Positions 1-64,000 of a stretch of DNA of 64,000 nucleotides are shown here, piece after piece. Source of the stretch: Phycisphaerae bacterium. GTDB lineage: Bacteria; Planctomycetota; Phycisphaerae; UBA1845; PWPN01. Both the position numbers and the translations under genes were made by a program. The DNA is taken from positions 1 through 64,000 of the forward strand of contig JAGNEZ010000015.1 in NCBI GenBank assembly GCA_018003015.1, given 5' to 3'. The notes beneath the pieces are model-generated. The model did no database searches and was not told where the DNA came from. It saw nothing but the letters and a program-made list of their open reading frames with translations. Positions within the stretch are counted from its first letter, which is position 1. Each line of letters opens with the position of its first letter.

Positions 1-423
1 AGGGAGATGATCAAGGAGTTTGGCCCCGACCGAATCACCGTGGCCATCGACGTGGACCGCAACGAGGCTATGCCCTCCGGCTATGAGGTGTACATCGACG
101 GCGGCCGCACCGCCACCGGGGCGGATGCGGTTGAATGGGCCCGGACTGTCGACAGCTTCGGCGTCAGGGTGATCCTGCCCACCAGCAAGGCCGGGGATGG
201 CGCCAAGACAGGCTATGATCTCCCCGTCATTCGGGCCATGGCGAAGGCCGTATCCGGCCAGGTAGTTGCGTCGGGCGGGGCGGGCAAGCTGGAGCACTTC
301 TACGACGCCGCCATGGCCGGGGCTACCATTCTGCTGGCCGCGTCGGTCTTCCATTTCCACACCATCGACATTCCGGAGCTCAAAACCTATCTCCGCGGCC
401 GCGGACTGAATGTCAGGATGTAG
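1..423 (+). CDS. hisF: Imidazole glycerol phosphate synthase cyclase subunit HisF, 3' part
   Basis: This is the C-terminal 140 residues of HisF, the TIM-barrel cyclase that makes imidazole glycerol phosphate and AICAR with ammonia from HisH in histidine synthesis. The reading frame is open to base 1, so the 5' end lies outside the window. Visible family motifs are VAIDVDR, whose Asp corresponds to the second catalytic Asp (Asp130 in the Thermotoga enzyme), the phosphate-binding segments DGAKTGYD and VASGGAGKLEHF, and the tail AASVFHFHTIDIPELK. It ends in the usual place for the family. A 7-bp hairpin follows the stop by about 30 bases. Cytoplasmic; no other histidine gene is visible in the window. 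Confidence 0.95.
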   Translation, partial: REMIKEFGPDRITVAIDVDRNEAMPSGYEVYIDGGRTATGADAVEWARTVDSFGVRVILPTSKAGDGAKTGYDLPVIRAMAKAVSGQVVASGGAGKLEHFYDAAMAGATILLAASVFHFHTIDIPELKTYLRGRGLNVRM

Positions 424-450
424 CCGTCGTCTACCGCAAGGTGATAGTCG

Positions 451-470
451 CCGGCGTTGAGCCACGCCGG
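451..470. terminator. Hairpin between convergent genes
   Basis: CCGGCGT and ACGCCGG form a perfect 7-bp stem around a 6-base loop, 28 bases after the hisF stop and about 150 bases from the 3' end of the converging binding-protein gene. There is no T-run on either side, so it is only a candidate terminator or 3'-end stabiliser. Confidence 0.4.
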
Positions 471-625
471 GGCCGTCGCATGCGACCATCACGCCTGCAC
501 CGGACAAGGAACGAACCGCGACATCTGCGTCGCTTCACGTGGCCCCGCGCCGGATAAACGTCTACGAACTCCGCGAGCGGGCCGGACCACCCCAGAACGA
601 CTTCTGTCGCCGGCCTACGACCACC

Positions 626-1603
626 TTACCGATATCCCTTGGCGCTCAACCCCACCACCGCATTTACATTGTCCGCCGAGATCACCGTCGCTCCAACGTC
701 CACATTCGATGGTCGGATCCCGTATCGGCAGTACAGGGCCAACTGAACGACCGGATAGAAGCCCTGAATGTACGGCTGCTGGTCGATCGTGAATCTGATG
801 TGGCCGGTTTTGATCAGTCTCAAGATTTGCGGCGAGAGATCAAAACCGGCGGCCGCGTACCCCTTGCCCGCGAAGTGCTTCTCGATCGCCAGCCCAGCCC
901 CTTCCGTATCCGCCTGCCCGGTGCAGAGCACGACCTTAATCTCCGGATCCTCCTTCAACGCCGCCGTGATGACCTCGGCCGATCCCTCCGGCGTCGTGCC
1001 GGTGACGACCCGCTTCCAGGTAACCCCTCTCTCCTTCAGCACGTCCTGCTCACCGCGTAGCCGGTCCTCGAGCGCCGAAATACTGTCGGAGTGAACAGTC
1101 ATCAGGATCTTGCTGTTGTCCGGAATGAACTCCAACGCCCGTTCACCCACGCTGCGCCCGGCCTTGTACAGATCCTGGCACACCGCGCTGAGTCGACGGT
1201 TCGGTGTCCGGTTGTCGTCGGTGTTGAATGCAACAACCGGAATTCCCTTATCCATGGCCTCGGCCACGACGCCGTCAAACGCCTCCGCGTCGATGAGACA
1301 GACGGCGATACCGTCATACCCGTCGGCCAACGCCTTGCGAACCATCTCCGCCTGGGCCTTGAGATCGACCTCCGGCGTGCCCACGAAGATGCATTTTACA
1401 CCCATCTTGGCGGCCGCGTCGGCCATGCCCTTCTTGACAGGCTTGAAGAAGTCCTCGTCCACGCAGGTGGCGATAAAGGCGAAACGCAGCGGCTCGCCGG
1501 ACGCATCCAACAGGCCTCCTCGACCGGTGTGCGAGCAACCGGCGGCGCAGGTCAGCACGGCACTGACAATCACCGCAATAAGACAGGCCATGGGGTTCCT
1601 CAT
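626..1603 (-). CDS. Sugar-binding lipoprotein, RbsB-like (periplasmic binding protein family)
   Basis: A 325-residue exported solute-binding protein of the ribose/galactose type. The start at 1603 is chosen because AGGAG lies 9 bases upstream and the protein then begins with a basic end, a hydrophobic stretch and a lipobox (LTCAAGC), so it should be a lipid-anchored periplasmic protein. The body shows the type 1 binding-protein fold: FAFIATCVDEDFFKPV near residue 40, then EAMDKGIPVVAFNTD and, in the C-terminal lobe, VVLCTGQADTEGAG and IDQQPYIQGFYPV, the usual hinge and ligand regions. No permease or ATPase gene lies beside it, so it is either an orphan binding protein of an ABC importer encoded elsewhere or a sensor input. 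The ligand cannot be read from the sequence. Confidence 0.85.
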   Translation of the reverse strand: MRNPMACLIAVIVSAVLTCAAGCSHTGRGGLLDASGEPLRFAFIATCVDEDFFKPVKKGMADAAAKMGVKCIFVGTPEVDLKAQAEMVRKALADGYDGIAVCLIDAEAFDGVVAEAMDKGIPVVAFNTDDNRTPNRRLSAVCQDLYKAGRSVGERALEFIPDNSKILMTVHSDSISALEDRLRGEQDVLKERGVTWKRVVTGTTPEGSAEVITAALKEDPEIKVVLCTGQADTEGAGLAIEKHFAGKGYAAAGFDLSPQILRLIKTGHIRFTIDQQPYIQGFYPVVQLALYCRYGIRPSNVDVGATVISADNVNAVVGLSAKGYR

Positions 1604-2126
1604 CGTTGACTTCTCCTCTTCTGCCCAAGAACGCGGATCCTGATGCCCCCTCGCCGGTCCCAGACGGTCCCACACTGTTCTCCCACGCTCAGCGAAAACC
1701 ACGTACAAGGTCTTCGGACCTACGGCGTCAAGAGGTCCTGAACCCCCCGACCCGCTGGAGGCATTCTATGGGCTCACAGAGGGGGTCACAAGTGGGACTG
1801 AAACCCAAGCGTGTCACCTCCCGGGCTCTACCATGCGGTTGTGATGCCGGGCGTGAGGTGACCCCGCCAGTTGGAGTGAATCGGTAGCTATCAGATGGTC
1901 GTCCAGGTAGCAACGCATCTTCCGCACAGCCTTGGTGTATAAGGAGCTAGAGACCGCCGGAACGTCGATCCTGAAAGTGGTCTCGAGCCGGACGCGTCTT
2001 TTTTTTCAGTTTTTTAACAACAAACCAGTAACGGAAGGTAATTCCGGCGTCTATTAGTACAGAGGTGTCTCTCCCTGCGCCCGTGACTGTCCTGGCGCGG
2101 CCGGTGTCTGCTATGGAGTCTGGGAA
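1604..2126. other. Gene-free region upstream of gspE with one inverted repeat and T-tracts
   Basis: No convincing gene. It holds the upstream regions of two divergent genes. GTCACCTC (1813-1820) is repeated inverted as GAGGTGAC (1855-1862), giving a possible 8-bp stem over a 34-base loop. A T-rich stretch at 1997-2015 stands out against the GC-rich background and could be part of a promoter or a terminator of a short transcript. GspE starts at a GTG preceded by GGAG. I recognise no known RNA family here. Confidence 0.5.
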
Positions 2127-3842
2127 GTGGTAGGCAATCGAATCGGCGAGATCCTTGTTGAATTGGGTTATTTGACGCCCGACCGTCTAGCCCAGACCAT
2201 CCATGCCGGAAACGGCGACAATCTGCGAACCGGCGAACGTCTTTGTCGACTTGGCCTGATCCGTGAAGAGGATCTGGTCCACGCCCTGGCCATCCAGTGC
2301 GGGATTCCGCACGTGGACCTTGGGACTGTTGAGGTTGCGCAGGAAGCGTTGCGCTGTCTGCCGCCCGATCTGGCCCAGCGCTACCGGGCCCTGCCGCTGT
2401 CCATGGCGGAAGGGCGGATCCACCTCGCGATGGCCGACCCTTTCAACTTTCGGGCCGTCGAGGATATCAGCGCGGTATGCGGGCTGGAGGTCGTTCGGCA
2501 CTTTGCCCGACCGAGTGAGCTGCTCGATGCCCTCCGCAGGTACTACGGCACGTCCGCGGCTCGCATGGCCGACTCGCTGGCCAACGGCAGCACGGATGCG
2601 GAAGTGGTCGAGGGCGGCGATCTCGTTGGCCACCTGCACGAGTTGGCCCGAGAGCCGTCCCTGATCAACCTGGTCAACCTGATCATCCTGGAGGCCGTCC
2701 AGGACAAGGCGAGCGACATCCACATTGAGCCCTTCGAACGAGAGCTGAAGGTGAAGTACCGGATCGACGGCGTACTGCACGAGATGGCTCCGCCGTCGAA
2801 GCATTTGCAGGCAGCCATCATCAGCCGCATCAAGATCATGGCCCAGCTGAACATTGCCGAGCGATTCCTGCCTCAGGATGGGCACATCAAATTCAACGCT
2901 CCTAGCGCGAGTGTGGATATCCGTGTCTCGACCGTGCCAACGATGTTCGGTGAAAGCGTGGTGATGCGCATCCTGGACCGCACGGCCACGATGCGCCAGC
3001 TCGGAGAACTCGGATTGGGCGACGATCTGCTGGCCGCATTCGGAGCGACGCTCCGCAGACCGCACGGGATCATCCTCGTGACCGGCCCCACGGGCAGCGG
3101 AAAGACCACCACGCTCTACGCAGCCCTCAACCACATCTACACACCCGCCAAGAAGATCATCACCATCGAGGACCCGGTTGAGTTCCACCTGGAAGGCGTC
3201 AACCAGATCCAGGTCAATGTCAAACGCGGACTGACCTTCGCCAACGGCCTCCGTTCGATCCTCCGCCAGGACCCGGACATCGTCATGGTGGGAGAGATCC
3301 GCGACGGGGAAACCGCGGACATTGCGATCCGCAGCGCGTTGACCGGCCACCTGGTTCTGTCGTCGCTGCACACCAACGATTCGGCCGGGGCGATTACCCG
3401 GCTTCTGGATATGGGTATCGAGCCATTCCTGCTGGCCACCACGGTTGAAGCAGTGATCGCCCAGCGGCTTGTTCGAGTCGTCTGCGACCGGTGCGACAAG
3501 GTGTACCAGCCCGCCGTTCGCACCCTGGAGCAACTCGGCGGCGACGCGGTGACCTTCGGCGGGAAGGAGTTGCGCCGCGGGCGCGGCTGCCAGGACTGCC
3601 GCAACACCGGCTACCGCGGGCGAATCGGCATTTTTGAGATGATCCGCCTGACCGACGCCATGCGCGAGATGATCATGAATCGACCGTCGAGCAGCCAGAT
3701 CCGACGAGCCGCGAACCATAACTTCACCAGCATGAGACAAGACGGCTATCGCAAGGTCCTCGACGGGGTGACCACCCTCGAGGAGGTCTGGCGCGTAACC
3801 CAGGACGCACAACAGGAAAACGGCACTCCGGTGCCGGCGTGA
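2127..3842 (+). CDS. gspE: Type II secretion ATPase GspE (cluster I)
   Basis: Hexameric cytoplasmic ATPase that drives pseudopilus assembly in type II secretion, 571 residues. The N-terminal 140 residues match the MshEN/T2SSE_N domain that binds the GspL cytoplasmic domain. The catalytic part has Walker A GPTGSGKTT (320-328), an Asp box around EDPVEF (348-353), Walker B DPDIVMVGEIRD (382-393) and the His box SSLHTND (412-418). Four cysteines (453, 456, 488, 491) form the zinc-binding CxxC pair typical of GspE and MshE rather than PilT. The start is GTG with GGAG 8 bases upstream. It is the first gene of an eleven-gene secretion operon. It is the only such ATPase in the window, so it may also power cluster II; that is inference. 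Confidence 0.97.
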   Translation: MVGNRIGEILVELGYLTPDRLAQTIHAGNGDNLRTGERLCRLGLIREEDLVHALAIQCGIPHVDLGTVEVAQEALRCLPPDLAQRYRALPLSMAEGRIHLAMADPFNFRAVEDISAVCGLEVVRHFARPSELLDALRRYYGTSAARMADSLANGSTDAEVVEGGDLVGHLHELAREPSLINLVNLIILEAVQDKASDIHIEPFERELKVKYRIDGVLHEMAPPSKHLQAAIISRIKIMAQLNIAERFLPQDGHIKFNAPSASVDIRVSTVPTMFGESVVMRILDRTATMRQLGELGLGDDLLAAFGATLRRPHGIILVTGPTGSGKTTTLYAALNHIYTPAKKIITIEDPVEFHLEGVNQIQVNVKRGLTFANGLRSILRQDPDIVMVGEIRDGETADIAIRSALTGHLVLSSLHTNDSAGAITRLLDMGIEPFLLATTVEAVIAQRLVRVVCDRCDKVYQPAVRTLEQLGGDAVTFGGKELRRGRGCQDCRNTGYRGRIGIFEMIRLTDAMREMIMNRPSSSQIRRAANHNFTSMRQDGYRKVLDGVTTLEEVWRVTQDAQQENGTPVPA

Positions 3843-3932
3843 CTTGGTCTCCCCGCCCGCAAGGCGCGAGCCGTGTGTTCATCAGGCTTCGAGTGGCAAA
3901 GGTTCAGCTGGAAGAGCGCTGGAGGCAGAGGC

Positions 3933-5171
3933 ATGCCCAGCTTCTCGTACCGGGCGATGACAGTGGAAGGGCAGGATGTCAGCGGGGTCATCGAGGCGAC
4001 GGACCGCGCCGAAGCGCTGCGCGAACTGGTGACCCGGGGAACCTGCGTGACCGAGCTCGCCGAGAGGGACGAGCGGTCTCTGCTCGGTTTCAGCCGCCGC
4101 GAGGGCTGTGAACGGATTCGCATCCGATCCAAGCAGGTGGCCGTCCTGACTCGGCAGTTGGCCACTTCGCTGGAAGCCGGGCTGCCTCTGATGAGCGCCC
4201 TTCATGTGGTGGGAAGCGAGATCGACCACTCCCCCACACGAACCCTGCTTTGCCGGCTGGGGCAGCGTGTGCAGGAAGGGGCGAGTTTCTCCGATGCCCT
4301 GGCCGAACACCCCAAGGTGTTCAGTCCAATGTACGTTCGCCTGGCCCGGGTGGGCGAAACCGGGGGCATGCTCGACCTGGTGCTGGGACAGCTGGCTGAC
4401 ATGCTCGAACGAGCCGCCGACCTGCGTGAGCGGGTCAAGACCGCCTCGATCTACCCAGCCATCCTCACTGTCGTCGGCCTGGCCTCCATCGCGGTCATCG
4501 TGACGTTCATCGTACCCAGGATTCTCGAGTCGTTGGGCACGGATGCCGTCTCCCTGCCGCTGACGACACGCATGCTCATGGCAATCAGCGACTTCGTGGG
4601 AGCCTACTGGTGGCTGCTGCTGGGCGGGGCTGTCGCGGTCTCCGCGGGCTTCCGCCAGATTGTGCTCCGCGGCCCGGGACGACCTGGGTGGGACGCTCTC
4701 AAACTGCGGATGCCGGTTCTCGGACGGCTCATCCGGCAGACGGAGGCGGCTCGTTTCGCCCGAAGCCTGGGCATCCTGACCAAGGCCGGCGTATCGATCA
4801 CGACCGCCATGGCGGTGGTGCTCGATACCCTCCAGAACACCGTGATCCGCAACGCGGTGAGCGAACTGGCCCGATCAATCCAGGGCGGTGAGTCAATCGC
4901 GATGCCACTGCAGCGCAGCGGCCTGTTCCCGCCGTTGCTGGTGCAGATGGTCCGGGTGGGCGAGAACACCGGCCGGCTCGATGAGATGCTCCTGCGCTCC
5001 GCAAACGTCCACGAATCGGAGGCCAAGCTCACCCTCGACCGGCTGGTCGCCGTGCTGCCCGTATTGCTGATTCTGGTGCTCGCGTGCGCGATCGGTTTCA
5101 TCGCGGGCGGGCTGATTCTGGCTATCGTCGAGTTTCAGAGCATGGGCGTGGGAGGCATGCCGGGACGATGA
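3933..5171 (+). CDS. gspF: Type II secretion inner-membrane platform protein GspF (cluster I)
   Basis: A 412-residue polytopic protein of the GspF/PilC family, the inner-membrane platform on which GspE acts. The start at 3933 gives the standard family opening MPSFSYRAM and has GGAGG upstream; an earlier in-frame start would add a 20-residue arginine-rich tail with no homology. Two T2SSF domains are visible, each with the GETGG/GENTG-type loop (VGETGGMLDLVL and VGENTGRLDEML), and hydrophobic segments follow near residues 170-195, 215-240 and 375-400. It lies 90 bases after gspE and shortly before gspG. Confidence 0.96.
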   Translation: MPSFSYRAMTVEGQDVSGVIEATDRAEALRELVTRGTCVTELAERDERSLLGFSRREGCERIRIRSKQVAVLTRQLATSLEAGLPLMSALHVVGSEIDHSPTRTLLCRLGQRVQEGASFSDALAEHPKVFSPMYVRLARVGETGGMLDLVLGQLADMLERAADLRERVKTASIYPAILTVVGLASIAVIVTFIVPRILESLGTDAVSLPLTTRMLMAISDFVGAYWWLLLGGAVAVSAGFRQIVLRGPGRPGWDALKLRMPVLGRLIRQTEAARFARSLGILTKAGVSITTAMAVVLDTLQNTVIRNAVSELARSIQGGESIAMPLQRSGLFPPLLVQMVRVGENTGRLDEMLLRSANVHESEAKLTLDRLVAVLPVLLILVLACAIGFIAGGLILAIVEFQSMGVGGMPGR

Positions 5172-5258
5172 AAAGGCAGCGGCCAGAGCGGCGCCGCGAG
5201 CGCGCCGGAGGACACCGTACGACGAATGACTGGTCCGGACCAGACCAAGGAGACGGCT

Positions 5259-5699
5259 ATGCGAAGCGGAGAATGGAGACGTGAAAGACGGAAGCGGGAT
5301 GCGTTCACGCTGATCGAGTTCCTTGTGGTCATGACAATCATCGGCATTCTGGCCGCCCTGATCGTGCCGCGGTTCATCAATCGGGCCGGCGAGGCGAAGG
5401 CCGTGGTCGCCAAGCAGAAGATCACCGTCCTCGAGCAGAAGGTGGTCGAGTTTCAGGCGGACTGCGGGCGCTTGCCAACCGCCCAGGAAGGGCTGCGGGC
5501 CCTGGTTCGTCAGCCCGCCGATGCCGGCCAGAAGTGGAAAGGCCCCTACGTCAAAGAGAAGGACATTCTCGATCCGTGGGGCACCGAGCTGGCCTACCTG
5601 GCACCGGGCCGCCACAACGCGGACTTCGACATCTTCACCCTTGGCGCAGACGGCCAGGAAGGCGGCGAAGGTGAGAACGCCGACATCGGTAACTGGTAA
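5259..5699 (+). CDS. gspG: Major pseudopilin GspG (cluster I)
   Basis: Main pseudopilus subunit, 146 residues. A short basic leader ends in Ala before FTLIEF, then comes the hydrophobic helix FLVVMTIIGILAALIVP with Glu at +5, so it is a prepilin peptidase substrate although -1 is Ala rather than the usual Gly. The C-terminal half has the GspG signature: KWKGPYVKEKD, DPWGTEL, and the calcium-site loop FTLGADGQEGG ending ADIGNW. The start at 5259 follows AAGGAG; the earlier ATG at 5226 lacks a ribosome site. No prepilin peptidase gene is in the window. Confidence 0.95.
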   Translation: MRSGEWRRERRKRDAFTLIEFLVVMTIIGILAALIVPRFINRAGEAKAVVAKQKITVLEQKVVEFQADCGRLPTAQEGLRALVRQPADAGQKWKGPYVKEKDILDPWGTELAYLAPGRHNADFDIFTLGADGQEGGEGENADIGNW

Positions 5700-5727
5700 A
5701 ACCTGCTGCGGCGCGAGATGCATCGAC

Positions 5728-6273
5728 TTGCCCACGTGCCGGCTGCGAACGGCGTTCACGCTCGTGGAACTGCTCGTCGCCCTGGCATTGCTCGCCGTGG
5801 CGGCCGGAATCATCGTTCCGCGGATGTCGCGTTCCATGGGACGCAGCGAACTCCGCGAGGCGGCCGGCCGATTCGCCCACACCGCCAAGGCCGCTCGGCA
5901 ATATGCCCTGGCCCGCCGGCAAGCCTGCGCCATGGAGATTGACCTGGACCACGGCACCTACGCCGTAACCGAGCTGCACGGCACGGGGTCGGGGAGAACC
6001 TCGCAAGTCACCCGGACCTCGTGGCTGAAGACCGGCCGTTGGCCCGGCAGCATACGTGTAAGCGCCTACCAGACTCCCGATGGCCTGATGACGATGAACG
6101 GAATCCAACGATTGAGCTTCCAGCCCGACGGGACGACCAGCGGCGCATCGATCCGATTCGTTCACCAGGCTGACGAGTACCAGGTGATTGTACACCCCCA
6201 CAGCGGACAGGTGGTTCTCGGAGATGCGACCACCACAACGTTCGCCGAAGACCAGTACGACCTGGGTGACTGA
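5728..6273 (+). CDS. gspH: Minor pseudopilin GspH (cluster I), start uncertain
   Basis: About 181 residues with the prepilin helix FTLVELLVALALLAVAAGII and a GspH-type beta-rich body (AAGRFAHTAKAARQYALARR, then RLSFQPDG and VIVHPHSGQVVL). No ATG opens this frame close to the helix: the choices are TTG at 5728, giving a short basic leader ending RLRTA, or GTG at 5671, which would overlap gspG. An ATG at 5718 in another frame would encode a leader ending in Gly exactly before FTLVE if one G near 5754 were absent, so a one-base sequence error or frameshift is possible. GspH sits near the tip of the pseudopilus. Confidence 0.85.
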   Translation: MPTCRLRTAFTLVELLVALALLAVAAGIIVPRMSRSMGRSELREAAGRFAHTAKAARQYALARRQACAMEIDLDHGTYAVTELHGTGSGRTSQVTRTSWLKTGRWPGSIRVSAYQTPDGLMTMNGIQRLSFQPDGTTSGASIRFVHQADEYQVIVHPHSGQVVLGDATTTTFAEDQYDLGD

Positions 6274-6286
6274 GATGGAGATCGGC

Positions 6287-6790
6287 ATGACTCGGATGGC
6301 AATGCCAAAAGGCGAACGGCGTGAGCGGCTCGCCCTTCCTCCTTCCTCCCGCGTAGGGACGAACAAAACGGAGGTCCGAGCGATGACGCTGATTGAGGTG
6401 CTCGTGGCCATGACCTTGCTCAGCACTTGTGTGGCGGGACTGATGACCTCGGCGACGCTGGCGACGCGCAATCAGCAGAGGTGCGGACAACGCGTGGCGG
6501 CCTTGTATCTGGCCCAGGAAAAACTCGCCGAAGTCGAAATGATCGGTGCTCACGTCTGGATGCTCGGGCATCCGACCGAAGGGGCGGAGGACCGCAACGA
6601 AACCACCTACGATTGGACGATCGACATCAAGCAGCAGTCGGTGGGCGAGCTGTTCACCGTTCAGGTGAAGGTGGAGTGGGGTGGCCCCAGCGGCGGCGAA
6701 GTGTCGCTGGAGACATGGCTAAACGATTATCAGGCCAAGGACGCAGAGACTGAAACACGAAGCGACCAGGAGAGGGCAGGGCACCGGTGA
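6287..6790 (+). CDS. gspI: Minor pseudopilin GspI (cluster I)
   Basis: About 167 residues. The prepilin motif is VRA followed by MTLIEVLVAMTLLSTCVAGL, with Glu at +5 and Ala at -1. The segment YLAQEKLAEVE after the helix is characteristic of GspI, which nucleates the I-J-K tip complex. ATG 6287 is chosen because GGAG lies 7 bases before it; the resulting leader of about 32 residues is longer than usual, and ATGs at 6275, 6296 and 6302 are alternatives. Its stop overlaps the GTG of gspJ (GTGA), indicating translational coupling. Confidence 0.92.
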   Translation: MTRMAMPKGERRERLALPPSSRVGTNKTEVRAMTLIEVLVAMTLLSTCVAGLMTSATLATRNQQRCGQRVAALYLAQEKLAEVEMIGAHVWMLGHPTEGAEDRNETTYDWTIDIKQQSVGELFTVQVKVEWGGPSGGEVSLETWLNDYQAKDAETETRSDQERAGHR

Positions 6791-7692
6791 CAAGCGAGGA
6801 CACGAGTAAGGAAGCGCCGCCGATCACCCGGCGCCTAACGCGAAAGGCGGAAATGGGCGGGTGCCGAACGCTGGTCAGCGAACGCGGTCTTGGGTGCCGA
6901 GGAATGCATCGATCGCGTGACCAGAAGAGTGTACCACCTTGGTCAATGGGTGCGAGAGGGGACCTCGCCTGCCGCCGTGTCCGCGCATTCACACTGGTTG
7001 AGGTCATCGCGGCTCTGACCATTTCCGCCATGCTCTTCGTGTCAGTCGTGAGCACGACCCGAGCCCTCTCCAGCACTCGCCAGAACGTCGAACGACGGGT
7101 CGACCAGAGGGCCGCGGCCCGACACGCGATGGAGACGATTGTGGCCGCACTGCGCAACGTCCGCCGCGACCCGGCCAAGGAGCGGCCGGTCGTCATCGGT
7201 CGTAGTGGCGGCCGGGGCGCGGGCAACGATCGCATCGATCTGCTGGTGATCAGCGATGTGCGCGGCCGGCCGGAAGGAGCCGAATCAGACCAGTACGAGC
7301 AGAGCTTCTACCTGGCCGAGTGTCCCGGACGGCCCGGCCTTGTGTTGCTGAGCCGAAAGGACCACGCCCTCGACGATCATCCCCAGGAGGGCGGCGTCGG
7401 CACCATCGTGACCGAGGGAATGATGACGCTGTCGTTCACCTACTACTCCGGTGCCGAATGGCGAGATGAATGGTCGGACCTGGAGGTCCGCGCACCCCAG
7501 GCGGTGCGGGTCACGCTGAGCACCATGCCAGCCAACATGACAGACGCGCAGGATTCGGGAGAACCAGCGGTGCTCTCGACCATCGTCGCCCTGCACACCA
7601 ATGAGCCGGTCGACGACCGGGCGGCAGATCGCAAGAAGCGAGAGGAAGCGAACCCTGGCCCCAGTCCAAGTCCAGGAGGGCCGCCTCCATGA
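6787..7692 (+). CDS. gspJ: Minor pseudopilin GspJ (cluster I)
   Basis: A 301-residue minor pseudopilin with RVRA before FTLVEVIAALTISAMLF, then the GspJ-type segment DQRAAARHAMETIVAALRNVRRD and a beta-rich domain (GTIVTEGMMTLSFTYY). As read from the GTG that overlaps the gspI stop, the leader is about 67 residues, far longer than the usual 5-30; ATG 6946 would shorten it to 14 but has no ribosome site. The C-terminus is a Pro/Gly/Lys tail. It overlaps gspK by four bases (ATGA). Confidence 0.93.
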   Translation: MTSEDTSKEAPPITRRLTRKAEMGGCRTLVSERGLGCRGMHRSRDQKSVPPWSMGARGDLACRRVRAFTLVEVIAALTISAMLFVSVVSTTRALSSTRQNVERRVDQRAAARHAMETIVAALRNVRRDPAKERPVVIGRSGGRGAGNDRIDLLVISDVRGRPEGAESDQYEQSFYLAECPGRPGLVLLSRKDHALDDHPQEGGVGTIVTEGMMTLSFTYYSGAEWRDEWSDLEVRAPQAVRVTLSTMPANMTDAQDSGEPAVLSTIVALHTNEPVDDRAADRKKREEANPGPSPSPGGPPP

Positions 7693-9092
7693 AACGGCGT
7701 CGGTTTCGCCGAGCACGCCCGCCTTTCCCGAGCCGCAGCCCGCGCTGCAAGCCGATCGCGCACGACCCGCGCCGACCCGCGGTCGCCCTGATCTTCGTGC
7801 TGTGGTCGGTCACTCTCCTGTCTCTGCTCGCCGGCGGACTGAGCTTCGCGATTCGCCAAGACATGACCATCTCGAACATCCAGCGCGATCGGCTGACCGC
7901 CCACTGGGCGGCCCGAGCCGGCGTGGAGACAGCCATCGCCACCATTATGGATCAGACCAGTTCAGTGCAGGCCGAGACCGATCTCTGGTACGACGACCCG
8001 GTCACGATGCAGGACATCAGGCTGACCGGCGGCAGGTTCAGCGTCTTCCACGGCGACTATGGTGATCTGCCCCGGATCCAATACGGCGCCAGCGATGAAA
8101 ACGCCAAGCTCAACGTGAACAACGCAAGTCGAGAGCAGCTGATGAGACTGCCGCATATGACCAACTACATCGCCGGCGCGATTGTCGAGTGGCGCGGAGG
8201 AAACACGAATCAGGAATCGCAGGCGGACGGAGTGGGCCGGGGCTATTACACCGGCCTGGCTCATCCGTACACGATGCGCGACGGACCGGTCAAGACGGTG
8301 CGCGAACTGCTTCTGATTCGCGGAGTGACACCCGAACTGCTCTACGGGGAGGATGCCAACGGCAACGAGATCCTCGACCCCAATGAGGACGACGGCGACG
8401 CGAGTGATCCGCCAGACAACTCCGACGGCCGGCTCGATCGCGGCTGGTTCTCCTACCTCACCGCGTACAGCTACGAGAAAAACACCAATGCCAGTGGCCA
8501 GAAACGCCTGAACCTGAGTTCCGCCGATACCGACACACTAAAGAGCCGCCTGGGGCTGCCCAAATGGGCGGCGGAATCGATCGTCAAGGCTCGGGAAAAG
8601 AAGAAGTTCGAGCATCTGGTCGACCTCCTGGACGTTCAACGCGATCCGAGCATCGCCATCGACTCGTCGGAGGAATCCAGCGACAGCCCCGCCAACGATC
8701 AGCCGGTCACCGCCTCCGTGTTCGCTAGTATGGTCGACGAACTCACGCTCAAGGACGCCGAAATCCTGCCCGGACGAGTCAACATCAACACGGCGCCGCG
8801 GGCGGTCATCCGGGCCCTGCCAGACATGGGCGACGAGCTGGCCGACGCGATCGTTCGCTACCGTGAGAGCGGTGGTGTGTATACCTCGATCGGCGACCTG
8901 CTCAGCGTCAGCGGAATGACCAAGGACAGGTTCGCCAAGCTCGAGGACAGTGTGACCGTGCGGTCCTGGGTTTTTCGTATCCAGAGCCATGGCTACACGG
9001 AGTCGGGCCTCGCCAAGGCGACGATCGAATGCGTGGTGGACCGCGGGTCCAAGGTGCCGCGGATCCTGTACTGGCTGGAGTCCTCACCTTGA
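7689..9092 (+). CDS. gspK: Minor pseudopilin GspK (cluster I), tip subunit
   Basis: A 467-residue GspK, the large subunit that caps the pseudopilus. The N-terminal hydrophobic helix VALIFVLWSVTLLSLLAG lacks the +5 Glu, as is normal for GspK. After the prepilin core come SDENAKLNVNNASREQL and a calcium-type loop DANGNEILDPNEDDGD near residue 222, then two helix-hairpin-helix-like segments (LGLPKWAAESIVKAREK and VNINTAPRAVIRALP). GGAGG precedes the ATG, which overlaps the gspJ stop. Length is somewhat greater than proteobacterial GspK (about 320-330). Confidence 0.94.
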   Translation: MKRRRFRRARPPFPSRSPRCKPIAHDPRRPAVALIFVLWSVTLLSLLAGGLSFAIRQDMTISNIQRDRLTAHWAARAGVETAIATIMDQTSSVQAETDLWYDDPVTMQDIRLTGGRFSVFHGDYGDLPRIQYGASDENAKLNVNNASREQLMRLPHMTNYIAGAIVEWRGGNTNQESQADGVGRGYYTGLAHPYTMRDGPVKTVRELLLIRGVTPELLYGEDANGNEILDPNEDDGDASDPPDNSDGRLDRGWFSYLTAYSYEKNTNASGQKRLNLSSADTDTLKSRLGLPKWAAESIVKAREKKKFEHLVDLLDVQRDPSIAIDSSEESSDSPANDQPVTASVFASMVDELTLKDAEILPGRVNINTAPRAVIRALPDMGDELADAIVRYRESGGVYTSIGDLLSVSGMTKDRFAKLEDSVTVRSWVFRIQSHGYTESGLAKATIECVVDRGSKVPRILYWLESSP

Positions 9093-9113
9093 TGTGGGGC
9101 CGCAGGTGCGCCT

Positions 9114-10583
9114 ATGAGTGAACGGGCCGCAATCGGCATACACACGTACGGAAACACGGCGCGGCGCGTGGAGCTGCGTCAGGCGGGCCAGAGGATCGAA
9201 GTCGTCCGACTGGAACGTCTGCTGCTGGATCGACCGGGAGCGCAGCCTTCGACTCCGTCGGCAGGTGGTACTCCCGGCGGAAGCCTCAGTCCTCCCGAGA
9301 GCCCGCACCGAGGAAACGGGTCATCGCGAGGTATGACCACCGTTTTCGCATCCCTTCCCGCCCCGGATGTGATGAGTCGATGGTGGAATATGCCGGACGC
9401 CGACGAGCAGAGACTCCGACAAATGGTCTCCCATCGTATGGAGGCGGATCTGCCGCTGCCCATCGACCAGCTGACCTGGGAGTGCCGAAAACTCGACCGT
9501 GCCCCGGCAGGCCAGCAGGGCCGATGGGTGCTCACCCAGGCAGCTTCACGCGACCGGGTCGCTCGGGATATGGCTGCTCTCGCCGCTGCCGGTCTTCGTG
9601 TCGACGCCATGACCACCGAGGCCGAGGCCATCGGGGCCCTGTATCGACACGGCATTGACCACTGCTGCGATCCTGGCACCGAGGGAATCGTCCTGGCCAC
9701 GGCAGACGAGTGGGTCATTGCCGTGCTGACCGGTGGACTCGCCCGATCGGTGCGCCGGATCCGGGTCGCGGCCGATGACCTGGGAGTTGCCTGTCGCGAG
9801 TGCCGTCAGGCAATCGAAGCGGAGATCCCCCTTCGCGAAGTGCACCGGTTGCTGTGGTGCGGCTCGTCGGAGACGACCCCGGCTCGCCAGAAGATCGCCG
9901 AGTCGCTGGGCCTGACGGTCGAAGCGGTCGAGCCCAACCGACAACTCGTGGAACTGGACGGGACCGCGCTCACTTCAGGTCAGCTTGCCGCTTTCGGCCC
10001 GGCACTGGGACTGGCCCTGGCAGGGCTGTTCGAGCATAACACGATTATTCGCCTGGCCGGGCGTGAACAGGACAGGATCGAGGCCGGACGCAGGCGGGTC
10101 GAGTCGCTGCTGCGCTATCCGTGGGCGTGGATGGCCACGGCCATCGGCTTGCTTATCGTGACCCTCGTCATCCATGTGGCTGCGATCAAATGGGAAACCC
10201 GGCAGATGCAGACCCTGCTGCAAGGATGGGACAAGACCCAGTCAACGGCGGTTAGGATCGAACCCAAGTATCGAGCCCTGCTTCGGCTGGAGAAGTACCG
10301 AATCGACGTCGAGGGCACGATCGCCGACCTGTGCCGCGTGGTCCCCGACAGCATTGTCATTTCCTCGATTCAGCTGTCGCGCGAGCAGCGACTGGTCATC
10401 AAGGGTACGGCCAGCGACCCCAAGGCGATCTTCAAGCTGGCGGACGACATGCGAACTGGCGAGCGATTCGCGTCGGTGAATCCCGAACGAAGCGAACCCG
10501 GCCAGGGCGGCAGCTTCACGCTGAGCGCCGAACTGGCGGACGTCAGGAGGTTCACCGCCGGTCTCCCACGAGGTGGCCTATGA
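9114..10583 (+). CDS. gspL: GspL-like protein, PilM/PilN type (cluster I)
   Basis: A 489-residue bitopic assembly protein. The N-terminal part (about 1-330) is an actin-like PilM/GspL fold with MVSHRMEADLPLP as the clearest family segment, but with weakened nucleotide motifs. A transmembrane helix follows near 345-365 (WMATAIGLLIVTLVIHVAA), then a periplasmic PilN-like domain with a coiled region and VPDSIVISSIQLSREQRLVIKG. In type II systems GspL recruits GspE to the membrane through this cytoplasmic domain. It lies 21 bases after gspK and overlaps the next gene by four bases. Residues 50-75 are a Pro/Gly/Ser insert, probably a disordered loop. Confidence 0.85.
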   Translation: MSERAAIGIHTYGNTARRVELRQAGQRIEVVRLERLLLDRPGAQPSTPSAGGTPGGSLSPPESPHRGNGSSRGMTTVFASLPAPDVMSRWWNMPDADEQRLRQMVSHRMEADLPLPIDQLTWECRKLDRAPAGQQGRWVLTQAASRDRVARDMAALAAAGLRVDAMTTEAEAIGALYRHGIDHCCDPGTEGIVLATADEWVIAVLTGGLARSVRRIRVAADDLGVACRECRQAIEAEIPLREVHRLLWCGSSETTPARQKIAESLGLTVEAVEPNRQLVELDGTALTSGQLAAFGPALGLALAGLFEHNTIIRLAGREQDRIEAGRRRVESLLRYPWAWMATAIGLLIVTLVIHVAAIKWETRQMQTLLQGWDKTQSTAVRIEPKYRALLRLEKYRIDVEGTIADLCRVVPDSIVISSIQLSREQRLVIKGTASDPKAIFKLADDMRTGERFASVNPERSEPGQGGSFTLSAELADVRRFTAGLPRGGL

Positions 10584-11146
10584 ACATGAGCGATCGGGAT
10601 AGGCGTGCACTGGTGCTCGGCGGAGTCGCGGTCGGCATGATCGCCGTGTACGTCGTCGCGCTCAATCCGCTGGTGAGCCAATACAACGACATGGTGGCCG
10701 ACCACGAGCAGGCCGCGGCCAAGGTCGCCGGGATTCTCGGCGAGGAGCGCAAGGCCGCTTATCAGGCCCGGCAGATCGCCGAATGGGAGCGCAAGGCCGG
10801 CCTGCTCTTGGAGCCAAAGCCCTACAGCGAACAGATCACGTCGGTGAGCCATAAGCTGGTGGCCGCCTATCAAACCAGCGGCATGCAGGTGAAAAACTCG
10901 AACTGGACCCACCCGATACCCTGGCCGGATGACCGCACCCTGTCCTTGGCCACCATCCGTATCGACGCCGAGGCCGATTGGGAAAACGTCTTCAAGTTCG
11001 TCGCCGCGGTCCATCGAATCGAGGGTGTCATGAGCGTCGAGCGACTGGAGCTGACCGGCGATCCCAAGAAGCCCGGCCCGCTCACTGTGAAGCTGGCCGT
11101 CTCCGTCCTGGTTCGCAGCGAGGGTGACAACCGATGGGCAAGCTGA
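10580..11146 (+). CDS. gspM: GspM-like (PilO-type) inner-membrane protein (cluster I)
   Basis: A 188-residue protein with one N-terminal membrane helix (RRALVLGGVAVGMIAVYVVA), a short coiled region rich in Ala/Glu/Lys, and a ferredoxin-like periplasmic domain (LATIRIDAEADWENVFKFVAAVHR, MSVERLELTGD) as in PilO/GspM. It should pair with the preceding GspL-like protein in the inner-membrane platform. ATG 10580 overlaps the previous stop (ATGA) and has GAGG just upstream. Confidence 0.85.
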   Translation: MNMSDRDRRALVLGGVAVGMIAVYVVALNPLVSQYNDMVADHEQAAAKVAGILGEERKAAYQARQIAEWERKAGLLLEPKPYSEQITSVSHKLVAAYQTSGMQVKNSNWTHPIPWPDDRTLSLATIRIDAEADWENVFKFVAAVHRIEGVMSVERLELTGDPKKPGPLTVKLAVSVLVRSEGDNRWAS

Positions 11147-11787
11147 CTTTCGTGAGCCAATACGCTCGCCGCGTCTCAATCGTCATGATGGCGATCGCCG
11201 TGCTCATGCTCATCGACGGCGTTTACCAGACAGCTATGCACCTCAAGTGGCGGCATTGGCTTCCGGCAACACTGGCCGCAGGTGGCACGATCACTCAGAC
11301 GGCGGGCAGCGGACCGGCCGAGAGTCGGCCGTTGGGCAGCCAGCCCGCGACCAGCCGGCCCGCGGAAACACAGCCCTCCGGCACCCGACCGGCCGGGACG
11401 CAACCGGCGGTTGCCCCGCCCGCGGCCACACACGCAAAGGCAAGGCCTCCCGCCCAGCCGCCGGCGGATCCATCTGAGCCACCGGCGGTGAGTGCCGCAA
11501 TCAGGAAGCGGAGCATCTTCGCTCCGCCCCGGCCCAAGACCCCGCGGCCAACGCTCACCGGCGTTCTGGGACGTGTCGCGCTCTTCAGGACTGCCGACGG
11601 CAAGACCGTCGGTATCGCCGAGGGCGAGTCCGGCCACGGCATGAAAGTGAAAACGATCCGCAATTACGAGGTGGTCGTGGAGTACGAAGGCAAGACCGAC
11701 ACGATGAAGTTGTTCAGCGATCCAGGTTCCTCGGGATCGCCAGCACCGCTAAAAGAAATCGAACCGGACCGGAGGAGCAGGCGATGA
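11134..11787 (+). CDS. gspC: GspC/PilP-like inner-membrane linker protein (cluster I)
   Basis: A 217-residue protein with an N-terminal membrane helix (SIVMMAIAVLMLIDGVYQ), a long Ala/Pro/Gln/Thr-rich linker of roughly 80 residues, and a C-terminal GspC homology-region-like beta domain (LTGVLGRVALFRTADGKTVGIAEGE, VKTIRNYEVVVEYEGKTDTM). In type II secretion this domain contacts the secretin N0 domain. Its position between the GspM-like gene and gspD, overlapping both, supports the GspC role. PDZ is absent. Confidence 0.8.
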   Translation: MGKLTFVSQYARRVSIVMMAIAVLMLIDGVYQTAMHLKWRHWLPATLAAGGTITQTAGSGPAESRPLGSQPATSRPAETQPSGTRPAGTQPAVAPPAATHAKARPPAQPPADPSEPPAVSAAIRKRSIFAPPRPKTPRPTLTGVLGRVALFRTADGKTVGIAEGESGHGMKVKTIRNYEVVVEYEGKTDTMKLFSDPGSSGSPAPLKEIEPDRRSRR

Positions 11788-14700
11788 GTACGTTCGTTCG
11801 ACAGTGCAGCGTGATCGGATGGTTGGCGTTGACGATCGTCGGGCTGGACATCACGCTGGCGGACGCGCAGGGCCAGCGGTCAACGCAGGACAGACCGGCA
11901 TCGGCACCGGCGGCCGCTCCGGCGTCGGCGTCGGCGACCAGCGCGGCGCCCGCTTCCCAGCCGGCCACTCCAGCGAGAATACCCATCTCGTTCTCCAACA
12001 CCCCGATCAGCGAGATCGCCAAATTCCTCACCGAACGCATGGGCAAGCCGGTGATTGTCGCCAAGGAAGTGCAGAGCACCCAGGTGACACTGGTCAACCC
12101 CAAGCCGATACCCTTGGAGGAGGCCCTCGATATCCTCGCAACCGCCCTGCACGAAGCGGGCGTGGCCATCGAGGAGCGCGAACGGACAATTCACCTCATT
12201 CCCATCGCCCAGGTCAGTCGAGCTCAGATCCGTACCGTCCCGGCCGACGTTGATCTCGCCACGGTGAAACCCGCCAGCCAGATCATCCGCAAGATCTTCG
12301 AGGTCAAGCACTATGATCCCACGAAACTGGTGGACGTGCTCAAACCGCTGACTCCGAGCTATGGGCACATCACCGCTGAGCCGTCCACCGGCAGGCTGAT
12401 CGTGGTGGCCGCAGTCGAGCAGTTGAAGGTCATGGCCCAGGTCATCGCTGAACTCGACCGGCCGGACGTCAGCGGCGGCGAACTCCGCGTCTTCCCCGTC
12501 GAGCATGTGGATGTCTACGAGATCATCCCCCTGCTCCAGAAGCTGATCGCCGGTTACCTCGGCAGCGAAGTCAAGACCATCACCTCGGGCGGAACCGAGG
12601 GCAGCCCATCACCCGGCGGGCCGCCCTCCGGCTCGCCGAGCGATGGCCGACGACCAGGTGGCGGGCCGAGCGATCAGAGTGGCGCCACCCCGGCATCGGC
12701 CGGAGCAATACTGGTCAAAGGCGAGAAGAAGCCCGTCCTGATCATTCCCGAGCCTCGCCGCAAATCGATCGTGGTCGCGGCCCCCTCCAATGTGCTTGCC
12801 CAGGTTGAGGTCTGGATGAAATCGCTCGATCAGGAGAAGCCGCCTAGCGCCCAGGAGGAAATCGTCGAAGTCCGGTATGGCAACACCCAGGATCTCGCCA
12901 CCCAGCTCACCGCTATGCTGAGTAATATCCCCGACGAGACCTTGCGCAGCGCCCTGCGCATCTTCCCGTTCGCCGGATCCGGCCGACTCATGATCGTAGG
13001 CTCAGAGAAGAACCGGAGGATGGTCAAGGAGTGGCTCAACGAAATCGACGTGCCGCCTGGCGAGCGGGTCACGCGAACGTTCAACCTTAAGAACGCCGAC
13101 GCTCAGCAGATCACCGACAACATCAAGGAGCTGTTCCAGGACAGCACCGGATCGCGAGGATACAGCATCTTCAGCGACTACTATGACGACTACTACTCCA
13201 GCCGGCGGCGGAGTACGACCGATCGGGCCAAAGTCACCGTGACCGCCAATACGCGCAACAACAGCGTCACCGTGGCGTCCTCCCCCGAAATGATGGAACG
13301 GATCGCCAAGCAGATCGAGGAGTGGGATCGGCCGCTCGCCGGCGACGAGGCCGCCCCGCGAATCTTCCATCTCAAGTGCGCCGACCCGGACAAAACCAAG
13401 ACCCTGCTGGAAAGCCTGTTCACCAAGAAGGACCGGCCGATCTTGGACTGGTTCGGGCGGATGACTTCCTCCGACGCTCAGGCCACACCCGTCGGACGGC
13501 TCTTCGGACAGTTCCGCTTCGAAGCCTACCCGGAGACCGGCAAGCTCATTGTCGTCAGCAAGAACGCAGAGAACTACGCAGTCATCGAGAAGATGATCGA
13601 GGAAATCGATCGGCCCCAGACCGTCGGATTACCCCGTATCATCCAGCTCAAGTTCGCCGACGCGGAAACCCTCGCGGAGCAACTCAACGCCCTGCTCAAC
13701 GCCCCCGGCACGCCGACTTCGATCCTCCGCCGCGGCCAATTGGGCACCTTCATGGAGTCCACCGACAAACAGTCGCCCTTCAACTCCAACACCGACCAAG
13801 CCCGGAACCCGGCAGACCAACAGAACAAGCAGTCCACCCCGACTCAGATGCAGTTCTGGTGGCAGAACCCGCCAGCCGACATCAAGGTCAAGCAACCCAG
13901 CAACCTGGTGGGCAAGCTGCGCATCGTGCCGAACGTCGAGCAGAACAGCCTCCTGGTGGTCGCACCGGAAGAATACGCGGAAGCCATCGACAGGTTCGTC
14001 CGCGACCTGGACAAGCCCGGCTACCAGGTCCTGGTCCGCGCCGTCGTCGCCGAAATCACGCTCAACGACTCGATGAGCCTGGGTTTCCGTTTCTCCACCG
14101 ATACGTCGGCCTTCACCACCGGCGATTCGCTCATCACCGAGAACGCGCTGCGCGGCCTCCTGACCTACGACTACAAGGACCAGTTCGGCACACACCAGAC
14201 GCTCACGCTGAACGTGCCTGTCAACAACCTCCTCAGTTTGCTGGGCAAGGTCACGAACCTCAAGATCAAGAGCGAGCCCAAGATCCTCACCGCCGACAAC
14301 GTCGAGGCCCAGTTCTTCGATGGCCAGGACGTGCCATTCATCAAGAACACCCTGACCTCCGACGTCGGCTCGCAGACCCAGGCCTTCGACTATCGAGCGG
14401 TCGGCATGCGGCTGCGGGTTCGGCCGCACATCACCAAGGAGAAGAACGTCGACCTCACCGTCAATCTCGAGGTGTCAAACATCGTACCCGGCCAGACACT
14501 CTTCGGCGGTGCGATCATCGACCGCCGCGAAACCACGACGCGCATCGTCCTCGAGGACGGCCACACTTTCCTCATCAGCGGAATCATCCGGGAGCAGGAC
14601 GGAACGATCGTCCGCCGGTTCCCCGGCTTGGGTGATATTCCCGGGCTGGGCGAACTCTTCAAGCATCGCGAGACCACCAAGGTCAACACGGAACTGCTCG

Positions 14701-14864
14701 TCTTCCTGACACCGTACGTCATCGGCCCGCAGGACCCGCGGGGGCCAATCGAATCGGCCCCTCAGGATCGGCTCGATCGCCAGTTCCCGTCCAAGGGCGG
14801 CGTCGAGGATGTCCAAAAACCTGAGGCGGTCCCTGCCACGCCTGTCAGTGCCTCGACCAGATGA
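11784..14864 (+). CDS. gspD: Type II secretion outer-membrane secretin GspD with extra N domains (cluster I)
   Basis: A 1026-residue secretin. A signal peptide (to about residue 28) and an Ala/Pro linker precede an N0 domain (about 66-140: ISFSNTPISEIAKFL, LEEALDILATALHEAG). About six N1-like domains follow (150-745), compared with three in standard GspD, one carrying a Tyr/Asp/Ser-rich loop and one a Gly/Pro loop. The pore domain (about 750-985) shows VRAVVAEITLNDSMSLGF, LKIKSEPKILTADN, FLISGIIREQD, the FPGLGDIPGLGELFKH signature and LLVFLTPYVI. It forms the outer-membrane channel through which folded substrates leave. It ends the core operon; its ATG overlaps the previous stop. Confidence 0.95.
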   Translation: MSTFVRQCSVIGWLALTIVGLDITLADAQGQRSTQDRPASAPAAAPASASATSAAPASQPATPARIPISFSNTPISEIAKFLTERMGKPVIVAKEVQSTQVTLVNPKPIPLEEALDILATALHEAGVAIEERERTIHLIPIAQVSRAQIRTVPADVDLATVKPASQIIRKIFEVKHYDPTKLVDVLKPLTPSYGHITAEPSTGRLIVVAAVEQLKVMAQVIAELDRPDVSGGELRVFPVEHVDVYEIIPLLQKLIAGYLGSEVKTITSGGTEGSPSPGGPPSGSPSDGRRPGGGPSDQSGATPASAGAILVKGEKKPVLIIPEPRRKSIVVAAPSNVLAQVEVWMKSLDQEKPPSAQEEIVEVRYGNTQDLATQLTAMLSNIPDETLRSALRIFPFAGSGRLMIVGSEKNRRMVKEWLNEIDVPPGERVTRTFNLKNADAQQITDNIKELFQDSTGSRGYSIFSDYYDDYYSSRRRSTTDRAKVTVTANTRNNSVTVASSPEMMERIAKQIEEWDRPLAGDEAAPRIFHLKCADPDKTKTLLESLFTKKDRPILDWFGRMTSSDAQATPVGRLFGQFRFEAYPETGKLIVVSKNAENYAVIEKMIEEIDRPQTVGLPRIIQLKFADAETLAEQLNALLNAPGTPTSILRRGQLGTFMESTDKQSPFNSNTDQARNPADQQNKQSTPTQMQFWWQNPPADIKVKQPSNLVGKLRIVPNVEQNSLLVVAPEEYAEAIDRFVRDLDKPGYQVLVRAVVAEITLNDSMSLGFRFSTDTSAFTTGDSLITENALRGLLTYDYKDQFGTHQTLTLNVPVNNLLSLLGKVTNLKIKSEPKILTADNVEAQFFDGQDVPFIKNTLTSDVGSQTQAFDYRAVGMRLRVRPHITKEKNVDLTVNLEVSNIVPGQTLFGGAIIDRRETTTRIVLEDGHTFLISGIIREQDGTIVRRFPGLGDIPGLGELFKHRETTKVNTELLVFLTPYVIGPQDPRGPIESAPQDRLDRQFPSKGGVEDVQKPEAVPATPVSASTR

Positions 14865-14881
14865 TTCGAAAGATGTGAAAC

Positions 14882-16081
14882 ATGATCACGAGATACACCC
14901 GGCAACACCGCGTTCTCGCTTCCCGACGATCGGCGTCCCTCCGGACCGCCTGCCTGTGGCTCTGGGCCTTGGGGGGACTCGCTATGACCGGTTGCCACTC
15001 CGCCGGTACGGCCCCGACGATTGAGCCGGACCAGCAATCGCAGGCCGACCGGCAGCGGCAGCTCTTCGGCGAGTTCGATATACCACGCAAGATCGGCACC
15101 GTTGAAAACGTCGGCCTGCAAATCCCCGTCGTCTCGCCCGACGGCCGGCAGATGCTTTACCTGCGGACCGACTGCGAGTCCCTTTCTCCGATGACCCTGC
15201 TGGGCTCGACCGATCCGCAAGACACACCCCCCGGAAGAACGCTCTCGATCTGGATACGACCGGTGGAAGGCTCGGGAGTCGGCCAGCAGTTGTCGAAGTG
15301 CAGCTGGGCTCACTCGCCCACCTGGTCACGCTCCGGAGCGGCCGTCGCATGCGCCGCGGGCAACCCGCCCCACTGCGATATCGTGCACATCGACATGGCC
15401 AGCGGCAAAGCGACGATCCTCGGCCTTCCCGGAACGGTCAATTGCCTTCCACGATTCGACGTTGACGACCGGACCCTGCTGTTCTGCTCGGGCGAGCGGG
15501 CCAAGGGGCCCTTCCGCGTGTACCGCCAGACGCTCGATGCAGCTCCGGTGGCCCTCTCTCCCCCAGGCAGCGATTGTCTATTCCCCGTTACGTCAGAAAA
15601 AACCGGGCGCGTGCTCTGTGCACGAGCCAATACCAAGTACCTGCACTGGGCGACTTGCGACACAGACGGCATCACCGACCTGATTCCGAAATGCGGCCTG
15701 TCCGGCCGTCCACTGCTGCTTCAGACCTGGGCGGGGATCGCCTCGCCGCTTTCACCCGATCGCGGGGCGGTTCTCTTCTTTGACACAGGACAAAACCGCA
15801 TCGCCGTGCTGCACGCCGCCCAGCGGCTGGTGCGGCGGCACCGGTCGGGCAGTATCGCCGCCTGCTGGATCGACGAGCAGACCATTGCCCTTGCAACCCC
15901 GGAGGCCGTTTTCGTCGTCAACACGACCACCGGCGTCAGCACCTCGCTCTTCAGCGGTTCGTGGATCCCCTCCCGCTACGTACCTTCATCGCGCCGGCTC
16001 CTTCTCCTGGGCCAGGAACGAGCAGGACGATTCTCCATCTGGGAGGTTGTGTTCAAGGGAGGTCCGGCAGACACGACGTGA
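14882..16081 (+). CDS. Lipoprotein of beta-propeller (TolB/WD40-like) type
   Basis: A 399-residue predicted lipoprotein (lipobox LAMTGC near residue 38) that follows gspD by 17 bases. The body has recurring short blocks of the type VSPDGRQMLYL, SPTWSRSGAAVACA, PRFDVDDRTLLFCSGE and SPDRGAVLFFDTG, about 45-60 residues apart, which is the look of a TolB- or WD40-type beta-propeller. I cannot assign a reaction. By position it may be an accessory factor of the cluster I secretion machine, or simply share its transcript. Confidence 0.7.
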   Translation: MITRYTRQHRVLASRRSASLRTACLWLWALGGLAMTGCHSAGTAPTIEPDQQSQADRQRQLFGEFDIPRKIGTVENVGLQIPVVSPDGRQMLYLRTDCESLSPMTLLGSTDPQDTPPGRTLSIWIRPVEGSGVGQQLSKCSWAHSPTWSRSGAAVACAAGNPPHCDIVHIDMASGKATILGLPGTVNCLPRFDVDDRTLLFCSGERAKGPFRVYRQTLDAAPVALSPPGSDCLFPVTSEKTGRVLCARANTKYLHWATCDTDGITDLIPKCGLSGRPLLLQTWAGIASPLSPDRGAVLFFDTGQNRIAVLHAAQRLVRRHRSGSIAACWIDEQTIALATPEAVFVVNTTTGVSTSLFSGSWIPSRYVPSSRRLLLLGQERAGRFSIWEVVFKGGPADTT

Positions 16082-16170
16082 CGCTAGGGCCCTGGTCAGG
16101 CGGCAATGAGGCGCGGCGTTCGGCCAGAGCGCGCTCCGGCGGGCCGGGCCGAACGCATGGAGTAAACCAG

Positions 16171-16749
16171 ATGCGATCACTCTGGCGGCGAACGGGTTGG
16201 TGGCCCCTGGTCCTCTGCTGTGGCCTGATCGGATGCACTCGGTCATCGCCGCCGGAGATACCGGTCTATCACCCCCCTGCCAAAAAAGTCGTCAAGGAGA
16301 CTACCGCGCCGCAGACCGTGTCCGACGCACCCACGCCCGTCGTAGTAGAGCAGCCTCCACCTCCCCCTCCGCCGGAGAAGAAGCTCGTGGCCACCCAGAC
16401 CACACCGGTTGCGGAGGCAGCTCCTGAACCGAAGAAAGAAGTCATAAGAGAACCGACGCTGTTGGGCTCCTGGCACGTCTCCGAAATGGTCCAGAAGGGT
16501 CAAGTGATGCCCATGCCCGAGGGCATGCAGATGACGCTCACCTTCGCCGAAGGCGGGACGGTAAGCATGTCCTTGTCCGGCGGCCCAACGTCCGAAGGCC
16601 ATGTCCGCCAGGGAACCTTCAGCTATGCCGACGGCCAGGTCACCATTTCCTTGGATCGAGAAACCAAGACAGGCAAGTGCACGTTCGAGGGCAGCAATCG
16701 CGTTGCGCTCGAGTTTGACGAAATGCGCATGGTGCTCACCCGTGTCTGA
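16171..16749 (+). CDS. Lipoprotein with Pro-rich linker and lipocalin-like C-terminal domain
   Basis: A 192-residue protein with a lipobox (CCGLIGC), a Pro/Val/Glu/Lys-rich spacer of about 70 residues (contains PPPPPPPEKK) and a compact beta-rich domain starting LLGSWHVSEMV with LTFAEGGTVSM, GTFSYADGQVTI and MVLTRV, which resembles lipocalin-like or DUF-type stress domains. The spacer would let the domain reach across peptidoglycan. ATG 16171 has GGAG upstream. It is the last gene on this strand before the convergent transhydrogenase genes; the role is unknown. Confidence 0.7.
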   Translation: MRSLWRRTGWWPLVLCCGLIGCTRSSPPEIPVYHPPAKKVVKETTAPQTVSDAPTPVVVEQPPPPPPPEKKLVATQTTPVAEAAPEPKKEVIREPTLLGSWHVSEMVQKGQVMPMPEGMQMTLTFAEGGTVSMSLSGGPTSEGHVRQGTFSYADGQVTISLDRETKTGKCTFEGSNRVALEFDEMRMVLTRV

Positions 16750-16780
16750 CGCCGGAAGGCGGATGCCGCCGGTCACTGCT

Positions 16781-18295
16781 TCAGGTCAGACGCTCAAGCA
16801 GGCGCCCGACGCTCTCCTTCGCATCGCCTAGCAGCATGATCGTCTTCGGGTCTCGGTAGAGCGGATTCGGCACGCCAGAGTAGCCGGGCTTCTCGTCCAG
16901 GTTGCACACCCCGATCCGCCGGGCCTCGTGGGCTCGCAGAATCGGCATTCCTGAAATGGGCGTACCCGTTGCCTGGATCGCCACCGGATTCACAACATCG
17001 CAGGCGCCTACGACCAGGGCTAGATCGGTCTCGGCAAAATCGGCGTTGATGTCGTTCAGCTCGCGGATCATGCCGTAGTCCACTTCCGCCTCCGCCAGCA
17101 ACACGTGCATATGCCCCGGCATTCGCCCGGCGACCGGATGGATCGCAAACCGGACCTCCTTGCCCATCCGGACCAGGGCTTCCGCGAGTTGGACAACCTC
17201 GCCCTGGGCGTCCGCAAGGGCCATCCCGTAGCCGGGAATGATGATCACCCGTTGGGCCTGTTTCATGACCTCCACGATCACGGCAACCGGGTCGGCATGG
17301 CCCACTGGGGACGCACCCTCCTTGCCCGCCTCACTCTTCGCCATCGCCGGCAACGAAGGAGGTGTCGTGCCGTCGTTCCTCGTTGACGAGTCTGAGGATG
17401 CTCCCGGCATCGCTCCGACCGGAGGAGGGGGTAACACCGGTGCAGAAGGCATGATCCCCGTAAGGACCGTGGCCAGTCTCCGATTCATGGCCCGGCACAT
17501 AACATGGGTGAGAATCGAACCAGACGCCGCCACCGTCGCGCCGCAGGCAATCAACAGACGATTCCCGATCACGACACCGCAGAGGGCGGCCGCAAGCCCC
17601 GCAGTCGCATTCAGGAAAGAGATCAACACCGGCATGTCCGCACCGCCGATGCGGATGGAGAACACGATCCCCAGCGAGATGGCCGCCACGGCCAGCAGGG
17701 CCACGCCCCCAATCAGGGTGGCGCGGTTGCCAGCCAGTCCCGCGGTCACGGCCAGCACCAGCACGAGTGCGACAATAGTGGCGAGAACCAGGTTATGCTG
17801 TGGCAGGAGGGTCGGCGTCTGCCGGAGCTTGTTCGCGAGCTTCCCGCTGGCAATCATGCTGCCGCTGAATGTTGCGGCCCCGATGATCAAGCCGAGAACA
17901 GCGGCGACCTTCTCGATCGGAGACAGAACGTGGCCGGTCAACCGCGTGAGTTCGACGGCCGACACCAGCAATGCCGCAACTCCCCCCGCGCCGTGCTGGA
18001 ACGCCACCATCGCCGGAATCCCGACCATGTTGACTCGGGCGGCAACCAGCCAGCCGACGACGGCACCCGCTCCGGCGCCGGCCACAACCAGAGGGATCTC
18101 CGCGATGCTATGCCGATAGAGCACCAGGCCCATCGCGCAGAGCATCGCGAAGGCAGCGGCCAGGTTGCCCAGCCGGGCTCCTCGCGGCGTGCGAAACTGC
18201 GAGATCCCCAGAATCAAGACCAGGATGACACCGATATCGATCAGCAAATGCGACATGGTTTCCACTGCCAGCATGCCGTCGGTTTCGTTTGGCAT
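16781..18295 (-). CDS. pntB: Proton-translocating NAD(P)+ transhydrogenase subunit beta PntB
   Basis: Beta subunit of the membrane transhydrogenase that uses the proton gradient to reduce NADP+ with NADH. About 504 residues: roughly nine membrane helices (from VILVLILGISQF to about residue 265, including FQHGAGGVAA and GAATFSGSMIASGKL) and then the NADP-binding domain III (IIIPGYGMALADAQ, GRMPGHMHVLLAEA, VVGACDVVNPVA, DEKPGYSGVPNPLY). A Pro/Ser/Gly-rich linker of about 45 residues separates the two. The start at 18295 has GAGG upstream; ATG 18256 is a plausible alternative. It lies 50 bases after the small alpha subunit gene. Confidence 0.95.
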   Translation of the reverse strand: MPNETDGMLAVETMSHLLIDIGVILVLILGISQFRTPRGARLGNLAAAFAMLCAMGLVLYRHSIAEIPLVVAGAGAGAVVGWLVAARVNMVGIPAMVAFQHGAGGVAALLVSAVELTRLTGHVLSPIEKVAAVLGLIIGAATFSGSMIASGKLANKLRQTPTLLPQHNLVLATIVALVLVLAVTAGLAGNRATLIGGVALLAVAAISLGIVFSIRIGGADMPVLISFLNATAGLAAALCGVVIGNRLLIACGATVAASGSILTHVMCRAMNRRLATVLTGIMPSAPVLPPPPVGAMPGASSDSSTRNDGTTPPSLPAMAKSEAGKEGASPVGHADPVAVIVEVMKQAQRVIIIPGYGMALADAQGEVVQLAEALVRMGKEVRFAIHPVAGRMPGHMHVLLAEAEVDYGMIRELNDINADFAETDLALVVGACDVVNPVAIQATGTPISGMPILRAHEARRIGVCNLDEKPGYSGVPNPLYRDPKTIMLLGDAKESVGRLLERLT

Positions 18296-18345
18296 TCCTG
18301 CCTCGCCGAGCATGCAAACACGGTCATTCAGGCACACTGCCCGCG

Positions 18346-18624
18346 TCACTTCTTCTTGAACAAGCCCAGCATCCGGTCCGTGATAATGAAGCCCCCAACC
18401 ACGTTGAACGCAGCGGTCGCGAGCGCGGCGGCGCCGAACAGCTTCTCGACCGCGGTCGTCTCCGATGCGAACAGCAGCAGGGCGGCCAGGATGGTCACCG
18501 CCGAGATGGCGTTCGTCATCGACATGAGCGGCGTGTGCAGCATCTGCGGAACACGCAGGATGAGAAGGTAACCTGTCACGAAAGCTAGAAGAAAGACGAC
18601 CAACATCAGTCCAATGTCAGCCAT
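18346..18624 (-). CDS. pntAB: NAD(P)+ transhydrogenase subunit alpha-2 (membrane part)
   Basis: A 92-residue, three-helix membrane subunit equivalent to the C-terminal membrane part of E. coli PntA: LMLVVFLLAFVTGYLLI, PLMSMTNAISAVTILAAL, ATAAFNVVGGFIITDRML and the end GLFKKK. Here the alpha chain is split into two genes, as in Rhodospirillum and many other bacteria. GGGAGG precedes the ATG. Confidence 0.95.
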   Translation of the reverse strand: MADIGLMLVVFLLAFVTGYLLILRVPQMLHTPLMSMTNAISAVTILAALLLFASETTAVEKLFGAAALATAAFNVVGGFIITDRMLGLFKKK

Positions 18625-18642
18625 GGGCTATACCTCCCGGCC

Positions 18643-19818
18643 TCAGCCGATCGCTCCAGTCTGCTTCATTGCCTTGAGTGCCCCCTGATGCAGGATCTTG
18701 CCTTCCTTGGTCACCAGCGAGTGCCGCACGATCTCGTCATCCATGTTCAGCCGCCTAGGGCCGTCCTTGAACAGGTTCTCGACGTAGTGAAGCATGTTGT
18801 GGGCGTATAGCCAGGAGGCGTCGACAGCCATCGAACCGGGAATGTTCGCAGTCCCGCAGACGAACACATCGTGCACGACGGTCTCGCGGCCGGGGAGAGT
18901 CACCGCGCAATTGCCCCCCTGGTCGATCGAGACATCCACAATGACCGAGCCCGGCCGCATGCTCCGCACCATCTCTTCAGTGATCAGCACCGGAGCCACC
19001 TCGCCCGGAATCAGCGCGCTCAGGATGATGATGTCCACCTGCGGAACAATGGTCCGTAACGCGGCTCGCTCGCGATCCAGCCACTCCGTCGGCAGGGCTT
19101 TGGCGTAGCCGCCCTCGCCCAGAGCTAGCTCCTCCGGAACCTCGAAACCAACCACCTGCGTTCCTTTCAGGCTGCCAGCCTCACGCCGGGCTTCCGGGCG
19201 GATATCGAACGCCTTGACCACCCCTCCCAGTCGCTTCGCGGCGGCGATCGCCTGCAAACCGACTACCCCGGCCCCGATCACCAGGACCTGGGCGGGCTGA
19301 ATGACCCCGATCGCCGTTCCAATCATCGGGATAAACCGCGGAAAATGACCCGCCGCGATCAGCACGGAGCGATAGCCGGTCACCGTGCTCATTGAGGTAA
19401 GCGCATCCATGGTCTGAGCACGCGAAATCCGGGGAATCCCATCCATGGTGAAGGCGGTGACGTTCCGATCCCGCAACGTCTTGATCATGTCGTGATTGGG
19501 CGGCGCGGCGGGATGCAGAAACGTGATCAGGATCGTGCCGGGACGAAGCATCTCTGCCTCGTTCTTGCCGGCTGCCTTGTTGAAGTGCGGTTGCTTGACC
19601 TTCAGAACAACGTCCGCCCGGTCAAACAGCGTCTTGGCGTCCGGGACGATCTTCGCTCCGGCCGCTGCGTATTCCGAGTCCGCCCTGAATACACCTTTGC
19701 CCGCCGAAGTCTCCACCAGGACCTCAAAGCCCATCGCAGCGTACTTCTTCACCGTCTCGGGCAGTGCTGCCACGCGTTTCTCTTCTTCCAGTATTTCCTT
19801 GGGAACACCAATAATCAT
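18643..19818 (-). CDS. pntAA: NAD(P)+ transhydrogenase subunit alpha-1 (NAD-binding)
   Basis: Soluble NAD(H)-binding domain I of the transhydrogenase, 391 residues, related to alanine dehydrogenase. Diagnostic stretches are MIIGVPKEILEEEKRVAALPE at the start, the Rossmann motif VLVIGAGVVGLQAIAAAKRLG, FDIRPEARREAGSL, DIIILSALIPGEVAPVLI and VDVSIDQGGNC. It precedes the alpha-2 and beta genes on the same strand with 18-base spacing, forming one operon. Confidence 0.96.
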   Translation of the reverse strand: MIIGVPKEILEEEKRVAALPETVKKYAAMGFEVLVETSAGKGVFRADSEYAAAGAKIVPDAKTLFDRADVVLKVKQPHFNKAAGKNEAEMLRPGTILITFLHPAAPPNHDMIKTLRDRNVTAFTMDGIPRISRAQTMDALTSMSTVTGYRSVLIAAGHFPRFIPMIGTAIGVIQPAQVLVIGAGVVGLQAIAAAKRLGGVVKAFDIRPEARREAGSLKGTQVVGFEVPEELALGEGGYAKALPTEWLDRERAALRTIVPQVDIIILSALIPGEVAPVLITEEMVRSMRPGSVIVDVSIDQGGNCAVTLPGRETVVHDVFVCGTANIPGSMAVDASWLYAHNMLHYVENLFKDGPRRLNMDDEIVRHSLVTKEGKILHQGALKAMKQTGAIG

Positions 19819-19827
19819 GACTCAACC

Positions 19828-20253
19828 TCACAGGATCAACTTGTCTCCGGGCTCAATCAAGCCCCACTTCATGCACTGGGTCTCACAATTCCTTTGTACT
19901 ACCGCATCGTCGGCATGATACGACGGACGGCCTGGTGCAGCACTGGCGGCTGCTGCGAGTCCAGCAGCTCCTGCATTTGCTCTCCAATTTGGCTGCGCAG
20001 CCTGGTGCATCGCGGCCAACGCTTCGGCGGCCAGCACGCGGACATGATGGTAGAGCCCCTCGTCCATCATGATCCGGCAGGCCTCCTCCACCAGCACCTC
20101 GGACGGCCTATAGACTTCACCCAACACCGCAAGCGCGGCTTCACGCAACCGCCAGTTGTCCTGAAACCGCACCTGTTCAAGCTCCGCGACGCGAGCGCGC
20201 GGGCTTCGCAACTCCTCGATCAGCTCCTCCTTGGTCTTGGCTGAGTCCCGCAT
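19828..20253 (-). CDS. Small protein with N-terminal coiled segment and HEAT-like repeats
   Basis: A 141-residue protein of unknown function 9 bases upstream of the transhydrogenase alpha-1 gene. The start at 20253 follows GGGGAGA. It opens with a coiled-coil (KTKEELIEELRSPRARVAELEQ) like the linker found between PAS domains in sensor kinases, then has two helix pairs (REAALAVLGEVY, VRVLAAEALAAMHQ) of HEAT/ARM type, an Ala-rich stretch, and a C-terminal piece with two Cys (RNCETQCMKWG). No catalytic motif is seen. Its place at the head of the pnt operon suggests a regulatory or assembly role, but that is only inference. Confidence 0.6.
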   Translation of the reverse strand: MRDSAKTKEELIEELRSPRARVAELEQVRFQDNWRLREAALAVLGEVYRPSEVLVEEACRIMMDEGLYHHVRVLAAEALAAMHQAAQPNWRANAGAAGLAAAASAAPGRPSYHADDAVVQRNCETQCMKWGLIEPGDKLIL

Positions 20254-20780
20254 GACCGTCTCCCCCCAATCCTGTATCGTGCGCGACTTCCGCTCGGTCG
20301 ATGCGACCCGCGACCCCGGCAACGACTACAAAAAGGCCGCCGCGAACTAGATCCCACCGATGACACAAACCAGCAGCATAACCCGACTTCCTGGCCGAGA
20401 CCATTCGCTCGGCCGTAGCCACGGAGTCAAAACCGCCCTCCGCAAAAGAGCCGACTCCGGCCACGGAACCGCGGTGAGACCGACCCATCCACGGCCGCCA
20501 CGTTGACCATGATCATTGTCCTATGCGCGGCACAGGGTATCGAAGGCTTCCTGTGCCACGTCAGCTCCGGGCCGCCGGAGCATCCTCCCAATCCGCGGTC
20601 TCCAGTCCAAAGGCCGACCGATCGCACTCCTGGACAACGTTCTCTCTACCCGCTACTTGAGCGTGCCGGCTTGCCTGGATCCGGACAACCCACCGGGCAC
20701 GCCTGACGAGTCTGCCGTTCAGGTCCCTGGCCAGCCGAGACCGCCTCAGAGATCAGCGACCCCGAAGCCAAGGCAATCCG
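20254..20780. other. Gene-free part of the pnt-isc divergent region
   Basis: I see no gene with a ribosome site and a plausible protein. The short frames here read as Arg/Pro/Gly-rich translations of GC-rich non-coding DNA. It separates the leftward pnt operon from the AT-rich control region of the rightward isc operon. Confidence 0.5.
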
Positions 20781-20790
20781 CGATTAACCA

Positions 20791-20815
20791 TAATATCATA
20801 TTAATCATGATATTA
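20791..20815. promoter_or_regulatory. AT-rich inverted repeat upstream of iscR (possible operator)
   Basis: TAATATCAT (20791-20799) and ATGATATTA (20807-20815) are perfect inverted copies with a 7-base spacer, in an AT island within GC-rich DNA. The symmetry and length fit a dimeric repressor site. It lies about 70 bases upstream of the -35 of the promoter at 20881-20909. The bound protein is unknown. Confidence 0.45.
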
Positions 20816-20850
20816 AGTTCATGCGACGATCGACCGCCGGGCCCCGAAAG

Positions 20851-20892
20851 GAAATCGTATCCAATAAGTCCTATTCTCCCTTGAAATCGTAC
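20851..20892 (+). repeat. Direct repeat GAAATCGTA(T/C) around the isc promoter
   Basis: GAAATCGTAT (20851-20860) recurs as GAAATCGTAC (20883-20892), followed in both cases by CC. The spacing of 32 bases is about three helical turns, so both would face the same side of DNA. The second copy overlaps the -35 of the promoter, which makes these candidate binding sites for the regulator encoded just downstream. Confidence 0.45.
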
Positions 20893-20909
20893 CCCACAGG
20901 TGCTATATT
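20881..20909 (+). promoter_or_regulatory. Sigma70-type promoter of the isc operon
   Basis: TTGAAA (20881-20886), a 17-base spacer and TATATT (20904-20909) form a close match to a housekeeping promoter about 100 bases before the iscR ATG. It is the best promoter match that I found in the window. Confidence 0.65.
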
Positions 20910-21006
20910 TAGCCGACATCCTGAGCTGGATCAGCTTCCGGTGGTCGCCAGCTGTGGGAAAGAGGCAACGGGTCGGCCTCCGGCGGAAAGTGAGAGTGGC
21001 TTTGCC

Positions 21007-21675
21007 ATGCTGTCCTTCACCCGGAAAACAGACTACGCGTTGATCTCCCTGGCTCACATTGCCCGCGGCCAGGGCAACTACTGCAGCGCTCGGGAGATTG
21101 CAACCCACTATGGCATGCCCATGCCCCTGCTGATGAACATCCTCAAGGTCCTCAACCAACACGGTATTACGCGCTCGATTCGCGGCCCGCGGGGCGGCTA
21201 CCAGCTTGCCAAGGCGCCGAAGGATGTCACCCTCCACGATATCATTGTGGCCGTCGACGGACCCGTTGCCCTGACCCACTGTCTGGAGAAAATGGTGTAC
21301 GATCACGCCCATGCTCACGACAGGAGCACGAGCCCATCGCCCGCCAACTCTTGCCGCGAGGCCTCGGCTTCGGGCGACCAGCATCTTGAGGTGGGCGGCA
21401 AGGACGATTCCCACGACAACGGTGACGGCCCCCGCCCTCCAGTCGAGGACTGCTGCCTGAAGCAGGTGTGTCCCGTCCGGGGCCAGGTCCATCGCGTCCA
21501 CCACAAGCTGGTAGCGTTCCTTCAGGAGGTCACGCTGGCCGACATCGTTGAAAAGGCGGTATGGCGTGACGGCGTCGCCAATCTGGCCGGCGGTCACGAA
21601 ACGGCCGCCGCGGGCTTTTCGGAGGCAACCAGCGAAGGAGTATCCAAGCATGAAGTCGCCCATCTACCTCGATAA
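21007..21675 (+). CDS. iscR: Rrf2-family regulator, IscR-like, with His/Asp-rich insert
   Basis: A 222-residue winged-helix regulator heading the isc operon. The first 90 residues are a clear Rrf2 domain ([45 protein letters not shown]). IscR holds a [2Fe-2S] cluster with three Cys and one His; here Cys92 occupies the first ligand position and Cys149 and Cys155 are spaced like the second and third. Between them lies an extra segment of about 50 residues rich in His, Asp and Gly (HAHAHD near 100-105). By analogy it represses isc when clusters are plentiful. ATG 21007 begins the Rrf2 domain; its ribosome site is weak. Its end overlaps iscS by 26 bases. Confidence 0.88.
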
Positions 21676-22864
21676 CAACGCCACGACCCCGGTCGACCCC
21701 AGAGTCCTGGAGGCCATGCTTCCCTATTTCCGAGAGAAGTTCGGCAATGCCGCGAGCCGCAACCATCCCTTTGGCTGGGAGGCCGAGGAAGCGGTCGACA
21801 AGGCTCGTGAGCAGGTCGCCTCGGTCATTGGGGCGAGCGCCAAGGAGATCGTCTGGACCAGCGGGGCCACTGAGAGCAACAACATTGCAGTCAAGGGCAC
21901 GGCCCGGATGTACCGGGACAAGGGCAGGCACATCATCACCCAGACCACCGAACACAAGGCCGTGCTGGATCCCTGCAAGTACCTGGAGCAGGAAGGCTGG
22001 CAGGTCACCGTCCTGGGCGTCCCCAAGAGCGGCCGGATCCACATCGACGAGCTCAAGGCCACCATCCGCCCCGACACCGTGTTGATCTCGATCATGTTCG
22101 GCAACAACGAGATCGGCACCATCCAGCCGATTCCCGAAATCGGGGCGCTGTGCAAGGAGAAAGGTATCCTCTTCCACACTGACGCCACACAGGCGTTTGG
22201 CAAGGTGCCCATCGACGTCGAAGCCATGGGCATCGACCTGTTGAGCGCTTCCGCTCACAAGGTCTACGGGCCCAAGGGGATCGGTTGTCTCTACGTCCGA
22301 CGACGCGCACCCCGAGTCCGATGTGAGCCCGTTCTGCACGGCGGCGGGCACGAACGCGGCATGCGATCTGGCACCCTCAATGTCCCCGGCATTGTCGGAT
22401 TCGGCGCGGCCGCAGCTATCGCCAAGGACGAGATGGCCGCAGAGAGTGTCAGGCTTGCATCTCTGCGTGACCGTCTCTGGACCAGCCTCAGCACACAGCT
22501 CAACGAGATCTATCGCAACGGTGATCCTGTCCACTCGCTCCCGGGCACGCTCAACGTGAGTTTCTCCTACGTCGAGGGCGAGTCCCTGATGATGGGCTTC
22601 AGCAACATCGCGGTGAGCAGCGGCTCGGCGTGTACCAGCGCCTCGCTCGAACCCAGTTACGTTCTCAAGGCCCTGGGCGTCGGCGATGACCTGGCCCACA
22701 GCTCGATCCGTTTCAGCCTCGGGCGGTTCAACACCGCCGACGAAATCGAGCAGGCTGCGAGCCAGGTGGTCAGTACGGTTCGCCGCCTGCGGGAAATGAG
22801 TCCGCTGGCCGAAATGGTCGCGGAGGGCATCGACCCGCGGAGCGTGGAATGGGCTCACCATTGA
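21650..22864 (+). CDS. iscS: Cysteine desulfurase IscS
   Basis: PLP enzyme of 404 residues that takes sulfur from cysteine to give alanine and an enzyme persulfide for cluster assembly on IscU. PLP Lys204 sits in [10 protein letters not shown], His102 in TTEHKAVLD, and the persulfide Cys328 in [14 protein letters not shown], all at the E. coli IscS positions. The [12 protein letters not shown] segment is also conserved. AAGGAG lies 10 bases before the ATG. The long mobile loop around Cys328 marks it as the IscS/NifS group rather than SufS. Confidence 0.97.
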
Positions 22865-22941
22865 GCTCCATCCCCGCCTTGACAGTTGCCTGAAGTGACC
22901 AACAATGACGGCAAGCCGGCTTGCCGAAAGGAGTAGTTGCC

Positions 22942-23382
22942 ATGGCGTACAGCGAGAAGATCCTGGACCACTACAGTAACCCCCGGAACATCGGCTCGTT
23001 GGATCGCGGCGATGCTCGCGTGGGAACCGGCGTAGTCGGAGCCCCCGAGTGCGGCGACGTCATGAAGCTGCAGATCAAGATCGACGAAAACCATCGCATC
23101 GTGGACGCCAAGTTCAAGACCTTCGGGTGCGGAAGTGCCATCGCCAGCAGTTCGCTGGCCACCGAATGGGTCAAGGGAAAGACTCTCGATGAGGCTCTGC
23201 AGATCAAGAACACCGACATCGTCCGCGAGCTGGCCCTCCCGCCGGTGAAGATCCACTGCAGCGTCTTGGCCGAAGACGCCATCCGGGCCGCGATCGCCGA
23301 CGTGCAGCGAAAAAACGGTATGGTCGCCGGAAGCCAGCCGGCCCAGACGTCCACCGGTCAGCAACCGGCGGGGGCGAAGTAA
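22942..23382 (+). CDS. iscU: Iron-sulfur cluster scaffold IscU
   Basis: Scaffold of 146 residues on which [2Fe-2S] clusters form. Ligands are Cys37 and Asp39 (APECGD), Cys63 (FGCGSA), His105 and Cys106 (KIHCSVLAED). The LPPVK motif (99-103) that HscA binds is intact, so it belongs to the true chaperone-served ISC type and not to SufU. Residues 128-146 are an added Gln/Ala/Ser tail. The ATG at 22942 has AAGGAG upstream. Confidence 0.97.
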   Translation: MAYSEKILDHYSNPRNIGSLDRGDARVGTGVVGAPECGDVMKLQIKIDENHRIVDAKFKTFGCGSAIASSSLATEWVKGKTLDEALQIKNTDIVRELALPPVKIHCSVLAEDAIRAAIADVQRKNGMVAGSQPAQTSTGQQPAGAK

Positions 23383-23430
23383 TCGTTTTCGAGTGACGGA
23401 CACGACACCCTAACAGGAGACCCAGCAGTC

Positions 23431-23763
23431 ATGGCCTTAGAGCTCACCGAACGAGCGGCGCGGGAAATCAAGACCATCCTCGAGCAGCAGAACCTGCCCG
23501 CTGACAAGACCTACCTTCGCCTCGGCGTCAAGGGCGGCGGATGCAGCGGTTTCAGCTACTCCCTTGACCTGACCGAAGTGAAGGGCGATCTCGACGAGGA
23601 GTTCGAGGTTAACGGCATCAAATGCGTCGTCGACCCCAAGAGCTACCTCTATCTGAACGGCGTGACTCTCGATTTCCGTGATGAATTGACCGGCCGCGGG
23701 TTCGTCTTCAACAACCCCAATGCCACTCACACCTGCGGATGCGGCAGCAGCTTCTCGGCGTGA
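23431..23763 (+). CDS. iscA: A-type iron-sulfur carrier IscA
   Basis: A 110-residue A-type carrier that passes clusters to target proteins. The three conserved Cys are Cys38 (GGGCSGFSY) and Cys102 and Cys104 (THTCGCGSSF). It could be called ErpA by sequence alone; the position between iscU and hscB argues for IscA. It has AGGAGA upstream. Confidence 0.94.
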   Translation: MALELTERAAREIKTILEQQNLPADKTYLRLGVKGGGCSGFSYSLDLTEVKGDLDEEFEVNGIKCVVDPKSYLYLNGVTLDFRDELTGRGFVFNNPNATHTCGCGSSFSA

Positions 23764-23872
23764 CCGGCGCTCGGCAACGGTGGCGCGACCCTCGGCCCGT
23801 GAGCGCCTTCCGTACCCGCGGCGAATTGCGACAGGTCGCCGGAGGACCACCAACACCTGGAGAACGTCCATT

Positions 23873-24517
23873 ATGAGCGAACCAGCCTCGACACCACCTC
23901 TCCGCTGCACGGAATGCGAGAATCCCATGGATTCTCCCATCGCCTGCTCGACCTGCGGAGCACTGAGCCAGCTGCCGGCCGACAGCTTCGATTCCTTCGA
24001 GCTGTTCAGCATCAACCGGGAATACGACATCGACCCCAAGGTGCTGCACCACAAGTACCTTTGCCTCAGCCGGGTCATTCACCCCGACCTGGCTTCGGGC
24101 GAAGCCGGCCATCAGCGCAGTCAGTCCCTCAACCTCAGCGCCGAGCTCAACCGGGCCTACGACACGCTCCGCGACCCGGTGGCCAGGGCGGAGTACCTGC
24201 TCTCGCTGGCCGGCGGTCCGAGGTCTTTTGAGAACAAGACCGTTCCCCAGGAGTTGCTCGTCCAGGTGCTGGAGTTTCGCGAGGAGATTGAGGACGCCAG
24301 GGCGTCAGACGATACGGCCACTCTGCAGGCCATCCAGCAGCAGCTGCTCGGTCGCAGGGAAGCCACCCTCGCGCGCATCGCGGAACTCGCCCGCGGGCTC
24401 GAAACCGGCGACCCGCAGAACCGGATCCGCCTCCGCGAGCAGTTGAACACCGTGAAGTACTGGAACAATATCCTGGAACAGATCCCGCCCACGGGCGTGG
24501 CCGGGCGGCGGGGGTAA
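23873..24517 (+). CDS. hscB: J-domain co-chaperone HscB with N-terminal zinc-finger-like module
   Basis: A 214-residue co-chaperone that brings cluster-loaded IscU to HscA. The J domain spans about 40-115 with HPD at 70-72 and NRAYDTLRDP, followed by the three-helix C-terminal domain that binds IscU (EELLVQVLEFREEIEDAR-like helix, then TVKYWNNILEQI). Unlike the 171-residue E. coli protein it starts with four Cys (12, 15, 25, 28), spaced CxxC-9-CxxC, like the N-terminal finger of animal HSC20. It is followed by hscA after 3 bases. ATG 23873 has GGAG upstream. Confidence 0.93.
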   Translation: MSEPASTPPLRCTECENPMDSPIACSTCGALSQLPADSFDSFELFSINREYDIDPKVLHHKYLCLSRVIHPDLASGEAGHQRSQSLNLSAELNRAYDTLRDPVARAEYLLSLAGGPRSFENKTVPQELLVQVLEFREEIEDARASDDTATLQAIQQQLLGRREATLARIAELARGLETGDPQNRIRLREQLNTVKYWNNILEQIPPTGVAGRRG

Positions 24518-24520
24518 GCC

Positions 24521-26479
24521 ATGGGCGACACCACGGACATCGTGATCGGCATCGATCTGGGCACGACCCATTCGCTGGTAGCCGTCTGCGACGAGTCCGG
24601 CCCGCGGGTGCTCCGCGACGCCACCGGCGAGAGCCGCGTGCCGTCATGCCTAACCTTCGGCCAGAATGGCAAGGTCACTGTCGGCTGGGAGGCCAGGAAC
24701 CACGCCATCGAGAATCCTACCTCCACCGTCTTCTCGATCAAGCGGCTCATGGGCCGCGGCTTCGACGAACTTGAACATGACGGCGAACTGGCTCAGCTGC
24801 CCTACGCGGTCGTCAAGCGAGCGTCCTCCGAGACTGGGCGCGACATCCCCGCGGTTCGGATCGACGACCGCCTGCTCACCCCCCCGGAGATCAGTGCCGT
24901 GATTCTGCGCGATCTCAAGCGTCGCGCCGAGACCCAGTTGGGCCGGACCGTCCGCAAAGCGGTCATCACCGTGCCCGCCTACTTCGATGACGGGCAGCGC
25001 CAGGCCACGCGCGACGCCGGGCGCATCGCCGGCCTTGAGGTCCTGCGAATCGTCAACGAACCCACCGCGGCCGCACTCGCATACGGCCTCGGCGCCCGGG
25101 GGCAGATCGACGGCCAGGAAACCGAGACCCGGCCGCTCCTCAAGCTGTCCGGGCAGTGTTCGACCTCCGATTGCGGATGCCCCCATTCCGCCCATCACGA
25201 CGCGGACAACGAGGAGTCAACCATCGCAGTGTACGATCTTGGCGGCGGGACGTTCGATATCTCCATTCTCCGACTGGTCGAAGGTGTCTTCGAGGTGCTC
25301 AGCACCCACGGCAACACCCGGCTTGGCGGCGACGACTTTGACCGGCAGATCATCCATCTCGTCGAACGCGAGGTCAAGCAGCAGTTCGGCCTGGATATTC
25401 ACTCACCGGCAACCCGCCAGGCACTCCGCGGTCTCGCCGAGAACGTCAAGATCCGCCTCAGCAATGAGCCCTCCGCGTCCTTCGAGATCGACCTCGGATC
25501 GAACCGCGTCTACAAGAGAACAATCACCCGCGGCGAGCTCGAGGTCATGCTCGCCCCCTGGATCGAGCGGACCATCGAATCCTGCCGTCATGCTCTGGCT
25601 GACGCCAGGGTCGAGCCTTCCCAGATCAGCCAGGTTGTCCTCGTTGGCGGCAGCACCCGCATCCCGCTGGTGCGGAGCCGGGTCGAGGAGGTCTTCGGAC
25701 GTAAACCCTACACCGCCCTCAATCCCGACGAAGTGGTCGCCCTGGGGGCCGCGGTCCAGGCCGGTATCCTCGCCGGCACGCGCCGCGACGCCCTGCTGCT
25801 CGATGTCGTGCCGCTGTCGCTCGGCATCGAGACGCTCGGCGGAGCCATGGGCAAGCTCATTCTCCGCAACACGCGTATTCCTTGCCAAGCCACCGAGCGG
25901 TTCAGCACCTTCGCGGACGGCCAAACCAACGTCAAGATCAACGTCCTTCAGGGCGAGCGCGAGCTGGCTCGCGACTGCCGCTCCCTCGGGATGTTCGAAC
26001 TCCGCGGCGTGCCCCCGATGCCCGCGGGGATTCCCAAGATCCTGGTCACCTTCCTCATCGATGAGAACGGCATCCTCAACGTCTCCGCCCGAGAGGAACG
26101 CAGCGGCCAGGAGGCCGGCATCCAGATCGTTCCCACCCACGGGCTGACCCCGGACGAGGTCAAGCGCATGGAGCTGGAATCCTACGCCCACGCTCGTGAG
26201 GACATGACCGCCCACCGGTTGATCGATCTGCGCAACCAGATCACCTTCGACACCGACAAGACCGAACAGATGCTCGCTCACGTGGGTGATCGCCTCGGAC
26301 CCGGCGAGCGAGCCGCGATCGAACAGGCCATCCGCGATCTCCGCGGCAAGGCCGAGACCCTCACCGACGCCGACGCCCTGCACAACGCCCTCATCGCGTT
26401 CGATCGCAACACCGTCCGGCTCGCGGAACTCGCCATCACCGCGACCCTGCAGGAGACCCTCAACAAGGAGATGCAATGA
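24521..26479 (+). CDS. hscA: Hsp70-class chaperone HscA with Cys/His insert
   Basis: A 652-residue Hsp70 specialised for releasing clusters from IscU via LPPVK. Nucleotide-domain motifs: IGIDLGTTHSLVA at 9-21, VPAYFDDGQRQATRDAG, VYDLGGGTFDISIL (237-250), VLVGGSTRIPLVR and DEVVALGAAVQAG. The substrate domain follows (LSLGIETLGG, INVLQGERELARDC). Between AYGLG and VYDLGGGT there is an insert of about 40 residues (193-233) with Cys213, Cys218, Cys220 and His222, His225, His226, absent from standard HscA/DnaK. Assignment as HscA rather than DnaK rests on operon position and on the intact partner genes. Confidence 0.94.
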   Translation: MGDTTDIVIGIDLGTTHSLVAVCDESGPRVLRDATGESRVPSCLTFGQNGKVTVGWEARNHAIENPTSTVFSIKRLMGRGFDELEHDGELAQLPYAVVKRASSETGRDIPAVRIDDRLLTPPEISAVILRDLKRRAETQLGRTVRKAVITVPAYFDDGQRQATRDAGRIAGLEVLRIVNEPTAAALAYGLGARGQIDGQETETRPLLKLSGQCSTSDCGCPHSAHHDADNEESTIAVYDLGGGTFDISILRLVEGVFEVLSTHGNTRLGGDDFDRQIIHLVEREVKQQFGLDIHSPATRQALRGLAENVKIRLSNEPSASFEIDLGSNRVYKRTITRGELEVMLAPWIERTIESCRHALADARVEPSQISQVVLVGGSTRIPLVRSRVEEVFGRKPYTALNPDEVVALGAAVQAGILAGTRRDALLLDVVPLSLGIETLGGAMGKLILRNTRIPCQATERFSTFADGQTNVKINVLQGERELARDCRSLGMFELRGVPPMPAGIPKILVTFLIDENGILNVSAREERSGQEAGIQIVPTHGLTPDEVKRMELESYAHAREDMTAHRLIDLRNQITFDTDKTEQMLAHVGDRLGPGERAAIEQAIRDLRGKAETLTDADALHNALIAFDRNTVRLAELAITATLQETLNKEMQ

Positions 26480-26480
26480 C

Positions 26481-26906
26481 ATGGGCGGCCAGAATCCTCA
26501 CACCGCCGAAGCCGACGTCCGGCTGCCGACACGCAAGTATCGGGTGACCTTCCTCCCGATGAACAAGACCGTCGAGGTGGATTGCCGGGCCCTGCCGTAC
26601 GGTGATCACGGCCGGCCGGGCAGCATCCTGGACATCGCCATGGAACATGGCATCGATCTGGACCACGCTTGCGGCGGGGTTTGCGCCTGCTCCACCTGTC
26701 ATGTTATCGTCCGCCAGGGCCTCGACCGCTGCGGCGAGACCACCGATGAAGAGGAAGACCAGCTCGACGAGGCCTACGGGCTCACTCCCCACTCGCGCCT
26801 CGGCTGCCAATGCGTCCCCAACGGAAGCGGCGATGTCGTCGTCGAAATCCCAGACTGGAATCGCAACCTCTCCCGGGAAGGCGTGCCGCAAAACCCAGGG
26901 CGATGA
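26481..26906 (+). CDS. fdx: ISC-type [2Fe-2S] ferredoxin
   Basis: A 141-residue adrenodoxin-family ferredoxin that supplies electrons for cluster assembly. The cluster ligands are Cys64, Cys70, Cys73 (ACGGVCACSTC) and Cys109 (RLGCQC), with the family spacing C-x5-C-x2-C. It carries an N-terminal extension of about 18 residues and a short C-terminal tail. The ATG lies 1 base after the hscA stop and is preceded by AAGGAG. Confidence 0.95.
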   Translation: MGGQNPHTAEADVRLPTRKYRVTFLPMNKTVEVDCRALPYGDHGRPGSILDIAMEHGIDLDHACGGVCACSTCHVIVRQGLDRCGETTDEEEDQLDEAYGLTPHSRLGCQCVPNGSGDVVVEIPDWNRNLSREGVPQNPGR

Positions 26907-26911
26907 AGAAT

Positions 26912-26936
26912 GACTCGTGAGGCCCAGGGCCGAGTC
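26912..26936 (+). other. Hairpin between fdx and iscX
   Basis: GACTCG and CGAGTC pair over 13 bases that can themselves form GGCCC/GGGCC. It may stabilise the upstream message or attenuate transcription before iscX. No T-run. Confidence 0.35.
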
Positions 26937-27027
26937 GTGGTGCCGGATCGATCGTGCGGTGGACAGGGAGAGAAGACGGCGGCTGAATGCCACCCGCCGA
27001 ATGCGGACCGCTACGCTGGAGCCCCGT

Positions 27028-27240
27028 ATGTCACTCAAATGGACTGATACCGAAGACATCGCCATCCTGCTGCACGAGAAGTGGCCGGACGTCGATCCAC
27101 TCACGGTCCGGTTTACCGAACTGCGCCAGTGGGTTTGTGAACTCGAAGGATTCGCGGACGACGTCAAACTGTCGAACGAGGCCAGGCTCGAAGCGATTCA
27201 GATGGCGTGGCTGGAGGAGTCCAACGCCGCCCGGGAGTGA
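27028..27240 (+). CDS. iscX: IscX (YfhJ), regulator of IscS
   Basis: A 70-residue acidic protein of the IscX family, which binds IscS and iron and tunes desulfurase activity. It matches over its length: MSLKWTDTEDIAILL, WPDVDPLTVRFTEL, and LEAIQMAWLEE at the end. ATG 27028 has GGAG 8 bases upstream. It closes the operon 121 bases after fdx, as in Proteobacteria. Confidence 0.93.
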   Translation: MSLKWTDTEDIAILLHEKWPDVDPLTVRFTELRQWVCELEGFADDVKLSNEARLEAIQMAWLEESNAARE

Positions 27241-27248
27241 GGGCGGCG
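27225..27248 (+). terminator. GC-rich hairpin at the end of the isc operon
   Basis: CGCCGCCC (27225-27232) and GGGCGGCG (27241-27248) form an 8-bp stem with an 8-base loop spanning the iscX stop, just before the convergent gene ends. It lacks a U-tract, so its termination activity is uncertain. Confidence 0.4.
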
Positions 27249-27290
27249 GCGGGCCATGCGAGCGTTTACCCGGGGCCTCGGGCCGTCTTC

Positions 27291-27983
27291 TCACTTCTCC
27301 CCGACAAACGGGCCCGGGACGACGGTCTTCAACTGCTGCAACTTCGGATCGATGCGAAACCGGTACTCCGCTTCAATCTCCTCCCGGGTGTGCGGGCGTG
27401 ACCGGAAGACGGCCACAGCCCGAGCGAGGGCCTGGGCTAGTTCCCGCAGAATGGGAATCGCCTCTACCATGGTCTTACCCGGCACGTAGACCCAGCGATG
27501 ATCCACTCTTCTGAACGACAGGGACACCGCCGGCGTTGATCCGATCATCGCCGTGACCGTGCCTGTCGCTCCACTCTCCGTGACGTCGGTAACCGACAGC
27601 TCTCCGGAGAACAGCTCCATGGCTCCGAGCAGGTTCAGTCGGCGCAAGGGATTCCAGTCAAAGACCGGGCAACTGGCCTGGCCGGCCTCCAGGGCCGCGG
27701 CGTTCGCCGCCCGGAGTTCCTCGATCACGATCAGCAGATCGATGACCGTCTCACGCGATTCGGGCTCGATGTAAGGGCGGAGACGGGCGTACGAACCCTG
27801 GCGATGCCACCGGCGAAGCAGATCGAATGTCTCGCGGAGACTGACCGGCGCCGGATCCGTCGGCGGTTTGACCCAGCGTGAGACGACCGGCAACCGTTCC
27901 GGCCCTACGACAATCGAGATGGCCAGGACCGTGCCCAGGAGGATAATCGCCACGGGCAGGACCATGCGAAGCGGGCGCAGCAC
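27291..27983 (-). CDS. Membrane-anchored protein of unknown function, end of cluster II
   Basis: A 230-residue protein with one N-terminal membrane helix (MVLPVAIILLGTVLAISIVVG) and a soluble domain, probably periplasmic. It begins with GTG at 27983 after AAAGGA. The body has helical segments (LRETFDLLRRWHRQGSYARLR, VIDLLIVIEELRAANAAAL) and a beta section (GTVTAMIGSTPAVSLSFRRVD). I recognise no family. It follows the lipoprotein gene by 15 bases and is probably the last gene of the cluster II operon, so it may be an accessory of that machine. Confidence 0.65.
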   Translation of the reverse strand: MLRPLRMVLPVAIILLGTVLAISIVVGPERLPVVSRWVKPPTDPAPVSLRETFDLLRRWHRQGSYARLRPYIEPESRETVIDLLIVIEELRAANAAALEAGQASCPVFDWNPLRRLNLLGAMELFSGELSVTDVTESGATGTVTAMIGSTPAVSLSFRRVDHRWVYVPGKTMVEAIPILRELAQALARAVAVFRSRPHTREEIEAEYRFRIDPKLQQLKTVVPGPFVGEK

Positions 27984-27998
27984 GATCGCGTCCTTTCG

Positions 27999-28628
27999 CT
28001 ACCGAGGAACCGAAGGCGTCATTGCCGGTTTTGCCGGTGTGCCGGGTACCCGGAAGTCCTTTTTGCCGGACTGGAGCACCATTCCGTCACGACGCTCGAA
28101 GGTCACGATGATGCGGATTTCCGTGCCCGCCAGGTTGGTCCCCTCGTCGAACTTCAACGGAAGACCATACCCCCATCCCTGGGCCGTGCGCTTCGTCGAT
28201 CGGAACGGTATCGCCTGCTCCACATCGAAGGACCATTCCTTCACCAGTCTCGGCGGCTTGGGATTCGTGGTGCTGTTGTCCAGCACGAAGACCCGCGGCC
28301 GGATGACCCCGTCGCCGAACACCCCCAGGCCGTTGGGACCTCCACCCAGGTACAACCGGCTGACCACGATCCCCACGACCCGCGAGCGGCTTTCATCCCA
28401 CATCCAGGGATTGAACGGGTCATAGTATGCCGCCACCCGGACGATGGTCGGGTCCACAGGTAGCCGTTCGGTCTCCGACGCCGTCGCTTTGACCGGCCCG
28501 CGCGTTTCCTTCGCCGACTCCTCCCGCAATTTCAGATCGGTGCAGCCCCCGATCAAGAGCCATCCGACCGGCACGAGACTCCATCGCCATGTCCAAGCCG
28601 TGTTTCTCACAGCAACTCCCTTCGTCAT
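27999..28628 (-). CDS. Lipoprotein directly downstream of the mega-secretin
   Basis: A 209-residue predicted lipoprotein (lipobox LIGGC near residue 29) whose ATG overlaps the secretin stop (ATGA). GTG 28610, with AAGGGAG upstream, is an alternative start. The mature part contains VAAYYDPFNPWMWD, VVGIVVSRLYLGGG, and WGYGLPLKFDEGTN followed by a beta strand pair. Secretins often need an outer-membrane lipoprotein pilotin for membrane insertion; position and lipidation make this a candidate, but no similarity to GspS, PilF or PilQ partners is evident. Confidence 0.7.
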   Translation of the reverse strand: MTKGVAVRNTAWTWRWSLVPVGWLLIGGCTDLKLREESAKETRGPVKATASETERLPVDPTIVRVAAYYDPFNPWMWDESRSRVVGIVVSRLYLGGGPNGLGVFGDGVIRPRVFVLDNSTTNPKPPRLVKEWSFDVEQAIPFRSTKRTAQGWGYGLPLKFDEGTNLAGTEIRIIVTFERRDGMVLQSGKKDFRVPGTPAKPAMTPSVPR

Positions 28629-31600
28629 TTCACCCGGACGGTGAGCGTCGGACGCTCGGGCTTCGTCTGGATCGCCGACACCGGCGGGCCGTACTGATCG
28701 ACTTCCGGACCGAGCTGATCCACCGGCTCGTCGGAGCGCTTCTTCTGCTCGCCGGTCGGGCGCAGGACATCCACCGGACCGAACTGATCGGCATCGGGCT
28801 TGACCTGCAAACCCTGCATCAGCGGGCTGCGGCGAATGTTGTCGTTCAGTCCGGTCTGATCGCGCATCTCCAATGACAAGGTCCGGGCCTCTTCCGGGGT
28901 ACGAATCACATGCGGCGTGAGCATGATGATCAGTTCCGTTCTGCTCGTCTTGCGGGTCGAAGCCCGGAACAGGTTGCCAATGCCCGGTATGTCACCGACC
29001 AGCGGTACCTTGCTTTCGCTCTTGGTCTCGTTGCTGGTGATCAGGCCGCCGATGATGACCGTCTCTCCATCCTTCACCGTCACGGTCGTCTTCGCCGACC
29101 GCTCGTCGAACGTCGGCAGCGACACGCCCGTCGAGATCGTCACCGGGGATTGCCCGATCTGCGAAACCTCGGGGCTCACCTCCAGGTTGACGTACCCATC
29201 CGCGTTGACGATCGGCGTCACCTTCAGGATGACACCCACCTTCTCGTAGGTCACGCTCGGCGTGACGACACCGGAGGACGACACCACCACGTCCTGGACC
29301 GTGGGAACGCGCTGGCCAATGGTGATCTCCGCGTCCTGATTGTCCTGCACCATGATCGATGGGCGGCTGAGCACCTCAAGCTGGCCTTCCGCCTGCAGGG
29401 CATGAAACAGGAAGTCAAAATCTTCGCCCGTCACCGTGAAGGAAATGCCCGTCCCGCCGCTCTGCCCCAACGCCCCCACGCTTGTCCCGAGGATCTTGTC
29501 GAAGCCTTCCCCCTGGATGACCCCGTTGGGACCGGCGTACTTATTCTCGCTGAAGACCAGGTCCTGCAACGCGAACTCCATGCCTAGCTCGAAATTGTCG
29601 TTGATCGTGACCTCGGCCATCAACACCTGGATCATCACCTGAGCCGGGGCCCGATCCAGCTCATTGACCATGGCGACCACCTGTGATTCCATGCGCGGGT
29701 TGTAGCTCACCACCAGCGTGTTCGAGCCCTTGCCGCCTTCCTGGATGGTCACCTGGCGCATGAGCTGCCGGGACGCGGCCTCCCCCTTCTGGGCGGCCTC
29801 CATCGCTTGCTTCTCCTCGTCGAAGAACGCCTTCATCGCCGCGGCCACATCCTCCGACGTCCGGTTGCGGAGCTGGATCACCCGCTGCACCCGCTCCTCG
29901 ACCTCCTGGTAATCGAGCTTGTAGACCAGGTTCTCCACAATCCGCAAGTAGGCTGGACTGCCCGCGGCGATCAGCGAATTCGTCCGCTCATCGACCGAGA
30001 ACGTCAACTCCACGGCGGCGCCGGCCCCGCCTTCCGCAACAGTCCCCCCTGAGACCAGCAGAGGCGTCGAACCATCCGACGAACCGCTCTTGCTCTTGAA
30101 CAGGTCTTCCAGCAGGTTCTGGATTTCCTTTGCGTCCGAGTTGCGCAGCGGGAACACCATCAGATCCGCAGTCTGAGGCTCGACGCTGTCCAGCATCTCT
30201 ACCAGGGTCCGCAGCATCTCGATATGCTCTTCGGGGGCCAGAACCATCAACGAGTTCGTGTTCTTGTCCGGGGTGATGGTCACATCCTGGTACACCAGGC
30301 TGCGCATCCGCTCCTCGCCAGTCTTCGGGTCAATGCCGAGGAACTTGATGATCATCTGCTTGGCGTCGTCGCTCTGCTTGCCGGTGCTCGAACCCGCCTT
30401 CTGGAAGAAATCGTCGAGCTGTTTGGAGAGGTCCTCCGCCTTCGCGTTCCTCAGCCGGAAGACCCGCAGGCCCATCTCCGTCTTGACCCGGGTGTTGTCC
30501 AGCTTGCCGATGATCGTCCGCACATTCTCCATCAACGCCGGATTCGCCCACACGATCAGGGCGTTGGTCCGCTCCTCCGGCGTCACGGCAAATCCGCCCT
30601 TGTTCTTGCCCTGCTGCTGCTCGATCAGCTTGGTCAGCGTCTCGCTGATCGTCTTTGCCTTCGCGTCGGCCAGGGGGAAGATCTCCATCTGCTCAGCGAT
30701 CGTCGACTTGCGGTCCAGCAGCGAGATCAGGTGCTGGGCCATCTGATGATCGTCCATCGAGGCAGTGATCACCAGGCTGTTCGACTGGTCGTCGGCGATG
30801 ATGTTGATCGGCGTCCGCTTGCTCGACTCGCCCTGGGCCGAGCGCTTCTGGAACATCTCGGTCATCACCGGCTCGAGCTTGCTGGCCGCGGCTTCCTTCA
30901 GGGTGTAGACCTTGAAGGTGTACGCCGCGTCCGTGGTCTCCACGTCCAGCTTGGGCACCAACTCCTCCGCCCGCTTGATCGCGAAGCGGGCCCCGGTCAC
31001 GATCAGGGCCTTGCTCCGCGTATCCGGGATGATCGTGACCTCGAGCTGGTCTTTCTGATCCGAGCCCATGCCTGCCTGCATGCCCTTGAACATCTGCTGC
31101 AGCGTATCAGCCAGGCTCACCACGTCGGCGTATTTGACCTTGAAGAACTTCGCGTCCGCGGGCATGTTGGCGATGTCTTCCCGGTCGATCTCCTTCAGCA
31201 GGCTTTCGACGATCGCGAGGTTCTGCGGGCTGGCACTCACAACCAGCGAACTGCTCCGCACGTCGGGCACGACCGTCACCTTGGTCGCCGACTCGGGCAG
31301 GTCCTTCTTGTCGCCCGAACCGATGTACAGCCCCTTGTCGAACAAATCGGTGACCAGCTTGGCCGCTTTGCTGATGTCCGCGTTGCGGACGGGGAAGGTC
31401 CGGAACACACCGTCCGCCGAGGGGGGTACGTCGAGCTGGGCGACCAGCTTCTTCACTTCCTCGAAGGTGCTCTTCGACGACGCCACCAGCATCGTCCGGC
31501 TCAGGGCATCCTCGATCACCGTGATCCGGTCCGACGGCTGCTCCTCCTGGCCCTTGGCCAGGCTCTGCTTCAGACGCTCGGTGAACAGCTTGCGAACGAT

Positions 31601-33787
31601 TTCCGCCACCTTGGTGACATCGTTGTTCACCAGGGTGATCGACCGAATATCCGCCATCGGCGAGACCTTCTGGGCCTCCAGCTTCTGAACCAGATCCTGG
31701 ATCGCCGCAAAATCGTCCGGTGTACTGGCCACCACCAGCGCGTTGCTCCGCGTATCGCTCACGATGACCGGCTTGTCCTCCTTCAAGCCGCCCTGCCGCC
31801 GCGCTTCCGCCCGGCCGTCCCAGATCTCCTTGATCTTCTCGGCCATGTCCGTGGCCGCCAGATTGTCCAGGGTGATGATCTGGATGGCACCCAGCCAGGT
31901 GTCCTTGATCTCGTCCAGATCCCTGACCAGCTTGGACAGCTCCTCGAACTTGTCTTCCTTGGCAACGATGATCAGGCTGTTGGTCCGGGTGTCCGGAATG
32001 ATCAGGCTGCGCTCGCGCTCGGCCGCCGTGGGGCTCAAGGTCTTCTCCGCCACCTTCTGCTGCTGGTCGATCAGCTTCTGCACACCTTCCGCGACAATCT
32101 TGACGTCCGCGTGGGCCAGGGTTACCAGCTTGGGCGTGTATTGCCCTACCGTCTGTTCAATGTCAACCGACTTGACGATCTGCTGAACAAGCAGGATCTG
32201 CTCCGGCCGACCGGACACCACCAGGGTGTTGGTCCGCTTGTCCGCCGAAAAACCGATGTTGTAGGCCAGCGACTGCCCGATCACGTCGGGCGGCATACGT
32301 CCGGCCACGGTCTTGCCCGGCTGTTCCGGCAGGCGTTTGCCTTCCTCGAAAATGGCCTTCAACGAAGCCATTAGGGCGTCGGCGTCGGCGTGCTCCAGCG
32401 GGATCACCTTGACCACCATCGCATCCGCGATCGGCGCCGCGTCCAACAGATGGATGATCTCGCCCATCGGTCCCAGGTTCTTCTCCGTGGTCGCCACGAT
32501 GATCGAGTTCGTCCCGACCTCGCCGAAGATCTTGATCGGCTTGTCCAGATCCAAATCGCTCAACTGCTTGTCACTCCCGTCCGGACCCTTGCGAACCACC
32601 TGCAGCCGGCGGATCTGCTCCTTGATCGCCTTCGCGTCGTCGCTGTCGCGCTCCAGCATCTTGGTCAAGGCGTCGGCCAGATCCTTGGCGACAGCCTTCT
32701 CCAACGGGTAGATCCCCACCTTGACCACTGCCCCGCTCTCCGCGGTCGGCTCGACGTCCATCAGGCTGATCAGGTGCTTGATCTGCTCAAGATCGTCCGC
32801 GGGTGCCGAGATGAGCAGCATGTTTGTGCGGGCATCCGCCAGAATGGTAAACAGGTCCGCGCTCTGCTTCTTACGCTGAGCCAGACTCTTCAAGATGTCC
32901 TTCAGCTTCTGCTCGGCCTCGCCCGCCTTGATGTATTTCAACTGGACCGGCTCGAACTTGACCGTCCCACTCAACGACGGCTGATCGATCCCTTCCACAA
33001 TCGTCGTGATCAACTCCATGTTCGCCTCGGTCGCAGCGATCATCAGCAGGTTAGCACGCGGCTCAGGAATGATCGCCAGCCGGTCCTCGGGACGAAGCTG
33101 TCCGCTGGTCGGTTTCTTGACGTTGTTCCACAACTGCTCGATCTTCGTGGCCAGCTCGGCGGCGTCGCCCGACTTCAACTTGAAGATCTTGAACTCCGGC
33201 TTAAACAGCGGCTGCTGATCCATCAGGTTGATGAACGCCTCCAGAATCGCCAGGTCGTTCTCTTCGCCGGTCATCACCAGGGTTCCGTCGGAGGTCACCT
33301 CGATCTCCACCGGATTGCCGGAGAGCTTCCCGATGCTCGACACCATCGCGGCTGGAGTCTGGATGCCCGGCGGGCTCTGGAGCTTGGTCTCGGCCACCTT
33401 CTGCAGCCTGGCCAAGTCCGCCACGGAAGGTTGCGTGCTCGGCAAGCCAGCCTTGGCCGCGGTCGCCGGTTGGGTGGACGGCGGAAGCAGGGCAGTCACC
33501 GAAGTGGGGAACGGCGACGATTTGAGGCCGGGGCGATCCGCCGCCGGCCGGGTGGTCGAGGCCAAGGCCGAGGTGATCCTGGGACGAGCGGGAATCGGTC
33601 GCGGGGCCGCCGGCCCGGGGCCCTCAGCGGCCGGCCTGTCGCTATTGGCGGCCAGCGCCGCGTCCGGGCGCTCGCTGGGCACCACGGGTGCCAGCACCAC
33701 GTCCGCCGGCTGCTCGGCCGGACGCGTGGTTTGCCCGAGCAAGGCCTGTCCCAGAGCCAATGTCAGAACCATCCATGCTGATCGCAT
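28625..33787 (-). CDS. Mega-secretin: about 15 N-domain repeats plus secretin pore
   Basis: A 1720-residue secretin, about two and a half times the usual GspD length. A signal peptide (1-19) and an Ala/Pro/Thr-rich linker are followed from about residue 130 to 1380 by some 15 repeats of roughly 83 residues. Each has the N1-type pattern: a strand like VFPLRNADA, a helix, a variable charged loop, then a motif like DxRTNSLIVxA, a helix and a closing LD(V/R). The pore domain (about 1383-1630) has MIQVLMAEVTINDNFELG, LSRPSIMVQDNQDAEI, the VPLVGDIPGIGNLFR signature and LIIMLTPHVIRTP. A Pro/Gln/Asp tail follows. GGAGG precedes the ATG at 33787. It lies 149 bases after the giant repeat gene, and its stop overlaps a lipoprotein gene. 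Confidence 0.93.
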   Translation of the reverse strand: MRSAWMVLTLALGQALLGQTTRPAEQPADVVLAPVVPSERPDAALAANSDRPAAEGPGPAAPRPIPARPRITSALASTTRPAADRPGLKSSPFPTSVTALLPPSTQPATAAKAGLPSTQPSVADLARLQKVAETKLQSPPGIQTPAAMVSSIGKLSGNPVEIEVTSDGTLVMTGEENDLAILEAFINLMDQQPLFKPEFKIFKLKSGDAAELATKIEQLWNNVKKPTSGQLRPEDRLAIIPEPRANLLMIAATEANMELITTIVEGIDQPSLSGTVKFEPVQLKYIKAGEAEQKLKDILKSLAQRKKQSADLFTILADARTNMLLISAPADDLEQIKHLISLMDVEPTAESGAVVKVGIYPLEKAVAKDLADALTKMLERDSDDAKAIKEQIRRLQVVRKGPDGSDKQLSDLDLDKPIKIFGEVGTNSIIVATTEKNLGPMGEIIHLLDAAPIADAMVVKVIPLEHADADALMASLKAIFEEGKRLPEQPGKTVAGRMPPDVIGQSLAYNIGFSADKRTNTLVVSGRPEQILLVQQIVKSVDIEQTVGQYTPKLVTLAHADVKIVAEGVQKLIDQQQKVAEKTLSPTAAERERSLIIPDTRTNSLIIVAKEDKFEELSKLVRDLDEIKDTWLGAIQIITLDNLAATDMAEKIKEIWDGRAEARRQGGLKEDKPVIVSDTRSNALVVASTPDDFAAIQDLVQKLEAQKVSPMADIRSITLVNNDVTKVAEIVRKLFTERLKQSLAKGQEEQPSDRITVIEDALSRTMLVASSKSTFEEVKKLVAQLDVPPSADGVFRTFPVRNADISKAAKLVTDLFDKGLYIGSGDKKDLPESATKVTVVPDVRSSSLVVSASPQNLAIVESLLKEIDREDIANMPADAKFFKVKYADVVSLADTLQQMFKGMQAGMGSDQKDQLEVTIIPDTRSKALIVTGARFAIKRAEELVPKLDVETTDAAYTFKVYTLKEAAASKLEPVMTEMFQKRSAQGESSKRTPINIIADDQSNSLVITASMDDHQMAQHLISLLDRKSTIAEQMEIFPLADAKAKTISETLTKLIEQQQGKNKGGFAVTPEERTNALIVWANPALMENVRTIIGKLDNTRVKTEMGLRVFRLRNAKAEDLSKQLDDFFQKAGSSTGKQSDDAKQMIIKFLGIDPKTGEERMRSLVYQDVTITPDKNTNSLMVLAPEEHIEMLRTLVEMLDSVEPQTADLMVFPLRNSDAKEIQNLLEDLFKSKSGSSDGSTPLLVSGGTVAEGGAGAAVELTFSVDERTNSLIAAGSPAYLRIVENLVYKLDYQEVEERVQRVIQLRNRTSEDVAAAMKAFFDEEKQAMEAAQKGEAASRQLMRQVTIQEGGKGSNTLVVSYNPRMESQVVAMVNELDRAPAQVMIQVLMAEVTINDNFELGMEFALQDLVFSENKYAGPNGVIQGEGFDKILGTSVGALGQSGGTGISFTVTGEDFDFLFHALQAEGQLEVLSRPSIMVQDNQDAEITIGQRVPTVQDVVVSSSGVVTPSVTYEKVGVILKVTPIVNADGYVNLEVSPEVSQIGQSPVTISTGVSLPTFDERSAKTTVTVKDGETVIIGGLITSNETKSESKVPLVGDIPGIGNLFRASTRKTSRTELIIMLTPHVIRTPEEARTLSLEMRDQTGLNDNIRRSPLMQGLQVKPDADQFGPVDVLRPTGEQKKRSDEPVDQLGPEVDQYGPPVSAIQTKPERPTLTVRVK

Positions 33788-33936
33788 CACCGTATCCTCC
33801 ACTGCCAGGCGCGAACACCACTCAACGCGCCGGCTCTGCTGCAACTCACTTCCCCGCCCCGCCAGCCGACCTTTCGCCGACCACTCCCCCTTTCCAGGGG
33901 GACACAGCGGACCTGCTCTCCCTCGCGGCAGAAGCC

Positions 33937-36900
33937 CTACCGCCCATAGCCGGTCTTCTGCCCGCCGCTCCGCTGCTGCTCGATCAGCTGATCCAGTACC
34001 TTCTTCATATCCTGGGGAGCGATGTTGACCGGCCGCACCACGCGGGCGCTCATGCCGCTCGTCGGCTTCATCTCCTGCAGCTTGTCCACCAGCTGCTTCA
34101 CCGTCGGGAACAGGCTGGGCGTACCGGCCACCATCAGCGCCGGCACGCGCTCGTCGACGCCGATGGCAATCTGGCCCGGCTTGTAGCCCGGCTGCTGTCG
34201 CTGCTTGGCCTGCTCGCCGGTGTTCACCGTCTTCTCGATTTCGGAGGCCAGCTGCCGAGCGTTCATCCCGCGCGGCAGTTGCACGACCTCCATGCCGCTC
34301 ATCTCGGTCTTGGTGTCGAGTTTCTCGGCCATCTCTTCGATCATCTTGTAATCAACGGTGCGAGCCCTGACAACGAGCGAGTTGGTCCCGTCGTCGGCCA
34401 TGATCAGCGGAATGGTATCCGTACCGCTCGTTCGGGTGCGGTTTTTCTCCGCCGGCTCGGTGAACATGCGGCTCAGGGTGGTCGCCAGCTGGGCGGCCGA
34501 GCCGTTCTTGATCGGGATGATCTTCGGCGCCGTTCCCGCACCGGGCATCTCCTTGTCCATGTTCTGAACGACCTTCTGAATGCGATCGATGGACGACGCC
34601 GAGCCGCTCACCACCAGGGCGTTCATCAGGGGTGACGCCTGGATACGAACACCGCCGACCAGATCCTCGCTCCCGCGGCCAGCGGTCGTGCCCGGCTTCC
34701 GCAGGTACTCGGACATGATCTTCTGAGTCTCCGCCGCGTCGATGAACTCCAGGACAATGACCCGCAGCTCCTCGACATTGGCCTCGTCCACCGGTTTGTC
34801 CAGTTCGGCCACCAGTTCCTTGATCGCGGCCATATCCTGCTTGTTGGCCGAGACCACGATCGAGTTGCTGTTGGTGTCCGCCCCGAAGGCCGGTGGCTGC
34901 TGGCCCGCCCGGCCCTTGGTCCGGTAGGTCGCCTGCAGCACCGGGTACAGGTCCGCCGCCCGGGCGTTCTTCAACCGGAGGATTTCCTGCTGGGGAACAC
35001 CGGTTCCGGACACATCCATCTCCTTGATCAGGGCGGCGATCTTCTCGTGGTTCTCCGCCGAGGCCGTGACCACCAGCGTGCTGGTCGCCGGCTCGACCGA
35101 GGTCACCACCTGATCGCGCTGGCCGAGCGTCTTGTTGGCCTCGAATCGGGCGTCGATCACCTTCTGCATGGCGGTCAGGTCGACATACTGGATCGGATAG
35201 GTTTTGATCGACCGTTGAGTCTCGCCTACCTGGGGAATGTCCAGCTGGGCGATCAGGGCCTTGATCTCCTTCATGGATTCGTCGTTGTTGGCGGTCACGA
35301 GCAAAGCGCCGGAGGCATCGTTCGACGACACGGTCACCGGATAGGTGCCCGTTCGCCTGTCGACCTTCATGCTCGCCCTGATCATCTTGTCCAGGGTCTT
35401 GGCCAGCTCCGAAGGAAGCACGTTCTTGATCATCACCGTTTCCGGAGCGGTCAGCCGGGACCCCTTGATCTCCGCCGTGTCCAGTTCCGCCACGATCTTG
35501 GAGACCCGCTCGTGGTTCTCTGAGGAGGCAGTGACCAGGAGGGCGTTGTTGGTGGCGTCCGCCGTGAAGGTCACCTGATCCTGGATCGGCCGGTTGGCGT
35601 TGTTCGAGAACCGGGCGGTGATCGCCGTGACCACCGATTGCAGTTCCGCATACTGCAAAGGGTACGGTTTGACGGTGCGGTCCTTGTCCATCGGCGGCTC
35701 GATATCGAGCTGGGCGATCAGGGCCTCCGCCTCTTTCATGTCCATTTCGTTGGCCGTGATCACCAGCGTATTGGAGGCGTCATTGGCGGCTGCCGTGATC
35801 GGGTACAGACCGGTCTTCTGATCACGCTTCTTGCTCCGCTGGATCATCGCGTTCATCGTCGTCGCGACGTCCGAGGCCTTGGCGTGCTTGAGAACGACGG
35901 TCTTGGGGATCACCACACGATCCAGATTGCTGATGTCCAGTTCCTTGATGATCGCCGCGACTTTCTCGTGGTTCTGGGGCGACGCCGTGACCAGGAGAGC
36001 CATATTGACGTAATCCGGGGTCAGACTCACCTGATCGTGGATCGGGCGCTTGGCGTTGTCCTGGTACCGCGCCGTGATCGCGGTCGTTGTCGACTGGAGG
36101 TCGGCGTAGCGCAATGGATAGGACTTCACCACCCGCTCGATCGCCGCGGCCGGCTGGCTGTCGAGATTGCTCACCATGGCCCGGATCTCGTCCATATCCT
36201 TGGCGCTGTTGGCGGTCAGCAATAAGGTGTTCGACTGATCGTCGGCCGTGACCGACACCGGATACGTGCCTGTCACCCGGTCCCGTCGCATCGTCCGGCT
36301 GATCATCTCGGTCAGCGTTCGGGCCAGATCAGAAGCCTTGGCGTTGGCCAGGTGAATTGTCACCGGGGCGGTGATCTTGTTGGCATCCGGATTGTCAATC
36401 TGGCTGAGCAGCTTGGTGATTTGCTCCATCTCGTCGGCCGGGGCCTTCACCACGATCGCCTGCGTGCCGTATTCCGCCGCGATGGTCACCTGTTCGTTGG
36501 CCGGCACCCGGCTCCCCGTCTTGGCGAAAACCTGGGTCAGCGCCTGCACGGTGTAGCCGAGGTCGGCGAACTTGACCGGAATCACCCTGGTCTGCTGGCC
36601 TCTCGGCGTCGCACCTTCCACGTCCAGGCTAACCAGCAAGTCGTCGATCGCCTTCTTGTTGTTCGCACTGCACGTCACCAGCAGCCGCTTGGTGGACGGC
36701 TCGGGGGTGATCGAGACCGTCATCTCCGCCGGTGCGATAGTAGCCCCGGACTTCGTCAGGGCCGTAAACCGCTTCTGGAACATCTTGTCCAGAGTCTCCG
36801 CCACCTCATCCGCGTTGGCGAACTTCAGCGGGATCTGGTAGTCATTGACCGTGATCGCAGCCGGCGGCTGCGGAATCGCTCCCTCCAACGGGTCGATGAT

Positions 36901-39900
36901 CTTGTTCTTGATCTCGTCGATCTGAGCTCTGGTGCCGGTCACGTAGACGACGTTGGCGCTGGCCTCCGCAGCGGCCTTGGGTGGCAGCATGCCGTGAACA
37001 AACTGCTTCCCGGAGTGCAAGGCATTGATCGTCGCCGCCACCGAGGTGGCCTGGCCCCTGACCAGGGTGAACATCTGGGTCGTCACCGTGGTCACATCCG
37101 GCGGAGGCGCGTCCAGGTCGGCCAGCACCTTGGTCACGGCCAGGAAGGTCGCGGGCGTGCCCGCCACGATCAGCGAGTTGGTCCGCTCGTCGGCGGTCAC
37201 GGCATACACATCGGAGGCAATCGCCCCACCGCCCGAGCGAGTGACCTGAATCATCATCTCCTTGAACCGCGACAGAACCTCCTGAGCGGTTGCATGCTTC
37301 AGCTTGAAGACCTGGATGTCGCTCGTCGTGGTCTTGTCCATGGTCTCGGCCAGGCCCTTGATTTCGTCGAAGACCGCGGCCGGGGCACTGACAAACAGCA
37401 TCTTGCTGCTGTCCTCACCCACGATCGTGACCCTCTGCTTGCCGCCCTTGCCGCGAGCCCCGCCCGTGCCGGTCCTGCTGCCCAGGAAGATCTCCTTGAG
37501 CTTGTCCGCCACGGTCGAGGCATTGGCCACTTTGAGCTGGATCTGGTGCGGCTTGACGTCCTGCCCCACCTCGTCATCCAGCTGCTTGATCTGCTCCGCG
37601 ATCAGTTTCTGCTGAGCGTCCGGTGCCCACACCACGATGCTGTTGGTCTCCGAGTTCGGCGTGATCCGAATCGCCAGCGAACCCGTCGCCTTGGGATCAT
37701 CCACATGAACCGCGCGCAGCGTCTCCGCGGTCGTCGTCGCGTCGGCGTGCTCCAGAGTGTAGATCTGGGCCTGACCCTTGTCCGGGGCGACGTCCAGCTT
37801 GGTGATAATCGGCTCCACCTTCTCCATGTCTGGCAGGAGAGCCCGAACGACCAGGGTGTTGGTCCGCGCGTCGGCGGCCACGGTGACCGCGCCCATCCGC
37901 GAAGGGCGAATGACTTCCCCTCCGCCGGCCCCCATACGACCGCCGCCACCTCCACCGCCGCTGTCGGTCCGGAAGATCCGCTGCAGTTCCGTCGCCACCT
38001 TCTCCGCGTCACCATACTTCAGTGGGAAGGTCTTGATCTGCGACGGGATGTCCTGAGCCTCGAGGTTGTCGATCAGCTTCTCCACCAGCTTCATGCCGTC
38101 CTGCGGAGCGGAAACGATGATGCTGTTGGTCGTCCCGTCCGAGGTGATCGTGATTTCCTTGGCCGGATTCAGCTTCAGCTTGCCCTTGACGTCCCCCTCG
38201 GCGCCGGGCGTGGCCGCGTCGCCACCCAGCATGCCGGAGGCCTGCATCTCGAGCATCTCCTGCTCGAGCTGTTCGATCAACGCATCGGCGTTGCCCATCA
38301 TGCCCGGCATCCCGGGGCGCATCATGCTGGGCCGCGTGCGCAGGGTTCTCGTCCGGGTATCCTCGATCTTGAGAATCGCCTTGATCGCCTGCTCGACTTC
38401 ATAGGCATTCAACTTCTTGAGCTGGAAGATCTTGATGTCCACCGGCGGCTTGTCGCTCGGCCGGTCGATCTTGAGCAGCAGTTCGGCCACCGGCTGGAAA
38501 TCCTCCTTGGCCGCGCGGACAATCAGGGTCTGATCGCGCGGGTTGGGGAAAATGCGAATCCGTTGTCCGCCGGGCGCGGCCTGAGCCTGCTCGGCCTCCT
38601 TGCGGGCCTGCTCTTCGTCGCGCCGGCGCTTGCCGCCGCCTTCTTCGTCCTCTTCTTCCTTCTTGTCCTTGGCCCCGCCAGCTTGCGGCTTTCTGGCATC
38701 CGGCTGCGCGGCCTTCTTGGGCTGCGCCGGCTGCTTGTCGTTGAACATCTGCTCCAGGATCGTGGCCGCGATGCTCACGTCCAGATACCTGAGCCGGAAC
38801 ACGCGTACATCGCTTGGAGCCTCCTGCAGCTCCTCGAAGTTCTCGATGATCCTGTCCAGCGTATCCTGGAGCTCCTGGACTGCGGATGGATCGCCCAAGA
38901 AGTAGATCAAACCCGACTCCTCGTCGTACTTGACCTGCACATTCCCAGTCTGGTAGGCCTCCGCGGCCGCCCGTCCGATCTCGATCTTGGTGCGCTCCTC
39001 CGCGGACATCTCCGACTCCGCGGGGGCGTTGGCGGCGGGATCCGGAGCGGGCGACGGCGATCGCGCTTCGACACCCTGCGAGCCACGAGGTGTCTTCCCG
39101 TGGTCTTCAGCGGCGGGTGCCGCGGGAGCGGGTGTAACCGGCGTCGGTGCCGGTACCGGGGGCGGAGGTGCAGTCACAGGTTGTGGGACGGACGCTGCAG
39201 GCTGCGGAGCAGGAGCGGCGGTCACGGGCGCGGGCGCCACCGGGGCCGGAGCAGCTGCCGCCGGCTGAGTCGCCGGAGATGCCGCCACCGGCTGAGAGCC
39301 GGGGGCGGCCGGTTGTGGGGCCGGGGCGGTTGCCGCCGGCTTCGGTGCCGGTGCAGGCGCCGCCGCAGGCCGAGTCGCTGGAGCGGGAGTAGCCGCGGGT
39401 TGCGAACTTGCGGCCGTGGTCGGTTGGGCCGCTGGCTCAGCCACGGTGATCTTCACCGCCCCCGCCCAAGCGAATCGGGCAATGGCATCCGTCAGGGGGC
39501 GCAGTTCGGAGCTCGGGGCAACCACAGGTGCGTTGTTCAGCGACGTCGTTCTGACGCCCGGTACGCCCACCGGCGCCGCGGGCTGAGTCGTCGAACGATA
39601 GTCGGGTTCCACAATCGGATCGGTGTAGTTGATCTCGTTCAGCATGTCGAGCGGGTTCTTCCGTCCGGCCGCCTTCGGAATCGCCGACACCTTGAACTTG
39701 TTCTGCATCTCTGCCGGGGCCGCCTGCTGCATCATCTCCACCATGCGGGCCACGTTGGTCCCTTTGGGAACCTGCTTGACCGACATGGTGACCGGGGCTC
39801 GGATATTCTGCTTCTGCAGCCGGACCAGCCACTCCTCAACCAGCGTGAAGTGTTGCGGCTTGCCTTCCACGATCACCTGGTTGGCGATCGGGAAGCTCTT

Positions 39901-42900
39901 CACGTATGGCGAATCCGAATAGCCGATCAGATCGATGAGCACGCGATCGAGATACTTGGCGATGGTCTCCGCCGAACCCTCGACATCGTATACCTTGGTG
40001 ATGTTGCCCTTGCGGCTGGTCACCACGGCACCCATGCGGCTGGTGTGGGTATCCTCGGCCGGCTTGGCCAGATCCTCCTTCATCTTGATGATCTCTTCGA
40101 TCAGCGGGAACTTGTCCTGCGGTGCCGAGACGATGATTCGCTTACTGGCGTACTCCGTCTGAATGACCACCGGCGTCGAGCCGCGCGATCTCCGTCTGCT
40201 CCCCGACCCTCCGTAGCCGACCGAGGAGTAGTCGTAATCACTGCTGCTGTAGCCGCTGCCGCCCGCCTCGCTGGCCCCGGCGATGTCCTCGAGAGCGCTG
40301 ACCACTTCGTACAGGTCCGCATACTGGAGGGCGAAGACGCGCAGAACCGGCCCTTCGGGCTTGGCCTGGGCATCAAGGCTCAGCACCAACCGCTCCCCCT
40401 CGGCCACCTTGTCATTGGGCCCACGCAGAATGATCATGTTGCTCGACTCGACCGGCGTCGCGGAAAGCTGCTCGGCATCGCTCGAGCCGCTGCTCCGACT
40501 CATCATCCCGCCGCCCCAGGGTGACCACTCACCCCGCCAGCCATCTCGTCCGCGACGCCCGCCCCAGCGCGAACCGCCGCCGCTTGACTTGTTGACCTGC
40601 TCCTCGACGATCTCGGCGATCTCCTCCGCCCTGGCCGTCTTGAGCGTGATCATCCGCATCGTGGACGGCTCGGCTGGCCTGTCGAACTCCTTCAGCAGTT
40701 CGTCGACCAGCGGCAACAGGCTCTCCGGCGCGGACACCATGATCCGCCGACCGGTCCGGTGGGCGTTGACCCGGGGCCCGTCGGACATGCCGCCGAAGCC
40801 GCCGTACCACCCGCCGCCGCGCCGCCCGCCGCTCTTCTCCTTCAGCTCCTGGAACTTGGCCTGCAGGATCGGCTCGAGCATCTCCGCGATGTCGTCGGGC
40901 CGGGCGTCCTTCAGGTCATAGTGGCGGATCACCATCGAGGTGTCCGGCCCGCTCTGCTTGATCATCTGCTGGACGATCGGATCGATCTCCGCGATCTTCT
41001 CCGGCGGGGCCGAGACCATCAGAATGTCGCTGTTGTAGCTGCCGATGAACTTGACGCCGTCCCTCGATCCTCGCCGCCCCCATCCGTCACCCCTCGTCCC
41101 CACCGAGTACAGCTGCTCGAGGTTCCGGGCGATTTCCGATGTGCCCTGATAGTCGGAGCTCTCGACCTTGTAGCTGCGGATCTCGTTCTTGCCGCTCGGA
41201 TTGGTGTCCAGCAGGGCGATGAACTTCTCGATCTCCGCCATCTTGTCCTGCGGCGCGCTGACCACCAGCCCGTTGCCGACCTCGGTCATCTTGATGCTGC
41301 CGGGCGTCGACGAGGAGGACGAGGAGTCCCACCATCGCCGACGGTCGCCGCCGCCGCCCGAGGTGAACATCGTTTCGATCGCGCTGCGGACTTCCTCGGC
41401 CTCCGCGTGCTGCAGAACGAACGTCTTGCGCACGAACTCCTGGGCCGCGTACAGGTCGTCGATCTCCTTGGCGTATTTCTCCGCCTTCTTGAAATCCTCC
41501 TCCGAACTGGTGATCAGGATGCGGTTGCTCACCGGCTCGGCCACCAGCGAGATCGGCACTTTCGGAGCGCTGTCGCCCATGCCCATGCTGTACATGCCGA
41601 AATCGCCGAATCCCCCGCGGCGCCCGCCGCGGCGCCCGCCGCCGCTCTCCGGGAACAGACCCTCCAGCTTCTCGATCACATAAGCGGCCTCGGCCGTCTT
41701 GAGCTGGATCACCCGCAGCTCGGCTTGGTCAGCGGCGCTGGGCTGGTCCAGCTGCAGGATGAGTGCGGCGACCTTCTCGTGAATCTCGTCATTCGCCGAG
41801 ACGATCACCACGTTGGTCTGTGGATCGAAGCGGAACTTGGCGTCCGCCGATTCCCCACCGCCGTAGCCCATGCCCCACCGCGAACGTCCGCCGCCCCCGC
41901 CGAACGACTCGGTCAGGATCTGGGACACGTTGCCTGCCCCCGCGTGCTTCAGCTTATACAGCTTCGTGGTCTTGTCCACATCGGCGCTGGTGTCGAGTTC
42001 CTTCATCACCCGCTCGATGTCCGTCCACATCTCCGGGGTGCTGACCACGATCAACGTCTTGGAGCTGTCGTCCGAGATGAACTTGGGAAGACCACCCTCG
42101 CCCGAACTCATCCCCCCCCCGCGGTAGCCGCGGCCGCTGTAGCCGTACCCGCTGTAGCCGCCGCCCCCGCCGCTCTTCTCGCCGAAGCGGCTCATCAGCG
42201 TCATGGCCATGTCCGTCGGTGTCGCGTGCTTGAGACGCACCAGATGCTCAACCGCGCCCGCTTCCGGATCCACGTCCAGCTTGGCAATCAGCTTCACGGC
42301 ATCGTCGAGGTCCTTCTTGTTGCCCATCAGGATGAGGGCTCGGTCGTTGGCCACATCCGGAATCGCTCGGAAGTCGGCATCCTGGCTGCCGCCCCCGCCG
42401 TAGGCCCGTCCGCCGGATGAACCTCGCGACGAGAAGGTCGTGCTCAGGATCCCCGCGATGTTGGACGCGCTGCCATGCTTGAGAACGATATACTGGTACG
42501 CCTCTTCGTCGGCGGGCACATCCAGGAGCTCGATGAACTCCTTGACTCGGACCATTTCGTCCGACTTGGCCTTGACCAGAATCGACCGGCTCTGCTCCAG
42601 CGGCGTCAGCACCGCGGTGGTGCCCACGTTGATGACCCGTGGCGGCTGCCGAGGCGGTGGGGGCTGACCCGGCTGGGCCACGGGCTGCGGTACCTCGATG
42701 ATCTTCTGCTCGCCGAGCATCGGACGGATCATCTCCGCCAGCTTGGTCGGCGAAGTGTGCTCGAGCTTGATGACTTCCAGCTGGCCGATCTTCTCCAGAG
42801 GCAGGTCAATAAACTTCTCCAGGTACTCCGCCACCAGCTTGTGCTTGGATGGAGTCGCCCGAATGAGCAGCCGGTTCAGCCGGCTGTCTTCGTTGATATC

Positions 42901-44661
42901 CACCATGTCGGCACTGGAGACCGCGACCACCGGGGCCGGCGCGGGTGCCGGGGGGGGCGCCCCCGGGGGGCCGCCCCGCCGCCCGCCGCCCGCCGGAGTG
43001 GGCGCATTGGTGATCGAGACGCCTCCCTCGGTCGGCGGCAGAATCTGCCGCAGATCCTGGGCCGCGTCCTGCGAGGAGGCGTATTTCAGCGAGTAGACGC
43101 GGAGTTCTCGCCCGTCGCCTTCGGTATCCACATCGATGAGGTGCAGATACTCCAGCTGCTGGTTCAAGAAATACACAAACCCCTTGAGTTCGATGGCGTT
43201 CGAATTCGGAACCGTCGTCGCCCGAGCCGCGTTCACCGGCACCAGGTCCACCGCACGTTCGGCCAGCATCTGGGCCGGCTGCTGCTTCGGCTCGTAGGAG
43301 ACCGAGGCCATCTCCCAGTCCGGGAGCTTGGCCGCCTCGTACTCCTTCTCCGTCCGATAGATCCGCTTCGGCGGAATGTGCCGATACCACTCGGTCAGCC
43401 GACGAATCTCCAGATAGCTGTCCCGCTGAATCACCCAGGCGTCCAGATCGAAGATGATCTGGTTGAACTGCAGCAGGGCCTCGTCGTACTTCATGATCTT
43501 GACGCTCTCAAACGTGATCGGCTTGGGAGCCTTCACGTCCAAGGAGCCCTGCCCGAGCATGCTGAGACCGGTCATGGTCTGCAGATCCCGGCACATGTCC
43601 TCGAACGAGGCGTTCTTCCAGGCGAAGAAGTACGGCCTCTCGTTGTAGGGAAGCGTCCACCAGCCCGTCTGTTTCTTCAGTTCCGCGGCCAGGTTCGGCG
43701 CCCCGGTCTGCGGGTGGCGCGGGATCGTCGCGTCCTTGGGCGCGTTCGATGTCGGACCGGGCACGCCTCCAATGGCGCTCGCCGGCTGCGATCCCGGAAC
43801 ACCGGTCACCGGAGCATGAACGCCCGGAGTCGTCGAACTCGCGCCCGGCGTCGCCGGCACCCCTGCCGGCCGGCTCGACGGTCCGCGAAACGTCGTGCCC
43901 GTTGTCCCGGGACCCGTGTGACCACCGGCCGGTGAAGATGTGGTCGAATGCCCCGGCTGAACGCCGGGTTGGACCGCCCGGCCACCGGGGCCGCCCGGCT
44001 GGACGCTTCGACCCTGGCCCGGTACGCCCGGCTGAGTCGTCGGCGGGTTCGCCTTGATTTCGTTCTCCAGGGCATCCAGCTCATTCTGGTCGACGGTCGG
44101 TAACTGCCGGGCATCCAGCCGCATACCCTCAGGGGTTGGCCCTTCATCGGGCGGAGGCACCGCCGGTTTCACCGGGCTGTTCACCGGCTCGGGGCGGACT
44201 CGGGGAGCACGACGGATCGAAGGTTGTGTCGCGGGAGGCATGCCGGACGGACGGCTGGCGGTGATGGGATTCACCGGAGGTGGGGTCACCGGACGCACGC
44301 GGGGGCCACTACGATACCGTTGATCCGACTGCCGACGCTGCTGCTCTTCCGCCTGCCGACGCTCCAGCTCGGCCTGTCGGAGCTCCTCCTGAGCCTGCTC
44401 ACGCTCCTCCTGGGCATGCTGACGAACGAACTCTGGATCGGCCATCGCCTCGTCAATCTCTTTCAGTAGCTCGGCCTCGGTCTTCTCGGGCGGCGCCGCC
44501 TCCTGCTCGGCAGGTGCCGTGGTCGGATTCTGAGCCGCAACTTCAACGCGCCAGGCCAGGCTGACGCCCATCCACAGGCCGGCCGCCGCCCATATCGTCA
44601 ATGGCAGAACCACCGGCATTCGCCGGCTGACCTGCATCGTCGTCGTTCGCTTGTTTGCCAT
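33937..44661 (-). CDS. Giant 3574-residue protein of about 33 secretin N-domain-like repeats, no pore
   Basis: One uninterrupted frame. Order: a membrane anchor or signal peptide (16-37), an acidic coiled-coil (61-116), a Pro/Gly/Thr-rich spacer to about 310, an N0-like domain (FAWKNASFEDMCRDLQ), then a first block of about 13 repeats (450-1735), a Pro/Ala linker (1738-1886) and a second block of about 20 repeats to the end. Repeats of 70-110 residues share a strand-helix-loop-strand-helix plan with motifs like RTNTLVV, ending LD(V/I). Repeats in the first block carry Gly/Ser/Arg/Tyr loops. There is no secretin signature (VPxxGxxPxxGxLF) anywhere and no enzyme motif. GGAGG lies upstream of ATG 44661. 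It probably spans the periplasm from an inner-membrane anchor and stacks on the mega-secretin; the function is inference. Confidence 0.9.
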   Translation of the reverse strand: MANKRTTTMQVSRRMPVVLPLTIWAAAGLWMGVSLAWRVEVAAQNPTTAPAEQEAAPPEKTEAELLKEIDEAMADPEFVRQHAQEEREQAQEELRQAELERRQAEEQQRRQSDQRYRSGPRVRPVTPPPVNPITASRPSGMPPATQPSIRRAPRVRPEPVNSPVKPAVPPPDEGPTPEGMRLDARQLPTVDQNELDALENEIKANPPTTQPGVPGQGRSVQPGGPGGRAVQPGVQPGHSTTSSPAGGHTGPGTTGTTFRGPSSRPAGVPATPGASSTTPGVHAPVTGVPGSQPASAIGGVPGPTSNAPKDATIPRHPQTGAPNLAAELKKQTGWWTLPYNERPYFFAWKNASFEDMCRDLQTMTGLSMLGQGSLDVKAPKPITFESVKIMKYDEALLQFNQIIFDLDAWVIQRDSYLEIRRLTEWYRHIPPKRIYRTEKEYEAAKLPDWEMASVSYEPKQQPAQMLAERAVDLVPVNAARATTVPNSNAIELKGFVYFLNQQLEYLHLIDVDTEGDGRELRVYSLKYASSQDAAQDLRQILPPTEGGVSITNAPTPAGGGRRGGPPGAPPPAPAPAPVVAVSSADMVDINEDSRLNRLLIRATPSKHKLVAEYLEKFIDLPLEKIGQLEVIKLEHTSPTKLAEMIRPMLGEQKIIEVPQPVAQPGQPPPPRQPPRVINVGTTAVLTPLEQSRSILVKAKSDEMVRVKEFIELLDVPADEEAYQYIVLKHGSASNIAGILSTTFSSRGSSGGRAYGGGGSQDADFRAIPDVANDRALILMGNKKDLDDAVKLIAKLDVDPEAGAVEHLVRLKHATPTDMAMTLMSRFGEKSGGGGGYSGYGYSGRGYRGGGMSSGEGGLPKFISDDSSKTLIVVSTPEMWTDIERVMKELDTSADVDKTTKLYKLKHAGAGNVSQILTESFGGGGGRSRWGMGYGGGESADAKFRFDPQTNVVIVSANDEIHEKVAALILQLDQPSAADQAELRVIQLKTAEAAYVIEKLEGLFPESGGGRRGGRRGGFGDFGMYSMGMGDSAPKVPISLVAEPVSNRILITSSEEDFKKAEKYAKEIDDLYAAQEFVRKTFVLQHAEAEEVRSAIETMFTSGGGGDRRRWWDSSSSSSTPGSIKMTEVGNGLVVSAPQDKMAEIEKFIALLDTNPSGKNEIRSYKVESSDYQGTSEIARNLEQLYSVGTRGDGWGRRGSRDGVKFIGSYNSDILMVSAPPEKIAEIDPIVQQMIKQSGPDTSMVIRHYDLKDARPDDIAEMLEPILQAKFQELKEKSGGRRGGGWYGGFGGMSDGPRVNAHRTGRRIMVSAPESLLPLVDELLKEFDRPAEPSTMRMITLKTARAEEIAEIVEEQVNKSSGGGSRWGGRRGRDGWRGEWSPWGGGMMSRSSGSSDAEQLSATPVESSNMIILRGPNDKVAEGERLVLSLDAQAKPEGPVLRVFALQYADLYEVVSALEDIAGASEAGGSGYSSSDYDYSSVGYGGSGSRRRSRGSTPVVIQTEYASKRIIVSAPQDKFPLIEEIIKMKEDLAKPAEDTHTSRMGAVVTSRKGNITKVYDVEGSAETIAKYLDRVLIDLIGYSDSPYVKSFPIANQVIVEGKPQHFTLVEEWLVRLQKQNIRAPVTMSVKQVPKGTNVARMVEMMQQAAPAEMQNKFKVSAIPKAAGRKNPLDMLNEINYTDPIVEPDYRSTTQPAAPVGVPGVRTTSLNNAPVVAPSSELRPLTDAIARFAWAGAVKITVAEPAAQPTTAASSQPAATPAPATRPAAAPAPAPKPAATAPAPQPAAPGSQPVAASPATQPAAAAPAPVAPAPVTAAPAPQPAASVPQPVTAPPPPVPAPTPVTPAPAAPAAEDHGKTPRGSQGVEARSPSPAPDPAANAPAESEMSAEERTKIEIGRAAAEAYQTGNVQVKYDEESGLIYFLGDPSAVQELQDTLDRIIENFEELQEAPSDVRVFRLRYLDVSIAATILEQMFNDKQPAQPKKAAQPDARKPQAGGAKDKKEEEDEEGGGKRRRDEEQARKEAEQAQAAPGGQRIRIFPNPRDQTLIVRAAKEDFQPVAELLLKIDRPSDKPPVDIKIFQLKKLNAYEVEQAIKAILKIEDTRTRTLRTRPSMMRPGMPGMMGNADALIEQLEQEMLEMQASGMLGGDAATPGAEGDVKGKLKLNPAKEITITSDGTTNSIIVSAPQDGMKLVEKLIDNLEAQDIPSQIKTFPLKYGDAEKVATELQRIFRTDSGGGGGGGRMGAGGGEVIRPSRMGAVTVAADARTNTLVVRALLPDMEKVEPIITKLDVAPDKGQAQIYTLEHADATTTAETLRAVHVDDPKATGSLAIRITPNSETNSIVVWAPDAQQKLIAEQIKQLDDEVGQDVKPHQIQLKVANASTVADKLKEIFLGSRTGTGGARGKGGKQRVTIVGEDSSKMLFVSAPAAVFDEIKGLAETMDKTTTSDIQVFKLKHATAQEVLSRFKEMMIQVTRSGGGAIASDVYAVTADERTNSLIVAGTPATFLAVTKVLADLDAPPPDVTTVTTQMFTLVRGQATSVAATINALHSGKQFVHGMLPPKAAAEASANVVYVTGTRAQIDEIKNKIIDPLEGAIPQPPAAITVNDYQIPLKFANADEVAETLDKMFQKRFTALTKSGATIAPAEMTVSITPEPSTKRLLVTCSANNKKAIDDLLVSLDVEGATPRGQQTRVIPVKFADLGYTVQALTQVFAKTGSRVPANEQVTIAAEYGTQAIVVKAPADEMEQITKLLSQIDNPDANKITAPVTIHLANAKASDLARTLTEMISRTMRRDRVTGTYPVSVTADDQSNTLLLTANSAKDMDEIRAMVSNLDSQPAAAIERVVKSYPLRYADLQSTTTAITARYQDNAKRPIHDQVSLTPDYVNMALLVTASPQNHEKVAAIIKELDISNLDRVVIPKTVVLKHAKASDVATTMNAMIQRSKKRDQKTGLYPITAAANDASNTLVITANEMDMKEAEALIAQLDIEPPMDKDRTVKPYPLQYAELQSVVTAITARFSNNANRPIQDQVTFTADATNNALLVTASSENHERVSKIVAELDTAEIKGSRLTAPETVMIKNVLPSELAKTLDKMIRASMKVDRRTGTYPVTVSSNDASGALLVTANNDESMKEIKALIAQLDIPQVGETQRSIKTYPIQYVDLTAMQKVIDARFEANKTLGQRDQVVTSVEPATSTLVVTASAENHEKIAALIKEMDVSGTGVPQQEILRLKNARAADLYPVLQATYRTKGRAGQQPPAFGADTNSNSIVVSANKQDMAAIKELVAELDKPVDEANVEELRVIVLEFIDAAETQKIMSEYLRKPGTTAGRGSEDLVGGVRIQASPLMNALVVSGSASSIDRIQKVVQNMDKEMPGAGTAPKIIPIKNGSAAQLATTLSRMFTEPAEKNRTRTSGTDTIPLIMADDGTNSLVVRARTVDYKMIEEMAEKLDTKTEMSGMEVVQLPRGMNARQLASEIEKTVNTGEQAKQRQQPGYKPGQIAIGVDERVPALMVAGTPSLFPTVKQLVDKLQEMKPTSGMSARVVRPVNIAPQDMKKVLDQLIEQQRSGGQKTGYGR
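35005..36400 (-). repeat. Threefold higher-order repeat (A-B pairs) inside the giant gene
   Basis: Three successive units of about 460 bases each encode one A-type and one B-type N-domain. A-type repeats share TGxYPVTxxxNDASNTLxxTAN and an end like ALIAQLDI; B-type repeats share PLxYADLQS, RPIxDQV and ASxENHEKVAxII. DNA landmarks for the B-type end recur near 35050, 35510 and 35967. The pattern shows recent duplication of a two-domain unit. Confidence 0.8.
39005..39450 (-). repeat. Pro/Ala-rich linker coding region within the giant gene
   Basis: About 150 codons of Ala/Pro/Gln/Thr (blocks such as APAPQPAA and SQPAAT), joining the two halves of the giant repeat protein. The composition predicts a stiff, extended, disordered linker like those in TonB. 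Confidence 0.8.
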
Positions 44662-44688
44662 TGGTCCGTGACCTCCAATCACGCCCTC

Positions 44689-45990
44689 TTAACTGGGGCT
44701 TGGCTTTATACCCGAAGCCTGCTCCGCCAGTTTCATGACCTCGTGGTAAATGAGTGGCTGGGTGTCTTCCGTCAGATCCTGGCAGTCCTTCAGGGCCTTG
44801 CCGAGTTCGTGGAAGTGCCGCCGACCGTCGGCGCTTTCGGTGACGGCTCCCTTGGGATGAACGTAAACCAGCGTACCGCCGTAGACTTCTTCCCCCACTT
44901 CCTTGTACTGATCTTCTCCCACCTTGGGTGCATTGGGCTGCGGCCGCGGATTCTCGAGCACGACCAACTGCCCGCGTGGCGAACTCAGGACCCGCCCCAG
45001 AACCATCTGAGCGTCCTTGGGAGGAGCGGTCGGCACGGGCGGCTGCTGGACCACCACCGGCTGAGTCGCCGGGCTGCCGCTGAAGATCGCTCGGATCGTC
45101 TTGTTCGCGTCCACCTTGAGCTGCCCGGGAAGCATCGAACCGATCAGGTCGCCTTCCCAGCGCTCGAACTTGAAGCCGGGGTGTGGGGTCACGTTCACAC
45201 TGACTGAACTGCCCTCCGGGTACCTTGGCATCGGTGGTACCAGGCCGACCACGCCGGCGTTCGGAGGCTGGGCCGACACGCTGATGGCGAACTGTTCCGG
45301 CCGGTAAGGCTGAAACATCTTCTTGGCCAACAAGGGTTTATAGTCGTCCAGCTTGGCCAGCTTGGTCCGCCCAACCTCCTGGCGCTTGCCCTCATCGAGC
45401 CCCGCCTTCTCCACCGCTGGAGCCAACTGGCTGGGCGGGAGAATCAGCGTCTCCAACTGCGCGGTCATCTTCAGCAAGCCCTGGGCGGCCTCCTCTTTTC
45501 GTTTGTCCTCCTTGCCGGTCAGCCGAATCGCCTGACCCAGCGTCAGACCTGTGCACCGCACCTGGTACGGCTGGCGATACAGGTTGAACAAGAAGGCGAC
45601 CACCTCGTTCAGCTTGGCGGTTGCCGTCACGGTGGCCGGCAGGCGGCGAATGCCGTTCTTCTGATAAGATCGGACCTGGTGCAGACTGATCTGCACATCC
45701 TGGAGCCGGGCTTGCTGCGTCTGCTCGTAGAGCTCCTCGCGCAGCCGCGTCATCGCCTCGTTCGGGTCCATCGATAACGTGCTTGGCCCGATCTCCCGAC
45801 GCCAGCGATCGGTATTGACGACCGCCCGAACCTGCTCTGACTTGATCGTGGCCAGATCCTTCTTCAGGGACTTGATCTTGGCGTCGTAACCTCGGAGGGA
45901 GTTCCGGTATAGAACCACACCCGTCCGGCCAAGGAACACCGCCATGGCCGCCAGCAGAAGCCCGATCATCAGTCGTTCGCGAGAGTTCAT
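44689..45990 (-). CDS. GspM/GspC-like fusion with InlB-type domain (cluster II)
   Basis: A 433-residue inner-membrane protein. An N-terminal helix (MIGLLLAAMAVFLGRTGVVLY) and coiled-coil are followed by a PilO/GspM-like domain (TVTATAKLNEVVAFLFNLYRQ-type segment near 118-140). Residues about 233-302 look like a divergent InlB B-repeat (YPEGSSVSVNVTPHPGFKF, then WEGD and DANKTIRAIF). The C-terminal part (about 325-410) resembles the GspC homology region (MVLGRVLSSPRGQLVVLEN, then VGEEVYGGTLVYVHP). In cluster I the GspM-like and GspC-like functions are two genes; here they appear joined. It lies 1 base after the GspL-like gene and 27 before the giant gene. Confidence 0.78.
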   Translation of the reverse strand: MNSRERLMIGLLLAAMAVFLGRTGVVLYRNSLRGYDAKIKSLKKDLATIKSEQVRAVVNTDRWRREIGPSTLSMDPNEAMTRLREELYEQTQQARLQDVQISLHQVRSYQKNGIRRLPATVTATAKLNEVVAFLFNLYRQPYQVRCTGLTLGQAIRLTGKEDKRKEEAAQGLLKMTAQLETLILPPSQLAPAVEKAGLDEGKRQEVGRTKLAKLDDYKPLLAKKMFQPYRPEQFAISVSAQPPNAGVVGLVPPMPRYPEGSSVSVNVTPHPGFKFERWEGDLIGSMLPGQLKVDANKTIRAIFSGSPATQPVVVQQPPVPTAPPKDAQMVLGRVLSSPRGQLVVLENPRPQPNAPKVGEDQYKEVGEEVYGGTLVYVHPKGAVTESADGRRHFHELGKALKDCQDLTEDTQPLIYHEVMKLAEQASGIKPSPS

Positions 45991-45991
45991 G

Positions 45992-47533
45992 TCACTTCTT
46001 CTTCGCCGGCGCAGGCTTCTGACCGATCAACACCGTCACCTGGTCCTTGAACGGGTACTCCGATACCGTCGATGCGTTGCCTCGGCCGGGCAGTGCCCCA
46101 CCCCAGACCAGCTTCTTGTCCTTGTCGCGCATCGCCGTGAGCGCCTCGATCAGCCGTGTTCCGACCTTGTCGTTCTTGGTGGCCAGCTCGATCCTGGCCT
46201 CGCCTTTCTCGCTGCACTCCAGCCGGGTGATGTAGGCTTCCTTGTTGGATGGAAAGACCTCGGACAAAGCATTGAGCCGGTCGATCCAGACGAGATTCTG
46301 GCTCTGCCAGCCATCCACGTCCTTGACCAGTTTCTCCAGCTGCTGGCGCGCCTCTCGGTCGGTGTTCTCGTATTTCTTCCGGGCCTCCAGCGCCGCAATC
46401 TCCGCCTTTCTTTCCCTGATCGGGTTGTAGGCCAGCACGCCCGCCGCGGCGACAAACAGGGCCGCGGTCACGACGACCAGAGGTCTCTTCCGCCGGCGAA
46501 CACGCTGCGCCGCTTCCGGCTCCTTGGGATGGATGAAATCAAAAAACTGCATCTCCTGGGATATGCTTCCCTGAGCCAGTCCGATCGCCGCACTGAAGGG
46601 CGCTGCGCTCACGCCCTTCTCCCTTCGCCACCTGAGCCCGGGCGGAGGCTCATAGATCGTGGCCGGGGCCCCGAATTGCTCCTCGAACCGGGCCGCCACG
46701 CGCGCGTCGATGCCCTCGGTTCCCGCCAGCACGATCCGGTCGATCGTCGCCCCCGGGTCGGAAGCCCGGTACGCCTGAACCGTCCGGTTCACCTCAATGA
46801 TCAGGGCTTCCATCGGCGCCGGTCGGGCAAAGCCCTCGTCGCTCGATGCCCCGGCTTCTTCCGACGCCGGCCGCCCCCCTTTCTCGCTCAGCCCGCCCGG
46901 TGGAATCGACACCGAAGCCGCCCGGGAGTACACCAGCCGCCCTTGCTGGATCACGTTGATCTCAGTCATCGCCGCCCCGACGTCGACCATCAGCGTCCGC
47001 CCTTCGGCCACCTGCTCGGGCGTCAGGGCCGCAAGGTTGGCATAAGGGCGAAGACCGATGCGCTCGAGCTTGAGCCCGGCCCCGGTGATGACCTGCCGAT
47101 AGCGGTCCACCACCGCGATCCGGATCGCCGCCAGCCAGACGTCGCACATCCCGCCGCCACCCGCGCCCTCGCCCCCGGCCAGGGCGAAATCAACCACCGC
47201 CTGGTCCTTCGGGAACGGCAACTCCTTGCCTGCCTGGACGTGGACCATCATGGTCATCTCTTCCAGGCTTCCCTTCGGCAGCGAGATCAGGTTGAACACC
47301 GCATCCTGGCGCGGAACATCCACGATCGCCCGGCGCGTGCGGATACGATGCTCGGCCAGGGCCCGCTTGAGAAACTCGCCCAACGACCCCGGATCGCGCG
47401 GGTTCACGCCTTCACCCAGCGGAACGTACACCGCCTTGCGAATCCGCACGCTGGACCGCGAGTGGCTCGCGTCTACGATGCGCAGCGAGCGCTCGTCAAA
47501 GTCTATGCACACGATACTGCGGTCACGGAGCAT
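45992..47533 (-). CDS. GspL-like protein, PilM-PilN fusion (cluster II)
   Basis: A 513-residue protein with an actin-like PilM domain: VCIDFDERSLRIVD near the start, RAIVDVPRQDAVFNLI, VQAGKELPFPKDQAVVDF, TLMVDVGAAMTEINVI (phosphate-binding) and RIVLAGTEGIDARVA. It has a better-preserved nucleotide site than the cluster I copy. A membrane helix (PLVVVTAALFVAAAGVLAY, about 362-380) and a PilN-like periplasmic domain with a coiled-coil follow. The expected role is to recruit the assembly ATPase. It overlaps the gspK-type gene by 11 bases. Confidence 0.88.
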   Translation of the reverse strand: MLRDRSIVCIDFDERSLRIVDASHSRSSVRIRKAVYVPLGEGVNPRDPGSLGEFLKRALAEHRIRTRRAIVDVPRQDAVFNLISLPKGSLEEMTMMVHVQAGKELPFPKDQAVVDFALAGGEGAGGGGMCDVWLAAIRIAVVDRYRQVITGAGLKLERIGLRPYANLAALTPEQVAEGRTLMVDVGAAMTEINVIQQGRLVYSRAASVSIPPGGLSEKGGRPASEEAGASSDEGFARPAPMEALIIEVNRTVQAYRASDPGATIDRIVLAGTEGIDARVAARFEEQFGAPATIYEPPPGLRWRREKGVSAAPFSAAIGLAQGSISQEMQFFDFIHPKEPEAAQRVRRRKRPLVVVTAALFVAAAGVLAYNPIRERKAEIAALEARKKYENTDREARQQLEKLVKDVDGWQSQNLVWIDRLNALSEVFPSNKEAYITRLECSEKGEARIELATKNDKVGTRLIEALTAMRDKDKKLVWGGALPGRGNASTVSEYPFKDQVTVLIGQKPAPAKKK

Positions 47534-50096
47534 CGAAGGTCAAACCCTCGCTTTGCTGGTCATTCCAGACCGGGTACCCCCGCCCCAGACTGGAGATCTC
47601 CCGGAAGTACTTCAACCGGGCAAAATGCCCCTGCATCTCCAGCACCACCTGCAGACGCCGATAGGTGCCGGTGTGATCGGCGAATCCGATCACGTCCGCA
47701 CTGAACTGAATCGAACGGGCCGTCACGCTGTTGTTGATGAGCATGAACCGCTCGGGCGGCAGCACCCCGCTCGTCACCAACCATGCTGGTGTCTTCTTCT
47801 CCTCACCACTGAGCTGCGAGCGCTTCGCGACGATCGCGGAGGCCTCCTCCTCGGTCAGGCCCGGAATGCACACCAGCACCTCCGGGGGTGCCGTGTCCAC
47901 GTTGATCAGGCCAACCTGCTGTGCCATCATGTCGCTCACCGTCAACCGGTCAAGAAGCACCGGGAGCATTTCCGCAGTCACCGGACTGATCGCCTTCGGG
48001 CTGGAATCGTCCTCCCCGCCGGGCTGCGTGGCCGTCCCCGAACCGCCGCCGGTCGGCCCGCCAGCTGGCTGCGTGCCGCTGCCGCCCCGCCCACCGCCGC
48101 CCCGCCCGCCGCGATCACCGGCCCGAGCCGGCCGGTCGCCACCCCGCCCATCGCCGGCTTGACCGCCTTGCCCATCGCGGCCACCCCGACCACTGCGCCC
48201 GTCCCGGCCACTGCGACCGTCCGGGCTGTCCGGCCCGTCAGGGTTGTCGCTCGCTCGTCCGCCGGAGCCGTCACGACCCCCGGGGCCACGACCGCCAGGA
48301 CCGCGCCCGACACGACCACCTCGATCGAACCCACCGCTCGGTCCGGCATTGTTGTCCTGGCCTTCGCCGGGTCGCGCATCGCTACCTCGTCCATCGTCTC
48401 GACCCCGACCCGCCCGCCGTCCTCCCCCTAAACCCTGGTCCGACCCGCCGCCGAATCGCCGATCGCCACCGCGACCCGCTTCGCGATCACCTCGGCGGCC
48501 ACCATCCTGGCCGGCTCCAGGCCCGGACCCCTGGTCGCCACCCCGGCCGGCACCGCCCTGTCCGCGCCCGCCACGACGATCCTGGTCTGCCTGACCGTCA
48601 TCCGTCGAATTGTCGTCGTTGGCCGCTGCGCCGTTCCGCCCACCACCACCGCCCGGGCGGCCTCCCCGAGCCCCGCGGTCCCGAACCGCCTGCTGCGAAC
48701 GGGTCCGGTTCTTGCGCTGGGGATCGGTCGCCTCCAAATCCTCATCCGCACCCGAATCATCCGGGTTTTTATCGGCCGCTGAACCCCCATCCCGCGACCC
48801 GGTATCCACGTCCCGACCACGATTTCCGCCGCCTGTATTCGGCCCCTCCGGCCCCCCTCCACCAGTACTGCCATCGCTGTCCCCCCCGTGCTGGGCGCCG
48901 CTGCCGCCCGAAGGCGAATTATCAGTATTGGCGTCGCCGCCCTCCCCCTCCATGGGGATGAGCCGGAGCTGGTTGGCTTCGTTTCGCTCCTGGTCGTACG
49001 CCGCCCAGAAGCTCGTGTAGTTGCTCTTGTTAGCGCTGTAGACCTGAAGTCCTACCAACTCCCCAATGGAGCGAGGCTTATAACCGATCTTCTGGATCTC
49101 GGCGATGAACTGAAGGACTTCGGCCGGCACCTCATCAAGAACCGCTCTGAATACCGAAGGCAGCCTCTCAGGGTTGGAAAGTCCAACTTGGTTGATGTTC
49201 AGCCTCGGCCTGTTGTCGTTCGCCCAGTTGTGATCCCAGGAGTAGACCGTGATATATGGCAATAACCCGCGATCCAGCATGCCGTCACCATTGTCCGGTG
49301 GAAACAGACCTTCCGGACCATCATCCTCGTTCGGATCCAGGTAGCCGTTCCGGTTGTGGTCTTCACCGTAGACGATCCGCCCGTTGAACCACCGGAGGGA
49401 CAACAATTCTTCGACCGTCTCAAGCGGGCGGTTCTTTGCCCGGAAAGCCGGCTCCAGTGACATGTAGTAGCTGCTCTCGGCACCCTGAGGTGACGAAAAA
49501 GCGTCATCTGCATCGATCCAGTCCTTCAGAGCGTCGGCCAGGGCTTCGGGCGTGACGTTGTCCTGGATCGTGCTTTTGCCTGCCAGAGCCTGGGTGAAGA
49601 GCATCAGAAGTTGCTCGCGCGTGGCCGTGTTCAGATTCAGCTTGCTGGTCTCGTCGGTCAGGCCGTACCGCATCCTCGTGCGGTCGCCCTCGCCCTCGAG
49701 CTCGTGCGCGACCACGCTGAACCGCCAGGCTTCCCGGTTCTCGATCTTCTCCTGGTCGGCCAGGCTCTCCGAGCCCCCAATCTGATCCGGCGCCCAGACC
49801 AGGATTCGCCGGAAGGCCAAGGGGTTGTTGTACCACTTATCCATGTTGACCGGATCCTGCTCGACGTTGGAAGGATCCTTGCGAAGCAGCAACATGACTC
49901 GGCCCACACCTGATTCGGCGGCTAGATGAGCCTGCTGTCGATCGTTTCCCGCTTTGGTTGCCGCCAGGTCAGCGTTCATCCAATAGGAGAAGCTCGCCCC
50001 CAGCAAGGCCAGCACGGTGATGATCGCCAGGACCACGACGATCAGCATTCCTCGGCGCCGAGCCGCGAGTCCATGATCTGGAACAAGGAAGGTCAT
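47523..50096 (-). CDS. GspK-like minor pseudopilin with a 315-residue Gly/Arg-rich insert (cluster II)
   Basis: An 857-residue GspK, nearly twice the cluster I copy. The N-terminal helix GMLIVVVLAIITVLALLG, the SKLNLNTATREQLL segment, a calcium-type loop (DHNRNGYLDPNEDDG) and a helix-hairpin-helix region (VNVDTAPPEV-like LINVDTAPPEVLVCIPG) are all present. Residues about 383-699 are an insert dominated by Gly, Arg, Asp and Ser with RGG-like and collagen-like short repeats, placed between the two halves of the folded part. GGAGG precedes the ATG, which overlaps the gspJ-type stop by four bases. Confidence 0.9.
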   Translation of the reverse strand: MTFLVPDHGLAARRRGMLIVVVLAIITVLALLGASFSYWMNADLAATKAGNDRQQAHLAAESGVGRVMLLLRKDPSNVEQDPVNMDKWYNNPLAFRRILVWAPDQIGGSESLADQEKIENREAWRFSVVAHELEGEGDRTRMRYGLTDETSKLNLNTATREQLLMLFTQALAGKSTIQDNVTPEALADALKDWIDADDAFSSPQGAESSYYMSLEPAFRAKNRPLETVEELLSLRWFNGRIVYGEDHNRNGYLDPNEDDGPEGLFPPDNGDGMLDRGLLPYITVYSWDHNWANDNRPRLNINQVGLSNPERLPSVFRAVLDEVPAEVLQFIAEIQKIGYKPRSIGELVGLQVYSANKSNYTSFWAAYDQERNEANQLRLIPMEGEGGDANTDNSPSGGSGAQHGGDSDGSTGGGGPEGPNTGGGNRGRDVDTGSRDGGSAADKNPDDSGADEDLEATDPQRKNRTRSQQAVRDRGARGGRPGGGGGRNGAAANDDNSTDDGQADQDRRGGRGQGGAGRGGDQGSGPGAGQDGGRRGDREAGRGGDRRFGGGSDQGLGGGRRAGRGRDDGRGSDARPGEGQDNNAGPSGGFDRGGRVGRGPGGRGPGGRDGSGGRASDNPDGPDSPDGRSGRDGRSGRGGRDGQGGQAGDGRGGDRPARAGDRGGRGGGGRGGSGTQPAGGPTGGGSGTATQPGGEDDSSPKAISPVTAEMLPVLLDRLTVSDMMAQQVGLINVDTAPPEVLVCIPGLTEEEASAIVAKRSQLSGEEKKTPAWLVTSGVLPPERFMLINNSVTARSIQFSADVIGFADHTGTYRRLQVVLEMQGHFARLKYFREISSLGRGYPVWNDQQSEGLTFDAP
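48000..48950 (-). repeat. Low-complexity Gly/Arg/Asp/Ser coding tract
   Basis: Imperfect GGN/CGN-type codon runs encode strings such as GGRGQGGAGRGG and DGRSGRGGRDG inside the cluster II GspK gene. The reading frame stays open throughout, and the flanking gene halves are both conserved, so this is an expansion inside a working gene and not decay. Confidence 0.85.
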
Positions 50097-51211
50097 TTCG
50101 AACCTCCTTCCTGACGGCTTAGGCTGTCGGCCACGCCGTACTTGCGCGAGCTGAGCAGGGTCTGGTCGGCCTGCAGGAGGGGCACCACCAAGGTGAGGCG
50201 ATCCTCGTGATACACTTCGTCCTCGCGTCTCTCCTCGAAGTTCTGGCTGACGAGCTTCTGGAAGTTGAGTTCATCTTCCTCCGGCGGGACACGGAGACGC
50301 CCGATGGTGATCTTGATGGCCTGGGGCAATGCATAGCCGCTACTCCCCGGACTCGTCCCGCCACCGGGCTCCCCGGAGCTCTCATCGTCCCCCAGGCCCG
50401 AGAGCATGCCGCCGCCGTCGCCGCCTTCGCTGGTACCACTGCTGCCGCTGCCCTCGTAGTCATCCGTCATCTGCCAGCGCGGCTGCCACTTGGCCCCGTC
50501 GAAGTAACGGAACTCGAGGTACTTGATTTCCGGAGCGATCAGCTCGCCTTCGGGCGCGGGAGCATTGCCGATCTGCTCCGTTTCGTTCGAGCTGGTTTCC
50601 TGCTTGACGACGAATCGCGGGTTGGGATCGAACGTCTTCTGCTCGCTGCGCCACAGGCCATAGCAGACTCGCACGCCTTCGATGTCCTTGCGCTCCTCCT
50701 GATCCCAGAGCAGCTCGTAGGTGATGCGACGAACATCGAGTTGGGCGGGAGGAAGGTCGTCCTGCATCGGATCGTGGAGGTCGAACGCGTAGCGCTCCGG
50801 CATGCCCACCTTCACGATCGTGAGCTTGTGGCGGTTGCCCCGGAAACCGATCCCGTCACCGGGTACAATGTCGGTCGCGTGCCGTATCTCGGCGGCGATC
50901 TGCATGAGCAAGGCTCGATCGAGCTTGATGTTGCGCGTGGCTGCGGTGCCCTCGTCCCGGGCCCTCAGGACAGTCATGTAAAAGCCGAAAACCCCTGAGA
51001 GCAGTAGAAGCGTGAGACCGATGGAGAGCACGACCTCAAGCAAGGTCAGGCCTCTCCACCGGCCGATCGCATCCCTGCGGCTGCACAACCCGGCATCAGC
51101 ACCGGCTCGGCCGTGGGGCGGGCCGCTGAACGCCGCTCGCCGGTTGCTTTCCCCGGCGAGTCGCAAGCCGTCGCCCCGGAGCGACTTGACCTGTGCGCTG
51201 CGGTCGGCCAC
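50093..51211 (-). CDS. GspJ-like minor pseudopilin (cluster II)
   Basis: About 372 residues with the prepilin motif RWRG before LTLLEVVLSIGLTLLLLSGVF (Gly at -1, Glu at +5). The start is GTG 51211, overlapping the gspI-type stop by one base, which gives a 54-residue leader; a later start may be used. The GspJ pattern follows (NIKLDRALLMQIAAEIRHATD, then IEGVRVCYGLWR and IKYLEFRYFDGAKW). A Gly/Ser/Glu/Asp-rich insert of about 45 residues lies before the last beta strands. Confidence 0.88.
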   Translation of the reverse strand: MADRSAQVKSLRGDGLRLAGESNRRAAFSGPPHGRAGADAGLCSRRDAIGRWRGLTLLEVVLSIGLTLLLLSGVFGFYMTVLRARDEGTAATRNIKLDRALLMQIAAEIRHATDIVPGDGIGFRGNRHKLTIVKVGMPERYAFDLHDPMQDDLPPAQLDVRRITYELLWDQEERKDIEGVRVCYGLWRSEQKTFDPNPRFVVKQETSSNETEQIGNAPAPEGELIAPEIKYLEFRYFDGAKWQPRWQMTDDYEGSGSSGTSEGGDGGGMLSGLGDDESSGEPGGGTSPGSSGYALPQAIKITIGRLRVPPEEDELNFQKLVSQNFEERREDEVYHEDRLTLVVPLLQADQTLLSSRKYGVADSLSRQEGGSK

Positions 51212-52167
51212 TATCGACCTCCCCGGGATGGCCCCGAAGATCCGCCGGTTCCGCTCCCCGACGAGCCCCCTTGTCCGCCGCGACTTGAGGACCCCTGCCC
51301 ACCAGCACTCGGGCCGCCTCTCTGTGACGCCCTCCCCGCCAAATCGTTGAGGTTGACGTCGCCCAACTGGTTCTGCAGCTTCTTGAGATCCTTCAGACCC
51401 GAACCGCCATTGGCCAGCAGGTCCAGCAGGGCCGAGATCTTCTGAAAATCCTCATCCGGCAGGTTGGCCAGCATTCGCGGGTCAAAACCGTTCGGATCAA
51501 AGAGGAAATCAAGGTTGGACAGATCGATGCCCGCCTGGTCCGCGAGATCGGCCAAGACACTCACATCACCCGACGACCCGCCACCCTGGCCGCCGCCGGC
51601 GCTTCCGGCACCCGAGCCGCCGCCACCACTTCCTGATCCGCCCTGGGTACCGGCCGTGCTGGCCGCCAGGATCTCCTGGATGTCCTGGCTCGACAGGCCA
51701 TAATCCCGCTCCATGTTCACGTCCGCAGGGGCCGCATACAGCCGGTACGCGGTCCGTTCGATCATCCGCCCATCGTCATCGAAACTGATCTCCAGCGCAG
51801 GATCGTCGATCTGCTGCTGGACCTGCCCTTCGTTGTAGCCGATCTGCACCGTGACCATGTACAGGCCCTCAACATCGGCCTTGTCGAATTGCAGGCGCCA
51901 GGTGTAGCCCGGGTAGGTCACGCCGAAATCACCTTTCGCCTCCTCGCTCATCTTGGTCCAGGTAATGAAGCCGCCGTCCAACTCGGCCAGAACCGTGTCG
52001 GTCAGCAGCATGGCTCGGGTGGCTCGATCTGTGGTCCGGGCGGCGTCCAGCCCGGCGCGGACCTGCACGCCCACCACCGCCAGGCCGAAGGTCAGCAGAC
52101 CGACGGAGACGACGACCTCCAGGAGCATCGCCGCCCGCTTGCGTCTGAGAGCTGCGTTCCCGGTCAT
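51211..52167 (-). CDS. GspI-like minor pseudopilin with Gly/Ser-rich extension (cluster II)
   Basis: About 318 residues, roughly twice the usual GspI. RRKRA precedes AMLLEVVVSVGLLTFGLAVVG, with Glu at +5 if cleavage is after the first Ala. LLTDTVLAELDGG and YPGYTWRLQFDK follow as in GspI. From about residue 185 the protein has Gly/Ser-rich segments, an Asp/Leu-rich helical stretch (ISALLDLLANGGSGLKDLKK), and a C-terminal Gly/Ser/Arg tail. The ATG at 52167 has GAGG upstream. Confidence 0.85.
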   Translation of the reverse strand: MTGNAALRRKRAAMLLEVVVSVGLLTFGLAVVGVQVRAGLDAARTTDRATRAMLLTDTVLAELDGGFITWTKMSEEAKGDFGVTYPGYTWRLQFDKADVEGLYMVTVQIGYNEGQVQQQIDDPALEISFDDDGRMIERTAYRLYAAPADVNMERDYGLSSQDIQEILAASTAGTQGGSGSGGGGSGAGSAGGGQGGGSSGDVSVLADLADQAGIDLSNLDFLFDPNGFDPRMLANLPDEDFQKISALLDLLANGGSGLKDLKKLQNQLGDVNLNDLAGRASQRGGPSAGGQGSSSRGGQGGSSGSGTGGSSGPSRGGR

Positions 52168-52177
52168 CGCGCCCACC

Positions 52178-52969
52178 TCACTGCCCGGATCCGGCCGGAG
52201 CGGGCCGACCATCGCCGCTGACTCCGCCCTGGTCCATGTGGATTTCGAGAATGTTGTTCTCGGTGATCTCGGAGCCGTCCAGAAAATCGGTATGCAGAAT
52301 GGGCGAGGCTCCATACTCGTTCATCAGCTCCACTTCTCTCACCCGCAGGGCCCGCTGGATCCATACCTGCCCCGTCCGGCCGTCTACGATCACATTCAGA
52401 ATTCGCGGAGCCGCCTCTTCGGTCATCTCCGTCTCCGGCGGAAGATCGGTGATCACGAAGGTGACCCAGTCGCATGTGCCATCCGGGTTCATGGTCAGCG
52501 GCACCATCGAGGTGATGCCCTCGGTGACCTGTGGGCCGGCGATCGGACTGTGCGGGGAGATGTCGAAGCTCGGCTTGCCCGCGAGGACGGCCACGCAACG
52601 CGTACCCGGCTGAAGCACCTGGGCGGGCCGCCAGGAAGCGTCGAAAGGCTCGTAGGCATCCGGGTTGCCCAGCGGATCCGCCTGGCGCTGCATCTCCGGC
52701 TGGTCGGTCTTCAGCGGCACATCTATGTCCTTGCGAGCCTGAGGATCGTTCGGATCCGGCGTGCCCGGAAACTGGATCCGGTAGCGCAAACCGTCCTGCA
52801 TCGCCCGGGCGTGCGTCATCGCGATGAGGGATCGCAGACGATCACACGACTCCACGAGCGACCGTCGCCGCATGTCGCCCTGGAGATCCGGGAACATGAT
52901 GGCGGCCAGTAGCGCCAGCAGCAGGATCACCACCAGGACTTCGATTAGCGTAAACGCCCGCCGCCCCAT
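52178..52969 (-). CDS. GspH-like minor pseudopilin (cluster II)
   Basis: A 263-residue pseudopilin. The leader is only MGRRA before FTLIEVLVVILLLALLAAIMFP, with Ala at -1 and Glu at +5. LVESCDRLRSLIAMTHARAMQ is the GspH-type helix, and a beta-rich body and a variable C-terminal region follow (NVIVDGRTGQVWIQRALR). GAGGG lies before the ATG. It sits 11 bases downstream of the gspG-type gene. Confidence 0.88.
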   Translation of the reverse strand: MGRRAFTLIEVLVVILLLALLAAIMFPDLQGDMRRRSLVESCDRLRSLIAMTHARAMQDGLRYRIQFPGTPDPNDPQARKDIDVPLKTDQPEMQRQADPLGNPDAYEPFDASWRPAQVLQPGTRCVAVLAGKPSFDISPHSPIAGPQVTEGITSMVPLTMNPDGTCDWVTFVITDLPPETEMTEEAAPRILNVIVDGRTGQVWIQRALRVREVELMNEYGASPILHTDFLDGSEITENNILEIHMDQGGVSGDGRPAPAGSGQ

Positions 52970-52980
52970 GAGAACCCTCG

Positions 52981-53436
52981 CTACGACTGCTGCTCCTTCT
53001 TCCAGTTCGAGAGGTCGTCGTCGGTGCCGTCCTCGCCGTCCCGGCCCGTGCTCCAGAGATCGTATCCTTCCGTGCGGTTCTCACCCGGGTACTTGTACTT
53101 CAACTCCTTGCCCCAGGGATCCTTGAGCTTGGCCAAGTCGTTGATGTACGGGCCGTGCCACTTGCTAGCGTCGTCGCCCTCGGGCTTCTCCACAAGTTCC
53201 TTGAGCTCCTCGGGGTACTTACCCATGTGCATCCGGAACAGCTCGAGCTGCGTGGCCAACTGGCTGCCGTCGTCCACCATCGCCTTGGCGATGTCGTTCT
53301 CCGCGCTCTGCTGCGTGCCCATGAACGACGGCACCACGAACGCCGCCAGCAAGGCGATGATGCCGACGACCAGCAACACCTCGAGCAGCGTGAAACCTTG
53401 ACGCCGCCCTCTGCGAATCCTTCTCGTTCTCTGCAT
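52981..53436 (-). CDS. gspG: Major pseudopilin GspG (cluster II)
   Basis: A 151-residue major pseudopilin with a basic leader (RRIRRGRRQG) and canonical FTLLEVLLVVGIIALLAAFVVP. The C-terminal half has KWHGPYI, LKDPWGKEL, YKYPGEN and the calcium-site end STGRDGEDGTDDD before LSNW, as in GspG. AAGGAG precedes the ATG. It forms the pseudopilus shaft of cluster II. Confidence 0.94.
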   Translation of the reverse strand: MQRTRRIRRGRRQGFTLLEVLLVVGIIALLAAFVVPSFMGTQQSAENDIAKAMVDDGSQLATQLELFRMHMGKYPEELKELVEKPEGDDASKWHGPYINDLAKLKDPWGKELKYKYPGENRTEGYDLWSTGRDGEDGTDDDLSNWKKEQQS

Positions 53437-53472
53437 CGATCTGACTCCTTGCGCTAAGAGATCCTCAATTCA

Positions 53473-54675
53473 TCAATGCCGCACAGTGCTCATTCTCAGG
53501 ATCGGCACCAGCAGCGATACCGCGATCACCAGCACGATGACCGCCATGAGCATCAACATCAGCGGCTCGAGCAGCCGCACACCCAGGTCGATCTGCCTGG
53601 CCGTCCGAGCCTCGTTCGAGTCCGCAATCTGAACCAGCACGGTTTCCAGGTTGTTGCTCTCCTCGGCCACCGCGATCATGTCCACGATGTCCGGGGGAAA
53701 CAGTCCGCTTGATCCCAAGGGCGCCGCCAGCGGCTCGCCCCGCTGCACGTTCTCCGCGGCCTTGTCGATTTCAGCCGCCAGGATCCGATTGCCCGCCGAG
53801 TCCTTCGAGATCTTCAGGGCCTGCAGAATGGGCACGCCATTGTGCAGCATGGTTCCCAGAATGCGACTGAAACGGCAAAGGGCCACCATGGTCACGATGC
53901 CGCCCATCACCGGCATCCGCAACTTCGCCCGGTCGATCCAGTAACGACCCTGCTCGCTGCGAAGCACCGGAATCAGCGCGATCACGACTACCGCCAGCCC
54001 GCCGAGTGCATACATCCCGTGATCGCGCAGAAAGTCGCAGCAGGCAAAAAGAACCGTCGTAATCCACGGCTTCTCCACCTGGTCGAGGAACCCGCGGATC
54101 TTGGGAACCACAAACGTCATCAGGAACGTCACCACGGTCGCGCCTGCAAACAACAGAATGGCCGGATAGACCATCGAACCGACCAGCTTGTTCCGCAACT
54201 CGTCCTGACGCTCGGTGAACACCGAAATCCGCATCAACACGTCTTCCAGAAACCCCCCCTGCTCGCCGGCCCGAACCATGGCGATTGCCAGCTCGTTGAA
54301 AGCGTTCGGATGCTTGGCCATCGCGTCGGCCAGCGTCTCGCCCCCGGACACGTCATTGTGAATGTCCTTGAGGATCTCGGCCAGCAACGGATTGGAGGCC
54401 GTCCTGGCCAGGACGTCAATCGACCGGAGTACCGGTACGCCCGCTCGGAGCAGGTCCGAAAGCTGATTGTAGAACGTGGCCACCGCCCGGAGCTTGAGCT
54501 TCTTGGTCCGCCCGCTGATGGCCGCCCGGGTCGCCTGCGAACCTTCGGTCACCTTGATCGGAAACAGGGCCCGGTCGTCGAGCATGCGGTAGACGGCCTG
54601 CTGGCTCTCGGCAGTCAGCACACCCGTGACCGTCTCACCCGAGCTGGTCTTCGCCTTGTACGTGAAGGTCGCCAT
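53473..54675 (-). CDS. gspF: Inner-membrane platform protein GspF (cluster II)
   Basis: A 400-residue GspF/PilC protein and the first gene of the cluster II operon. It starts MATFTYKAKTSSGETVTGVL, has the two platform domains (MVRAGEQGGFLEDVL and VAEESNNLETVL) and membrane segments near 165-190, 210-235 and 370-395 (LEPLMLMLMAVIVLVIAVSL). No gspE gene precedes it, unlike in cluster I. Confidence 0.95.
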   Translation of the reverse strand: MATFTYKAKTSSGETVTGVLTAESQQAVYRMLDDRALFPIKVTEGSQATRAAISGRTKKLKLRAVATFYNQLSDLLRAGVPVLRSIDVLARTASNPLLAEILKDIHNDVSGGETLADAMAKHPNAFNELAIAMVRAGEQGGFLEDVLMRISVFTERQDELRNKLVGSMVYPAILLFAGATVVTFLMTFVVPKIRGFLDQVEKPWITTVLFACCDFLRDHGMYALGGLAVVVIALIPVLRSEQGRYWIDRAKLRMPVMGGIVTMVALCRFSRILGTMLHNGVPILQALKISKDSAGNRILAAEIDKAAENVQRGEPLAAPLGSSGLFPPDIVDMIAVAEESNNLETVLVQIADSNEARTARQIDLGVRLLEPLMLMLMAVIVLVIAVSLLVPILRMSTVRH

Positions 54676-54983
54676 CGCATTCTAACGACTACACCCCGGA
54701 CGTCCCTCAAACCGCGCTAAGGAAACAGGGGAGATGCCCATCCGTCCGAGCAGCCCTCCCTGGCTTTCGGCAACGTCGGCCATCATGGGGCATGCGGCAT
54801 CCAGCCGCTCTTAGTCTAATCCCCACAACGACTTCGATCAATACCGGGCCACCCGGCGACGCCATGCCGCCCGCCCTCCCCAGCTCGACCGGCATCAACG
54901 GCATTCCTTTGTACACCCCGCCCAATGGGATCGATGCAGGCCGAGACGGCCAACCGAGGAGACCAAAGGACTCCGAAGAAGCT

Positions 54984-55014
54984 TAAATACTTACATCACA
55001 GTATCTTATGACAA
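54984..55014 (-). promoter_or_regulatory. Candidate promoter of the cluster II operon
   Basis: Reading leftward: TTGTCA (55014-55009), 19-base spacer, TATTTA (54989-54984), about 310 bases before the gspF start. An ATACT/AGTAT inverted pair lies within the spacer. The spacing is long and the -10 imperfect, so the call is tentative. Confidence 0.35.
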
Positions 55015-55172
55015 CTACGGGGCCGGGATGGGCCCGACGCCCCCGCGTTGGAGCTGCCCGAGCATCAGCAACCCGCGGCATGCAGAGCCATTCGCCAATT
55101 CGCCATGGCCGTCCACAGCTCAATAATACGATTGAATCACGACGAAAACCGCGAATATCGGACCAGCGAGAC

Positions 55173-55203
55173 TTGATACGCACCACGACTGTGACCATAA
55201 TAG
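55173..55203 (+). promoter_or_regulatory. Candidate promoter of the secreted-protein gene
   Basis: TTGATA (55173-55178) followed after 18-19 bases by ATAATA/TAATAG (55197-55203), reading right. It would give a leader of about 300 bases before the ATG at 55512. Confidence 0.4.
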
Positions 55204-55280
55204 CGTCAGGTTTCTTGGTGCGGAAATGGACTGCTCCGGTGCCCCGCCGGAGAGCCCTTCCGGTGGAGGGCCACGGCTCT

Positions 55281-55298
55281 TCTGCCCCAGGGGGCAGA
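55281..55298 (+). other. Hairpin in the leader of the secreted-protein gene
   Basis: TCTGCCC and GGGCAGA form a 7-bp stem with a CAGG loop. Nearby AGAGCC and GGCTCT also pair over the preceding 30 bases. It could be a leader structure; no T-run follows. Confidence 0.35.
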
Positions 55299-55511
55299 CA
55301 TGGGAAGAAGCGGACTCCCGGTCCTTGCCGCCGACCTCTTCGCGTGAGCCCGGTTCCGTCGGAGGCGGTCTCCAGAATCTGAAGACGACCAGCACTCCCC
55401 ACTGGTCCCCGGCGCGGCGGCGCCTGCACACCCCTTGTTCCGCGCCCCGGTGTTGAATGACCGGAGGGCCACGTATCGACCCGAGATCCGATCACATGAG
55501 GAGGAAGATTC

Positions 55512-57110
55512 ATGCACGCCATTGCCCTTGGAAGAGCCGTATTTGCCACACTGGCCGTCGCCGCCCTGGCTCAGCCGGTGTGGGCCACCTGCACCACCAT
55601 CACCTTCGAAGAGTTGCGTGTGGGCACGTCCGTCAGCACCCAGTACACCGGGGTCACCTTCAGCGGTCGATGGTCGGGGGGAGCGTGGTCGAACCCGATC
55701 ATCTACGATCCCAAGGGAGGCACCAGTTCAGAAACGCAGTGTCTCAGCGCCAAGGGCGACGCCCAAAACGAATTCAGCGATGAGTACCTGCGTCTGGATT
55801 TCGACAAGGATCAGACTGAAGTGACTTTCACCATCGGAGTCCGGCTCGGGTGTGCGGCCGATGACACGGTTCAGGTCCGCTGGTACGACTCTTCTCACGT
55901 CCTGAGAGGAACAACCAATGTCCCCGTGAACGGTACCGTCACTGAACGCTGCAATGTTTTCGTCCGGGTCCAGCGTGAGACCGGCTTCCGTCGCATCGAG
56001 ATTGAAGCCGGTGCGGCCGGCGGCTGCGCCGCCCGGTTTGAGTTACTCGACGACCTGAGCTTCGATCTCGACACCACGCCTCCCGTGGCTGAGATCACTT
56101 CGCCCACGTCTTTGAGCTGCGTGTGCGATGGCACGACCATCTTCGGCTCCGCGTATGATCCGGACGGCCCCATCTTGAACTGGAAACTCGAACGTAAGGT
56201 CCTTGGGGCAGGGTCCTGGATCATGATCGCCCAGAGCACGAGCGAGGTTGTCAATGGTGCGTTGGCCACCTGGAGTACCACGGCCGGGGACGGATACTGC
56301 ACGCTGCGGCTCACCGTCACCAATGGCTGCGAGCTCGAGACGGTCTGGACGACAGACATCTGGCTGGACAAGGCGTTCAACACGCTCGAGCTGCGCAGCC
56401 CGACCACCGGCGACATTCTCGGAGGCACCGTGTGCGCCGATGGGACCGCCTGGGACCACTGCGGCGGCAGCTTCACGCTCGAGCATCGGGCGGCGGTCGC
56501 CGGCTCTCCCGCCGAGCCGTTCGACGTGCTCTACCCGCCTTGGATCATCACCGACCCGCTGGGCACGTGGAACACGAGCGCGGGCACCCCGGACGGCAAT
56601 TACCAAGTCCGCCTGGTCGGCACCGACAACTGTGGCAACACGAAACAGTCCGCCGTGATCACGATCGCCGTCGACAACACCCCACCGATCGCCTACATCA
56701 GTTCGCCGATCGCCTGCAGCGCGGTCAGCGGAAATGTCCCCGTTTACGGAACGGCCTCCGACGCTCACCTAGCCGGCTGGATACTTTCCTACACGGGCGG
56801 TGACGCCCATGGCTGGGTCACGATCGCAAGCGGGCATGCTCCGGTCATCGATGGGCTGCTGGGCACATGGCGCACCGGGGGCCTGCGGCCGTGCGCCTAC
56901 ACCCTCCGGCTCGTGGTCACCGATGCGTCCGTTCTCAACTGCAACTCCGCGCTCCGCAACCAAACGGAGTACAGCGTCTCGACCGACCTCGGCATTCACG
57001 GCAGCTTCGATTACGACCACGACGGCGATGTGGACCTGGATGATTTTGGGGTCTTCCAGCGGTGCTTCAGCGGCCCGGCCATTCTGGCGGAGCCTGAGTG
57101 CCGGGAGTAG
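55512..57110 (+). CDS. Secreted multi-domain protein with dockerin-like C-terminal tail
   Basis: A 532-residue exported protein. The signal peptide ends near residue 25 (QPVWA). Residues about 26-190 form a beta-rich domain starting TCTTITFEEL with several Cys, followed by repeated Ig-like or bacterial-Big-like blocks, two starting with DTTPPVAEITSP or DNTPPIAYISSP. The C-terminus has a calcium-loop sequence DYDHDGDVDLDDFGVFQRC, a dockerin-type half motif common at the ends of secreted planctomycete proteins. It is a natural candidate substrate of one of the neighbouring secretion systems. GAGGAGG lies upstream of the ATG. No catalytic motif is visible. Confidence 0.85.
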   Translation: MHAIALGRAVFATLAVAALAQPVWATCTTITFEELRVGTSVSTQYTGVTFSGRWSGGAWSNPIIYDPKGGTSSETQCLSAKGDAQNEFSDEYLRLDFDKDQTEVTFTIGVRLGCAADDTVQVRWYDSSHVLRGTTNVPVNGTVTERCNVFVRVQRETGFRRIEIEAGAAGGCAARFELLDDLSFDLDTTPPVAEITSPTSLSCVCDGTTIFGSAYDPDGPILNWKLERKVLGAGSWIMIAQSTSEVVNGALATWSTTAGDGYCTLRLTVTNGCELETVWTTDIWLDKAFNTLELRSPTTGDILGGTVCADGTAWDHCGGSFTLEHRAAVAGSPAEPFDVLYPPWIITDPLGTWNTSAGTPDGNYQVRLVGTDNCGNTKQSAVITIAVDNTPPIAYISSPIACSAVSGNVPVYGTASDAHLAGWILSYTGGDAHGWVTIASGHAPVIDGLLGTWRTGGLRPCAYTLRLVVTDASVLNCNSALRNQTEYSVSTDLGIHGSFDYDHDGDVDLDDFGVFQRCFSGPAILAEPECRE

Positions 57111-57199
57111 CAGGGACCACCACAAGGAGACGGGCTCTGCGGGCAACACGGAACCGCGCGCGGGGCGCTCTCGGGACAGAGCGGCGCGGATCGTGCCAT

Positions 57200-57320
57200 C
57201 TCGCCACTCTCTCTTGAAGTTCGAGATGTCGTCAGGGGTCTCGCCCTGTCCATCCGCGCCCACGCTCCGCAAATCAAAGCTGTCCCTACGCACGTCGGCC
57301 GGGCCGTTGGACATGAGCAC
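57200..57320 (-). pseudogene. Remnant of a GspG-type pseudopilin C-terminus
   Basis: On the minus strand 57287-57207 encodes DSFDLRSVGADGQGE, then TPDDISNFKREW, the typical calcium-binding C-terminal end of GspG pseudopilins (compare the cluster II copy: YDLWSTGRDGEDG, then DDDLSNWKKE). No prepilin helix or start precedes it in any frame and the frame runs on without the expected stop, so it is a decayed 3' fragment. Confidence 0.6.
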
Positions 57321-57336
57321 CTTATACCTCTATAAT
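57307..57336 (+). promoter_or_regulatory. Promoter upstream of the hydrolase-fold lipoprotein
   Basis: TTGGAC (57307-57312), an 18-base spacer and a perfect TATAAT (57331-57336), reading right toward the gene at 57746. Confidence 0.5.
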
Positions 57337-57745
57337 GTCGTTGCCCCTTCGATTCAGTCGCCGTCACCTCCGAGCCGAACTTTCCGGAGGTTCTGGGCTC
57401 TTGAGCGCACCACCCCGAGCGCCCGGCGGCGGCCGCCTCTCATCATCACCCCGCCCTCGCTCCTCACTCACCCCAATCCTGATCAGATGCTCCGCTTCCG
57501 GTGTTGAGCCCCTTCCTTCCCGGTTTGCCTTTGTGGCCACGTTCGACTATCGTACGTCCATGCTCAGGCGTGAACCGTATCACATCGCCCCCCAGACCGA
57601 GCCGGTCCGCACCCCGCGTCCGGAACACGAGACCAGGGTATGGCCCGAGGCCGGCCGGCCGGATGGCACCGATGTGCCGCCCGCCCGTGATCCGTCGACA
57701 GCCGAGCTTCCCGTCGTGTGACACCGCCAGTATCGTAGACCACAC

Positions 57746-58762
57746 ATGAACAGACCGTCCGACATCATCAAGTACCTCGGTATCCTGTCTCTGGGTGGCG
57801 GACTTTCCGGTTGCATCATCGGTAACCGGCCGAATTTCGTCGAACCCAACGCTACCCGACCGGACCAGCGCACCTACTTCCTCGACGGCGCCGGCAACTA
57901 CGGCTTCGGCAAGGAGACCGTGCCGCTCGGCCTGGCCGACGGCGGATATGAAGGATTCGTCGAGCACTTCATCTGGACTACCTACCTGGGCCCCCTCGTG
58001 GACCAGGTCAACGTGACGCACAACCGCGGCAAGGCGACGGAGCTGGCCCGCAGGATTGAGGGCTTCCTCAACCGCTATCCCGACGGGCAAGTGAACCTCA
58101 TCGGCCTGAGCGCCGGCTCCGGCATCGCCATCTTCGCCCTCGAGGCCCTGCGACCCAACTACAAGGTCGACAACGTCGTCATGCTCGATTCAAGCCTGTC
58201 GGCCAACTACGATCTGAGCTGGGCCCTGACCCACGTGAGGGGCGGTATCTACTTCCTCTGGTCGCCCGACGATCCCGTTCTCCGCGAAGTCGTCCCCATG
58301 ATCGGCACCGTGGACCGCAGCTCCGACAAGGTCCTCCCCGCGGGCGTCTACGGGGCCAGGCTGCCTCGAAACGCCTCCAGGGAAACGGTGAATCTCTACC
58401 GCAAGGTACACAACGTCCCCTGGCAACCCCAACCACTCGTCGGCCCGGTCAAGCTTCAGCATGCCGGCAGCATCAGCCGCGCCGTGATCTGTGATGTGGT
58501 TGCCCCGATCATCGTCCGCCGCCCGCCTCCCGATCCTCCTGCGCAGGCCGCCAGGAGAACCAGGAGAGCCTCACCTCCAGGTGCCACTCCACCGAGGCCC
58601 GCGCGACCGACTCCGGATACGCCAAGTGAGGCCCCGGGCGACCCCCTGCCCCCAGCCGAACAGGCGGAACCCGAAATCAAGCCGTCCGCACCCGCTACGC
58701 CGCCAGCCCTCGAGCCCGTCCAGCCGAGCCCCTCGACGGAACCTCCATTGCCACCCCCATGA
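57746..58762 (+). CDS. Alpha/beta-hydrolase-fold lipoprotein
   Basis: A 338-residue predicted lipoprotein (lipobox LSGC near residue 23). The central domain (about 40-250) shows a lipase/esterase-type nucleophile elbow GLSAGSG, preceded by a strand and helix (YPDGQVNLI). SPDDPV could supply the acid and LQHAGS the His. The C-terminal 85 residues are a Pro/Ala/Arg/Thr-rich tail. The substrate is unknown; the protein is likely to act at the cell envelope. Confidence 0.75.
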   Translation: MNRPSDIIKYLGILSLGGGLSGCIIGNRPNFVEPNATRPDQRTYFLDGAGNYGFGKETVPLGLADGGYEGFVEHFIWTTYLGPLVDQVNVTHNRGKATELARRIEGFLNRYPDGQVNLIGLSAGSGIAIFALEALRPNYKVDNVVMLDSSLSANYDLSWALTHVRGGIYFLWSPDDPVLREVVPMIGTVDRSSDKVLPAGVYGARLPRNASRETVNLYRKVHNVPWQPQPLVGPVKLQHAGSISRAVICDVVAPIIVRRPPPDPPAQAARRTRRASPPGATPPRPARPTPDTPSEAPGDPLPPAEQAEPEIKPSAPATPPALEPVQPSPSTEPPLPPP

Positions 58763-58889
58763 ATCGCCGGTCTCGACGCCGGTGAAACCGCAACCAGGTC
58801 GGCTGGCATGCGCGTCGCCCCCGCTTGCACGCACCGGCCATTCCAAGTATGAGTGACAGGCAATGCTGTATACCCTAGGAGGTCTATCC

Positions 58890-60032
58890 ATGTCCTGCAT
58901 CAAACGTCTGTGGAAATACGCCGCCCTGTTAACCATGCTGCCTGTCGCCCTCCAGGCTCAACCAACGGTCGCCCAACCATCCACCGACAACGGCGATATT
59001 CGCGAGCTCAAGCTCAAGGATTGGCAGCCCCGGTCAATGCTCAGGACCAAGGTCACCGAAGTGCCAAAGGCCGCCTTTCCGGTCATCGACGTGCACAACC
59101 ACCTCGGCGACGGCAGGAAGGCCGCGGCCATCATCGAAGAGATGGACGCCGCCAACATCAGGACCGTCGTCAACCTGGACGGCTTGTGGGGAGATGAGCT
59201 CAAAGCCCGTCTTGAAAGGCTGGACAAAGCCTACCCGGGGCGGTTCCTGACCTACGCACTGATCGACTTCAAGGGCATAGATGATGCCGATTGGTCCGAG
59301 CGGACCGCACGTCAACTGGAAGCGGATTTCAAAGCCGGCGCCAAGGGCCTCAAGTTCCACAAGAGCCTCGGCCTGACCGTCCGCTACAAGGACGGCCGGC
59401 TCATGCCTATCGATGACCCGAAACTCGATCCCGTCTGGGAAACGTGCGCCAGGTACGGCCGGCCCGTCATGATCCACACCAGTGACCCAGCCGCCTTCTT
59501 TACACCCCTCGACCGGTTCAGCGAGCGCTGGCACGAGCTCAACGAGCACCCCGGCTGGCTCTTCGCCAACCCCAAATTCCCGCGAAGGGACGAGCTGCTC
59601 GCCCAGCGCAACCGGGCGATCGCCAAACACCCGAAGACAACCTTCATCGGAGCTCACTGCGGCAACAACCCGGAAGACCTGGCCACGGTTGCCTCCTGGC
59701 TCGACAAGTACCCCAACTTTTACGTGGACATCGACGCCCGGATTAACGAGCTCGGCCGCCAGCCCTACTCCGCCCGCCGCTTCCTCATCAAGTATCAGGA
59801 CCGGATCATGTTCGGGACCGATACCTTTCCCGACCGCGACGCCTACCGGATGTACTTCCGATTCCTGGAAACCGATGACGAGTACTTCGACAGCGCCGGC
59901 GGCCATCACCGTCAGGGTTTCTGGATGATCTACGGTGTCTTCCTGCCCAAGGAAGTGCTGGAGAAAATCTACGGCAAGAACGCCGAGCGCATCGTCCTGA
60001 CCGACGCGGTCCGCGCCGCCCAGGGGTCGTGA
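58890..60032 (+). CDS. Exported amidohydrolase (Amidohydro_2 family)
   Basis: A 380-residue metal-dependent hydrolase or decarboxylase of TIM-barrel type. ATG 58890 follows AGGAGG and begins a signal peptide (LLTMLPVALQAQ). Metal and catalytic motifs: DVHNHLGDG (HxH) at about 75, GLKFHKSLGL, MIHTSDP, IGAHCGNNPEDL and MFGTDTFPD with the closing Asp. The family includes decarboxylases of aromatic acids and lactone hydrolases; the substrate cannot be told from sequence. Export to the periplasm is unusual for the family but is common in planctomycetes. Confidence 0.88.
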   Translation: MSCIKRLWKYAALLTMLPVALQAQPTVAQPSTDNGDIRELKLKDWQPRSMLRTKVTEVPKAAFPVIDVHNHLGDGRKAAAIIEEMDAANIRTVVNLDGLWGDELKARLERLDKAYPGRFLTYALIDFKGIDDADWSERTARQLEADFKAGAKGLKFHKSLGLTVRYKDGRLMPIDDPKLDPVWETCARYGRPVMIHTSDPAAFFTPLDRFSERWHELNEHPGWLFANPKFPRRDELLAQRNRAIAKHPKTTFIGAHCGNNPEDLATVASWLDKYPNFYVDIDARINELGRQPYSARRFLIKYQDRIMFGTDTFPDRDAYRMYFRFLETDDEYFDSAGGHHRQGFWMIYGVFLPKEVLEKIYGKNAERIVLTDAVRAAQGS

Positions 60033-60050
60033 GCAACCGGACCGAGCCAG

Positions 60051-60839
60051 CTACTTGCTCGACGGCGGCGGCAGTCCATCCGCCACCCAAAGGAACGCCA
60101 GCGGCGGCCGCAAACGCGGCGGAAGGAGAATGCGAATGGTCAGCCGGGCCAGCTGGCGACCCAGCCCCACGCCGATCAGGCTTCCGAGCATCTGGAGCAG
60201 CATCTGCCCGTAGACATACGGATTCGCCCAGGTGCTCATCGCGGGTCTGTTCCACCCCGGCCGCGGCTGATCGCTCGCCACCATGGCCCAAACCGCCGCG
60301 CCGACCAGCAGCGGAACAACCACGGCTGTCAAGGTGTACCAACTCCTCCGCCAGTGCGGAAACACGATGACCAGGATGATCCCCCCAACCAAGGCCAAGC
60401 CCACCGACGCGGTTGCCATCGGAGCCACCCACTCCCAGTACTGACGTGTATGCGCGTAGGCATAGAGTCCGATGTTCGAAGACTGAGAACCGCCCATCCA
60501 CCATGGTCGTCCCAGTTCCTCGAGTGTAACCACACTGATGCCGAACAGACCGAACGCCCAACCGGAGAAGATGGAAATCAGCACCGTGATCCACAGGGCC
60601 AACGCCAGCGTCGAGACACGGCTGAGCCAGACACGGCCGACCGATACCGAATCGCTGACTGGATGATACCGCCCGCACTCCGGGCACCGGCAGAGCAACA
60701 CCTGCGTCCGCGAATCTCGGCGGACGATCTGGGTGCGAAGGTTGTAGCCACACCCCTCACAGTAGCGGTCAGCCTCGACGGTCGTCACCTGGGCCATGGC
60801 CTCAAAATCGAACGCCCCGTCGATCTGCCGGTCATCCAT
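60051..60839 (-). CDS. Zinc-ribbon membrane protein of unknown function
   Basis: About 262 residues. An N-terminal zinc ribbon (CEGCGYNL, then CPECGRYHP) is followed by four or five membrane helices (LALALWITVLISIFSGWAF, TASVGLALVGGIILVIVF, TAVVVPLLVGAAVWAMV and others). The start at 60839 is chosen for GGAG upstream and because the zinc ribbon then lies near the N-terminus. This CxxCGY ribbon plus helices is frequent in planctomycete genomes; no function is known to me. Confidence 0.75.
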   Translation of the reverse strand: MDDRQIDGAFDFEAMAQVTTVEADRYCEGCGYNLRTQIVRRDSRTQVLLCRCPECGRYHPVSDSVSVGRVWLSRVSTLALALWITVLISIFSGWAFGLFGISVVTLEELGRPWWMGGSQSSNIGLYAYAHTRQYWEWVAPMATASVGLALVGGIILVIVFPHWRRSWYTLTAVVVPLLVGAAVWAMVASDQPRPGWNRPAMSTWANPYVYGQMLLQMLGSLIGVGLGRQLARLTIRILLPPRLRPPLAFLWVADGLPPPSSK

Positions 60840-60909
60840 CGGTCGTCTCCATGCTCGCGGGTCAGCGGCAGGCGCTGAGCCGACGGCACCTGCGGCTCCA
60901 GGCAAGCCA

Positions 60910-62559
60910 TCAAGGCCGGTGCCATTCCCGACACCCCGGACAGAGGGACATCGCGTGGAACCGGCCAGCTGCGTGTCGCTCGCGAATCTCGGCCATCCAC
61001 TGGTCACTCCAGAGGGCCGCAAACGAGCTCTCAGTCACGGACCCAACCGTATGCAGCCCCTTGAAATCCTGGTCACAGACCGGCATCCGCCCATCGGCCA
61101 GGACCATCGCTCTGGAGAAGAGCCGTTCGCAGGCGACTCGCTTCGGCGGAGCCATGTCCATGACAGAAAGGTCGGGCCACTGCCCGGCATAGCTGCTCGG
61201 CCCGCTGATGACCGCCGTGCCAACCCGGCTGACCCAGCAATCATAGAACGACTCCATCTCCTCCATCGTCGTCGTGGTCTTGGTCAGTTCGCAGACCACG
61301 ATCGGCTGGGGCTGCTGGCGCTCCGTCTGGACCGCCAGTAACCGCTCGATATTGGCCACGACCTGCTCATAGAGATCGACGTTGTGCACCCTCAGGTATT
61401 TCTCCCGCGCGGCGGCGTCAATGAGCACATTGAGCACATCAACACGAGCCTCCACCAGCGTCTGAATCGCGGCATCGTCGAGCCGGGCGGCCGTCGTGCG
61501 CACGGCCAGCCCGAAGACTCCAACCTGGAGGCACTTCCGCACGCACCGCTGCCAGTTCGGATGATGCAATGGATCGCCAAACCCACCCAAGACCACGCGG
61601 ACATCGTCACGCCGGGCCAGTTCCTCGATCAGCCGGTCGAAAACCGAATCGGCCATCGGTCCGCGCCGACCTACGATCTCGCCACGCGGCCGAATCGTCG
61701 TGGCTGCAAGCGGATCCTCCGTGGTCAATTCGATCTCGACTTCCCCCGGCAGCGGGTCCGCGCGCACACCCCACCGCTCAAGCAGGAACCGCGATACCGT
61801 GAGCACGTCGGGGGTGAACGGGTCATCCGCGCTCCCGCCGGCCCGCGCCAGGATCGCGGTGATTCGCTCCATGGCCGCATCCGTGTCCGCCACGCACCGC
61901 CCGCAGGCGCGCCGCACCTCCACTTCGGGAGGGTAAAAACACGGCAGCATGATCAGGTCCCGCTGCGGCAATGCCGGCTGGTAGGCCATCATCCGCCCAG
62001 GCGGCTGATTCGCCTTCATCAGATCGGCCAGCAAGGCCGGAGCGTAGATCGCGGCCGAGAGCCCCGGCGCCGCCTGTGTGAAGGTCATGCGCACTTCGGC
62101 ATACACCTTCTCGTAATGCTCGACCATCGCGTCCAGCAGAACCGGGTCGAGCAGCACCGCCGCGGCGGGAACGTCGACCACGCCCTCGGCCTGTTCCCGC
62201 CTGGCCAGGGCTTCCAGCAGCCAGGGATGAACCGACTCGTCGAACACGCAGGTTCCGGCCAACCCCCCGCGCCACGCGTCCAACGACCACTTGCGGGCAC
62301 TGGCAACGTAGCTCTCCCACGGCACGCCGCCCGCCTGGTGGGTCTCGATTCTCACCCCCAGCCCCGCGACCGCCTGCCTGGCTCGCTCCTCCTGCAACTT
62401 GTCCACCAGCAGGTGAACGCTCGCCAATCGCTTGGCGGCCAGCACACGCTTCACCGTTCGGCGGAGCACCGTCTCGCCCAGCAACTGGTCAGTAAGCCGC
62501 GAGCGCCTCCCCGAAAAAGTGCGCTCCAAATCAGCAGTAATCGCGGCAATGATCTTCAC
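60910..62559 (-). CDS. Nucleotidyltransferase-like/radical-SAM-like protein with SPASM tail, no CxxxCxxC
   Basis: A 549-residue protein. The N-terminal 200 residues resemble a sugar nucleotidyltransferase fold (MKIIAAITADLERTF, VLRRTVKRVLAAKRLASVHLL), with a degraded nucleotide loop. The middle (about 270-450) has radical SAM barrel features (VEIELTTEDPLA, GGFGDPLHHPNW, DVLNVLIDAA), but the cluster motif CxxxCxxC that should follow the first strand is absent. A SPASM-like end keeps its cysteines (VACERLF, MPVCDQDF, SLCPGCREW). The arrangement resembles proteins called spiro-SPASM. It is followed upstream on the same strand by a DUF115 gene, 21 bases away, suggesting work on a surface glycan or flagellin-like target. 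Confidence 0.75.
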   Translation of the reverse strand: MKIIAAITADLERTFSGRRSRLTDQLLGETVLRRTVKRVLAAKRLASVHLLVDKLQEERARQAVAGLGVRIETHQAGGVPWESYVASARKWSLDAWRGGLAGTCVFDESVHPWLLEALARREQAEGVVDVPAAAVLLDPVLLDAMVEHYEKVYAEVRMTFTQAAPGLSAAIYAPALLADLMKANQPPGRMMAYQPALPQRDLIMLPCFYPPEVEVRRACGRCVADTDAAMERITAILARAGGSADDPFTPDVLTVSRFLLERWGVRADPLPGEVEIELTTEDPLAATTIRPRGEIVGRRGPMADSVFDRLIEELARRDDVRVVLGGFGDPLHHPNWQRCVRKCLQVGVFGLAVRTTAARLDDAAIQTLVEARVDVLNVLIDAAAREKYLRVHNVDLYEQVVANIERLLAVQTERQQPQPIVVCELTKTTTTMEEMESFYDCWVSRVGTAVISGPSSYAGQWPDLSVMDMAPPKRVACERLFSRAMVLADGRMPVCDQDFKGLHTVGSVTESSFAALWSDQWMAEIRERHAAGRFHAMSLCPGCREWHRP

Positions 62560-62580
62560 TCAGCACGCAGCACTTTCAGC

Positions 62581-64000
62581 TCAGCACATTCTCTGTGCCA
62601 TCGCCCGGTCAAATCGCGCAATGCCCTCGCTGAGAATCTCCTTCAGCGCCTCTGCCCCCTCGATCACGCCTTCCACAAATCGCAGATCGCGGGCTAGCTG
62701 GGCCCTGGCCAATTCGATTCCCTCCGTCTCAGTCAGCTTCAGCCGCCGGTCGGCGCTGAACCGTTGCAGCTCGGCATGCTGCGAGACCGCACTGATCATC
62801 TGGTAGGCATGGTCGTGCCCGTCGATCCTGACCCGCAGGGCATCCACCGCCGCAATCCTGCGATTGAACGCCGGGGGATCATTCAGCAGCGTCTCCAGTT
62901 CCTTGAGCAGGGCGACCATCTCCTTGCAGTCGACCACCATCTCGTCCACCTCTTCGATCCGTCGGCCAAGCTCCCTTCGCCCCGCCTCCAATCGTGACGG
63001 GTCGTGCCACCGGGTCTTCTCACGATAGGCCAGCAGCTCGCCGGGAATCGGCCGGGTGCAGTACTGACCGGCGGCCTCCGCCAGACTCATGACCCGCGTC
63101 CCCGCCTTGCGGACACCGCCCTCGGTCGCATCGATCACCCGGCCGGGCACGGTGCTGAAGTCGCCTTCGAACTGCTGCAGGTAGGTGAACAACTGTTCGT
63201 CGGTGTAAACGGCGCGACCCTGGACATCCTTGACCTTCATCAGGATGTGCCGGGTGCGCACAATCCGCTCCCATTCCATCATCTCGATGGTTGAGAACCG
63301 GTTGAGCTGAGGACGCCACAAGCCATGGATGGCCACGCCTGGTGAGTAGTACACATGATTGGTGTAGGCCAGATCCTGACCCACCAGAATGATTGGATCG
63401 CAACCCATGTACAGCGCCAGGTAGAACGCCAGGTGAGCGACGGTCGCACCGGCCTTGAGCCCGTCACGGGCGGCCAAACGGTCGCCGACGCACAGCCGGG
63501 CGAAGCTGTTGCTCAATACCGAAATCGGCCCGGGATAGTGATCGGGCACGTGCCAGGTCACCTTCGGCTCAATCACCAGATGAGTCTGACTCACCTCCCC
63601 GATGCCCTCGAAGAACCGCTTGGACATCTCGTGATAGTCCAGCGCGGTGACGAAGTGCGGTCGGATCCCGCGATCCAACAGCGTCTTGAACGTCGTCTGC
63701 ACCGCCACCAGGACCGCCCGGCTCTGCAAGTCCGCCAACTGGTCGATGTTCTTCCGCAGCGACGGGCCGGCGGAAACCACGATGCCCGGGTATCCCTTGA
63801 ATCGGTCTCGCAGCGGATCTATGGGCGGCGTCGAAAGATAGATCGGCAGATTGTTGGTGATGTTGCGACAGGTGATACGCGAGTTGGTCACCAGCGTCAC
63901 CAGACTCATGCGGCAGTAGGTCATGAAGTCCGCGATCATCTTGCGGAGAGCGGCGTGGAACGGGCCGGCCACGCGCTCCGACGGCGGATGGCTGACGAAC
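62581..64000 (-). CDS. DUF115 / MptE-like protein, 5' end outside the window
   Basis: At least 473 residues, with the frame open to base 64000, so the start is missing. The core domain has IVVSAGPSLRKNID (the DUF115 motif), PHFVTALDYHE, ADHYPGPISVLSNS-like strands, LALYMGCDPIILVGQDLAYT and YYSPG. This family includes archaeal 6-hydroxymethylpterin diphosphokinases (MptE) and bacterial Maf proteins that modify flagellin with nonulosonic acids. In this setting a glycan-transfer role, together with the downstream gene, is more likely than pterin synthesis, but both are open. The C-terminal third is helical. Confidence 0.8.
   Translation of the reverse strand, partial: FVSHPPSERVAGPFHAALRKMIADFMTYCRMSLVTLVTNSRITCRNITNNLPIYLSTPPIDPLRDRFKGYPGIVVSAGPSLRKNIDQLADLQSRAVLVAVQTTFKTLLDRGIRPHFVTALDYHEMSKRFFEGIGEVSQTHLVIEPKVTWHVPDHYPGPISVLSNSFARLCVGDRLAARDGLKAGATVAHLAFYLALYMGCDPIILVGQDLAYTNHVYYSPGVAIHGLWRPQLNRFSTIEMMEWERIVRTRHILMKVKDVQGRAVYTDEQLFTYLQQFEGDFSTVPGRVIDATEGGVRKAGTRVMSLAEAAGQYCTRPIPGELLAYREKTRWHDPSRLEAGRRELGRRIEEVDEMVVDCKEMVALLKELETLLNDPPAFNRRIAAVDALRVRIDGHDHAYQMISAVSQHAELQRFSADRRLKLTETEGIELARAQLARDLRFVEGVIEGAEALKEILSEGIARFDRAMAQRMC

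Follow-up and report, generated by a model that had tools for sequence, protein, structure and literature searches.

A probable giant secretin encoded by two adjacent genes in a Phycisphaerae bacterium

Secretins of the GspD type usually carry an N0 domain and three N1-type domains in front of the pore, and so the question raised by the gene at 28625-33787 (minus strand) of a 64,000-nucleotide stretch of contig JAGNEZ010000015.1 (hereafter the window) was whether it truly encodes a secretin with about 15 such domains and, if so, what kind of channel this would make. The reading frame ends with a stop at 28625 and its likely start is the ATG at 33787 (1,720 amino acids), followed at once by a signal peptide (MRSAWMVLTLALGQALLGQ), although an alternative TTG at 33844 would give 1,739 amino acids and that numbering is used here. 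A Pfam search found 14 Secretin_N stretches (E 6e-144) and a single secretin pore domain (PF00263, E 4.5e-51) at residues 1482-1648 (28901-29401, minus), the sequence of which also matched solved GspD/PulD by phmmer (E 1e-44). The NCBIfam GspD model TIGR02517 scored 635 bits against a cut-off of 351, although multiple stretches add to this score and the PilQ model TIGR02515 also passed narrowly (291 against 284). A custom N1 profile, built from the repeats themselves, gave 14 full domains at residues 218-1397 (29654-33193, minus) and a half-domain at residues 181-209 (33218-33331, minus), lying between a Pro-rich leader that follows the signal peptide and the pore with its C-terminal tail, and 200 shuffles of this protein and its upstream partner gave no hit. 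The observation made in the original prediction, of about 15 N-domain repeats before an intact pore, is therefore correct (as 14.5), but it understates what is encoded here as it did not note that this protein lacks an N0 domain, nor that the gene upstream completes it. The intactness of the pore rests on sequence, as an AlphaFold model of the pore with three N1 domains was poor (pLDDT 48) and was not used.

Although the genome is a 144-contig assembly, a repeat mis-assembly, frameshift or pseudogene breaking one gene in two is rejected as an explanation. The N1 domains are diverged (median pairwise identity 21%) and so have not been collapsed, the gene is present at 97% identity in another MAG, dN/dS is about 0.10 for this gene and 0.10-0.13 for it and its upstream neighbour, indicating purifying selection, and the same split is found in all relatives of families f1, f8 and f5 (our labels for families of the relatives examined) in which both genes were in view.

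The next gene upstream in the operon (33937-44682, minus) encodes 3,581 amino acids, with an apparent signal peptide, a Pro-rich leader, 27 Pfam Secretin_N stretches and no pore. The custom profile found 30 N1 domains in two blocks, block 1 with 11 (40084-43104, minus) and block 2 with 19 (34078-38808, minus), separated by a Pro/Ala-rich linker of about 300 amino acids (38809-39816, minus) that appears to interrupt another N1 domain, although this interrupted domain was recognised only by inspection of the translation. Many block 1 domains carry Gly/Arg/Tyr/Trp-rich loops of about 20-44 amino acids between alpha1 and beta2, and we considered whether these might form a lumen-filling gating mesh, but this was rejected as a feature of the class because such loops are strong in block 1 of this family, and similar in family f1, but not in most other families. 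Block 2 contains successive related copies of a two-domain N1 unit (domains 21-26 of the giant protein; 35230-36600, minus; DNA identity about 0.6), and domain number in this block differs even from that of a genome of the same genus (19 here, 21 there).

The missing N0 domain was found on this upstream gene. An N0 profile made without members of this family hit the giant protein at residues 352-513 (E 6e-14), a region comprising N0 and a first N1-like domain (43144-43629, minus), and across the split families strong N0 hits fell only on the first gene. The profile of 19 such N0 regions matched solved GspD N0-N1 structures at E 1.7e-14. An N0 domain at the N-terminus of the pore-bearing polypeptide, as expected of GspD, is thus absent from the 1,720 amino acid protein itself but is present in the gene pair and in relatives where the two are fused. 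Neither protein is a complete secretin, but together they are, with a total of about 49 N-domains. This total counts N0, the N1-like domain after it, the 30 and 14 profile domains, one degenerate domain near residue 1600 and two interrupted domains, the last three by inspection or weak scores.

In related bacteria the two genes are one. Among 40 relatives and the wider class, the pore lies in a frame of about 1,250-1,900 amino acids in families f1, f2, f5 and f8, but mostly of 4,100-5,200 amino acids in the sister families f4 and f7 (shorter ones there lie at contig ends). Complete fused ORFs hold 34-48 N1 domains and complete split sets 37-47 (genome G016 has at least 61), and the pore-proximal block, block 3, is nearly constant at 14 domains (CV 0.07 without f4, 0.11 with it) while blocks 1 and 2 vary. 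One genome, G017, was left out because its secretin frame is joined across a run of N to what looks like an RNA polymerase gene and is likely mis-scaffolded. Reciprocal best matches of single domains ran in order, with 44 of 44 for the same-genus genome, 27 for the fused relative G038 (rho 0.95, with the pore-proximal block 1:1) and 22 for the fused relative G022 (rho 0.997), but order was less clear with the more distant fused relatives G021 (rho 0.66) and G042 (rho 0.41), as expected for diverged repeats. In other orders of the class single chains carry 30-60 N1 domains and reach 6,169 amino acids. The single proteins of related bacteria, of 4,000 to 6,000 residues, are by far the largest secretins that we know of. 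A tree of the pores grouped the giants together, but a single origin is neither shown nor ruled out by it.

The boundary between the two genes lies inside one N1 domain. The giant protein ends in the first half of such a domain (beta1-alpha1; 33949-34047, minus) and the secretin begins, after its signal peptide and leader, with the second half (beta2-beta3-alpha2), the tail matching profile positions of about 1-33 and the head about 39-70. In 15 of 18 junctions the joined halves scored 17-37 bits over nearly the whole N1 profile, about the sum of the parts, whereas shuffled versions scored under 2 bits; the three junctions G033, G020-1 and G013-1 did not give a full-length match. In fused relatives the same two halves flank a long linker, and so the boundary sits in the alpha1-beta2 loop, where other N1 domains carry variable inserts. 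No consistent Shine-Dalgarno sequence or start was found within the fused ORFs to suggest internal translation. A signal-peptide-like stretch (for example ending STAVAQ or LAIAQA, and often in AxAQ or similar) recurs in the second linker of fused ORFs in f7 (loci L046, from G038, L053, L057, L048 and others) and in some of f4 and f3, at the place where split families have the gene boundary, but its hydrophobicity is within the range of control windows of the array (95th percentile 1.62, maximum 1.87), and it may be either a fossil of two genes or a processing site. That the giant protein is instead a separate periplasmic scaffold or spacer, binding the secretin without being part of the channel wall, could be suggested from its being a separate polypeptide with its own apparent signal peptide, but this is unlikely as the same domains occur in the same order in one polypeptide with the pore in f4, f7 and other orders, the strong N0 match is only on the giant protein and the split falls within one domain.

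The genes surrounding the pair, all on the minus strand, are those of a type II secretion system (T2SS). GspF (platform protein, 53473-54675), GspG (major pseudopilin, 52981-53436), a GspH/I-position protein (51211-52314, weak match), a GspJ-position pseudopilin-like protein (50093-51211, weak Pfam match), a GspK-like minor pseudopilin (47523-50096), a PilM/GspL-like protein (45992-47533) and a GspM/PilN-O-position protein (44689-45990, assigned by position) precede the giant gene. The K-PilM-secretin part of this arrangement recurs in nearly every family of the class where the flank was in view, and F-G in those with enough flank. After the secretin lies a lipoprotein gene (27999-28628), conserved in the order and carrying a lipobox in most relatives where its start is clear, which is inferred to be a candidate pilotin, and then a small protein with one apparent membrane segment (27291-27983), conserved in some families. 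No GspE ATPase gene was found between 27291 and 54675, although there are 17 T2SSE-family ATPases in the genome, and GspC (PF11356) was not found in the genome using a profile that gave a hit in only 3 of 14 control genomes. One of these ATPases (2652-3794) lies in a second T2SS-type cluster of the window (2127-16081, plus strand; GspE, F, H-, J- and K-like, PilM/N-like), 11 kb from the giant one, with a near-normal secretin (11784-14864) that has N0 and about 6 N1 domains; apparent iron-sulfur cluster assembly genes (21548-26479, plus; desulfurase-, IscU-, IscA- and Hsp70-like, by inspection) lie between the two clusters. Further N1-type domains were seen in frames of 410 and 1,574 amino acids in genome G000 (contig C5, 119928-120317, and contig C36, 47882-48088), with no secretin pore match listed on either contig.

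The interpretation given in the original prediction, of a very long channel, perhaps suited to a wide planctomycete periplasm or to crateriform pits, is only partly supported. An extended secretin with an intact pore is supported, and is longer than was thought, and a very long channel is plausible by analogy with Thermus thermophilus PilQ, which is lengthened by stacked N rings (N0-N5, six rings, about 35 nm) and is said to span most of a wide periplasm (PMC5745081, PMC4463427), although PilQ serves type IV pili and has about one eighth as many N domains. A uniformly wide periplasm is not a sufficient explanation, as the same genome encodes secretins with about 3 and 6 N1 domains which must work in the same envelope; planctomycete periplasm is variable (PMC5394234), which could call for both short and long machines. 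The link to pits, which carry 12-nm pili-like fibres in this phylum (PMC5394234), is not supported and is considered very unlikely, as described Phycisphaeraceae lack crateriform structures (PMC8882080) and pits lie where the two membranes are close (PMC5394234), the opposite of what a long channel would need. Moreover, searches of 294 and 197 genomes across the phylum (the second with partial coverage of its matches) found frames of 2,400 amino acids or more with this pore only in this class, and none above 2,331 amino acids outside it, the frames there having about 7-9 N1 domains. Sampled secretins of other classes had about 1-9 N1 domains (about 5-9 in several families), with N0 first where detected and no giant array or split gene; those of family f85 in another class (loci L091, L092 and L097) reach 2,200-2,330 amino acids with only about 8 N1 domains and large gaps between them.

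Whether the whole array could stack as rings was addressed by structure prediction. AlphaFold predicted the N1 fold (pLDDT 85), which matched secretin N domains in the PDB with Z of about 9-11.5, but the inter-domain angles of a predicted tri-domain did not match stacked GspD (rmsd about 18-20 Å over three domains). The order follows a three-block plan in which disordered, Pro-rich linkers of about 100-450 amino acids, or gene boundaries, break the array at two fixed places, and so a continuous straight stack is not assured. Taken with the near-constant block 3, the variable blocks 1 and 2 and the variable periplasm, this leaves tentatively open a rival view in which only the pore-proximal N1 domains form rings, the rest being a flexible or coiled tether that keeps the outer-membrane channel connected to the inner-membrane platform as the distance between the membranes varies. 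Against this, families outside the order have 30-51 N1 domains with no or few long linkers, the N1 folds match those of ring-forming domains and N0 remains at the far end as in ordinary secretins.

We therefore favour, with reasonable though not high confidence, the explanation that the gene is the pore-bearing last piece of a GspD-type secretin whose periplasmic part has been multiplied to about 48 N1 domains plus one N0, here encoded by two adjacent genes. The sequences themselves establish the pore, the 14 and about 31 N1 domains, the N0 on the first gene only, the apparent signal peptides on both, the boundary within a domain, the correspondence in order with single-chain relatives and the conserved T2SS operon. 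It is by inference only that the two proteins would be exported separately and co-assemble 1:1, possibly by completing the split N1 domain in trans, to form one conduit, probably of 12-15 copies, with N0 at the inner-membrane platform and the pore in the outer membrane, through which a GspG pseudopilus would drive folded proteins. The spacing per ring is about 2.5 nm in GspD, and an upper value of 4 nm can be taken from PilQ, with about 35 nm for six rings plus pore (PMC4463427). If every domain forms a ring, the vestibule would be roughly 120-190 nm long and a 15-mer of both chains about 8.6 MDa. It is possible, though rather less likely than not, that a whole class of bacteria builds trans-envelope secretins of 30-60 stacked rings, more than 100 nm long and about 8 MDa, in the order studied here assembled from two or three polypeptides welded by completing a split domain in trans, with length set by domain number.

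Every domain found here is a known secretin domain, but searches of the open-licence literature gave no description of giant planctomycete secretins and no parallel for the number of N domains, the size of the chains or the gene boundary inside a domain. GspD of E. coli, V. cholerae and Klebsiella (PulD) shares the pore, the N1-type domains, the N0 at the far N-terminus and an operon with F, G, K and a PilM/GspL-type protein, but has N0 and three N1-type domains in about 650 amino acids, compared to N0 and about 46-48 N1 domains in two proteins here, joined at a split N1 domain, with no GspC found by the profile used. The f1 phage pIV is the opposite extreme, with only two N domains, N0 and an N3-type domain (PMC8563730). 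Secretins are among the best-studied bacterial machines, and as the largest described N-array that we could find has six rings, a family with 30-60 N domains, widespread in one class, breaks the assumed size range and may make envelope geometry readable from gene length, giving a clean test of domain number against channel length. The split-domain gene boundary is an unusual case in which the evolutionary fission or fusion point of a giant protein predicts how its pieces should dock.

Follow-up and report, generated by a model that had tools for sequence, protein, structure and literature searches.

The window, which is the whole stretch of 64,000 nucleotides of Phycisphaerae DNA that was analysed, carries on its minus strand a giant N-domain gene at 33937..44682, encoding 3581 aa when counted from a GTG. 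From the ATG at 44661, the protein (33937..44661) has 3574 aa, which is the length given in the initial annotation of this DNA. The Pfam scan recognised 29 independent Secretin_N stretches in the giant (837.9 bits), and a repeat model built from the window found 31-33 N-domain copies, in agreement with the earlier description of a coiled coil, an N0-like domain and about 33 N repeats in two Pro/Ala-linked blocks. The Secretin domain PF00263 was absent in the Pfam scan of the whole protein, so the giant has no secretin pore, as had been proposed. The N terminus (44533..44661), read from the translation, had been called a membrane anchor; an N-terminal segment is present, but it looks like a cleavable signal peptide ending in ...AWRVEVAA, with QNPTT as the first residues after the cleavage site. 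It is followed by a charged Glu/Gln/Arg-rich stretch, a probable coiled coil, and then a Pro/Gly-rich region (44317..44487, also read from the translation). The putative N0 domain and the first N1-like domain lie at 43111..43653, the extra N1-like domain being placed at residues about 455-524. The repeats form two blocks at residues about 528-1625 and 1960-3536. Block I consists of about 12 Secretin_N domains (39808..43101; Pfam and repeat model), followed by an N domain into which a long Pro/Ala-rich linker is inserted (38818..39807). Block II consists of about 20 Secretin_N domains (34075..38805) and includes tandem two-domain units, the number of which differs between genomes. At its C terminus, the giant ends with half an N domain (beta1-alpha1, ARVVRPVNIAPQDMKKVLDQLIEQQR; 33967..34047).

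The next gene in the direction of transcription (28625..33787, minus strand) encodes the mega-secretin of 1739 aa, with 15 N domains (14 Secretin_N stretches by Pfam) and PF00263 at residues 1482-1648. It begins with a signal-peptide-like N terminus, MRSAWMVLTLALGQALLG followed by QTTRP (33734..33787). Then comes half an N domain (beta2-beta3-alpha2; 33209..33319), which would complement the C-terminal half of the giant, and after it block III of 14 further Secretin_N domains (29645..33190) and the outer-membrane barrel domain (28865..29644). Directly downstream, with an ATGA overlap, a lipoprotein is encoded at 27999..28628 on the same strand. Its homologues were found downstream of the secretin gene in all 15 genomes examined, both split and fused, which makes it a candidate pilotin.

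On the other side of the giant, the core genes of a type II secretion system (T2SS) are clustered on the minus strand. The gene directly before the giant (44689..45990) encodes a membrane protein that resembles GspM/PilO, a likeness to GspM by position and layout, and its periplasmic part carries a Flg_new_2 (InlB B-repeat-like) domain. It is preceded by genes for a PilM/GspL-like protein (45992..47533), a GspK-like minor pseudopilin (47523..50096; Pfam), three further genes in the pseudopilin position, one of them with an N_methyl motif (50093..52969), the major pseudopilin GspG (52981..53436) and the platform protein GspF (53473..54675). The GspK-like protein is unusually long (857 aa), nearly twofold the K protein of the second cluster (467 aa). 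The mega-secretin next to the giant was correctly recognised at the outset; of the GspM/C-type genes then named, the GspM-like one is present, but GspC was not found in the Pfam scans of the cluster, where a divergent GspC could escape detection. GspE is not adjacent to the cluster within the window; the genome has 17 T2SSE-type matches. In two related genomes (G016 and G019), judging from ORF order, E- and F-position genes stand at the head of the cluster. A second T2SS cluster, of conventional composition (E, F, G, H, I, J, K, PilM/N-like and GspD), lies 14 kb away at 2127-14864 on the plus strand, opposite to the giant, and the genome has six secretin matches altogether.

The giant frame is, judging from its conservation, a real gene and not an assembly artefact, because a copy in a genome of the same genus is 95.4% identical with a dN/dS of 0.126 over 3583 codons, and frames with the N0 region occur throughout the order. 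The sole large difference between the two copies is an insertion of 152 aa, which equals one two-domain unit. The N0 region was present in 85 of 101 relative genomes, all Phycisphaerae MAGs of the Planctomycetota, mostly in frames of 2500-5200 aa.

The arrangement of the two genes was surveyed by a six-frame scan of regions from 21 relatives. In families f1 (that of the window), f5 and f8, the gene for a pore-less giant (24-55 N domains) and the gene for a secretin (12-16 N domains) directly follow one another in this order. Families f4 and f7, on the other hand, have a single frame of 4494-4933 aa, which encodes N0 and the pore together with 36-43 N domains. The totals are in agreement: the split pairs have 39-41 N domains in f8, 45-49 in f1 and 69 in the f5 pair. 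The latter is found in G016 (joined from L026, L024 and L025), where a giant frame of 5021 aa with 55 N domains precedes a secretin with 14. From a named collection, 80 further loci were added, many of which could be scored; the set for the tree held 27 split and 27 fused rows in all. Apparent giants without a secretin in G006, G017 and G096 were set aside as sequence gaps, since the frame meets a run of N just before its end. Outside the order, uninterrupted single chains occur in Phycisphaerae, with 4217 aa and 42 N domains at locus L136 and with 4616-5073 aa and 49 N domains at L133-L135 and L137. The longest chain found, at L140 (G328:C18, 943-19449, minus strand), occupies an 18.5-kb frame and has 6169 aa with N0, 63 Secretin_N domains and the pore. 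The N-domain number in the class ranges from 22 to 69. In a phylum-wide sample of 199 genomes, all secretin frames longer than 1413 aa belonged, among the matches listed, to the class of the window; in a class-wide sample, frames of 3000-6169 aa were observed in many families. Two loci with a Phycisphaerae-type secretin carry titles that look wrong, namely L084 (JANQQE010000004.1, titled Alphaproteobacteria) and L115 (CALQCP020000085.1, titled Chitinophaga pinensis).

A third form was observed in G013 (family f2 of the same order), where three consecutive genes (L138, 3118-15660) encode proteins of 1290, 1254 and 1605 aa, each break lying inside an N domain. The first protein has N0 and 10 N domains. 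The second has its own signal peptide, half domains at both ends and 14 N domains, and the third has its own signal peptide, a half domain at its start, 15 N domains and the pore. The first of these breaks appears to coincide with the site of the Pro/Ala linker in the giant of the window; there would therefore be two break sites, both in N-domain loops, and three modular blocks.

In all nine split genomes inspected (f1, f5 and f8), the last element of the giant is the beta1-alpha1 half of an N domain, and the secretin protein opens with a signal peptide, usually followed by a Pro-rich linker, before the beta2-beta3-alpha2 half (GNPVEIEVTSDGTLVMTGEENDLAILEAFINLMDQQP in the window). The fused relatives have the same two halves on either side of a long linker, and at L136 this domain is unbroken and contains a loop of about 45 aa. 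The domain assignment beside the break was made with two profiles, a well-anchored one (B) and a less specific one (A), the N domains being mutually alike. A hydrophobic segment, absent from the outgroup chains, is present in most fused linkers of f4 and f7. The pattern A-x-A/G-Q follows this segment in 11 of 11 f7-type proteins, as it does in nine of 10 signal peptides of the separate later genes; the pattern is permissive, and the weight lies on the hydrophobic stretch preceding it. The segment is more degraded in f4. Judging from these sequence features, its most plausible interpretation is the signal peptide of a second gene, either a relic or still cleaved. An internal translation start in the fused frames was not favoured, as ATG is not conserved at that site. 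Shortly before the internal segment, the fused f7-type proteins share a motif near GDAxWTxxRRYE (seen in the linkers of G032, G018, G059, L068, L072, L077, L081 and L090), which is a possible processing signal.

In the AlphaFold model of the fused junction of G032, beta1-alpha1 lies at residues 84-110 and beta2-beta3-alpha2 at 249-279, separated by a disordered linker with the signal helix, and pLDDT is 58-69 in both halves, which is moderate confidence. One N1 domain of InvG (108-173) aligned with residues 85-284 of this model over 64 residues at 3.2 A with a Z of 7.1, below the tool's own caution level of 8. In the model, both halves would thus form one N1 fold. The model of the Pro/Ala linker of the window likewise brings both N-domain halves together, and the N1-N2 pair of GspD (3ezj) aligned across this linker over 123 residues at 5.8 A with a Z of 8.6.

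The N-terminal domain of the giant matched the N0 domain of the second GspD of the window with an hhalign probability of 92-94%, while shuffled controls gave at most 0.3% and other N domains at most 0.4%. Support from a first PDB profile search was discarded as partly circular, since the window's own GspD was in that alignment; a search with a profile of the giants alone, from which this GspD was left out, returned no match for N0 in the PDB. The N0 assignment therefore rests on the hhalign tests and is supported as a remote similarity. N0 occurs once per system, either on the giant or on the fused N terminus, and never on the mega-secretin.

The single N domains also have positional identity. 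For 39-40 of the 45 recognised N domains of the window's pair, the best match in another genus scored above any other domain of the own pair, and the best matches between genera are mostly in order, except in a short array of two-domain units. This is the pattern that would be expected for specific rings along an axis. A tree of 77 rows separates the outgroup single chains (99) from a split and a fused group, which are sister to each other (89 and 81; all values SH-aLRT, no bootstrap). With three more rows, the split clade was kept (81) and the fused families were no longer one clade. The two trees thus give different answers on the monophyly of the fused families, which bears on the order of fission and fusion.

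We hypothesize that the giant forms the inner-membrane-proximal portion of an oversized type II-like secretin, which is made as two separately exported polypeptides and assembled as a stacked tube with joined halves, and we consider this reading as a whole likely. The giant and the mega-secretin are very probably one secretin, of which the giant would be the N0-bearing part, because sister families encode both in one frame, other Phycisphaerae encode one chain, and the cut lies inside one N domain. The combined chain runs from N0 through block I, the Pro/Ala linker and block II to the gene break, and then through block III to the pore. If GspD and PilQ are a guide, equivalent N domains of neighbouring protomers would associate into a ring, and the rings, about 47 in number, would be stacked along one axis as a tube through the periplasm. 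The GspF/L/M platform would be the docking site of N0, the mega-secretin would be the outer-membrane gate, and the pseudopilus would drive the secretion of folded proteins. The two chains would be held together at the break, because it falls in the loop between alpha1 and beta2 of a single N domain, to which the giant would give beta1-alpha1 and the mega-secretin beta2-beta3-alpha2. Such half-domain complementation is reasonably probable, and a full stack of rings, drawn from the analogy, is what we would cautiously favour. Assuming 2.5-4 nm for each of about 47 rings, the length of the tube would come to about 120-190 nm, far beyond known secretins. A bolder version is doubtful, namely that a trans-periplasmic tube over 100 nm long with about 40-70 rings and interlocked half domains is built in two or three parts in all lineages of the order, the fused forms being polyproteins cut by signal peptidase at the internal signal.

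It is also conceivable, though unlikely, that only block III and the pore form rings, and that blocks I and II are a flexible string or sheath that bridges a wide and variable periplasm between the inner-membrane platform and the outer-membrane ring. The long Pro/Ala and other disordered linkers between the blocks would suit such a tether, as would the variation of N-domain number by two-domain units even within a genus, and a periplasm more than 100 nm wide is not known in these species. However, the linkers lie inside N domains whose halves meet in the models, so the chain returns to the same point, and most domains keep their positional identity across genera, as for specific rings and not for a generic string. 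We regard it as very improbable that the giant is an independent periplasmic or surface protein which borrowed N domains and merely neighbours the secretin. Its own signal peptide and stop codon and the missing pore could be read in this way, but whole sister families encode giant and secretin as a single fusion, the split interrupts one domain, only the giant carries N0, and in the split genomes the two genes lie side by side. A periplasm-spanning extension or scaffold of the channel had been suggested initially; the extension is retained in the two-chain secretin proposed here, and the independent scaffold was dropped because fused orthologues exist in f4 and f7. The search for homologues with the same gene neighbour, proposed together with that suggestion, bore out the adjacency in f1, f5 and f8. 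It is scarcely credible that the split reflects a single gene in decay or an error of sequencing: some MAG frames are indeed short or end at runs of N, but 27 split loci come from many MAGs, the second gene has its own signal peptide, the giant is under purifying selection, and the split genes group in the tree (SH-aLRT 81-89).

By comparison with known secretins, the pair belongs with the T2SS-type secretins, to judge from its domains, neighbours and scores. The GspD model of NCBIfam (cut-off 351.35) gave 658.6 for the giant and 635.4 for the mega-secretin, sums of a kind that repeats inflate. With TIGR02515 (IV_pilus_PilQ, cut-off 284.35), the giant scored 169.7, below the cut-off, and the mega-secretin 291.1, just above it, and Pfam did not report AMIN in either protein. 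On its own, the giant does not qualify as a secretin: the defining barrel is missing, as PF00263 lies in the next gene (in the same chain in fused relatives), and the secretin would be the pair. As in GspD (E. coli 5wq7, ETEC 5zdh), the Secretin_N domains are N1-type, N0 is first and the barrel last in the combined chain, and the neighbours include GspF, G, K and L/M-like proteins. Unlike GspD, which has about three N1-type domains, the pair has about 47 N domains in two (or, in f2, three) exported chains broken inside an N domain, with long linkers in N domains and no GspC found. The second GspD of the window (11784-14864, 1026 aa) also has N0, six Secretin_N matches and PF00263; in contrast to the pair, it is a single chain of conventional layout, encoded on the opposite strand in a separate E-to-D cluster. 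Secretins assemble from 12-19 identical subunits, with the N domains arranged in stacked rings, and PilQ of Thermus thermophilus, with six rings and 350 A, was called one of the largest characterised secretins (PMC5745081). It resembles the proposed tube in its extra N domains stacked as rings and in spanning most of a wide periplasm (PMC5745081), but its six rings are in one chain of 757 residues, as against 22-69 N domains in the class, and the pseudopilins here are T2SS-type. The Deinococcus secretin DR_0774 (8co1) is likewise an extended N-domain secretin and a structural and sequence match, but it is a single polypeptide of 740 residues with far fewer N domains.

In the literature searched (open-licence papers), no description of giant or planctomycetal secretins was found, so the architecture is undescribed there, as had been supposed; it is not unique to this genome, however, but common to much of the class. 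An enlarged periplasmic space was shown for planctomycetes in Planctomycetia, and not in the class of the window (PMC5394234). No link to the crateriform structures of Planctomycetia is claimed, because in the phylum sample long secretin frames were listed only in the window's class. What is new is a class of Planctomycetota with secretins of 22-69 N domains, which in one order are split at the same loop of the same domain. The single-chain maximum of 63 ring domains is about ten times that of the six-ring secretin (PMC5745081). The finding makes testable how secretins are lengthened, whether their length is related to the enlarged periplasm of planctomycetes, and whether a channel can be held together by half domains on separate chains, and it may offer a natural design for a segmented protein tube.
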